A stretch of DNA of 64,000 nucleotides, taken from assembly GCF_019649055.1 (NCBI RefSeq), contig NW_026570296.1, positions 434,001 through 498,000 of the forward strand, read 5' to 3'. Below are positions 1 through 64,000 of this stretch, piece by piece; positions within the stretch are counted from its first letter, which is position 1; each line of letters opens with the position of its first letter. The translations under genes and the position numbers were made by a program. This DNA comes from Paramacrobiotus metropolitanus (lineage: Eukaryota; Tardigrada; Eutardigrada; Parachela; Macrobiotidae). Under the pieces are notes generated by a model, which was given only the letters and a program-made list of their open reading frames with translations, was not told the origin of the DNA and ran no database searches.

Positions 1-531
1 TGGTCCTTTGTTTTAGTAATTTATTTAAATTAATTATTAAAATTTTTCAGCGATTTTTGATAGCGTTTTATAACCGGTACCTATGAATTATTCTGCGTAA
101 TTTAATTAGGTTTTTAAATTATTTATATTTTTTTCTTATTAAATCGGATTTTTCTTGCTGTCTTCCTGCGCTCTAAATTGCGATTTATTTTTTAAAAAAT
201 AGTTACACGGTTTTGAATAACATTGTGAGAACATTAAAGCGTTACATCGATTTTTCCGCTAAAATTTTTATTTAAATTAAGTAGAATTTTCTCAGGGTGT
301 AAAAACGTGATTTATTCAGTTAGGAATATTAATTTTAAACATTTTTCATAGCATTTTAATAACGTCAAAACACTAAGTCTTTAATTTTGTTTTTATTTGG
401 TCAGATTTATTTAATTAGTTTTTAATTTAATTCAGTAGCATTTTTTTCCGAGCGGTTAGATGTTCATTTGATTCAAAATAAACGGCTGATGCATAACATG
501 GCGAGCACAGAGATAGAAAGAAAAATCGTAA

Positions 532-15919
<15,388 letters not shown>

Positions 15920-16788
15920 ATAGAAGCGCCGATTAACGCCGCATGTGGAGATTATATGGAAAAAATATGATTTCCGGAAAATATTTTTCCTGGAATTTTT
16001 TTGATGGGATGTTTCTGGATGATTTTTTGGTGTGCCAGTCTGCTACAATCTCGCGCGACCGGAGCCGTTATTCAGGCAATTAATCTCGACGAATGGGTCT
16101 CCTGCCGCGGGACTGTGCGGACGGAAATAGAAATTGTTCTGCTTTTAACATTACGCGCGTGTGCGCATCGCGAGTATTAGCGTCGTTCTTCCGCTGCGCT
16201 CGCCCAACGCAACGCGTGCGCCGTGTGTGCAACATGTGGTGGTGTCTTCTCTTCTGCCAAAACCCGTGAATGTGTCTTGTTGTTTTTTGTATATCACTTT
16301 TGCTCCGTACGTTCTCTCTCTCTCTTCTGATGAAAAAATACAAACGTGCTTTTTTTTACTTTTTTACAGAAAATTTGTTGTTTGCAAAATTGCAGATAAT
16401 TGTTCATGTTAGTATTTTATATATATATCTTACGTTCAAGTGTGTTTTTAATTAGTGTTTGTAGCCGGTTTTTTTAACGCTTTTATTCTGTACATTCGCA
16501 TGTTGCGCCTGCTTCTTGACTTGTGCTTGAATTGATAAACTGATGGTGACGTTTACGCGCAACGAAGATTTGTTACGATGAAAATATTATTATTATTACG
16601 GCACAAGAGCAGACAACCCCAAGGGGACTTCAAGTCTGGTCGAACACTAAAAGTACGGTTAAATCCAGACTGGAGCAGTATGGAAACAGTACGACGAATA
16701 CAATACATGTGCAGTAACACAATGTTGTACATAAGTATTACTTCTGTATAAATATTACTTCTGGAAATGTTAATTACTTCTGGAAGAA
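15920..16788. other. msn 3' flank, no gene seen
   Basis: AT-rich sequence after the msn stop. The stretch around 16370-16510 resembles 20960-21050 and 21955-22130 (shared core TTTTTAACGCTTTTATT), so it is partly a dispersed repeat. I found no clear AATAAA signal close to the stop. Confidence 0.5.
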
Positions 16789-17943
16789 GTGAAGATGCGA
16801 CCGGCTTGCGCTAATTGCGAAACACCAAGCATTGTTTTTGATAAAAAATTGCACTGGCGGAGACTTGGCGTACTAAATATCGTGCACCTATGTCGCACCT
16901 CCCTTGCGTGGCAGTTTTCGGAAGAATTATACGCACTAGATCAAACTTTCCGCGCCGCTGTGATGAGTATCACCAATGTCAGAATGGATCGTCCAGCGTG
17001 GTTGCAGGCATCCCTACCTGTTCGATTGGGTTTAGGGATACAACGCAGTGAACGCACCGAGGACTTAGCTCCCTCCGTCTATTTGGCATCGGCTTCCTCA
17101 TAGCGCCCGCTTATCTCTGAACTAGGGCCTGCGCTACCACCGACCGACACATCTCCCGCAACACTGGCTTGGAAGTTGCTTACCGGCTTGAATGATGTGC
17201 CGCCTGACCCCTCCGCAGCATCCAAAAAGCCTGGGATCCTCCCCCAACCTTGCGTGCTTTCTCTGGTCTTTCAGCACTCCGTGTCTCTGCTGCAGAAATT
17301 GCAAACCTGAAGGCAGTGTCGACACCAGAACCTGGCTACTGGATCCATGCATTGCCAGCTGCTTCCTTTACAGGTAATTTGCTGGAAAACATTGATTTCC
17401 GAACCAGGCGATTAGGCGCTCCCATCGTCACTCCTAACGAATGTGAATGTGGCGATTTAGTTGACCAGTTCAGGAGGCTGGGAATGCGGTGCAAACGCCG
17501 GGCGTCTACCTAGACATGATGGTATCAGTAAAAAGTTCGCTCGGGCGCTAACGACGAGCGACTTCCCTGCCAGAATGGAAGCGAAGGGATGGCCATAACA
17601 GACAATAGTTGCTACGTTTACTCCTTGGGAGCGTGGTAAGGCACTCGCAATAGACGTGACGTGTGAGGACACTCAGGCAACCTCATATATTATTGACCGT
17701 ACATCCGTCAACGTGGGTGCCGCAGCGGAGCTGGCTGAAACAAAAAAGCTTGCAAAACATGCGTGGCTCCAGCCAAGATACAATTTTATGCCCGCGGCCT
17801 TTGGAATATCCGGACCCTTGGCCGACGGAGCTACGAAGTTGGTCGGTAAAATCGGACACCTCATAGCGGCCGCTACCGGGCAACCACGCGCGAAAGAATT
17901 TTTCCGGCAGCGGACTGCCATGCAATTTCGAAGATGTGGGTGA
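16789..17943 (+). pseudogene. Decayed non-LTR retrotransposon ORF2 fragment (after the RT domain)
   Basis: Disconnected frames recall the C-terminal part of LINE ORF2 proteins common in invertebrates: RPAWLQASLPVRLGLGI followed by ERTEDLAPSVYLASA, then GYWIHALPAA with CECGDLVDQFRRLG (a Cys-rich knuckle), then ERGKALAIDVTCEDTQATSY and ELAETKKLAKHA. The order is that of the intact family, but frameshifts and stops separate the blocks. Recognition is by pattern recall only. Confidence 0.65.
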
Positions 17944-18546
17944 TGGGCGCTAGTTTAGGTAGTTCTGGTTTCGTAATTAGTTCAGTTTAGCAGTTTGACC
18001 AACGGCCAAGTATTTTTATTTAATTATAAAAATCCTGACAATAATTTACCGAAGCCACTGCCCTGCGGTGTTTGTTCGGTACTAGTGAATGCAGATCGGT
18101 ATAACCGTTACTTTAATTCGGGATGGGCTTGTACGCACATCCTCCAATGCCGATCGAGTGCCTTATCCGATGGACCGATCCACTCAGATATAGCCATCAG
18201 CCAATGGAATTAGTACGGCTTAGTAAATGTTAAATTTAATGTGTTGAAGCCATCTTGGTTAACTATGAGAATCTGAGTGCAGTGGAATGATGCAGACAAT
18301 CTTCTGATTTTGAATAATATTCTCCTTGATTTAAAGCGGCCGTAATACACAGGCCGGCTTGCACTGTTCTTCTTCACATACAGGGTAACTTTATATTATT
18401 TTATTATTTACTTTATTGGATAACGAATTCTGCCCTTCACTTAGATTTTTCTGTCTGCATTGCAGTTGTTCGAACAAGGACCTTTTCGTGACCGGAGTTC
18501 TTCGCTGTGCACTCTGAGGGTCGCTCTAGACATTTACTGCTCAACC

Positions 18547-20382
18547 ATGCTCCGTCTGATGCACTATGCCAATGCCGTGGACGTTCTGGGCGACGATGGT
18601 CTGAAGCGGTATGGCCGCGTCGTGGACGTGGCGGACGACGGCCTCTTCGTTGATCTGCTCTATCCCAACCGACGGCGTGAACACGTTCCCTTCGACCGGC
18701 TCTTCTTGCCCATCGTGGCTAGCCGAGCTCAGGCGCTTCCCAATACTCACCCGGAATTTTCTAAATTTCCCGTGGAAGTTCTCGTGCCGGAAACGCCGGT
18801 GGGCCCGTTGGTTTGGCTGCCGGCCGAAGCGGTCAGTTTAGGACGCTGTGAGTCGGTGGACGCGTTCGCAGGCGCCATAATCCATTGGCGACGCAAGGAC
18901 GACGGGCTGCGATGCACCGACATCGTCCCCTGCCAACGCATCCGTTGGCCACTGCGGAGAGCACTCGAACTGGACCGTCACATTCAGCCGGGGACCTTCT
19001 TCAAGGGTACGGTGCCGCTGGGCAACGCATTTCCCGTGGTGTCCAGTGACGAAGCCGAGGACCTCATCCGACGATTGAATGATCCTGCTCTGCGTAACGT
19101 TTCCTGTCCCTGTACAGTCGATGTCGTGGAGCTTGTGAATGGCCGTTTGGGGTACATCTACCCGCTGGAGACCCGGGAAATAGTTGGAATGTCGGATCCC
19201 CGTTACGGGCGAGCCCTGGTAAAAGATTCTTTCCGGCGTTGAATCAGCTGTGCTTGTAGATATGTCCTTTGTGCGGTCCGCAGGCGTCCTTCGCCAATTT
19301 CCAAGCGGAACTGCTGCGGATGTCGACGTTGTCGGAGGAAGTTAACGAGGAGACGGCGCTGCCGATGAAAGTGTGGCAGGAGGTATTTTCGCAAGTGGGA
19401 ACGGTGACGCAGACGCAGCTGCGGGCGGTGTGCAAAGCGTGGAACCGGCTGATGGACACGCCCGCACTGCGCGGCCGTCTGCGGATCGGAGACTTCGTTG
19501 ACTCCAACGTTGACGGCGGGAATTTCTTGCGTATGGCCAGCGTTTTCAAGCGCTTACAGCCGGGCACGCAGGACGTTGTGGTGCACTCGTGCTATCGGCG
19601 TGGCCCTTCGGCGCTGAATACTTCGGACCTGCTGATGCTCTGCGATATGATCCGCTATGTGGCACGGCACCGCTCCGGCATCCGCTTGCGGCGTGTGCAC
19701 TGGAATCGCTTCACTGTGGAGCTGCAGATGGACGGAACCGGCAATTTGCCGGACAGCGGTGAGTGTGTCCTGCATCCGTCTGTTCCGGCAGCGACCGAAG
19801 AACGTACCACTTTTCGCTATCAGTTGGAGGAATTTATCGCCGCGTGCGGCCGCTTGCCATGCGATGCGGTTCACATGACCAGCTGCGTTCTGCGTGTGCT
19901 GTGCGGCTGGTTTTACCGCGAGTACGGTGAGCGCAAAAACCGAATGGTTCGTGTGGGGATCAGCATTCCTTCGGTGCGGCTGCCGACTGGTCGGAACTTG
20001 CGCTGCGCGTTGTGGGATGCACTGGACGCCGCGCTGCCGGTGGCGAATGAGCAGGAAATACGAAAGCTGTTGTTCCGGGCTGAACTCGAGAACTCGTTCG
20101 ATCTGAAGAAAGTCATCGCCTTGGTAAGCGTGATTGTACTGATGTTTCTATACTCACGGTTATCGATGCCCTCGTTTCCGTGACTTCTGTTTGGTTGGTT
20201 TTGCTCGTTCACAGGTGTTGTGCGCGCTGCAGTCGGCTGATCCGCGTTCATCGGCGCATTACCGCGGGAAAAAGTGGTGCGTGGACGGGCTGGAGGACTT
20301 ACGGCTGGCACACCTGTCGCGTATTAGTCGGCAGTTTCTCGTTCAGCTACAGCGGGATACGGATGCATCGTATTTTGGTTGA
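18547..20382 (+). CDS. F-box protein gene, three exons, 559 aa
   Basis: Exons 18547-19218, 19284-20123 and 20215-20382 join in phase 0 with GTAAAA/CCGCAG and GTAAGC/TTCACAG splice sites, giving 224+280+55 residues. The N-terminal part has a RYGRVVDVADDGLFVDLLYP segment that may form a small beta domain. An F-box (LPMKVWQEVFSQV followed by LRAVCKAWNRLM) starts the second exon, so the product probably recruits a target to an SCF ubiquitin ligase (family knowledge). The C-terminal half is unassigned. GC-rich coding sequence and clean introns argue for a live host gene. Reading the first exon alone gives a stop at 19240-19242; the splice is preferred because it joins frames exactly. Confidence 0.8.
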
Positions 20383-20692
20383 ACAGCCGGATACCGCTGC
20401 ATCCCGGACACAGCCTACTGCGTTTTGTGCGGGTCGTGCCGCTTTGAACTGCTGCTGTTAGAGCTTTGCGTGTTTTCGGCAGAGCGGAATTTTTCTACGA
20501 AAGCGTTATGAAAAGTCGATTTTGATTGTGTCGGTAAGACAACCCGCGGTTAGAAAAGCGTTATTTTTTAGAATTTTAGCGACGATCAAGATGTTGTTTG
20601 GCAGTACGACTGGTCTGGTGGTAATTTTTATCATTTAGTTTTGCTTGTATGCTGGAAATTTCCGTAATCATTGCTCATAAAATTAATCGAAA

Positions 20693-20767
20693 TCCCCCCA
20701 GCAACCACACAAAAGAGCATTTTTGCTCTATTTATCCCCCCAGCAACCACACAAAAGAGCATTTTTG
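20693..20767 (+). repeat. Two-copy direct repeat, 33-bp unit
   Basis: TCCCCCCAGCAACCACACAA followed by AAGAGCATTTTTG occurs at 20693-20725 and 20735-20767 with a 9-bp spacer. Confidence 0.85.
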
Positions 20768-23032
20768 TTCAGTGCTTTTATTAAATGTGCAGTGACGTAG
20801 GTTTTTGTGACCTGCCTGGAAAGCGCAAGTGCATGATTTCACGAGAATCTGGACAAGGATCCTGGACCACCGGTCCATAACAATGGATCATGTCAGATTG
20901 TCAGAATGATTATCCAGACGGAGGGGTTTTTATACTAATCCGGTGAGTCCCCGTAGCGATTCGCATTTACAGTGTTTTTAGCCGGGTTTTTTTAACGCTT
21001 TTATTCCGTACATTGTACATTATGTATGCAGATAAAAATGATACTGTATGATAAGATTCTTGCAGAAAAGCATCGAATAGTAGTGCGAACAGCAGCGTAC
21101 TTACAAAGAGTACAGTGTTATGCAGCTGCTTAGGTATCTACGGTATATACGTAGATACTGCATACGTACAGATGAATTTTGAAATAACTGTCCCATTATA
21201 GCGCCTTGAACAATCGGAGCAGTTCTCACAATAAACCCTGATTCCATAAATTTTTTTTTAGGTTTTGTACTCTTGCTGTGATTTAGGCGATATTTAGGGT
21301 TAGCACGAGTTGTGGCCGAAATTGTTTACAGATAGTATATAACCAACGGGCTGCTGGTGTTCGACTAATATCTGCTTCTCACGGGTTTCAGCCGTGAGAA
21401 AATTGGTCCGCTCACCGACCGCACAACACTGAGAAGTGACACGGGAAGTTGTGCGCTCCATTAACCAGCATTGACGTCAATCCGGTGACCAAGAGCGAAG
21501 CGCAAGTGCGAAACGTTTTCCCTTCCAATTTTTTATCCGAAATATTATCGCTGTACGGTTTTGCTGGGTGTACGTACACCATTATATAGATAGTTTCCAC
21601 CGATTTTTGGCAGCTAGTTCCTCTGTCACTTTCGAGAAAACATAATAATTGATTCGAAGCATTGGTAGTAAAATAGCAGAGCGATCCGGGAGGACTAATG
21701 CCTGCATCTTTCTTGTAGGAGACGTCCCAAAGTATGTCGGGTGCGGTTGCTTAGCGGCCGCATCGGGGAAGCGCCAGCGCAACTGGAACTGGCTGACAAT
21801 TGCATCGCCGGCTCTGAGGAGTTGCGAAAACTACGCTGATCAGAACAGAGAAGGAAGTACGATCAACCACAAGCACAACATTAATCTAAGCTCAATGTCT
21901 ACTCATTAAATAAATAAATAATGTGCGTCCAAAATACATAGAATATAATTGTGCTTTTTTAAAATTTTATACAGAAACTGTTGTTTGTAGATAATACTTT
22001 TGTTAGCCGCAACCGCTAGTCAGATAGATCAGGTACGAATATTTTATGTATATATGTACTATACAGCTTATAGGTTCTGCAAATACGTTTTAACCGCTGG
22101 TTTTGAACGCTTTGATTCTGTACATTCCTGTTCTCTTGGTGTTTTATTTGAATTAAATGTATAACCTTGAAGGTGGTTCATGCATACCGAAGGATTTTGT
22201 CTGCCATAGCTGTGTGAAATGACCTTCGCTCCTAGTCCTGACAACCCTACGCAACCTGAATTCGTAATCAGAAGGGAAGGAACTCTGGAGATTGGTTTTA
22301 TTGTGCTGCCTTCTTCCGTAGATAACACTTATACAGTTCACATGCAGCCCGATACAGATCACTGCCAAAAAACAATTATACTGTTGTATAGCGGTCGTCC
22401 CATCCTGCGTGGTGCGTACAGCGTGGAAAACTAAATTTCAAGATCTGTTATACTCCGTACATTCTGTAATCAATAATACCAGAACAGTATAATGCCAATA
22501 CTTTCTGTGATGCCCTGAAACGTAATAAAATGACTACGAGTAAGACATTTGTAATTCTGCATCGAATCGGCTAATAAAACAATACAGCGGGATATAACGA
22601 TCTACAGAGAATGAAAAACATACCGCCGGTACGTATGCTGTACAGATACGTAATTTATGCAGTATTTCTGCAAGCAAATCGGTGCTGGTTTCTTTCTCAG
22701 ATCTTCCTTGTTTCTATGAATATCTTTGCCGCCTTCCTTCCGGCTCTCGTTGCCGAAAAGCGGTGAATGTTCATACAGCAGATGTTGTTGTACTACAACG
22801 AATCCGATTTACGGCCTGAGGGGTAACGAGAAATTGCTCAGTATTATTGAGAGAACGCAGCTGAGCAATTCTTTTGTTGCTTCAGTAATGAAATGTTTTC
22901 AGGGAACTGGAAATGATAAATAATGATTTCATAGTGGCTTACATTTACACTACGCCAGGTTAGCTTGGTGTGGTATAAACGGCACCGAACAAGTGCCGGT
23001 GTTGATGATCCACTTCCGTCTTACCTTGTCGG

Positions 23033-23068
23033 GCAGCGTAGCCGTAAATATGCTTACGGCTACGCTGC
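23033..23068. repeat. Perfect 15-bp inverted repeat (hairpin)
   Basis: GCAGCGTAGCCGTAA and its exact reverse complement are separated by ATATGC. Confidence 0.85.
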
Positions 23069-23227
23069 AAAGTATACTTCTATATACAGTACTTTGCAGT
23101 CTGCGGAAACCGTTTCCGGAAACGTTAACATATATCAACGTTCCGCAAACAGTTGCCAAACCCGCATTACCACACACTACCTACAGTTATCCTGTAGCGT
23201 TTCATAATTAATTTTTTTTACAAACAA

Positions 23228-23594
23228 GCCATGGAGCCTCATCTACTTCACAACTGGAGCAGTGGCAGGAGTGCTCATCACTCTCCCACTTGTGCTGGCA
23301 TTGGTCTGGGCATGCCGTTCGCCGGCGATCGACAGGCCCAAACAAAGGTCAGCACCAGTCCTTCAAGAGCTGGTCATACTGGGTATGATGAAGCGGCGGA
23401 GCTATGGCCATAGATTGACAACAACTGCGACTGCAGAAAACCCAACCACCGCAACGTTAAACGAGAATGCTAGCGGGAGCTGGCCTCCTCTTTTAACGGG
23501 ACGGCAGTCAGGCGTTTGTTTGTGTTTTGTTAGTCTTCTTAATTATGGGCGACCTGCTCCAAATATACGTACAGTAGCATACTACACCACATAG
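23228..23594 (+). CDS. Possible exon of a single-pass membrane protein
   Basis: The frame reads WSLIYFTTGAVAGVLITLPL then VLALVWACR, a typical 20+ residue membrane helix followed by basic residues (KQR, KRR), as in a type I receptor tail. It has no start of its own and could follow an acceptor ending at ACAAACAAG (23228). No ectodomain exon is convincing upstream, so it may be a remnant. Confidence 0.25.
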
Positions 23595-23952
23595 CCAGAC
23601 CAGACCGAACTAAGGAGGTACCTGTATTCACACCACCAGATCGCCTTCCTACAATACAGCAGCCGCGTTGATTATATACGACCAACGCGGTACGAAACAA
23701 ACACCTCTGGCAAACACACCAGGAAGTAGCCGGCAGCGCTACTCCCTGGTGCAATATACTTACATAATGCTGATGACATGACATGACCACGCAGGGTCTT
23801 ACATAACTACACTGTGTGTAGATACGCATACGCTGTATCTACCACATAATTCAGTTATCTTTATTTTTACTTGGCAACATCCACCAACATAACGAAATGC
23901 CTGCTCGTTGGACGCTAATTAAAATGACTGATTTACTGTAGTTATGTTATAT

Positions 23953-24170
23953 TGTCGTGTATAAGCGTTCACGCCGGTTAAGGCTCCATGAACAATCTTT
24001 ACTCTTCCACGCCTGTAATGCTCAATCGGTAGGCACTCGTACTCTCAAACTGTAACAGAAGAACTAAGGTGGAAATAGGACGAACGAGTCAGGAACATAG
24101 AAGATCAGGAATCCCTCAGGAACGAGCTAACCACAACTTCCGGTCGTAAGTCCTGTGAGGATCGGCAAGA
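23953..24170 (-). repeat. 3' LTR remnant of copy 1 (218 bp)
   Basis: It matches 39014-39231 base for base as far as I can see. At 24170/24171 the match stops abruptly and sequence just after the 60-aa accessory gene begins, marking a deletion junction. Confidence 0.92.
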
Positions 24171-24185
24171 TAATGCCATGCCACA

Positions 24186-24368
24186 TCAAGGTATCTTAGG
24201 AGGGAGCTTGGATACAGCCTCCTTGACGGCAATTCTGCCACGCTCAAAACGTTGCTGGGCTTCTGTACGCTCGGCCATCTTCTGAGCGACTGTCTCCGTC
24301 CATGTGGAGACACGGTTCTCCAGAGCCTGCTTGGCCGCTTTCTTCTTCTCCGGAGCTGGAGGAGTCAT
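24186..24368 (-). CDS. Retroelement accessory protein C (60 aa), coiled coil
   Basis: The frame starts at MTPPAPEKKKAAKQALENRV and is one charged helix with heptad-like spacing (ENRV..W.E.VAQKMAER). The copy at 60176-60358 has the same length and near-identical sequence, which fixes the start and supports a real gene. The deletion junction lies 16 bp beyond its stop. Confidence 0.7.
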   Translation of the reverse strand: MTPPAPEKKKAAKQALENRVSTWTETVAQKMAERTEAQQRFERGRIAVKEAVSKLPPKIP

Positions 24369-25010
24369 CGTGATTTGACAAATAACCACAATATCACGGA
24401 TTGCACAAATAAACTTAAGGCAGCGGAATCAGCGGAATAAAATCACGGTAATTGTAAATGATTAAATTAAAGTAAAAATTCATAATAGGATACATTCAGG
24501 ATAGGAGTTTGACAGCCGCCCATACTGGCGACCGCATACTTCGTAACCAGCGAAGTCCGTTAACACACGGCCTACGGGAGAGCGTGTGTATAGCAGCAAC
24601 ACTTTTTGACGCAATCAGCCACTTCACTAGAGTGTGTATATCGATTCAATATACACCAAGCAAATTACAACTTTTAATACACCAAAAGCAACTTCCGAAA
24701 GATTTAAATTGTTTTTCTCGCAACGTTTGAGGCTCGTAAAATTACAAATCGTTCCATCAGTACAAAATTCAGGGAAAACAGAACCATAACTGTAGGCTCG
24801 ATCACAACTGGGATGAGAGCAAAAGAACAGCCGTTTTAAATGCTAAAAGGCAGCAGCTATAAAATTATACGCGATTGAGCGTGCCACGCTGAGACACGGT
24901 TAAAGACGCGAAAAAAGGCACAAAACAGCAGAGATTCAACAAAAGGGCTCATACAGAGTTAAATCTGAAACCGCAATTTAAACACACGAACGGCCGATTG
25001 GCAAAAGTCC
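24369..25010 (-). other. Spacer between accessory genes B and C
   Basis: No gene seen. It is conserved in the second copy (60359-61007), including the block around CAGGATAGGAGTTTGACAGC, so it may hold a promoter for gene C. Confidence 0.45.
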
Positions 25011-25822
25011 TCACTTCCAATAGCTGTGGGGAATGCCACGGAGAACATGGCGCTGCAGCACGATGTGCTTACGCTTCTTCTTGGGCGTAGGGTCAGGGCC
25101 GAAATCTTCGTCCACCCACAGCATATCCATATGCAAGACCTTGACTGGATCCGGAATGTCCAGTTTGTTCTCAGCCCACCAGTCAGCAAGATCGGAGGCA
25201 GGCTCCTTCCAATCCTCCAAATCGCCAGATCCCCAAATGTTCGGGACAGGTTCATCAATTTCAGCCGCTGGTTCAGCCGTCTTTTGAACTTCAGGCTCAG
25301 ACCAACGAATGCGGCCACAGGTACCAGGACCAAAATTCTCGCAGTCGACGCAGCAGAGTTCTTCTTCCATTCGCTTTTTCTCTTCGGCCTCTTCAGCTTG
25401 TCGGCGAAGACGGCGAGTGCGCGGGGATTCTGGTCTCGGTGGCAGCGGAGAAAAACCCAAACTCGCACGAATGCGATCTGCAGCAGCACGGCAGACAAGA
25501 GTATCAGGTCCTGGCCAGATTCCGCACTCAACGTAGTACAACTCCGTCTGGTCCGCACGAATTTGATGTTCCTCAAATTGAATCATCCTTTCATAGTTCT
25601 CAGGTTCTTCCACTGAAATACACACACGGAAATTCATCATTCCAGAAAAGCATACTTCCGTGCAAAAGAATCACATCAAATACCAACAACAACACAGTGC
25701 TGGCAAATAGAAAATACGCACTCGACCACCAAACACTTACAACGGAGTTTCTCCGCAAACTCATCGGAGATGATACGACCGAAGCCATTTTTGTAACTAA
25801 AAGGCCCTTTAAGAGGATCCAT
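24959..25822 (-). CDS. Retroelement accessory protein B (about 227 aa), spliced
   Basis: Exon 1 is 25822-25741 (MDPLKGPFSYKNGFGRIISD...). A 128-nt intron with GTAAGT donor (from 25740) and TTTCAG acceptor (to 25613) joins it in frame to the second exon (25612 to the stop near 25011). The product has a Cys cluster ELCCVDCENFGPGTCGR, a Trp/Asp-rich part and a PKKKRKH motif near the C-terminus that resembles the SV40 nuclear signal, ending GIPHSYWK. The C-terminal half is conserved in the copy at 61008-61829, while the N-terminal half differs strongly. Without splicing a 209-aa frame starts at 25640. Confidence 0.7.
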
Positions 25823-26425
25823 CGTAAAGCCGAAGGGATATAAAGTTTGGATTATTACGAGAAAGTCTAAATTCAGAGATTCGCAAAAGACGCGGGCGAA
25901 AAGTAACTGGCAAGACTGAACAAGCAAAAGTGCTGACGTACTGCGTATAGACCGGGAACAGCTGTATGCAGTCAAACTGCCACTGCCCTAACATTTAGCG
26001 ACACACGGGCGGTTACTACAGAGACATAATTGTTTACATGCTCAAACGTGAAGACTTTGCATTTTTTTTCAGAACGCAAGGGGATTTACACCTTTTATGT
26101 TTAGCTATACTGTTTCGTTTGAATTTCCCGGGAATTGTGATTTTAAACAATCGGATTTAAATACTATTCCACCATTTCTTGCCAAACTGCCAATTTAATA
26201 TCGTGCAAGGCCGACAACGGTAAGCCAATACATAAAAAAGTTGTGCACTAAAAAGCAACGCTAAAAGCTAATTGTAGAACTGACAGATAAAAGGCTGTAC
26301 CGAATTTGTGAACTCAAAGAAAGAGGAGGGTACTCATTTCAAACCATGAAAAACACTAAATAATGGCGAAGTAGAGGGCACAATAACGTAAAAAGCTTAT
26401 TAAATGCTGTGTTGCAGGGAAACGG
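25823..26425 (-). other. Spacer between accessory genes A and B
   Basis: No gene seen. Most of it is conserved in copy 2 (61830-62398), for example around GACATAATTGTTTACATG, which suggests regulatory sequence. Confidence 0.45.
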
Positions 26426-27277
26426 CTAAACAGCAGCGCCCATGTTATCGTCGTCGTCATCACGGCGTGGACGATGGCGTTTGGCGATCGAAGCATCCAG
26501 CTTGCCCGGGCCGCGTTTCTCCTGTCCTTCATGTAACAGCCAACGACTTTGTTGCAATTGCTGCTGTTGTTGGGATGAGGAGCGCGGATCCGCTGCATTC
26601 AAGCGCTCGAAGTAGCGCTGCTCCGCTTCCAAGCGGTGATCCTCGTCAATATTGGAAACCAGTTCCTCGATATGCTGGTTATACGCGTCCACGAGCGTGA
26701 CAACGGCACCATGATCTCCCGTTTCTCCTGGAACATAATCCAATGCAGTGAGGAACTCAATGGGGTTACGCACTACGTTGATGCCGTGGTTCCGACGGAG
26801 TTCGTAGACAATCTGTCCGATAAGCCATCCTTGACGGAAATCCACACGCAGGTAACGCAACAATGCATAGTGTGCGTCCTTTGACAGATCCAGAGTGTGG
26901 ACAAAACGGTTATATTTGTCCACCGTCATCTCCGATCCATTATGGTAAATCTTGCCGCGAAAACGCAATCGAGTCTCTGGATGCAACTCCACATAATCTC
27001 TGTCCGGATTGTAGGGACGATTGATGATCAAACCAGACGGGGGAATATAACTCTTTCCTCCACGAGCATAGTCGTGCGGGGACGGACGAAGGCCACAATC
27101 CACCATGCGATGGGACCATTCAAATGTTGGTTCAGGCCATCCAACATGAGGATCGGGATACATTGGCGGCTGGACTTCGGCCGAGACATCTGCCAAAACC
27201 TGCACCGAATCTTCCGAGGAGCTCGTGGTATCCTCATGCATGAAGGAGTGGTGTGCTGGCACTTTCGGGCGATACAT
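26426..27277 (-). CDS. Retroelement accessory protein A (283 aa), unknown function
   Basis: It lies 342 bp after Gag-Pol on the same strand. It has a Ser/Asp/Glu-rich N-terminus, a central compact region (FEWSHRMVDCGLRPSPHDYA; FVHTLDLSKDAHYALLRYLR), a Gln run and a basic tail RHRPRR before an Asp run, possibly a nuclear signal. There is no signal peptide or membrane segment, so it is not an Env protein by sequence. A very similar frame lies at 62399-63244, and conservation between copies argues that it is functional. Confidence 0.82.
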   Translation of the reverse strand: MYRPKVPAHHSFMHEDTTSSSEDSVQVLADVSAEVQPPMYPDPHVGWPEPTFEWSHRMVDCGLRPSPHDYARGGKSYIPPSGLIINRPYNPDRDYVELHPETRLRFRGKIYHNGSEMTVDKYNRFVHTLDLSKDAHYALLRYLRVDFRQGWLIGQIVYELRRNHGINVVRNPIEFLTALDYVPGETGDHGAVVTLVDAYNQHIEELVSNIDEDHRLEAEQRYFERLNAADPRSSSQQQQQLQQSRWLLHEGQEKRGPGKLDASIAKRHRPRRDDDDDNMGAAV

Positions 27278-27619
27278 TATCAGAAATTGTTAGGCGTAAA
27301 ATCAGTGTAGAAAAGGAACAATTTCACGCAGGATTGAGAGTGAATTAATGAATGCCACTGATCTTTACAGGTAAAAATCGCATTTGCGGCCAGCTAAAAG
27401 CAGCTTTTCCACTCAGATGATATGCCGAAAGAGCAACGAACGCTACTACGTCACTGCGGACTGTCCAATGGCGAATACACACCGACAATCTGTACGTACA
27501 AACAGTTTGGGAATTTTCCAGGCAATTTAATGCAGTAGAGAGTAAAAATTTCAATCCTTAGAGTTCAAAAATAAAATGAAATAAGATAAATGTACAAATT
27601 TACACGGCCGCTCGGCCTT
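27278..27619 (-). other. Spacer between Gag-Pol and accessory gene A
   Basis: No gene seen. Just beyond the Gag-Pol stop the palindrome GGCCGAGCGGCC (27606-27618) is conserved at 63575-63588 of copy 2. AAAAGCAGCTTTT is conserved near 27394-27407. Confidence 0.45.
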
Positions 27620-30600
27620 TTAATCGTTATTACATAACGTACAAATCTTATTAAATTTGTCGCAATCGCGCTTCATTTCGGGCCAGAAAAATCTAAGCTT
27701 CGAATATAAATAATCGTACGGGCAAATAGCACTGCAGTATTTGTGTAGCAGCCGACGATGGACAGATTCGACTAGAATTTTACGCCATTGAAAAGGTATT
27801 AATATTTTAGGGACCCGCTTTAATATATCAGCCTTTTCTCCGTAATGACAGACAATGCCGTTTACTTTCAGCACTAAAGGAAGATGCCAGGCCGCGTACG
27901 GGGATTCCTCTAAGGTACAGTCTCCGTTGACAACGGCGTCCCACAACATCAGGTCACTACACTCCAATTGTCGGTACTTCCAGAACTCCTGTTTATCGAG
28001 GGCGTCATCAGTAATCACGCCCTGAGGCCAAAACTGCTCAATTGGGCGTGCCCAGGCCGGAACTGGGAAAGTTCTGTCTTCTATAACTGCAGCAGAAGTT
28101 TTTGTTGGCCGCGCCGGCCCAATCTCCATTGCGTTACAAGTAATTGGCGAAGTATCGCTCGCCAATGGCTCGACTGAATCAGATAATCTCTCTCCCGGCT
28201 GGGATACATTCAGAATAGCCGGTTCTCTATTATTTGTGACCATACGCTTTTTAACATCAGCCGACGGGTCTCTTTTACGCTTTTTGTCATTGTTTTGATT
28301 AATAAGTCTCTCTACAGGTTTCACTACACGACCGGATCGGGTTTTGAGCAATGGAACCGCTTCCATCTGGTTATCCAGATATTCGGCGTACTCAGCATCA
28401 AGGCGCGACGATGCTGAGTCAACGGATGGAATCACCGGCGGCGGCGCGGGCACCTCAACTAACTCATCAGGGCATTCCTTCTCCACACAATCGAGCAACT
28501 TCGGTAAGTGCTCGTCTTGTAGTATAGTATCAACGTCGCGGAAATTATACGGCTTTAGGCGGCTGACATGTACCGTGTCAGTTTTGACGTTCCCACGCCT
28601 ATTACTCTTAACTACGTAATGCACTGGTCCTGACTGACGCACAATTTCCCATCCAGCGGTCCAACGGGGCATAAGGGATGGATTTTTCCCCACTTTCCGA
28701 TGAAGTACGTATACCAAAACTTGATCTCCCGGTTTATACAATACATGTGAAATATTTGCATCGTAACGAATTTTGTCCTTAAGTTTATGGCGAAACTCTT
28801 CTGCATTCACCAAGTCCAAGGCCTCACCAAGGCCGCGCTGCATCTGCTGTACGTATACATGGGCGGGAATCACAAAATCCTCTTCAAACGGCAGGAAGTT
28901 ATTTATTGGTAAGCGCATCTCAGTGCCATGCATCATGAAGAATGGTGAGCGGCACGTTCGCTCCACAATCTTACTGTTAAATGCCGCACAAAGTGCTGGG
29001 AGAAAAATGTCCCAGTCACTTTGCTGCTCATTCACATATTTAGCTAGCGCCTTTTTGATTTCCCCTACACGTTTTTCAACAAGTCCATTACCCTGCTGAT
29101 GGCCTGACGCCGTCGGTGCGTGAGCAACACCAGCGAGAGCTAAGAGCTCTCGGAACATCTCAGACATGAAATTACTACCGCGGTCTGAGGTGATGTGCAC
29201 AGGCATACCGAAGACCGTGAGGATACGACGATAAAAGAACAACGCCAGTGTGGCAGCGTCATTTCTCTCGACCGCCTCAGCCACAATGTATTTGCTCCCG
29301 TAATCAACAGCGATTATTATGTTTTTGTTTCCAGATTCCGTCGTTGGGAGGGCCGGAGCAACGTCGATTGCCCAAACTAACCGAGGTGGAACAGTCGGGT
29401 TTGACTGGAGAGCGCCGGCCGGTGCCGTAGCAAGAGGATTTTGTGCAAGGCACGCCGGGCAAGAAGCACAATAACTTTTAACAGACTCGAACATACGGGG
29501 CCAATAAAAATACTTGTACATCCTTTTATAGGTGGCCAGGACGCCCAAGTGTGCTGCTAACGGGGAATCATGGTTATCCTGAAGGAACTGAAGCCGCCAG
29601 TGAACAGGTACATACATGCAGTAATAGATCTTGCGGTTTAATTCAAATTTGTAGTATACAACGCCCTGTTTCACTACAAATTTGTTTAGGTGTAATTTCT
29701 CGTGGTCTGACATCTTTTCCTTTTTATTCTCTAGGAGCAGCCGCCATCGGACAATTCGCGCATCGCGAGACTGCTCTTCAGCCCAATATGAAGCCTTATC
29801 GTCTGTAATCAACTTCTGCACCTTATCCTCATCAAAGGCTTTCATGTCTTCCTCTGGAATGGCTTTAACCTCGGCCGACATCATCTCAAAGCGGATATCC
29901 ACATAATCTCTCTCCAGAACAGCGAAACAACACTCGATCATCGTGGCATCACCGGCGAAAGGGTAAGTTTGCCGATAGTCAAACTCGATGTCTGAGTCGT
30001 CAGAGTCGGGTTCCGGTTGCTCTCCTGGATTTCTACTCAAGGCGTCAGCAATAACGTTCTCTTTGCCAGGTATGTGAGCAGGCTTAGTATTAAATTGCTG
30101 GATATACAACGCCCAGCGCCCAAGGCGGCCAGCGGCATCACGCATATTATTAAGGAAGACCAGCGCCTGGTGATCGGTCTGGACTTCAAACTGGTAGTCC
30201 GACAAATAATGCTTCCATTTTTTCAGAGCACAAATAACTGCATAGGCCTCAAGCTCAGTAGGGAAGTAGAGCCTTTTCTGTGTTTCAGTCAACTTGCGGC
30301 TTAGATACGCGATAGGACGCCAATTTGTCGGCACATCCGTCGGTTTACCCTTGGGACATTGCATAAGAACTGCACCCACAGCAATAGTACTGGCATCGAC
30401 AATAACTCGCGACAAAGCCTCCGGGTCATAACGGGCCAAGACCGGCGCCGTCACCAAGGCCTCCTTCAATTGTTCCACAGACCTACACTGATCCGTTCCC
30501 CATTCAAAGGTAACTTTTTTAGGAATCAACTTTTGAAGCGGCTCAGCGATCTCTTGAAAATTCTTAATAAATTGGCGGTAATATCCTACCATACCTAGGA

Positions 30601-33600
30601 AACGCAGTATATCTTTTTTGTCTTTTATAGGGCCAAATTCCTTAACCGCCTGGATCTTCTCTGGATCAGTACTGATACCGAACTGGTCAACCGTGTGACC
30701 CAGGAACGTTATTGAATTTACAAATAATTCTGTTTTTTCAGGATTAATGGTCCAGCCGCATTCCTGGAGCCGCAAAAAGAGCTCCTGTAAGTCTCGCATA
30801 TGATCAGCCAGGTTTTTACTGAAGACAATAATGTCATCAATAAAAACTAATACGTTCCTCCACTTCATGTTCGCAAGCGTCAGATCCATGGCGCGCTGGA
30901 AAGCCGAAGGCGCGTCCTTCATCCCAAAAGGTAAGACTCTGTATTGGAACGTGAACTCTTCACCAACCATTGTCGTTTTACATCGGTCTTCCGGTTTTAT
31001 TTTAATTTGCCAAAATCCACTCTTTAAGTCAATCTTGCTAAAAACCGTAGCTTTATCGAGGGCATTTAATATGTCGTCAACTCTGGGAAGCGGGTAACTG
31101 CTGCCCATTAATCTTTCGTTAAGCTTACGGAAATCTACGGTTAAACGCCGGGATTTATCCTTCTTCTTCACTATACAGATGGGACTGCCCCATGCCGAAT
31201 TTGTTGGCTCAATTATACCGTCTTTAATCATTTCCTGTGTTTTAGCTTGGAGCCATTTGCGGTCTTCAAACGATGTGCGATACGGAGGAGTTCTGACCGG
31301 CAAACTCGTGCCTGTATCCACAGAGTGCTCATATATGGTACAACAACCCACAGGACGCGCTTTAGTCGGTAAAACTGATTTCGCCTGATAAAATATGGCC
31401 TTTAATTCCTCCTTGCTGGGGCAGATATCACCAACTTTAATTTTTGCGAAGGTTTCCTCTGTTTCAGGATCAACGGCGACAGGGGCGGACGGCTGTGATT
31501 GCATCGCTACACATTCGGTAATTTTCTCCGGGACTGGAACACCCTTGTCATCACTGGGAACACCACTAATCGCTTCTTGACAACTCTCCTGAAACTCCGG
31601 AGAGTCCATTTGGTACACTGCGTCCACCAGCGCGACTTCGCCAAGGTTGGTTTCTTCATTCAAAACGAGCGGTTTGTCAGAAACGTTAACAACGCAGACT
31701 CGGCAATTACCATACTCATTTAGCGTTAAGACGCCATCGAGTAATACGGCGTTTTTATTTGACTCTGGTATTTTTCCTTCGTAGAGAAACGGCTGGGTGT
31801 ACAGGTATTCGTCTTGAAATTCCATGAACTGTTCGTCAGACATCGACGTCGTTGCGCGAATAATTCCCTGTGAATGGGGCTGAATTATAACCGGCGAAGC
31901 TGGAAACAGCTCCATTTTAAAACAGTCAATTGGACCGGGTTCTGGCTCGAAGCGGTAAACATCGTGTTCTACCGAATTAACTTCAACCTGTGCTTGTGCC
32001 TGTTTCAGATGGGCGTCCCTGTACGCGAGCTCGATGACATCCTTCGAATAGACACATGCCGGGATGTCAGTGGACTCACGAACGTCCTGAGATCGTTTGG
32101 GCAAATTTTTAGCCGTCGGTTGTTGCAACACCGGTGCCGGCGGCACTATCTCAGCAGACATCAGACTTGCCGCCTCTCTCTCGGCGTATTCCCGCCGAAT
32201 TCTGCGGCTGTAACTGGACTTTTTACGCCTAGGAGAATTCCTCCCCGAACATTCCGGTGATGGTTCGTAGTTTCCCACGGTGGGTTGTACTGGATTAATA
32301 GCTGCAGATTCGCTCAATGCTTTTTGTCTCTGAATGTCATTCCAGATTTCCCACTGTTCATTAATATTAATTTTTGTCGCAACATCGTAGGTCGCTCTGA
32401 CATCCTCCGAAACGAACTCAGACGGCTTCGGCGGCGGTGAGTTACTAATCATTTGAGAATTTATTTCTCTTTGCTTCTCCGCCTGTTTATCTTCATAGGA
32501 GACCGGACACGGGCCAATATTAATGGGCTTCATGCTTTCCACGGGGATAAAGTTACCATTTTCAAATTCACCTGCTGGTGCCGGGTTATCCACAGAAAAG
32601 GTAACTTTACGTTTTCCTGTAGCTTTCTGTGCGTTTAATTGCTCCGTGCGTTTCAAGGTTTCAAAATGCCGGCGATCATTAATCGAGTTTCGGCACACGT
32701 CGCAGTTCTTCTCGTACCGTTCAATTTCAATTATACAGTCCGGCCAGTAAAATAATTTCACCAAGTACGGATATAATTTTTCATAGGGGCCATATGCTTG
32801 CTTATGAATTAGAATTTCATGAAAGCAGGCTATCAACTTTTGTCGCCATTGGTGCGGTACATAAACTCGTGGGCAAGCGCCAGAGTGATCAGGCACTCTA
32901 CATAATATTCCTTCACATATGACAAATCTGTTAATCTCGTATTTGGTAAAATTTGTATTAGCGTGTGACGGTTTTTTGTACATTTTGTACCACATCCGGC
33001 TATCAACGCACTGCTGCTGAGTTTCACGCCAAAACTGTGGGTCACGGAATCTTTTTTCTGAAGGGAAGAGCTGTTTATCCTGTGGCCTGTCCATCGGCGT
33101 CATCCATTTCTTCAACTCTGGATTGCGCGCCATGTAAGACGGATAATCGTGGACTTCATCGACGTCCCTGCGGTCGCGCTCAACAGGTATAACATTAAGC
33201 AATTTGTTATCCATGCTAAGACATTCGACCACCTTCGCTGATTTCCCTAAAACACCCATGTATAGATATTTTGCTGCAGGATGCTGCTTCAATACTGCGT
33301 CCACCGACGAGATTTGAATCGGAAGTTGCAGGAAGTCGTCACCCCCACGAACTTGACTGGAGCCAGTGTTAGGCACAGGACTAATCGATACCGGAGACGA
33401 GGTACTCGGACTGCTTGCCGGCGACGGCTGTACAACTTTTTCCTTTTTAACTGGCGGCTGGGAGGACGCCTGTTCTCTCCCCCGCGGACTTGACTGCATA
33501 CTATTTACAATTGTTTCCCCGCCTCCCCCACGAACTTGACTTGGTTCTGGGTTTTTCTCCACTTTAATTTCCTTTTTAATTGCAGGCTTGACTGGTTCAT

Positions 33601-36600
33601 CGGCTACGGAAGCCGCTCTCGGGAGATATTGACGAATCATCTCCTGTACTACGCTTCGAACAAACTCTTCATCGCGCTGGTCAGATCCCTTTTTAATCGG
33701 AGCTACCTGAACTGATGTAGTTTCTTTAATTTCCGTTTTCACCGGAGCATCAGCTGTTTTAATAACTGGTAGCGGCGCGGCTGGACGCGGCCACTCCTGC
33801 TTCGCTTTTTGTAAGTGTAAGATACAAATTTCTGGGTCAGCTTTTGCCAAAATTAAATGTGCAGACTCATATGGCACAAATTTTGCCTCCTTAGCGACAC
33901 CGATACGCTCTGTCAACATCAACGCAGGGATTGCAGGAGATGGCTTAACTCCTGCAGGAATTAACGGGTCAAAATCATGTGACCTAATGACATCGGACAT
34001 GAGGTGAGTCTCACGACGGAAAAATGCCGGAGCATTAGGCTGTCTACGCGAGAGACGCCACGTCATAGTATTCATATCCAGAATAAAAGGCTTTGTAGCT
34101 AAAAAGTCTAAACCTAAAACCACGTGGTCCCTATCAAAAGTGGAACTCACAAGCACTGCGTGCTCGAAAGCCATCCCAAATTCATGGATGGTGACCACTA
34201 CCGACAATGGCTCGATCAACTGTCTTCCTTGATACGCTGTATGTACAACCCTGCCTTTAATGTGATCCGGACAGCGGTGAATATTTAATTTTAAATCTTT
34301 AGCCATCTTCAATGACATAACAGAAATACTAGAGCCCGTATCCAGCATAGTCTTCACTTTCTGATAATTTATATCGATTACAGAATACCAAGCCTGGGCA
34401 TCCAGCGTCGGCAACAAACAAACGTGATCTGCCAACGGATATTGCGAAAAATCCTGAACTTCCATTTTATTGCACTGTGGCGGCGGTGTGGACAAACCAG
34501 CCGGTAAGTCCAACTCCATCATGTTAATCTGCTGCTGCGGGTTATTGTAGCGTGCCAACAATTCTGCAGACGGTTCATACTGTCGGGGAAGTACAAACTG
34601 ATTCGTACAACCTGCAGCTGGATGAAGACCATGACAGCGGAAACAAATCTCGACTCCGCGATTTGTTCGCCATTTATCCTTCAGGATATTTCGTTCATCA
34701 AACGGAGGTTGACTACCGGCCTGCTGATTTTGCCGGTAATTCTGGTTATTTTGCTGACGATTATTGTTGTTGTTATAGCCACCTCGTCCGCGGTAATTAT
34801 TATTATTATTTCGGTAATTTCCACGATTATTACCGCTATTATAATTGTTATTATTCGCAGGGCCATCCTGTTGGTACTGCGGGTCGAAATTCTGTACCGG
34901 TTGCTGGAACTGAGGCTGCATAACCGGCACCATTGGATTCATCATCTGCATAGGAACGGGCATCGCAGCCTGCATGGAAATAGGCTGCGGGAAGGTCTGC
35001 GCAAATTGCACCGGGTGTTGTTGCTCAACGTATTGCGGCTGTTGAAACACCGGGACGGGGACGAACTGCGGCTGGGGCACATTCAGGACAGGCTGCACAG
35101 AAGCCACCGAATTCTGCGGCTGGGGAATCACCGTTTCCGTGTACGAACGTGAATATCCGCCTCGGTTGTTGCCATAGTTTCCGCGGCCTCCCCGGTTCGA
35201 ATAATAATTTCCTCTCTGCGACGAGCCACCGCGGCCGCCTCGATTTTCATAATTCGAATTATTATTATTATTATTGCCGGCACTTCTGGGCTCCGCAGGA
35301 GCATTTCTCTGAGTTGATTCAGGTGTCTTCTTATCTTTATTCATGCGCTTCCATAGTTTTTCGCATTCCTGTAACTTCTTCTCAAATTCCGCATAATTTT
35401 TAGGTGCCGCATTATAAATTTCACGGAACCATGCCGGCCGATGTTCCTGTACGCCATCAAGGAGTGCCTCCACCTGCTCTTCATCCGATGTTTTTAGTTC
35501 CTCAAACCATGGGAGGAAACTATCCAGGTAAGCACGGACTGGTTCATAAAATTCCAATTTACGATTATTCATTTTTCGGCGAATATCGGCTTTAGACAGC
35601 GAGCCGTTAAAGTGCTCAACGATAGCCGGCTTAAAGAAATCAGGCCACGATTTGCCTTTATTGTCCTTCCAGAATTTTTCAAACCATTGAAATGACGGAC
35701 CGGTGAATGCACCGATTACTCTGCGACACGTCGTTTCATCATTCCAGTTATTCGTGGCTCTACATTGTTCAACATTCATAAGCCACCTTTGGATTTTTTC
35801 CGGGTGAGCATCATCAAAGGCAAGTAGCTTCATGCCTCCTACTGTTTTATCGCTGTCTTTTTCCACAATTTTTGCTAAAAGCTCAACAACGCTTTCTTGA
35901 GTAAGCGTCGTTCTATCCGAGATTTGGGTCTGTTTATTCAGCCATTCCTCCAGCTGAGGATTTCTGGACATAGATTCATTACTTGCCGTGCTACTGGGGC
36001 GACGGTGTTCATCCTCCATTAGGGCATCATCCATCAGTTCATTTTCTGTATCCGAACTGTCTCTATTTTCTGTTCCTCGCATCTGGCGACTAGATTCGTC
36101 AGCTGTTCTTTTCAGGATTTGTTGGCGTAAGTCTGTTGAGCCATTTTTCCTCTGTTTCGCAGATGCCGTTTCCCTTGGAATTTGACTTTCTGAGGATGAA
36201 CGCGGCATGGCCTGAGCCTCCGAGAATTCGACTCGTGATTCCTGTCTAGGCCTGCGCAAAATGCCAGCTGGATTACTACCAGTAGCTAAAGGCTGATCCA
36301 CATATGACGAAAAATTTTGGGGATTAAATGGTGTAAAAGCGGGAGGACGTAATACGTCTCCTGTTGCTACCAGCGCTTCCCTTTGAAAGTATCCTTCACC
36401 GCCGCCAAGAACGGTATCTGTATTTCGAAGCCGACGAAGTTCATCAAACGCTTGCTTTAGATCCACTTCCATCTTGGTAAGTTGATCTTGTTTTTCATGC
36501 CATTCCCTTCGGCATTGCGCATTTTCTTCATACAGTCGATTACACCTTTCAGACTTTTCATATGCGTCAGCCTGTGCTGTATTTTTCGCTTGAATCGCGT

Positions 36601-38227
36601 TCTCGCAATTATCACATCTTTTATCCTTTTTCGAATCTTTTAATTCCTTTTGGGCCTTTTGGACATTCTCTCGCTCCGTAGTCAACAGACCCTGCAACCT
36701 CTCGATTTCCTTTTGGGACGCATCATCCTTTTCCTTGGGAATATGCATCGGGCCGACTGAAGACTTATTATTCAGCTGCACCCTCGCTTGTGTGAGTTCA
36801 CGCTGTAGAGAGTCTTCCACATCTTTAGCCCGTTTCTTTTCATCTTCCAAATCTTTGGTAAGTTTTGTGACCAGGTTCTGCGCATCCGTCAAATTTTTAT
36901 TAGTTAATTTATGCGCATCTTTCTCAGAATTACAATCTTTCTGAGCTTTCGAGAGCTTTTGGTTCAAATCAGTTATTTGTTTCGTTAAATCCGGTGCTGG
37001 TTGCGCACTGAGGCCATCAATCGTAGCTTTCGCGTTTGAAAGATCTCTCTGGGCATCTTCCAACTGTTTTTCAAAATTACGATTCGTGTCTTTTAAAGTA
37101 TCGCGCTCATCTTGCATTGCATTAAATGCGGCCTCCGCATTTCTGTTGGCTTGTCTTATACTGTGCAAATTATCATTCGCAATGCGTATTTCATTAGCCA
37201 ATCTGTCATTTTCTATTTGTTCATTTTCGAATTTGATACGCATTTCATTGAAATCTTTTTGAAATTTCAATTTTTCGTTTCGTTCCGCATCTACGCGGGC
37301 GTCTAGAGACATTGTATTACCCATTTCATCTACTTTTGTTTTTGTAGATGCGATGAGCGTGCGGAGACTTTGGATCAATACGGGCATAGTTTGCCGGACT
37401 ATCAAGCCCACGTCTTGGTCAGTTTCTGCCGCAGCTAACTGCTCATCGACTTCCCTAGCTTGGGTAAGGAAGTCCTCATCTGGTTGTTCGAAATCCTTTT
37501 CGGACACAAAGCTATGTAATTTTAGCTGTGCTGGGTGGAATGTCATTGTTCCACCACGAATACTTTTGCTTGCTCTTGTTTCTGATCCCTCGGATATGTC
37601 TGCTTTATCCGCGGCCGCCAACGCTATTAAATTATTGTCCGACTGGGACGACTGAGGTTCTGTTTGGCTCTCAGCCATACTTGGGGTTTCCGATATGGGT
37701 TCATCCAGTATCGCGCCGGATGCCTGAACTGGCATTTTCTCCTTGGCACCGCGCGTGACGCGCTCATTTGCTGCTTGTTTTTTGGGAGTTTTTCCGGTTG
37801 CTTTTGACGCTGTAAGCGCAGCTTGGGCCGCCTCTCTGCGTCTATTCAAATCTTCCGTATATTCTGGCAGCCACCTGTTTGCATCCTGCAAGGCAGCTTT
37901 AAACTGCTCATCAGTAATGTCCAGGTAAGCTTCAGGGATACATCCCTCGTACTCAATCCAAGGTTTAAAATGTGCTGGTAATCTCGTTTTGGAATTTAAG
38001 TACCGCCTGATTTCCTGGTAATCAATCCATGACTTTCCACAGAATGCATCTTGTGCTTCTGGTGGTTCGACATTAAGAGCGATGTACATTAAATTCAACG
38101 GGATTTCTTTTGCATTAAATTTAAACCTTGTCTGAGCTCTCGACCCATCGTATGCCCCAATAATCACTTTATTATCTGGGATTTTACGCGGTGGTGGGCG
38201 ATTTCTAGGAATCGAACCGCCCGACAT
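27620..38227 (-). CDS. gag-pol: Gag-Pol polyprotein, single frame, 3535 aa
   Basis: One uninterrupted frame encodes, with rough residues: a long coiled coil (about 230-650); a retrotransposon Gag domain (about 800-960); an Asn/Gly/Arg-rich region and a CX2CX3HX4C zinc knuckle (near 1196); a retropepsin with LDTGSS (1297); an HHCC module (1800-1845); a linker; reverse transcriptase with FIDD (2463); RNase H (about 2590-2720); integrase with its own HHCC (2885-2922) and a D-D-35-E core (SDRGSNF near 3014); and a third HHCC module at the very end (3490-3530), stopping just after CTLC. Gag and Pol share one frame, so particle stoichiometry cannot rest on frameshifting. It is far longer than usual gypsy Gag-Pol, and all catalytic residues I can check are present, so this copy may be active in trans. 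Confidence 0.93.
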   Translation of the reverse strand: MSGGSIPRNRPPPRKIPDNKVIIGAYDGSRAQTRFKFNAKEIPLNLMYIALNVEPPEAQDAFCGKSWIDYQEIRRYLNSKTRLPAHFKPWIEYEGCIPEAYLDITDEQFKAALQDANRWLPEYTEDLNRRREAAQAALTASKATGKTPKKQAANERVTRGAKEKMPVQASGAILDEPISETPSMAESQTEPQSSQSDNNLIALAAADKADISEGSETRASKSIRGGTMTFHPAQLKLHSFVSEKDFEQPDEDFLTQAREVDEQLAAAETDQDVGLIVRQTMPVLIQSLRTLIASTKTKVDEMGNTMSLDARVDAERNEKLKFQKDFNEMRIKFENEQIENDRLANEIRIANDNLHSIRQANRNAEAAFNAMQDERDTLKDTNRNFEKQLEDAQRDLSNAKATIDGLSAQPAPDLTKQITDLNQKLSKAQKDCNSEKDAHKLTNKNLTDAQNLVTKLTKDLEDEKKRAKDVEDSLQRELTQARVQLNNKSSVGPMHIPKEKDDASQKEIERLQGLLTTERENVQKAQKELKDSKKDKRCDNCENAIQAKNTAQADAYEKSERCNRLYEENAQCRREWHEKQDQLTKMEVDLKQAFDELRRLRNTDTVLGGGEGYFQREALVATGDVLRPPAFTPFNPQNFSSYVDQPLATGSNPAGILRRPRQESRVEFSEAQAMPRSSSESQIPRETASAKQRKNGSTDLRQQILKRTADESSRQMRGTENRDSSDTENELMDDALMEDEHRRPSSTASNESMSRNPQLEEWLNKQTQISDRTTLTQESVVELLAKIVEKDSDKTVGGMKLLAFDDAHPEKIQRWLMNVEQCRATNNWNDETTCRRVIGAFTGPSFQWFEKFWKDNKGKSWPDFFKPAIVEHFNGSLSKADIRRKMNNRKLEFYEPVRAYLDSFLPWFEELKTSDEEQVEALLDGVQEHRPAWFREIYNAAPKNYAEFEKKLQECEKLWKRMNKDKKTPESTQRNAPAEPRSAGNNNNNNSNYENRGGRGGSSQRGNYYSNRGGRGNYGNNRGGYSRSYTETVIPQPQNSVASVQPVLNVPQPQFVPVPVFQQPQYVEQQHPVQFAQTFPQPISMQAAMPVPMQMMNPMVPVMQPQFQQPVQNFDPQYQQDGPANNNNYNSGNNRGNYRNNNNNYRGRGGYNNNNNRQQNNQNYRQNQQAGSQPPFDERNILKDKWRTNRGVEICFRCHGLHPAAGCTNQFVLPRQYEPSAELLARYNNPQQQINMMELDLPAGLSTPPPQCNKMEVQDFSQYPLADHVCLLPTLDAQAWYSVIDINYQKVKTMLDTGSSISVMSLKMAKDLKLNIHRCPDHIKGRVVHTAYQGRQLIEPLSVVVTIHEFGMAFEHAVLVSSTFDRDHVVLGLDFLATKPFILDMNTMTWRLSRRQPNAPAFFRRETHLMSDVIRSHDFDPLIPAGVKPSPAIPALMLTERIGVAKEAKFVPYESAHLILAKADPEICILHLQKAKQEWPRPAAPLPVIKTADAPVKTEIKETTSVQVAPIKKGSDQRDEEFVRSVVQEMIRQYLPRAASVADEPVKPAIKKEIKVEKNPEPSQVRGGGGETIVNSMQSSPRGREQASSQPPVKKEKVVQPSPASSPSTSSPVSISPVPNTGSSQVRGGDDFLQLPIQISSVDAVLKQHPAAKYLYMGVLGKSAKVVECLSMDNKLLNVIPVERDRRDVDEVHDYPSYMARNPELKKWMTPMDRPQDKQLFPSEKRFRDPQFWRETQQQCVDSRMWYKMYKKPSHANTNFTKYEINRFVICEGILCRVPDHSGACPRVYVPHQWRQKLIACFHEILIHKQAYGPYEKLYPYLVKLFYWPDCIIEIERYEKNCDVCRNSINDRRHFETLKRTEQLNAQKATGKRKVTFSVDNPAPAGEFENGNFIPVESMKPINIGPCPVSYEDKQAEKQREINSQMISNSPPPKPSEFVSEDVRATYDVATKININEQWEIWNDIQRQKALSESAAINPVQPTVGNYEPSPECSGRNSPRRKKSSYSRRIRREYAEREAASLMSAEIVPPAPVLQQPTAKNLPKRSQDVRESTDIPACVYSKDVIELAYRDAHLKQAQAQVEVNSVEHDVYRFEPEPGPIDCFKMELFPASPVIIQPHSQGIIRATTSMSDEQFMEFQDEYLYTQPFLYEGKIPESNKNAVLLDGVLTLNEYGNCRVCVVNVSDKPLVLNEETNLGEVALVDAVYQMDSPEFQESCQEAISGVPSDDKGVPVPEKITECVAMQSQPSAPVAVDPETEETFAKIKVGDICPSKEELKAIFYQAKSVLPTKARPVGCCTIYEHSVDTGTSLPVRTPPYRTSFEDRKWLQAKTQEMIKDGIIEPTNSAWGSPICIVKKKDKSRRLTVDFRKLNERLMGSSYPLPRVDDILNALDKATVFSKIDLKSGFWQIKIKPEDRCKTTMVGEEFTFQYRVLPFGMKDAPSAFQRAMDLTLANMKWRNVLVFIDDIIVFSKNLADHMRDLQELFLRLQECGWTINPEKTELFVNSITFLGHTVDQFGISTDPEKIQAVKEFGPIKDKKDILRFLGMVGYYRQFIKNFQEIAEPLQKLIPKKVTFEWGTDQCRSVEQLKEALVTAPVLARYDPEALSRVIVDASTIAVGAVLMQCPKGKPTDVPTNWRPIAYLSRKLTETQKRLYFPTELEAYAVICALKKWKHYLSDYQFEVQTDHQALVFLNNMRDAAGRLGRWALYIQQFNTKPAHIPGKENVIADALSRNPGEQPEPDSDDSDIEFDYRQTYPFAGDATMIECCFAVLERDYVDIRFEMMSAEVKAIPEEDMKAFDEDKVQKLITDDKASYWAEEQSRDARIVRWRLLLENKKEKMSDHEKLHLNKFVVKQGVVYYKFELNRKIYYCMYVPVHWRLQFLQDNHDSPLAAHLGVLATYKRMYKYFYWPRMFESVKSYCASCPACLAQNPLATAPAGALQSNPTVPPRLVWAIDVAPALPTTESGNKNIIIAVDYGSKYIVAEAVERNDAATLALFFYRRILTVFGMPVHITSDRGSNFMSEMFRELLALAGVAHAPTASGHQQGNGLVEKRVGEIKKALAKYVNEQQSDWDIFLPALCAAFNSKIVERTCRSPFFMMHGTEMRLPINNFLPFEEDFVIPAHVYVQQMQRGLGEALDLVNAEEFRHKLKDKIRYDANISHVLYKPGDQVLVYVLHRKVGKNPSLMPRWTAGWEIVRQSGPVHYVVKSNRRGNVKTDTVHVSRLKPYNFRDVDTILQDEHLPKLLDCVEKECPDELVEVPAPPPVIPSVDSASSRLDAEYAEYLDNQMEAVPLLKTRSGRVVKPVERLINQNNDKKRKRDPSADVKKRMVTNNREPAILNVSQPGERLSDSVEPLASDTSPITCNAMEIGPARPTKTSAAVIEDRTFPVPAWARPIEQFWPQGVITDDALDKQEFWKYRQLECSDLMLWDAVVNGDCTLEESPYAAWHLPLVLKVNGIVCHYGEKADILKRVPKILIPFQWRKILVESVHRRLLHKYCSAICPYDYLYSKLRFFWPEMKRDCDKFNKICTLCNND

Positions 38228-38995
38228 TTCTGCTTTTTATTTTAAATAACCTTTGCGGCTATTTAAAATAAAAGGTACAGCAGCGATTGTGCTACTGGTT
38301 TCAAAAATTGCAATTGTGCAATTACTGTCTCCTCACTTCCCAATCCTCCTTTTAGGTTTGAATTGTTCAGTGAGTTTAGACACAGCCAACCTTTGCGGTT
38401 TCGACTGTAACAAATTCTTAAAATTACACTGCTGCACTTTGCGTGCTGCTGTAATTTAAAATTCACAGGTCAATCACCGTTTGCCGGTGTTTACCTTTTT
38501 CACGGTCAACTCTCTCTAGCTGCTGATTTTGGCTACCGCTTGCGGCTTGCCTGTATCAGTCTGCTGGAGATCGTTATCTCACCTGGCCACCGACAATGGC
38601 TCGGTGTTTACTATCTGCTCTATCTGCAGGCCAGGTACACTGACACTGCAGATTACGCTTTATTCGCCGCGGTTACTGCTTTGCGCAGACAACCCGGAAA
38701 TTACCCACACAGACACCGAATAATTACACAGCCGACCTTTAAGGTTTCGACTGCTTAATCCTACGGTCCAATTTAAATTAAAATTTAATTTAATTGGCGA
38801 GGAAGCTCACCAGTGAGGAAGCTCACAATTGCGAGGAAGCTCGCTGAAAATAAATTAACTAGGCCAGATCAGGAACGCTGACCTCCTTCGGCGTACCTTT
38901 GCGGTTCGACGCCTTTCAGAAACGGACCACTTTTTACCAATAAATTACCATCAAACTTTCCACCAATAATTTTCTGTTACATCGGGAAAATTAAA
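38228..38995 (-). promoter_or_regulatory. Structured 5' leader with GCAAA-loop hairpins
   Basis: The 768-nt leader between primer site and Gag start has no long frame. It holds hairpins with the same loop GCAAA (element strand) at 38235-38273 (17-bp stem), 38388-38400, 38475-38489 and 38890-38913. It also has three near copies of GAGGAAGCTCAC at 38798-38845. Such structures often serve packaging, dimerisation or translation control; here that is inference. Confidence 0.6.
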
Positions 38996-39013
38996 AGACA
39001 CCGGTGGGCGCCA
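38996..39013 (-). other. Primer-binding site, tRNA-Lys type
   Basis: Directly next to the 5' LTR the element strand reads TGGCGCCCACCGGTGTCT. The first nine bases are complementary to the 3' end (TGGGCGCCA) of animal tRNA-Lys, the primer of many gypsy elements. Confidence 0.85.
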
Positions 39014-39588
39014 TGTCGTGTATAAGCGTTCACGCCGGTTAAGGCTCCATGAACAATCTTTACTCTTCCACGCCTGTAATGCTCAATCGGTAGGCACTCG
39101 TACTCTCAAACTGTAACAGAAGAACTAAGGTGGAAATAGGACGAACGAGTCAGGAACATAGAAGATCAGGAATCCCTCAGGAACGAGCTAACCACAACTT
39201 CCGGTCGTAAGTCCTGTGAGGATCGGCAAGAGCTGGGACGATTGTGTCACGAGCAAACCTGTATACTAAGCGATAATCCGGGAACAACTATGCACTTCAG
39301 TAGGAACAAGTATTGCTGTCTCTTTATCCAATTCACATCACAGTTCACAACGCTAGGAAATCGTAATTAGAAGCAGTCTCAGAAGTAAATCTCAGACTAC
39401 TGATCCCGATATTAGGCATCACCAGAACTTATATAGACTTCGCGTTATGACATCATATACATCGCTAGTAAAAGAGAACAGCAAATCACAGAAGAGATTG
39501 ACTAGATTATCCTTTACGTTGCAGGTGGAAGGCGGACAGTCAGCATCCAGTACGTACATCCGGCGTATGATCCTACTCCCATACGTCA
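39014..39588 (-). repeat. 5' LTR of copy 1 (575 bp)
   Basis: On the element strand it starts TGACGTATGGGAG and ends ATACACGACA, the usual TG...CA ends. The same 575-bp unit lies at 51357-51931 with a few substitutions. It should carry promoter and polyadenylation signals, though I cannot place them. Confidence 0.93.
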
Positions 39589-39592
39589 ATAT

Positions 39593-40790
39593 TGTAGATC
39601 CGCTCGCCTAAGCCGGGTGAACGGGTGGGGCCCCACGGCCCCAAATCACGTTGAAGGACCCATGCGCCTAAAAATAAACATCGAACGCCACCGCCGCCGC
39701 TTATTAACGCCGCCGTGTATTTGCATGTTTGAGAATATGTATAAATCCTATTTTAAACATTTTAAATTTTCTTCATACTTAAAGCACAACTGGCGCTAGC
39801 GCGACCAATACATGCAACAATGTATTTATTATGGTTTCATACAAGCTGTTCGTGGTCCTCGGCCACCGATGAAGCCTCGACAGGTACTTTGTAGTTACCT
39901 CGACACCTACTTTGTAGTTATCGCGGCTTTATCGGTGGCCGAGGCGGAAGTGTTCGCTGTTCCTTATTCACTGTTAAGGCAGAGAGGTAGCCCATAAAAG
40001 CTAGGGTAGTGATCTAGCACGGGAATACAAACCTGGCTAACAGGGGAAGAATTGCAGATTCACACACGGTAAAAAGTTTACAGAACAGGCTGGTGCAAGG
40101 AAAACTGAAGAACAGAGACTAATAATAACATGTTTCAGCGCACTACGAAAAACACTTGAGAGAACGGCGCTGTAATCGTATTTTCTACTTTCATGATTAT
40201 CTGTATCCGGCATCTGCCGCCGCAGTGCCTCGGACAAGGGTAGCTTGTTTAAACCGAATATGGTCCAGAATTTGCGTTCCTGTGAGAAACTGTGACCTAA
40301 AAAATTTTGTGGCCCAAAAATCTTAATAACTTCAATGCATTTGTAATACAGGTCGTTCGCGCCAAGTGTGGACAGTTTTTATTTGTAATCTGGCCTAGCG
40401 AACTACCCAAATAAGATACCAAACATTGAGTGAAAGTTCATCTCCGTAGATACGTGATACTACGATAACAATTACACGTGCAAAAGAGCATCGAATAATC
40501 GAAAATATATATATATAGACATCAGCGTAGAGAAGTCGGTACAGCCTTATAAAACTGCTCGCATGGCATTGTACATGCACGTACAGCTACTTGAGATGCA
40601 TCTCGTATATTAATTGGCGTATATATACATACAAAACTAATATTTCTTCCGCTTCAGTATCTAAATACAGACTGGATATGAGCGCAAATAGATAAATATA
40701 TATAAAGGAAGAAAACTTTGTAATACATGATTATAAGTACGAATGGGCGATTAATGGTCAATGCAAAGCAAAGGTCAAGGCAGTGTTATG
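39593..40790. other. Intergenic, no gene seen
   Basis: It contains one 20-bp inverted repeat at 39857-39944 around two copies of CTTTGTAGTTA, and short frames without recognisable motifs. Confidence 0.45.
39857..39944. repeat. Inverted repeat enclosing a short direct repeat
   Basis: CCTCGGCCACCGATGAAGCC pairs with GGCTTTATCGGTGGCCGAGG with one mismatch; the loop holds two TACTTTGTAGTTA-like units. Confidence 0.75.
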
Positions 40791-40815
40791 TTGTCCGTCG
40801 GTTTGTCTGTCTGGG

Positions 40816-41549
40816 CCCGCGCTCAAGCTCGGACTTGGACTCGGACTTGGACCACTGAAACCTGGACTTGGACTTCACTTGGACTCTAAAACTCGGACTT
40901 CACTTGGACTCTAAAACTCGGACCTTACTTGGACTCTAAAACTTGGACTTTATGACTTAGACTTGGATTTAGGCGTTTCTCAATTCTTCTTACGTTTCTT
41001 CATGTTTTCTCAGGTTTCTTAGGATTCTCAGGTTTCTTAGGTTTCTGAGGCTTCTTTGGTTTTCTTAGGTTTGTTGGGTGTTCTTAGGTTTCTGAGATTA
41101 CTAACATTTCTTAGGTTATCTAGGTATTCTTTGGTATTCTGAGAAACCTAAGAAACCTAAGAGACCTAAGAAAACATGAAGAAACGTAAGAAGACATAAG
41201 AAACATATAAGAAACGCCTAATTCCAAGTCCAAGTCATAAAGTCCAAGTTCTAGAGTCCAAGTGAAGTCCGAGTTTAGAGCCCAAGTGAAGCCCAAGTTT
41301 CAGAGTCCAAGTGAAGTCCAAGTCCTAGTTTTAGTCCAAGTCCGAGTCCAAGTCCGAGTTTAGAGCCCAAGTGAAGTCCAAGTTTTAGAGTCCAAGTGAA
41401 GTCCAAGTCCTAGTTTTAGTAGTCCAAGTCCGAGTCCAAGTCCGAGTTTAGAGCCCAAGTGAAGTCCAAGTTTTAGAGTCCAAGTGAAGTCCAAATCCTA
41501 GTTTTAGTAGTCCAAGTCCGAGTCCAGGTCCGAGTTTGAGCATGGGCCG
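40816..41549. repeat. Long foldback made of a minisatellite
   Basis: The left arm consists of units such as ACTTGGACTCTAAAACTCGG; the right arm carries their reverse complements (CCGAGTTTAGAGCCCAAGTG and variants). Both arms end in matching GGGCCCGCGCTCAAGCTCGG and CCGAGTTTGAGCATGGGCC. The centre holds a mirrored CTTAGGTTTCT run. Right-arm units have multiplied more than left-arm units. Confidence 0.85.
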
Positions 41550-43611
41550 TTTGTCTGTCCGGTGTTTGTCGGTTTGACCTTTCTAGTTAAAAAAACGTGA
41601 CAACTAAAAAACTAACAAAACGATGCGCTATAACAACGCTATAAAAGAAATTTCTAAGTACAGTACCGATCTGCTATCTGCATATGGTTAATCATAACGT
41701 CCATTTCTCTCATGCACTACGATCATTATCATCCTCATATTTATAACTTAGGCAGGAATGGCTGTCCCGGGAATTCTCTCCGTCGAGGGAATTTTGGGAA
41801 TCTAACTTAATACACGTTTCTCCTGGACCATGACTCAGGAATATCGTGTATTAGACCAGATTACCGAAAATAAGACAGATGTGACACAGTGAGTGTCTTT
41901 CCTGTCCTTTGTGCGATAACCCAACAGAATCTTTAACCAGTGTTGCATTCACCGATTTGTCAACGGAAATACGTAGGTCGACCATGTCCATGTCAAACAT
42001 ATGCGATGCCAGCCGCGAAATATCCCAGGCCATTGACCATTTACCGTGACCCGTCGTACCACAACGGAGCCGTCTACGGTGATGCTGCGTTTTTTTTCGA
42101 GACGGAGCCGAATCCGCGTCGAAAAGAAACTAGCATACTTTCAAACCCGTATCCTGTCGCAACGACAGCATACCTAGAGAAAACATTATTAAGCCCGTAT
42201 ATTTCACCTGGTGAAGGTTCAGGCGTAGAACAGACAACAGCCTACCAGGAAAGCAATGCGTCTACGCATGTGTTGCGGCATGTGTTCGTTCTGCATAACG
42301 TATTACATCAAACAGGAGCGCTCGGGTTTTGCGCACTCGGTTTTGTCGTTTCCGTTTCTTTCCGTTGCGGTGTGGTATAGACATATTAGACAGTCCCCGT
42401 TTAAAATGCATGCGAGAAGCCAATAAACATAAACATGTGAAGATTAAATATTGCAGCCTATAAAAACAGCTGATTGGACCGCGCAAAACATCTTGCAAAA
42501 ATTTCTAAAAAAAACAGTATCAGAAATTCAGTTTTACGAATTAAGGAAATATAGTTGCAGTATTGCAATTTAAGTCTATAAGTTTTATGTTAAAAACAGT
42601 CGGAGTGCGCGCGCGCCGAGAATTTCCAGAGTGCGAAATGGCCAGAATAACCTAATTCTCCATTTCGCATAAAACATTTCCCTATTAATTTTAGGGATAA
42701 ATCTGCTGCAGAATTTCACTGTACGATAAAACAATTACATACTTGTACTGCCGTAGTCAGATATTTTGAACTGCATAAGGTAGTTTAGGTTATAATTTTA
42801 TTACGATAATTATACATTTGTACATCAAGCTGTCTTGAAAATGTATTCACAAAAAATAAAAAGTGATTAAAATAATGACATCAAACCTGTTTCTTCGTCG
42901 TATCTGATAAGCATGCACCGTCCAATAATCGGTAAACTTTTCACGCCGACTTTCTGTTGCATCTTCATATTTGAACGCCATACAAATAGCAAATACATTT
43001 CGTTGCAAACCTGAAACGCATATGCTGTCTATCTGGCGCTGATGGCCGATGCAGAACCTGGCAAATCAAAATTTTCCAACGCGTTCTCCGATATTAGCGC
43101 CCACCAGGGCCCACTGGTCCGCCACCGAGAGTCAGGTGTATCCGTCACCCGCGATATCTTGGCTACAACCAGCAATTGCCCACCTGATCCGTTCACAATC
43201 CATGTTCTTCGTTACGATGGCCAGAATGTTCTTATTGGCCACATCCCCGGCGAGGAAGACCCTCTGCACGGCCAGTAACGGCGAGGGCTTTTTTCGATGA
43301 TTGTTTTCTTCGTTAGCCATCAATGGCACACAAATATCATTGATGGCTGTATGCCATTGATGGCTAACGAAGAAAACAATACAGATATCAGACGACCTTC
43401 AGGTTTGTAGAAAAGTTTATTTGGTATTTGTATGGCAATGAAATTTGATTATTTTTGCAGCAAGCCTTTGCCAGAGCCGTTCCGGCAATTGTCCCACCGC
43501 CGGGAAACGGTAGCTGCTGCTACCGTTAACGGCGCGGCATCAACTGTCGTCCAAATTGGCGATTCAGTGATGAAAACAGGATACGATAGCTTGTCGAAAT
43601 GGTGTGTGTGT
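41550..43611. other. Intergenic, no confident gene
   Basis: A 146-codon frame at 41940-42380 (+) includes PRPLTIYRDPSYHNGAVYGD and resembles a cytoplasmic tail, but has no partner exons. A 29-bp inverted repeat lies at 43300-43380. Confidence 0.4.
43300..43380. repeat. Inverted repeat, 29-bp arms
   Basis: ATTGTTTTCTTCGTTAGCCA and following bases at 43300-43328 are exactly reversed at 43352-43380 with a 23-nt loop. Confidence 0.85.
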
Positions 43612-44660
43612 TATTCGTGTTACTTAAGAACAATAAGTGCACTTAATATAAATACAAAGCAAATGTATGGTAAGTAGTCCAGCTCTCGCCAGTTGATTGC
43701 CTACCGTTTCCCAACGCAGTCCCGGTGTCCGACGTGGGTAAAGTGTTTGTGTGGATGCATCGGTGTGGGGGTGGAATAAAGATCCAATCCCAAATGCCTG
43801 GTAATAGTCATAGATCTTCTACTCAGTTTATCCGTCTTTACATGCAGCTCCTACTTACGAACCTTCAGATCACCGTTGGTTCGTCAGCTTGAGAACAGCG
43901 GCAGTTAGCTTCATAATTTGGCTTGCTGTTTCGAAAAACGAAATTCATCTCGCCTTAGTTACGCTGTCACACTGAAATACATAACTTAACGGTGGGAGCG
44001 CATTAAATAAATTTTTTATCAATATGCGGGCCGCAATTTCTGTTCACGTGGCAGTTGCGCACTGCAGCGCTTGATCGAATATTTCGCGGCCAAAACCACT
44101 TTGCAGTGCAACAGGTAGTTTAGCTGGCAGGTGGAATAAGTGCCACATCGGTCGGTTGAGATCTTTCTATACAGTGAACTGAACTGAATCCGAACCTTCA
44201 ACCCGAAACGTTGCATTTCTGTATTACCTTCGTGATGCTGTCCGCATGGCTATCGTAGATGCTATAACGCTGCTTCAGTTTTCGTTGGCAGAACTTTCGA
44301 GCCGTTAGAAAGCTCAGAAAAAACTGCAAATTTCGATCACTCGGAAATTTGAACCTTTAATAATTTTTTCGAAAAAAACGCTAAGAGTTATCAAAATTTA
44401 CTCTGTTTTGTCCATTTTTCTAATGAGGCCAGCCTGTAAATTGGCCAGTGTCTAACTCTAACAACGCAGCTTTATTTAAAAGCTTCGCAATTTGCTTTTC
44501 ATGAATGGATTTCTGGTTCTTCATCCTATTATCATCTCCAACAGGCACACGATCGCGATATCCTTAGTTGGGATACCTCTTCAAATGTTCCGGCAAGTTT
44601 CACGGGAATGGTGCTCCTATCGTTTGACAGTTGCTTTGCTTTACTGTAGTAAAAGCAGCG
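43612..44660 (+). repeat. Dispersed repeat, copy 1 (about 1.05 kb)
   Basis: It matches 49688-50985 in the same orientation, including TAGTCCAGCTCTCGCCAGTT and the block around GTACAGTGAACTGAACTGAATC. No long frame. It may be a non-autonomous element or a segmental duplication. Confidence 0.8.
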
Positions 44661-47600
44661 CTATATTCAAACTTAGTTGTTGCTGTTTGTTAGTTCTGCG
44701 TAATGCGAAGTTAACTTCGTGCGAATTCCAACTGGCAAGACTTATGCAGTACTAGCACTTAATACTTACTTTTAGATAACGGTTAAATAACTAGTGTAAA
44801 TGTTTTTTGAATGCGGCACCGCATTCAAAAAACAGGTAGCCACCTTAAGGCAGCACGAGCCTTCCGCCAAATTCAGACACGAAGACTTAAACCTTTTGAA
44901 TAGCGGAAGTTGTGATACCAATTACGGAAAATCTTCTACTGATTGTTTTGCAGATTTTGCAAAAACAAAACGCCGTGCGAGCGTTTTGTGGTCGTCTAAG
45001 AGTGGACATTCAGCTTCAACGAGGCTGATCGTGTCAGTGGCGGTCTGCCTACACTTGAACGAAGGTATGTCTCGACACGGAAGTGAGTAGATCAGATTAC
45101 ATCAAATTTGTTAGTTTTTTAACTACATAGTAATGGTACACACTTTATCTCCAACCATGACAGCAATATGGCGGCATGCAAAGTGCTATACTGCTTTAAG
45201 TTATGTGGTACACGAAACAGTTTCGCCGCGGCGTTTCTTGTGGTCTAGGGTCGATTGCAGAATCGCTGATTTCGAGCGCAGTATGTTTAATATGATAGCC
45301 AGGCAGAAGGGCGACAAAAGTTGGTGGATCCGTAGATGAGACGCTACCGCAGATCGACTGGCACATGTTTAATTATTTTTGTCATCCACTGTATTCTATA
45401 AGTAAAATAACGGTGATATTTTTTGCATTTAACGTTAATACATCGGTGATTTACTTACATATTCCACGTAGTTTGCGCGGGGTCTACTAGTTATTATTAT
45501 TGTTGTTAAAACTACAGAGTACAGTAGCATGATGATTTACGCTCAGCTACAACTTCCGTCGGGGAACCTGCAGTAGAGTTTTCTGACGGCGCATTTGTCA
45601 CTAGGTGGAATCAGTCAAGCACCGTTCCTGCCGGCAAATCCTTTTCCAGCCAAGTGGAATGAAGATCAGCATTCTGACTAACCGGTGCCCGAAAGAGCAC
45701 CCGATCGGCGGCCTGGTTGGTCTGGACGCTGAACGTGCTCTGGAGATGGTAAAAACCGACGGGGAAGCGTCTCTTCTTCAGCGTTGTAGGAGGAGACACT
45801 CCTGCGGCAGTCATGGCTGTCGGCGAGCGGAGGTTGCCATGACAGGATTTAGGAGCCCTGCCGAAGTATGGCTGCACATTAAGAAGCACCGGAAGTATAA
45901 ATATGAATCATTTTTATCGAAGAAATTTGCAGTATTCGCGTCTTTCGCTGTATTCTCTGGATTGTTTCCTAAACCGGCAACGTAGTCGGCATGGAAACTG
46001 GAGTGTTCAACGTTTTTGGTATAATCGTTCACAGAATTAAAGGCATTGAAAACTCCTTTTTCCATGCCGTTCACGAGTCCGACTCCTGAGGGCACATTAT
46101 GGAACAAGGTCATATCTGGCTTTAATATCTTCGGCCTGTTTTGTTTATTCAGATGCGAAAACCGAAGAAAGTTCAACTCACTCTTGATATGCTGTCACAT
46201 GGAATGTGTGCGAACTCAAGTGTAACAATTATGAGGATGGAGGGATGACTGTAATCATTGTGACACTACAGTTTCTCGGAAACTGTTTGAACGCCTGGCT
46301 GGAAAAACCGTGTTATGGCAGTTCTCTTTTGGCAGAAGCACCTGGCTGGTTGTCGGCTACGACTTTGAATCATGGTAAGCCATCTGGATAACTGTCCGCT
46401 AATTCACGGCATTCGACTAGCATTATTATAGTAATAACTCTTTTTAAAATTACGCAGTAGCCATCAAAATACAATAAAGTACAAACGCGAGCACAACTCC
46501 TTGGTTAGTATACTTTAATGGACCTCGCTCTTTGGTGACCCATGCGCCTGCAGGTTCTTTAGTCCGTTCTTGGCTTACCACGGTCCTGCCTACAACAGCT
46601 TCTTGGGGGTGCGGCTGTTGGTCGAACACGCCGACTGGGCGGCGCCGGCCATGGCAACACAGAAACCGACCGGATATGTGCGCACGTGTGCTGACTTAAC
46701 GAGTCGCTGGAAGTACAGAAGTATTCGTTTCCAACGGCCGATGAACGTACTGTATCTGAAGATCTAGAGGGAAGTAAACGTGTACATGCGGATTTTTTGT
46801 TGGAATTTGAGCCGGGACAACTGCTAAGTCAGAATGGGACCAGCTTCAGGCTTTTATGTGTTGTAATCTCGTGATGAAACTCTCGATGACTGATGACGTC
46901 CCTTACAATGTTAAACTGTGAACTTGCTTGTCACTGTCGTAGTTTGGTTATTATGTATAAATTAATAAGAACCAGTCATGTACTGTTGTACTTTTGCTGG
47001 TTAGGCTGCAATTTCGCTCAGATAGCATGCCGGTGCTGTACTTACGTAAGAAATTTATTTGTACAAAGACGGTACAATTAATAAAATAATACACAGCCTG
47101 GATTACAATGTCAGAAGTTGTGCTTAACGGCTAGGAAAGTTTAAGTGCTTTTTATTCAGCTACGAAGAGATGCCGGAAACACGTAATTAGCACAAGGGCC
47201 GGTGCAGAAATAATTTAAAATTTTTTGAATCCCCTTAGCTGGCTTTCTGTGTACATACTAGTACATTCTTTTGCAAACGATCAGTCGCCAGGACGATCAG
47301 CCGGTTTTTGGATAATCAGGAGAGGAAATCGAACGAAATGCCCAAGTACACCCGGCATGTCCCTCCTTTGGGCGTATAGTTGAATCCATGTCGTCATGAT
47401 GCTGCTGGGAACCATAACCCTTCCCGTAAACTGAGCAAACGCTGGCTGCATGATCAGTTTTGCATGACACGCTTAGTCACCGGCGAATTGGCTTTTGATG
47501 GATGAATATCCACCAATAAAAAAATGAAAACGCATGAACTTTACCGGCACATTCACGGGGATTCACCATCTTTTCTACACTTGACAGTTATTGTGATGAG

Positions 47601-49687
47601 GAAATGTTGTCGGCAGCAGCGATTTGCAGGGCAACAGGGCAACGGTGGCTTTGGTTCATGGCTCATGCACAGCTCATTTAAGGGTGGTATGAATGTCACT
47701 CACTAAAGCACAATACTGTACGTAGCCATGCATTACATTCAACTTCATCGCTTCCAGGATTCATTTGTCCCTGAGGCGGGCTTAGAGGTTGTCGCCTTGT
47801 CCGATGGACGGTGACAGTTATAAAGTTATTGTCAAGCATTCAGTGTTCTAACAACTTTGTTAAGTGTACATGAAAACGAACTGCATCTACGCCAATGCTA
47901 TACCGCTCGTCCGGACATGCGTTTAGAGAGCACATGACAAAAAACACCGGTTAATTGTTGCAAATATTGAGACCACCTATTTTGCGCGCTCTAGACTATA
48001 CACTGTATAACTACCGGTACGGCGGTACCTACCCGTTCGAAAGTAAAATGTATCTAAATAATTTACCCTGATCAATCACTGCAATTTGCAACGATTAAAA
48101 CGAAATAAAAAACGGACTGCTCCAGTTGCTCCCACTGGAGCGATTGATGATTCCACAGTTGATTAATCCGCTTACCCATGTTTCTGAGAACATCCAAGCA
48201 AAGGGCTAGAGCTCTTTGTATGGCTCGCTTTCAAATTTAAAATCTGATTCTTATTTGCGTGAGGTTGAAAGGTTGTATCACACTTTTCAACCTGACCCAA
48301 CTAAAAAACAGATTTCCGGTTTGTAAGTTGAAACGAAATTGTCGTCGAGGCTGGATAAAGTTTACTGGTGTACATAGGTACTTGATACTTCCATCCAGTT
48401 CCGGGCAATATGGTGGGCAGTTATCGCGGCTTTGCACCACAAATGCGATCACCGCTTCTGCAAAAGGCATTCGGTGCGGATTTCTGGGGAAATCGGGTGA
48501 CGGCGTTGTGGTCGTCATTTGACTTTATGGATTTACGGTGTGTCCGGTTGCTGTAAAGGAGGGTTTGCCTAGGTGGATCACTGACAGGAATGGAGCGATG
48601 ACGTGGTTTGTCTACCGCTGGCAGGTCCGCAAATATCTGCTCTGTAGAGCTTCCGTGAAAGTTGACTTTCGTCCGAAACAGATCCTCCATGTTAGCCTTT
48701 AAGATCGCTGCCGGTTCGGTCGCTGTCACTTTCATGAGACTCCGCCTATTGAGGATTTGTACTATTCCATCAAGCGTTTTTCAGCACAGACGTTGTGACA
48801 TTCATTCAAGAGAGCATCATCCGCGGTAATTAATACTTTTCACCGTGGCCAGCACGGTGAAGCCCCGGAGTAGCATCAAGGCCTTTTGGGAAATGGCGGC
48901 CAAACACCAGTCTTGTCAGTCCAACGTACACCGGTGTTAATCAGGCCGTAGTGGGATCTCAACCGCAGAATGCGATCTTACCACGTGCACTTATCTGTAC
49001 TTGCCCGTTCTTCAGGAATCCATCATGGCGTCGTGAGCGGGGTAATGCGGAATTGGAAGATGATGCCACCGTCCTGTTGGTCGGGGGATGGATAATGATG
49101 TTCGGTGGGCGGGGTGGACTTTGGGACGTTGATCAGTAGATGCGATGTGGATGCTGGTAGCACTGCGACCCTTATTAACTGGAGACCTTTATCGGTGATC
49201 TGGTCATTGGTAGTCCAGAATCCAGATGGTGATTCGTCTGATTAAATATTCGACTCCACTTCGCTCATCTGGAAACAAAAGTTTAAGCATCAATTACGTT
49301 AATTGGAAACATTAGTTAATTTGCTAAATTCGAATACGTAGAAGCTTGACAAGTTCGAATACATACAAGGAATGCCGTCATATGGACATATAAACGAAAA
49401 ACTTTGTTCGTCAACAGCATCGATGGTCACGTGAATCTGAATCAATTCTTAGGAATTTGTCACTAACATGAAGTAAGCATTTGAAGTTACTACCAAAGCA
49501 TCTGAAACCGAAGTTGCTCCTCGGAATGAATGAATGCTTGGGCTCAAACCAGTGAAACCCCTGAGCCAGTCAGTTCATCGAATTATCCACTTACAGCGGT
49601 CAGAAAGTTATTACATATATCGAAAGGACTGACCAGGAGCCATGACTGTTGGAAGCTTATTACTAAAAGCTCATTACTCAACCTTCT
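44661..49687. other. Gene-poor region, no confident gene
   Basis: Only short frames without recognisable motifs. A perfect 15-bp hairpin lies at 44802-44833 (GTTTTTTGAATGCGG and reverse complement, 2-nt loop). Confidence 0.4.
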
Positions 49688-50985
49688 TATTCGTGTTACT
49701 TAAGAACAATAAGAGCGCTTAATATAAATACTTAGTACATGTAAGTAGTCCAGCTCTCGCCAGTTGATTGCCTACCGTTTCCCAACGCAGTCCCGGTGTC
49801 CGACGTGGGTAATGCGTTTGTGTGGATGTATCAGTGTGAGGGTGGAATCAAGATGGAATCTGGGTACGAGGCAAGCGGCAACTCTTTCCCATCGCTTTAG
49901 TAAATTTTATCACTTTCCCCGCTGCATCTTTCCGTGTGCAGGCGCTCACGTGATACTTGATTTCAGCCGTTTCACGTCTAATAAACCGCTTTGCAGCTAT
50001 AGTTGATTACGCAGACTGATAAAGAATATAGCGAAGAGGACGGCAGGTGAGATTTTATCGCCGGCTAAGTAAGCGCTGATTACAATGGTGAATAGATACG
50101 ATATCACGTGAGCGCCTGCGCACGGGTAAGATGCAGCGGGGAAAGTGATAAAATTTACTAAAGCGATGGGAAAGAGTTGCCGCTTGCCTCGTACCACAAA
50201 TGCCTGGTAACAGATCTTCTACTCAAGTTTACCCGTCTTCACATGCAGCTCCTACTTACGAACCTTAAGATCACCGTAGGTTCGTCAGAATAAAAACAGC
50301 CGCAGTTTACTTAATTTGCCGTGTTGTTTCGAAAACGAAATCCAGCTCGCCTTAGATACGCTTTCACAACGAAATATGTGCGAACTTAACGGTGGGAGCG
50401 TATTAAATTTAAGTTTTTTAATTAATAAGCGCGCCGCAATTTCTGTTCATGTGGCAGTTTCAAATTGCAGCGCTTGATCGAATATTCAGCAATCAGCAGC
50501 CACAACCACTTTGCAGCGCAACAGGTAGTTTAGCTGGCAAATGGAAAATTAAGTGCTACACCGGTCGGTTGGGGTCTTTCTGTACAGTGAACTGAACTGA
50601 ATCGGAACCGGCAACCGGAAACGTTGCATTTCTGTACTACCTTCGTGATGCTGTCTGCATGGCTATCGTAGATGTTATAACGCTGCTTCAGCTTTCCTTG
50701 GCAGAACTTTCTAGCCGTTAGAAAGCTTTGTGCATTAAGTTTCTGTTTAGGTCAGCCAATAAAATTGGCCAGTGTCTAACAGTGCAGTTTTTTTTAAGAA
50801 CTCTTCTAGCTTTTCATGGATGGATTCCTGGTACCGTTCATTCTATTATCACTTCCAACATGCACTCTAACACGATATCTTTAATTGGGACACCTCTTCA
50901 AATTTTCCGGCAAGTTTCACGAGAATGGTGCTGCTATCGTTTGAAATAACTAATTTGACAATCGCAATGGTTTTACTGCAGTAAA
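49688..50985 (+). repeat. Dispersed repeat, copy 2, interrupted by a MITE
   Basis: It is the second copy of the 43612-44660 repeat with small indels and substitutions, split by the foldback element at 49863-50195, which is absent from copy 1. The MITE therefore inserted after the duplication. Confidence 0.8.
49863..50195. mobile_element. Foldback MITE, 333 bp, about 94-bp arms
   Basis: The ends are GGTACGAGGCAAGCGGCAAC and its reverse complement; the arms are nearly perfect for about 94 bp. The unoccupied repeat copy (near 43797) gives the empty site. I see no clear target duplication, so the superfamily is open. Confidence 0.85.
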
Positions 50986-51356
50986 AGTAAAGCTTTAGCC
51001 ATTGCATGACAGACTGCCGTCAAACACTTTACCATTTCCGAAATTTTGTATATTCGTTTTAAATTATAACATCGTAAACATATTTAGTTGTACATACTGC
51101 ACGTTTTATCGCTTTTTCACAGCATAATAATAGAATCAATAGAATAATAGATCCATACTACCGAAAAGAGGGGCGGCAAGCGCTTTATCTCGTACGTCAG
51201 AAGACTGGAAACTGCAAAACGCGGCAAAATGGCCTAGCTGAAAACGCTAGCGTGGTAGCGTGCGAGTTTGATTCGGATGAGAACAAGGTCTACTACATTG
51301 TGAGCACTATTTACTTGCTGTCGCTGATAGCGCAAAACGAATAAAATCGCTGATAG

Positions 51357-51931
51357 TGTCGTGTATAAGCGTTCACGCCGATTAAGGCTCCATGAACAAT
51401 CTTTACTCTTCCACGCCTGTAATGCTCAATCGGTAGGCACTCATACTCTCAAACTGTAACAGAAGAACTATGGTGGAAATAGGACGAACGATTCAGGAAC
51501 ACGAGAAGATCAGGAATCCCTCAGGAACGAGCTAACTACAACTTCCGGTCGTAAGTCCTGTGAGGATCGGCAAGAGCTAGGACGATTGTGTCACGAGCAA
51601 ACCTGTATTCTATGCAATAATCCGGGAGCGATCATGTACACCAGAAGGAACAAGTATTGCTGTCTCTTTATCCAATTCACATCACAGTTCACAACACTAG
51701 GAAATTGTAATTAGAAGCAGTCTCAGAAGTAAATCTCAGACTACTGATACCGATATTAGAAGTAACAGGAACTTATATAGACTTCGCGTTATGACATCAT
51801 ATACATCGCTAGTAAAAGAGAACAGCAAATCACAGAAGAGATTGACTAGATATTCCTTTACGTTGCAGATGGAAGGCGGACAGTCAGCATCCGTACGTAC
51901 ATCCGGCGTATGATCCTACTCCCATACGTCA
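51357..51931 (-). repeat. 3' LTR of copy 2 (575 bp)
   Basis: Same length and ends as the LTR at 39014-39588, differing by scattered substitutions. Confidence 0.92.
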
Positions 51932-51943
51932 CCCCCACGAACG
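51932..51943 (-). other. Polypurine tract next to the 3' LTR
   Basis: The element strand reads CGTTCGTGGGGG immediately before TGACGTATG. A G-rich run touching the LTR start is where plus-strand synthesis is primed in this class. Confidence 0.65.
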
Positions 51944-52594
51944 ATGCTTGGCCGTGCCAAAATAAACAATCCATCCCGCAACATCCCAGTGCGATTGTGC
52001 ACTTGCATCCATCCTGATCCCGATCCACCGCACAATCCACGTGTCCATCCGATGCCCAATGTGACTGTACGCCGCGATTCCAGAGAGTTAGTGTGTGGAA
52101 TCCTTTGGCGAAGAGGCATCCGGAAGTCCACGGGTTTGGCAGGGCGGAGGTCCAAGGATCCAGGAAGGCGAACTATGAACTACTGACATTGTGCCGCTTG
52201 AGTTTAGATGGTGTTTTAGTATGTACAACATACGGCATCAAGCTTTATTGACTGTGAAATTAAAATCTTAAAATGTAATTATGTGCGATTCTGTAGAACT
52301 ATGGATTAAACGAGCAAAAGCACCAAATCAACTAAGCAGTAGTATTCTTACGAATTCTCGAGTACTACATCATCCAGTAACAACGGTCAACAACAACAAA
52401 CAAGCAAAGATATCCGCACCAAAAATCAAGAGTACAAATTACTGGTAGATGAGAGCAAATTTAAACCAGCAAAAGAATATCACTAGCAATAAGATCAACA
52501 CGGCTTTGGTAAAGCAAAATCATTAGACAACACAAGGCCAGTAAAAAGGCGAGATCAAAGAAAGCAAAAGATCAAGGACAAAGGTGAGTCAAGG
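51944..52594 (-). other. Spacer between RGG gene and polypurine tract
   Basis: No convincing gene. It would form the 3' untranslated part of element transcripts. Confidence 0.4.
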
Positions 52595-53389
52595 TTACTT
52601 GCCAGCACTGGGAGCCAATGAGAACAATCCAGTAATACCAGAGCCAGACGCTGCAGCGGCATCCAAACGGCGAGAAACATCAGCAGCCATCTGTCGTCGG
52701 CGATCAGCATCCAATTCACGCTGCTGCTGCTGAGCCAAATAACCGGGCACAAAATTATGCTCAGCAGACCCAACAGGACCGGAAGGTGCAGACGGCGCAC
52801 GTGGGCGATCAGCCGGAGAACGGTCGCGGGCATCGCGGACAATCGGCACTTCAGCAAGTGGTAGCACATTTGGTGGCAAACCGGGAAATTCAGCGTTAGC
52901 CGGGGCCTGCACAGGTGGAATGACAACCGGAGGAACGACAACGGCATTCAAGGCTGGTGGGCCATGTAGATTGACAGCAGGGTTGACACCATTGGGCTCA
53001 CCTGCAGCCACATTTCCGTTGCCTTGGACCGGATTCGGTGCATTCGCTGCTTGGTTGCCCGGGTCGTCAACCTCCATGTTTGCGGCGGCAGCTTCCACTG
53101 GAGCAACTGGGTGAGCGTCTCCATCAGGTACTTCAATAACTTCCGGTGCGCCCAGAGGTCGGCCATTACGACGCCAATGATCGTTTCCACGACGCAAGTT
53201 ATTGTCTCCAAAATTCCTATGATTTCCTCGGCCGTACGGACGAAAGTTGCCACGGTAAGCACCACGGGCTCCACCCCTTCCTCGGTGATTATAACCGGCA
53301 TTATACTGCTGTTGCTGCTGGTTAGAAGACGAATGAAAAATGGCGTCAACCAGCTTGTCAAAAGCACGGTTAGGATCAATAGGCGGCAT
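52595..53389 (-). CDS. Retroelement accessory protein D (264 aa), RGG/Asn-rich
   Basis: The N-terminal 80 residues contain a Gln run and RGRGGARGAYRGNF, an RGG-type nucleic-acid-binding pattern. The middle is Pro/Ala/Val-rich and the end has a short helix (QQQQRELDADRRRQMAADVS). It recalls the Asn/Gly/Arg segment of Gag and may bind RNA, but no domain is recognised. The start is the first ATG after an AT-rich leader. Confidence 0.65.
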   Translation of the reverse strand: MPPIDPNRAFDKLVDAIFHSSSNQQQQQYNAGYNHRGRGGARGAYRGNFRPYGRGNHRNFGDNNLRRGNDHWRRNGRPLGAPEVIEVPDGDAHPVAPVEAAAANMEVDDPGNQAANAPNPVQGNGNVAAGEPNGVNPAVNLHGPPALNAVVVPPVVIPPVQAPANAEFPGLPPNVLPLAEVPIVRDARDRSPADRPRAPSAPSGPVGSAEHNFVPGYLAQQQQRELDADRRRQMAADVSRRLDAAAASGSGITGLFSLAPSAGK

Positions 53390-53933
53390 GCCCTACTAAC
53401 GAAAAACTAATGACCTTTTAACGCGAAAAGTGTAAGGAGAAAAAGCGACAAAATCACAGTCTACACACAGTGAAAATCCAGCATGCCAGAAGGCCGAAAC
53501 GAAAATCCACAATGCCGATTTCTGCACACTACGCGCAAGTGATTTTATACCTGTCTGCAGAAGCGAAATTTTAGACTGCGGCAGATTCCATACAAGTGAG
53601 AGAAGCAACCAATCAGCGCGTCGCGCTATATCCTTTTAATTCAACGTAATCGGAGATCAGATCTATCCAGGTATAATTAAAGATTCGGCACAGATAGCTA
53701 CAGTGCATATACAGCATACGAAGACCAGTTCATTGACTCAAAGCGCGTAAAACTAGAAAAATAAAAATTGTGCAAGATAAACGCAAAATTCCTCAGGTTG
53801 CACAGTAAGGGCTACCAAATAAAAACAAATCGCAAGATATGGGCAGCTAAATTCGAATTAAGATCAAAACGAAAGGACAGATGATTCCAGGTGAAATATA
53901 CGACATGGATAAGGAAAACTAGCAACAGCAAAT

Positions 53934-55482
53934 TCAGAATTCATCCGAGTGCGGCTGCTGGTTACCATAGACTACTGGTTCCGCAAATTCAGGTGAATCC
54001 TCGCGGGCAACTACGGCAACAGGTGGCACAGCTGGGACAACTGGCTGCAGAGACGGCAGCGGATCAACATCCATTTTCTCAAAATCAGATCCATCATCAT
54101 CGTCACAATCGACCACCATATCTGCATTCTCGTCAGCTTCGGCATCAGCATTCTGCTCAGGGGATAACACAGCCGAAGGATCCTCACGATCTTCACCATC
54201 ATCCGAGACAGATACTTTGCTTGGCGCCGAAGACGAGGACGGTGAAACCTCCTTGTACTTGCGCTTTTCCCCACGAGTGCGAAAATTATATGGTCCAGCA
54301 GAAGTGGATGGCTGCGGTTCCGCATTCGTCATAGCACCGGCATCGACTATCGCTTGACGAGCCACCGCATCACGCTGCTGACGATTGGCGATTTCTTTAA
54401 ATAGACCAATAAAAACAGGATTGAGATAGAGATATTGGCCTCGTAATTCAAGAGCGATAGCCGTAGGAAGCATCCGAGTGAATGTACATAAGTCAAAACG
54501 GTTAATCAAAGTTCCGTCACGGAATAAAAAGCGCGACAAATATAGACGTGGATAAAAAGAATGAAAGCGGTTTAGTCCAGAAAAATAGGCTTCAGACACA
54601 GCCAGCTCACCCTGCTTATCCGCAATAGCCATTCTTGGAAACACTCCGGAATGCGCTCGTTTGCGAGCCGTCTGCTTGGTTTTAAAGACCGGCCGCGGTG
54701 CATCCGGGTTATAGGGCGCATATAAAATTCCGCCTTTACGCAGATGTTCCTCGTCTAAACACAGTTGAAACAACGATGAGCGCAAGCAAAGCTTAACCAT
54801 GATCAACTGCAAAACTGGCAGAAGAAGCAATAAAATCAGAAATGAAGCGACATGATAACGATTGTGGTATCTTATGAGGGTAGTAACGCGGAACGACTGC
54901 ACAAGAAACGAAAAACACCACAGGTAGAATTCAGACTTGTGAAAAACCACAACATTACAGTAAAACAACGGCAAACACGGCAATACCTCGCTTTGCTTTA
55001 ACAGACGGAGTCTCGGAAGACGATGGCTCTTCTTCGGTCAGGTCTGGAGTACCCAACTGTCTTTCCGCCTGCGTCTGCAGTTTCTTCGGAGATGGCTGAC
55101 GAATCTCAACGTCAGGGCTGGTAGGAAATGATCCTCGGCGGGCACGGCGGCGAACCACAGCAGCATTGCGTCGCAAAACCGTTCGTCGCCGTTGCTTGTC
55201 ATAGCGGCGCTGTAAAGCATTGACTACTGCATCTGCCCAACTCGTTGAAGGTTGCTGAGCCTCTGCTGCACTCACCGATCCCGATGACCCAGAAGATTGC
55301 GCAGAAAACACTGGTTGCGCGGAAGTACGGCGAGAGACTCGGGATCGAGTGACACGCAATGAAGAACGGGCTTCATCGCTGTCCGGAGAATAACCAAAAC
55401 TCAAACCCGCTGTTGCTCGACTCGGGCGCGGTGTACGCGATGCAGTCTTCCGCGCAGTCGCTTTCTTTGCTGGGGGCGACAT
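53934..55482 (-). CDS. Retroelement accessory protein E (458 aa), spliced
   Basis: Exon 1 is 55482-54987 (MSPPAKKATARK...), exon 2 is 54814-53934, with a 172-nt intron (GTATTG donor, CTTCTGCCAG acceptor). The joined frame is open and 1377 nt long. The N-terminus is Lys/Arg/Ser-rich, the middle (YNPDAPRPVFKTKQ to LNPVFIGLFKEI) looks globular, and the C-terminus is strongly acidic (DCDDDDGSDFEKMDVD). No known family is recognised. The unspliced second frame would begin with a hydrophobic stretch that is really intron and acceptor pyrimidines. Confidence 0.65.
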
Positions 55483-56092
55483 ACTCCAAATGTAAAAGTG
55501 ACAAATTAATCGTGAAAAGATAGGAGAACAAAACAAGCGAATACCAGCTGTTGCAGAAAAATGGAAGGACTGGAGTGCAGAGAAAAAGCACCACAGACAA
55601 TCTACACTGGCACCGACACTGGAAATGCAGAATTCATGGAGTATACCACCAGGCGGTTGACAGGCGACAGACTGAATTTTGCGAATTTTGAAGCCACTAT
55701 GATCATTTGGCGTAGAACACACAGGAGACCAATTAATTCGCCGAGGATTTGTAAATTTCCACCACAAAAACCGAATTTTAATACAACAAACGAATCATGA
55801 CGATTAAAGGTATACGAAAGAGGAAAGCCCGAATGAAAACACGCGGCTGGGAAATATTCAAAACACAGACCAGAGACTGGCGCAGTTTCCGATAGCATTG
55901 CCATATCCGGGCGGCTGACGCGTGACAAAATGCCGCATCGCAAGCATCGAAAATATCAGCTGTTCATTCATAAAAAGCGAAGAACCCAACAATATTTATC
56001 CTCTCGCGGTGACGGGTTTTCTGTTTCATTTATTACTAGCTTGTTTCTTTTCATCGAATTTTATTTTAGTCATTTCGAATCTTCCGAGCATT
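55483..56092. promoter_or_regulatory. Divergent promoter region between genes E and F
   Basis: A 610-bp gap separates the start codons of two genes on opposite strands inside the element. No TATA placement is certain. Confidence 0.4.
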
Positions 56093-57447
56093 ATGTCAGC
56101 GCAGCCTGTAGGACCATCTGGAGAGCCTCTGCCATCGCCCGAAACGGATGCGATTGCCCACTACGAATACTGGAAGGGACGGACTCGCGAATCAGTTCAG
56201 TTTGCCATGGCGGAGCCTCTGCAGCCAAAGGAAACCATCCGAAACCGTCGACAATTGGTGATGCATACGGCAGCCCACGCGTGCATCCTTGAGGCTGACA
56301 TTACGGGATATTATGTGGACATGTCATCAATCAAGAAATTCATTGTGGAAATGCACGACGACTTCACGGAAGAACGAGTGGATTTCTTCCTCGGCGACGC
56401 TATTAATGCTGGAATCTTGCTCAAGAAGATGAGCCGCGACGGGCGCTTCGTCCTAGAAGTCGCCGAAGAAGTCAAGAATAACCGCGATCCCGAGACGAAG
56501 GTAATCGACACAACTAGCAAGTTTCGTCGGATGATTCGCGTGATCCTTTACCACGGCCGATACGCCATGTCACGCACCGAAATCCAGCACTGGATCTGTA
56601 CGTTCGACGTACAGCTGCAGGACGTAGACTACTGGCTGGAGCGCGGGCTGCGCCAACTGGTTAAAAAGAAAGATATCGTCGTCGTCTACGGAAATCTTTT
56701 CGTGGACAGCTGCATCGACCTGTGGCTACGAAGCATTCGCGGCTGCTGTCTCTGCACCACTCTAGCCCAGACCATCAGTAAGTGTTTGTGTTTTTCAAAA
56801 CGGCATTTTCGATATTTACGTTTTAAAATAGCCTTAACAACGCTGTATACTGCAGATCATCTTGCCTTGCGTAATTTAATAGAATGATTTATTGTGCAGA
56901 TATCAAGATGGGCACAATGAAGGTGACAGTCAACGGAAGAGACACAGAACAACACTTTGCCGATTGTAGCTTCGGTTACGTGGGACAAGACGGGGATTTG
57001 GTTGTCGATGGCGTCATGGAGCGGCTGGACGCAATCGAGCCGGCAAAGAATAATACCGCCAACGTGAATTTGGTAATCCGGGCTAGCAAAGACGGACGCA
57101 TCGAGCGAGAACCAATTATCACGCTCACTCAGCTAAAAGCTACGGGCGGCCGTCCTAAATACGTTCCCCGATCGAAAAATACGGATACCAAACAGAAAAG
57201 CCAGAAGATGAAGGAGAAGGCTGAACGACCTGGCGCTGAAGTGAGCGCTGCTGAACCGGATGCCATCGATAAATTACTGCAGCAGGTTGAGCGCGAAAAA
57301 GACATTATGGAGAACTGCAAAGCGCTGGTAAACACGCTGAAGGCTCGAGCGACCATGGATGCTAAACATATCGCGTATATCCGTGAGGCTTTGGAACAGC
57401 GTCTTGCCAACTTGAAAACTGCGAAGGAGAATTTGGATCTGGATTAA
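56093..57447 (+). CDS. Opposite-strand accessory protein F (410 aa), spliced
   Basis: Exon 1 is 56093-56777 (start MSAQPVG), the intron has GTAAGT and TTGTGCAG ends (56778-56899), and exon 2 is 56900-57447; the join is in frame and totals 1233 nt. Two stretches look like winged-helix modules: SSIKKFIVEMHDDF with DAINAGILLKK and GRFVLEV, and ILYHGRYAMSRTEIQHWICT with LRQLVKKKDIVVVYGNLFV. The C-terminal part is basic, then coiled coil (LLQQVEREKDIMENCKALVN). It may bind DNA (inference). Being antisense to the retroelement, it cannot be made from the genomic RNA and needs its own promoter. Confidence 0.68.
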
Positions 57448-57870
57448 ACAGCAGTTGTAACATATCTGATAATTTCCTGCGGCTGTCTGATAATTTGTTC
57501 TAAAATTCGGCCGACTGTTAATTCTTCCGTTTAATCTCACTCCTGTTGGTCTAATAATTCTCACTCATACAGATTCTCGTATAGTCACTAATTTTGCTGG
57601 TCGGACAGATCTTAATTTGAGATTAATTTTGGATTTATGTAGCATTTCAATAACCGCAATAAAATCGGTGTAAAAGTATACGCAGTCACAGCTGCAGACA
57701 ATTCCGATATAGAACGGCCAATTAACAAAGTAAAATCAAATATTGCAGCCGTAAGCGTGAATCAAACGCTAAAAGCAATTTTAATATTCTATCCGGGGGA
57801 CAAGGTTACAAAAACCACCAAAGAAAAGTAAAAAGAATGGAAAGGAACTTTTAAAACTTGCAAAATTTGT
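57448..57870. other. Spacer between gene F and the tRNA-like array
   Basis: AT-rich, no gene or clear signal. Confidence 0.4.
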
Positions 57871-57875
57871 ATTCA

Positions 57876-57946
57876 CGCAGGATTGAACCTTGCATCTAGG
57901 TGGACAACTAAATCCTGCTCTTGCCCATACGCTAGCATGGCTATAC
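57876..57946 (-). ncRNA. tRNA-like unit 1
   Basis: Box B GGTTCAATCC and box A TGCTAGCGTATGGGC on the minus strand. The arms pair poorly. Confidence 0.5.
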
Positions 57947-58159
57947 CACATTTTACTTTTAATTTGGCAATCACCGGAGGCGCTGTACTACGAAAATTCA
58001 CCATATAATAAAAATGCACAGGTGAAGCAGCTGATAAGTTTTAAGATTTCAGCACGATCATGATCGTAAAATTCATGCCGATAACGGGAATATTTCCACA
58101 AGAGTGCAAATAAAAATATAAACACAAAAAAAGTAAGATTTTAGAAAATGCAATTTTAG

Positions 58160-58243
58160 ATTCAAGGGGTTTGGAACCCGCAACCTTCATTGCACCTGTT
58201 GTCGTGGTTCAACAGTTCAGTGCACTACGCCACTACGATCTAC
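58160..58243 (-). ncRNA. tRNA-like unit 2
   Basis: Box A GTGGCGTAGTGC, box B GGGTTCCAAACCC. A 5-bp stem CTGTT/AACAG encloses a 10-nt loop. AGAT/ATCT can pair as part of an acceptor stem. Confidence 0.6.
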
Positions 58244-58375
58244 GAAGCTAAACTTTTAATCCGCTCCTCGGAAATGATCATAGAATTACCAATCTCGAAA
58301 TCAACTTAATGCTGCATATAGACTTAAAAATATACAACCGAAAAAGAGGGTTTTTAAATTAAACGGATTAACTTT

Positions 58376-58449
58376 TAGGATTTCGAACTCTAGACTTTGT
58401 AAGAAGCGGGTCGGTATGGATTGTCAGTCTAGCCACTACGCCACAAGGT
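58376..58449 (-). ncRNA. tRNA-like unit 3
   Basis: Box A TGGCGTAGTGGCTAGA, box B GAGTTCGAAATCC. CTAGACT and AGTCTAG form a 7-bp stem around the middle. Confidence 0.55.
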
Positions 58450-58599
58450 ACTCTACGCTTTAGCCGAGTTAGGTTGAACACCGGAAGCGCCATGTCGTGT
58501 ATATTTAACCTGACTGCAATAAGGCAGCAAACCATTAACACTTCGTCCCACAAAGGTACCAAAAATATAGGGCAGAAAAATGTAGTTTTTTAAGCATGC

Positions 58600-58690
58600 A
58601 GCATGCAACCCTGAGATTAAGACTAGCCGTTTAGGAGGTAGTACATGAGGCGAATGGCCATCATTCATAGCCACTGAACTACAAAGTCAT
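58600..58690 (-). ncRNA. tRNA-like unit 4 (degenerate)
   Basis: Box A TTGTAGTTCAGTGGCTA is good; box B GGGTTGCATGC is degenerate. Confidence 0.4.
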
Positions 58691-58867
58691 TCGAATACAG
58701 ACAGACAGACGGCCAAGTGCAATGTTAACCATTGAGTGTGTATACAATTTTACGCCCAGCTCTTTGAGTTTAATTCTAATATTCTGGGAACTATTGTCAA
58801 TACTTTCCAAAGACGAAAACAAAAATATAAAACGAAAAAAAGTAAGTTTCTCAAAATCGCAAATTTG

Positions 58868-58952
58868 CTGTAAGGGACTTGAACCCGCAACCGTTTCATT
58901 TCCCCGTTGCTGTAGTTCAACGGTGCAAAGCACTATACTACGCTGTTCTACG
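58868..58952 (-). ncRNA. tRNA-like unit 5
   Basis: Box A GCGTAGTATAGTGC, box B GGGTTCAAGTCCC. The stem CCGTT/AACGG with a 10-nt loop matches that of unit 2 with one compensating pair change. Confidence 0.65.
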
Positions 58953-59077
58953 ACAGTAATTTTTGAATTCGCTCATCGGAAATGATCGTAAAATTACAAC
59001 GGTCAACGGCAATGCGTATCTGATGCTACTTTTACAATATAAAAAGCAAAAAAGAAGGTGTACGAAAATGTGCATTA

Positions 59078-59161
59078 CTTGTAAGGGTTTCGAACCCAAG
59101 GCCCTAAATTCACCGAGTAGTCGCGGAGATAAGGCGGACAACCACTACACTACGAAGTCTC
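59078..59161 (-). ncRNA. tRNA-like unit 6
   Basis: CGTAGTGTAGTGGTT equals the D arm of animal tRNA-Val as I know it; box B is GGGTTCGAAACCC. ACTT/AAGT pair as an acceptor, and GCCTTA/TAGGGC form a stem with a 23-nt loop, longer than an anticodon loop and possibly intron-like. Confidence 0.65.
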
Positions 59162-59317
59162 ACGCTATAAACACAAAATCCAAACGAGAAGGGCTGTACA
59201 ATTATGTGCCGCTCGTTGAAAACTAATAAGGAATTAACGGTATCACACCGAATGTGTAAGTACAAACAAATGCAAAAATTCAAGCACAAAAAAGAAGGTT
59301 TTAAGAAAATGCTTTTG

Positions 59318-59409
59318 ATTTTTGGGGATTGGAACCCAGGACCAGCAACAGGTAAACGGATTCGCCTGGTATTGTCCTCTTTACTGGACCACTCGACTAC
59401 AAGAGTCAT
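59318..59409 (-). ncRNA. tRNA-like unit 7
   Basis: Box A TTGTAGTCGAGTGGTCC, box B GGGTTCCAATCCC; the stem ACCAG/CTGGT encloses a 20-nt loop. Confidence 0.6.
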
Positions 59410-59561
59410 CGACAAAAATAATACTGATAACACAGCTGGCAGTATTCATTTTGACACCTCTCAACAGCGATTCACCCAATATTCCCCATATTAAATCCCA
59501 CGAATAAGAATATGACGATTCATGAAATAAAAACCAAAAATGAGGATATTTACAAAATCGC

Positions 59562-59640
59562 GTTTTTATGTGGACTGGAACCTCCGACCTCCAATGACGA
59601 AGCAACGGAAGCCTCTACTATACTAGCGGGGTCGCTCTAC
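59562..59640 (-). ncRNA. tRNA-like unit 8
   Basis: Box A CTAGTATAGTAGAGG, box B GGAGGTTCCAGTCC; the stem CTTCC/GGAGG encloses a 14-nt loop. Confidence 0.55.
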
Positions 59641-60175
59641 GTAAAATATTGGAAAAACGTCAGCACCGAAAACGTACACAAACACTAGGCAATAGTGAAT
59701 GTGCCAGTGGCCTACCCACCCAAGGGACCGGCTACATGAAAACCAATACAACGTCCTAACGAAAGTGTAGTCTCGAGCGGTTATGCGTTACATTGTCCAA
59801 AAATTACCGACAGACAGCACGAACGGTGACTACTTAGACTTTATTAAACTCGCAACTCGCATAGTAACAAAACAACAAAAATGTCTTACGGGACGAAACG
59901 CAAAACCATAATGTACCCACTAAGGAGTGTACAACCCGTGTAGCAAAGCACAACCCGAATAGAGGAGGAAACTAACCGCAAAACAATAAAAATAAAAGAT
60001 AAAACGATACATTAGATCTACAGTATGAGATCTCAGAATCGACATGATCGTAGAAATAAAAGGATGAAGGTAAAGGAGATCATACGAGTGAAGCACGGTT
60101 TCCAGCATTTCACACAAAATACCAGACAAGATAGTGGGCAAGATCCGCCTGCCAAAGTCCACCAATGATAGCATA
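59641..60175 (-). other. Spacer between tRNA-like array and gene C
   Basis: One frame (60231-59920, -) overlaps the end of gene C and encodes a hydrophobic stretch (FIFYFYCFAVSFLLYSGCAL) that could be a small membrane protein; there is no second copy to compare because copy 1 is deleted here. Confidence 0.3.
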
Positions 60176-60358
60176 TTAAGGAATCTTGGAAGGGAGCTTA
60201 GACACGGCTTCCTTGACAGCAATTCTCCCACGCTCGAAACGCTGCTGGGCTTCAGTGCGTTCGGCCATCTTCTGAGCGACTGTCTCCGTCCACGCTGTCA
60301 CACGGTTCTCCAGCGCCTGCTTGGCCGCTTTCTTCTTCTCCGAAGCTGGAGGAGTCAT
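60176..60358 (-). CDS. Accessory protein C, copy 2 (60 aa)
   Basis: Same length and nearly the same sequence as 24186-24368 (MTPPASEKKKAAKQALENRV). A longer in-frame start at 60436 exists, but its extra codons are not open in copy 1, so the shorter start is preferred. Confidence 0.7.
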   Translation of the reverse strand: MTPPASEKKKAAKQALENRVTAWTETVAQKMAERTEAQQRFERGRIAVKEAVSKLPSKIP

Positions 60359-61007
60359 CGTGATCCGACAGATAACCACAGTATCACAGATCCCACAAAT
60401 AAACTTAAGGCGGCGGAATCGGCGGAATAATATCACGGCAATAATAAATAATTAAATTTAAATAAGAACTCATAATGGGATACATTCAGGATAGGAGTTT
60501 GACAGCCGCCCACGCTGGCGACCGCGTACTTCGTAACCAACGAAGTCCACTAACACACAGCCTACGGCAGAGCGTGTATATTGCAACAACACTTCTGAGC
60601 ACCGTCAACAACTTCGCTAGAGTGTGTATATGAAACGAATATACGCACGGCAAATTACAACTTTTAATTCATAAAATGCAGGATTTTCCGAACATTTTAA
60701 AACCTGTTTTAATGCTTTAAACTTCCACAAAATTACCGCAACATCCACAGCATTATGTTATCTATACAAAATTCACAAACAGAGCCAGAACAATAGGCTC
60801 GATCACAACTAGAGGAAGAGCAAGGCAGCGTACAGTTTAAGCGCTCAAAACGCAGCAGCTATGAGATTATACACGATTGAGCATGCCACGCTGAGACATG
60901 ATTAAAAGGCACAGAACAGTTAACAAAAGGATTTAACAAAAGGGTTCATACAGAGTTAAACCACAAACCGCAATTTAAGCACACGAACGGCCGATTGGCA
61001 AAAGTCC
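60359..61007 (-). other. Spacer between genes B and C, copy 2
   Basis: It aligns with 24369-25010 of copy 1; no gene seen. Confidence 0.4.
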
Positions 61008-61796
61008 TCACTTCCAATAGCTGTGGGGAATGCCACGGAGAACATGGCGCTGCACTACGGTGTGCTTGCGCTTCTTCTTCGGTTTCTGGACAGTGCCGAA
61101 GTCATCATCCACCCACAGCATGTCCACGGGCAAAAATTCAACCGGATCCTTAAAATCCAGCTTGTGCTCTGCCCACCAGTCATCCACGTCTAAGTCTGGC
61201 TCTTTCCAGTCCTCGAGACTGCCAGATCCCCAGATATTTGGAACAGGCTCGTCGTCCAAAGTATACAACATACGGCCGCATGAACCTGGGCCATTATTCT
61301 CACAGTCAACACAACAGAGTTCCTCCTCCATCACACGCTTGTTGTGTTCTGCCATGCGCTGATGACGCTCACGCGGAGTTTCCGGCGGGTTAAATAGGGA
61401 TGGCAGACCATATTCCTTTCGAAGCCGTTCAGATGCTTCGCGTCGAACTGGAGTGTCGGGATACAGAATAAACCCGATCTTCAAGTAGTACATTTGCGAC
61501 TCCGACTTGCGGATGTTCTCAATCTCCAGAGCCACCTGAGCCTCAAAATCCAATGGCTCGGGTTCTACAAAAGTTAAGGCCATAATTTCCGAATTAGAGA
61601 GCCTGCACAGTTCTCTGATAGGAATGTACGGAGCATCAAGCGAACGCCAAAAGTGCACAAACTCAAAAATGTGTTCCTGGTTCGCCAGAACGTAAGCAAC
61701 AGAGTCAGAAAATCTTACGAACTTACGGCGCTTCTGCTCGTCCTGCTCCGCACAGATCATACGCCCGCGCTCTGATTTGTAAAATTCCATCTCCAT
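61008..61796 (-). CDS. Accessory protein B, copy 2 (262 aa), divergent N-terminus
   Basis: It shares ELCCVDCENNGPGSCGR, PVPNIWGSGSLEDWKEP, the PKKKRKH motif and GIPHSYWK with copy 1. The first ~100 residues (MEMEFYKSERGRMICAEQDE...) replace the short first exon of copy 1. An in-frame ATG at 61829 would add 11 residues. It is open without splicing. Confidence 0.72.
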   Translation of the reverse strand: MEMEFYKSERGRMICAEQDEQKRRKFVRFSDSVAYVLANQEHIFEFVHFWRSLDAPYIPIRELCRLSNSEIMALTFVEPEPLDFEAQVALEIENIRKSESQMYYLKIGFILYPDTPVRREASERLRKEYGLPSLFNPPETPRERHQRMAEHNKRVMEEELCCVDCENNGPGSCGRMLYTLDDEPVPNIWGSGSLEDWKEPDLDVDDWWAEHKLDFKDPVEFLPVDMLWVDDDFGTVQKPKKKRKHTVVQRHVLRGIPHSYWK

Positions 61797-61829
61797 TGTG
61801 TGAAAGAGCAGAGATTTAAACCAGAACAA

Positions 61830-62398
61830 ATGACGGCCAAGGGTTGAAGAATTTAAAAGCTGCAGCTAAAAATGTAAAAAGCAAAACTAAACAGGAAAAC
61901 CGCTGACACACTGCAGCTGTGCAGACCGGAAACAGCTGTGCACTATGTGACTGCCACTGCCCTAACATTTAACGACATACGGGCGGTCGGTACAGTGACA
62001 TAATTGTTTACATGTTCAAACGTGAAGACTTTGCATTTTTTTCAGAACGCAATGAGATTTACACCTTTTATGTTTAGCTGTACTGTTTTGCTTGGATTTC
62101 CCGGGAATTGTAATTTTAAACAGTCGGATTTAAATACTATTACACCATTTATTGCCAAACTGCCAATTTAATATCGTGCAAGGCCAACAACGGTAAGCCA
62201 ATACATAGAGAGGTTGTGCACTAAAAAGGGACGCTAGATGCTAATTGTAGAACTGACAGATAAAAGACTGTACCGAATTTGTAAACTCAAAGAAAGAGAA
62301 GGGTATTCATTTCAAACCGTGAAAAACACTAGATAGTGGCGAAGTAGAGGGCATAATAACGTGAAAAGCTTATTAAATGCTGTGTTGCAGGGAAAAGG
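61830..62398 (-). other. Spacer between genes A and B, copy 2
   Basis: It aligns with most of 25823-26425; no gene seen. Confidence 0.4.
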
Positions 62399-63244
62399 CT
62401 AAACAGCAGCGCCCATATCATCATCATCATCGCGGCGTGGACGGTGACGTTTGGCGATTGAAGCATCCAGTTTGCCCGGGCCACGCTTCTCCTGTCCTTC
62501 ATGTAACAGCCAACGCGTTTGTTGCAATTGCTGCTGCTGTTGGGATGACGAGCGCGGATCCGCTGCATTCAGACGATCGAAGTAGCGCTGCTCTGCTTCC
62601 AAGCGGTGATCCTCGTCAATATTGGAAACCAATTCCTCGATATGCTGATTATACGCGTCCACGAGCGTAACAACGGCACCATGGTCTCCCGTTTCTCCCG
62701 GAACATAATCCAACGCAGTGAGGAACTCGACAGGATTGCGCACTACGTTGATGCCGTAGTTCCGACGGAGTTCGCAGACGATTTGCCCGATGAGCCATCC
62801 CTGGCGGAAGTCCACACGCAGGTAACGAAGTAAAGCATAGTGTGCATCCTTTGACAGATCCAGAGTGTGGACAAAGCGGTTATATTTGTCCACCGTCATC
62901 TCTGAGCCATTGTGATAAATCTTGCCTCGAAAACGCAATCGAGTTTCAGGATGCAGCTCCACATAATCTCTGTCCGGATTGTAGGGACAATGAATCAAAC
63001 CAGACGGGGGAATATAACTCTTTCCTCCACGAGCATAGTCATGCGGAGACGGACGAAGGCCACAATCCACCATGCGATGGGACCATTCAAATGTTGGTTC
63101 AGGCCATCCGGTGTGAGGATCAGGATACTGTGGCGGCTGAACGTCGGCCAAGACATCTGCTACAACCTGTACCGAATCTTCCGAGGAACTCGTGGTATCC
63201 TCATGCATGAAGGAAGGATGTGCTGGCACTTTCGGGCGATACAT
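62399..63244 (-). CDS. Accessory protein A, copy 2 (281 aa)
   Basis: Near-identical to 26426-27277, with a two-residue gap in the GLIINRP region, an Asp-run change and few other substitutions. Mostly conservative changes suggest the protein is under selection. Confidence 0.82.
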   Translation of the reverse strand: MYRPKVPAHPSFMHEDTTSSSEDSVQVVADVLADVQPPQYPDPHTGWPEPTFEWSHRMVDCGLRPSPHDYARGGKSYIPPSGLIHCPYNPDRDYVELHPETRLRFRGKIYHNGSEMTVDKYNRFVHTLDLSKDAHYALLRYLRVDFRQGWLIGQIVCELRRNYGINVVRNPVEFLTALDYVPGETGDHGAVVTLVDAYNQHIEELVSNIDEDHRLEAEQRYFDRLNAADPRSSSQQQQQLQQTRWLLHEGQEKRGPGKLDASIAKRHRPRRDDDDDMGAAV

Positions 63245-63589
63245 TATCAGAAATTGTTAGGCGTAAAATCAGTGTAGAAAAGGAGCAACTTCGCACAAGA
63301 CCAAGAGCGAATTAATGAATGACACTGATCTTTGCAGGTAAAATCGCATTTGCGGCCAGCTAAAAGCAGCTTTTCCACGCAAGTGATATGCCGAAAGAGC
63401 AACGAACGCTACTACGTCACTGCGGACTGTCCAATGGCGAATGCGGCTACTCAATCCGTACGTACACACAGATTTAATGGGAACTTTCCAAACAATTTAA
63501 TGCAGTAGAGAGTAAAAATTCCAATTCTTAAAATTCAAAAATAAAATAAAATAGAATAAATGTACAAATTTACACGGCCGCTCGGCCTT
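63245..63589 (-). other. Spacer between Gag-Pol and gene A, copy 2
   Basis: It aligns with 27278-27619 of copy 1, keeping the GGCCGAGCGGCC palindrome after the stop and AAAAGCAGCTTTT near 63361-63373. No gene seen. Confidence 0.4.
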
Positions 63590-64000
63590 TTAATCCAGAT
63601 TACATAAGGTACAGATCCGGCAAAATTTCGCTAAATCAGACTTCATTTCAGGCCAGAAAAACCGAAGGTGTTTATATAAGTAATCATATGGCGAAATGGC
63701 ACTACCATACTTATGAAGCAACCGACGGTGTACTGATTCAGCTAATATTTTACGCCATTGAAACGGTATCAGAATTTTAGGGATTCTTTCTGGATATCCT
63801 CTCTTTCGCCGTAATGGCAGATAATGCCTTTTACTTTTAGAACTAAAGGAAGATGCCAGGCCGCGTATGCAGATTCCTCAAGAGTGCAATCTCCATCAAC
63901 AACGGCGTCCCACAACATCATGTCACTGCACTCCATCTGGCGATACCTCCAGAATTCCTGCTTATCAAGGGCGTCATCAGATATTACGCCTTGTGGCCAG
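63590..64000 (-). pseudogene. gag-pol: Gag-Pol C-terminus, copy 2, partial, frameshifted
   Basis: It matches the last ~137 codons of copy 1, including the terminal HHCC module. Between about 63787 and 63815 it has one base fewer than copy 1, shifting the frame so the third HHCC module is out of frame. The remainder of the gene is outside the window. Confidence 0.8.

Follow-up and report, generated by a model that had tools for sequence, protein, structure and literature searches.

Elements and genes in the window

The window analysed here comprises bases 434001-498000 of contig C76 (64,000 nucleotides) of Paramacrobiotus metropolitanus, and genome searches were performed against 169.8 Mb of this species. 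Two related LTR elements are located in the window, one bearing an array of short repeated units and the other a sister copy from which the array region has been lost (23953..39588, minus strand). The sister copy retains a single open gag-pol reading frame (27620-38236, minus strand) for a 3538-aa polyprotein, in which protease, reverse transcriptase (RT), RNase H, and integrase follow the Ty3/gypsy order. The same polyprotein holds two integrase-type H2C2 stretches. The true primer site of the sister copy was found at 39013, just inside the LTR, and its true LTR-end/primer-site junction at 39024.

The 3' LTR of the array-bearing element was placed at 51353..51931 on the minus strand, and LTR-to-LTR comparison placed the 5' LTR outside the window at C76:515708-516281. 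Over 575 bp the two LTRs share 99.65% identity, and CTAT flanks the element on both sides as a short target duplication. The span is 30.9 kb from LTR to LTR, or about 24 kb once two extra copies are discounted, because a 3.4-kb segment occurs three times in a row (window 62935-64000 and L046 1-6793). The 1.07 kb of this segment that was compared is 99.8-99.9% identical, and the triplication is either a recent duplication or an assembly artefact. The primer site TGGCGCCCACCGG matches 13 nt at the 3' end of the host tRNA-Lys(CUU), including the CCA. By domain order, LTRs, primer site, and target duplication, the carrier of the array is a giant Ty3/gypsy-type LTR element, in agreement with the original prediction of a giant retrotransposon. 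A scan of viral contigs with the polyprotein gave no match, and a protein search with the ORF at 62399-63256 gave none at an E value of 0.001. Elsewhere in the window, ORFs with ZSWIM/MULE transposase-like domains at 10203-13852, with inverted tandem-repeat blocks (85% alike) on either side, probably represent a DNA transposon, and a minisatellite with units of approximately 6-88 bp, some of them inverted, occupies 40821-41541 between the two elements.

A two-exon gene lies antisense to the array-bearing element at 56050..57447 on the plus strand (ORF region from 55919; exons at approximately 56.05-56.79 and 56.89-57.447 kb). It runs toward the array, as expected from the predicted arrangement of opposed genes, and an AATAAA is present at 57658-57663. 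Among the copies of the element, variability over 56198-56797 is 0.19-0.32 at the third codon position and 0.025-0.078 at the other two, and this third-position variability is seen in two frames of the gene. The antisense ORF, used as a protein query, returned two P. metropolitanus proteins from NCBI (410 and 404 aa, 75% alike); the 410-aa tardigrade protein, which joins both exons, matched at 95% over 71% of the ORF. The product had no Pfam match over the cut-off. To the eye, the first half of the protein is reminiscent of winged-helix or linker-histone domains.

Organization and conservation of the array

The array is located on the sense strand of the element (minus strand of the window) at 57.83-59.64 kb. 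Eight units on a single strand, each with an A box and a B box, had been predicted to repeat every 240 bp or so. Both motifs were recognized by eye in all eight units, and the B-to-B pitch is 211-289 bp, with a mean of 242 bp. From unit 8 to unit 1, the A-to-B distances are 43, 63, 56, 55, 71, 54, 54, and 45 nt, compared with 42-45 nt in 20 host tRNAs, so that the claim of a tRNA-like distance is exact for units 8 and 1 and does not extend to the other units (54-71 nt).

Conservation was assessed in other copies of the element. A total of 40 stretches (L009-L048) were fetched, and 38 of these were aligned with the window to give 39 rows; L046, which is the element's own continuation, and L047, which is cut by a contig end, were left out. 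The diversity profile over the 39 copies has eight troughs, one per unit, with a mean diversity of 0.079 in the units versus 0.162 in the spacers. None of 2220 circular shifts was as low as the observed unit diversity, the P values of this test being descriptive because the profile had been viewed before the unit limits were set and because the copies are related to one another. The units occur at the same positions in 33-38 of the 39 aligned copies, and all eight are present in 28 of the 39 rows, which answers the suggestion that the array be sought in other copies. Among the remaining rows, six lack exactly unit 6 (6 of 38 copies), L043 lacks unit 7, L045 lacks unit 5, L048 lacks units 5 to 3 together with the junction copy described below, and L034 and L037 are cut. 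These comparisons indicate that the array units are under constraint (selection) within the family.

All units are read on the minus strand, and terminator counts are given as copies retaining the run. Unit 8 (59536..59640) has an A-box-like motif at 59625-59614, a B-box-like motif at 59582-59572, and a T5 run at 59540-59536; its mean diversity is 0.055, falling to 0.013 between the boxes, and TTTT is kept in 37/37 copies and T5 in 36/37. Unit 7 (59288..59405; A 59399-59388, B 59336-59326, T6 run 59293-59288, TTTT 30/30) is the least conserved, at 0.130. In unit 6 (59048..59160; A 59152-59141, B 59096-59086, T6 run 59053-59048, TTTT 37/37) the A box has a diversity of 0.015 and the B box 0.050. 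The stretches between the boxes of units 6 and 7 are mildly constrained (0.113 and 0.128, respectively). Unit 5 (58835..58955; A 58940-58929, B 58885-58875, T7 run 58841-58835, TTTT 36/36) has a diversity of 0.074 and is a paralogue of unit 2; the A boxes of units 5 and 7, at about 0.10, are near spacer level, as is the B box of unit 3 (0.148). Unit 4 (58561..58690; A 58681-58670, weak B 58610-58600) has a diversity of 0.070 and is followed by two T5 runs at 58580-58576 and 58565-58561, with TTTT kept in 37/37 and 36/37 copies, respectively. Unit 3 (58341..58456; A 58443-58432, B 58389-58379, T5 run 58345-58341, TTTT 36/36) has a diversity of 0.077, with 0.057 between its boxes. Unit 2 (58126..58245; A 58232-58221, B 58178-58168, T7 run 58132-58126, TTTT 37/37) has a diversity of 0.092, with 0.040 between its boxes. 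Unit 1 (57830..57965; A 57934-57923, B 57889-57879), whose A box was positioned from a matching unit in the relative L074, is the most conserved, with a diversity of 0.033 over 57862-57965 and 0.007 between the boxes; its TTTT at 57865-57862 and T5 at 57834-57830, which lie at +14 and +45 from the B box, are each kept in 37/37 copies.

In units 2-8, a run of T5-T7 begins 32-36 nt beyond the B box. Of 250 copy-unit comparisons across these units, 249 keep TTTT at this terminator and 243 keep T5. No TTTT is found between the A and B boxes in any of the eight units. T runs after units are kept in 0.85 of copies (25 runs), compared with 0.65 for those in spacers (17 runs). The array therefore has the terminator arrangement of an RNA polymerase III type-2 gene, with oligo-T beyond the B box and none inside.

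Box matrices were trained on 20 of the 60 listed host tRNAs, and a strict rule was defined that combined the matrices with a T5 run. The host tRNAs scored 12.0-19.0 for A boxes and 9.8-17.4 for B boxes, and the array units scored -1.3 to 12.2 and 1.1 to 15.8, respectively. Five units have one weak box, namely the A box in units 8 (-1.3), 1 (1.0), and 5 (2.5), and the B box in units 4 (1.1) and 3 (4.3). Over the whole window and both strands, the strict rule gave four matches, all in the array (units 7, 6, 3, and 2), with no match elsewhere in the window, LTRs included, and none in L046, L049, or L075-L078. Units 1, 4, 5, and 8 did not pass and consequently rest on conservation and terminator placement.

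Several other identities were considered for the units. ARAGORN reported no tRNAs in the window or in L074-L076, and neither the array nor L074 3200-5000 was matched by the Rfam tRNA model at E values of up to 10; together with inspection of the stems by eye, these results reveal no cloverleaf with an acceptor stem. Ordinary decoding is thus as unlikely as had been proposed, and the suggestion of tRNA mimics found no support. Fold z-scores of the eight units range from -1.27 to +1.65, which are ordinary energies and argue against a stable precursor hairpin per unit of the kind found in viral microRNA clusters. RNAalifold drew long structures for each unit, in which the changes were mostly one-sided or broken. 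The compensating pair reported for the stem of units 2 and 5 is a real difference between the units (CTGTTG/CAACAG versus CCGTTG/CAACGG), but no double change occurs among 38 copies of unit 2 or 37 of unit 5, where most columns barely vary, and pair 3 of the unit 5 stem is broken in 10 of 37 copies. Selection on RNA structure, as originally proposed, is not borne out by these data.

Insertion of independent SINEs is also unlikely. Searching the genome with unit 1, for which 40 of 43 candidates were scored, gave 40 matches, of which 36 fall at known array copies; with unit 3 (40 of 47 candidates scored) there were again 40, of which 38 fall at such copies. Two of the few remaining matches carry units 1 and 3 together at array distance. 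Both matches found with an L074 unit lie inside these elements. The location of nearly all matches at known element copies, together with the shared positions across rows, upholds the view that the array is too regular for chance SINE insertion. As for units acting as primers, the only array complements of at least 8 nt to the 104-nt junction zone are A/T-rich words. Mini-elements formed by strand transfer to the junction copy were sought as a fused pattern, which occurs at 0 places with up to 3 mismatches. Inspection by eye also took in a reading frame from the ATG of the junction copy and, in the AATTTTG box that follows the B box, an Sm-like site; both were set aside. The exact SL1 pattern is absent, and the Rfam SL1 search was uninformative, as it rang in no control.

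Relatives of the element and the junction copy

A genome search with a 401-aa RT piece gave at least 105 matches, with 103 of 1616 candidates scored, and eight elements were sampled from a group at 87-91% RT identity. Arrays are present in seven of the eight; the eighth stretch, L082, begins inside its antisense gene, past the array position. BLASTN gave no array-to-array match between the window element and any of the eight relatives' stretches, the single match (36 nt, L074) lying outside the L074 array. In the seven relatives 27 units were listed, with an A-to-B distance of 43-45 nt in 23 and 51-52 nt in four. TTTT or a longer run is located at +33 to +36 in 20 of the 27, and the seven units without a terminator all occupy the last one or two listed places. 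The strict rule applied over nine loci gave 20 sense matches and 0 antisense matches, with none in L082, whereas shuffled controls gave a mean of 0.19 matches per set and a highest count of 1 (100 sets). The unit pitch in L074 is 168-170 nt, and one L074 unit has TAGCGTATGGGC and other short blocks in common with unit 1, as seen by eye. A relative of the antisense gene adjoins the L074 array. At greater distance, no unit was found by the strict rule in 8.0 kb of L075 (70% RT identity), and neither units nor junction copies were found in 7.5 kb of L076 (58% RT identity). The observation of the array is confirmed, and is stronger than was originally claimed.

The gap between units 4 and 3 contains a feature missing from the original prediction, a copy of the LTR-end/primer-site junction (58478..58503, minus strand). 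Here TATACACGACATGGCGC includes 17 nt identical to the LTR end and primer-site start, as found at the junction at 39024, and it is the array's sole match of more than 12 nt outside itself. With a diversity of 0.008 across the aligned copies, it is nearly invariant. In the eight relatives' stretches, CGACATGGC is exact in six, has one mismatch in L080, and is absent at that limit in L081. The 8 nt preceding this core agree with the element's own LTR end better than under other assignments, 216 of 40320 being as good, although the rows are related. Among five groups, the junction copy tracks the LTR end of its own family in three, and plainly so in the window's family, the C80/C38 group, and the family at 70% RT identity (L075). 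Three junction copies in the L075 stretch read CACGTCATGGC and one reads CACGGCATGGC, and the LTR end of that family, ATTCACGTCATGGCGCCCACC, lies 7.3 kb upstream of the RT of that element, at C12:70866; this LTR-end search was performed afterwards with a pattern that already contained CACGTCA, three mismatches being allowed. Against tracking, the copies of L079 and L074 match their own LTR end at 2 of 8 positions, that of L083 fits the LTR end of L084 better than its own, and that of L085 fits the end of the window family at 12 of 13 positions versus 11 for its own. In L075, a 46-nt motif with the junction copy occurs four times (754, 996, 1095, and 3863) in gaps between reading frames.

Junction copies keep the LTR end and TGGC, and most lose tRNA pairing just after it; ordinary tRNA priming at these sites is unlikely for this reason. 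It is a tentative and rather unlikely proposal that the giant elements use two linked devices, a rack of polymerase III genes and junction copies that are set in noncoding gaps and mark internal sites where a factor that acts at the leader also acts. Such a factor may be reverse transcriptase, integrase, or a step joining leader to body, and in the window family the places marked in this way may adjoin polymerase III units.

Predicted function and comparison with known systems

The array is probably a cluster of eight RNA polymerase III type-2 transcription units, a reading that draws on the conserved terminators, the boxes, and the arrays in relatives, and that favors one of the options listed in the original prediction, polymerase III noncoding RNAs. 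The internal A and B boxes of each unit would serve as binding sites for TFIIIC, and polymerase III would initiate approximately 10-20 nt upstream and terminate at the T5-T7 run that lies 32-36 nt past the B box; the products would be separate U-ended RNAs roughly 105-135 nt long. Constraint also extends to the stretches between the boxes of units 1, 8, 2, and 3, and for this reason the predicted RNAs are read as noncoding products encoded by the element; the array hints that the retrotransposon may make its own small RNAs, like a few animal viruses. Polymerase III moving head-on toward the antisense gene may also help to end transcription of that gene.

Binding of TFIIIC might itself be the function, with the array serving as a boundary or polymerase III roadblock that isolates the sense genes from the antisense gene or keeps the provirus from silent chromatin, and with any RNA a by-product. 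In the window element the array does have the antisense gene on one side and the sense genes on the other, a relative of that gene adjoins the L074 array as well, and boxes recur between families whose unit bodies are not alignable. However, a site needed only for binding would require no terminators, and these are kept nearly without loss, which favors real transcription over a TFIIIC insulator; the stretches between the boxes of units 1 and 8 are strongly constrained, and production of genomic RNA still requires polymerase II to pass through the array. We consider this explanation unlikely. It is much less probable still that the units are cis-acting DNA or RNA signals for packaging or reverse transcription that resemble boxes by tRNA ancestry and are not transcribed by polymerase III. 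The LTR-end/primer-site junction copy among the units would suit such signals, but the order of box, box, and terminator is found again in relatives without BLASTN similarity, and no RNA structure signal was detected. Ty3 is drawn to tRNA genes, and the Ty3/gypsy-type domain order of the polyprotein would fit polymerase III units that act as a landing pad drawing new element copies into old ones; this idea is barely credible, as no LTR sequence was found in the 40 loci L009-L048 (one being the element's continuation), a set whose choice by array match is biased against interrupted arrays.

If the array is transcribed, its carrier would be a gag-pol-bearing LTR retrotransposon of an invertebrate with its own polymerase III noncoding RNA genes, kept across diverged families, and the many natural variants could be used to ask what such RNAs do. 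The junction copies raise a separate, testable question on reverse transcription or integration in giant elements. Among open-licence papers, judged by title or the opening of the abstract, none was found to describe such polymerase III arrays or internal primer sites for LTR elements. Burro and other giant gypsy-like elements are likewise giant LTR elements with accessory ORFs, but passages of a review that treats them describe no array, and its text has 0 mentions each of tRNA, pol III, and antisense (PMC6431247). The TRIMp3 elements Cassandra, Helenus, and Ajax are LTR elements with polymerase III promoters derived from small-RNA genes; they differ in that a single promoter sits within the LTR and the elements are short and nonautonomous, 311-1263 bp in Helenus (PMC10886601). 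The present array does not belong with TRIMp3, as its eight units are internal to an element of approximately 24 kb with gag-pol and none is located in the LTRs.

Among viruses, the TMERs of murine gammaherpesvirus 68 number eight. TMERs, which the array would resemble in this respect, are several polymerase III genes that have their A and B boxes inside the gene and end in TTTT, but they are tRNA-like, carry microRNA hairpins, and belong to a DNA virus, whereas the array units fit no tRNA model (PMC8223928). Bovine leukemia virus (BLV) is the closest working parallel to the array. Its polymerase III microRNA cluster meets convergent antisense transcription, and both are retroelements with a sense-direction cluster that is read by polymerase III (here by prediction) head-on to antisense polymerase II (PMC4992882). 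The two differ in that each unit in BLV is a microRNA hairpin and polymerase III was shown there by ChIP, while the array has no hairpin excess and is known from sequence, and in that the array belongs to an invertebrate Ty3/gypsy-type element with a protein-coding antisense gene. Transcription of the array would extend to transposons a strategy of a few vertebrate viruses.
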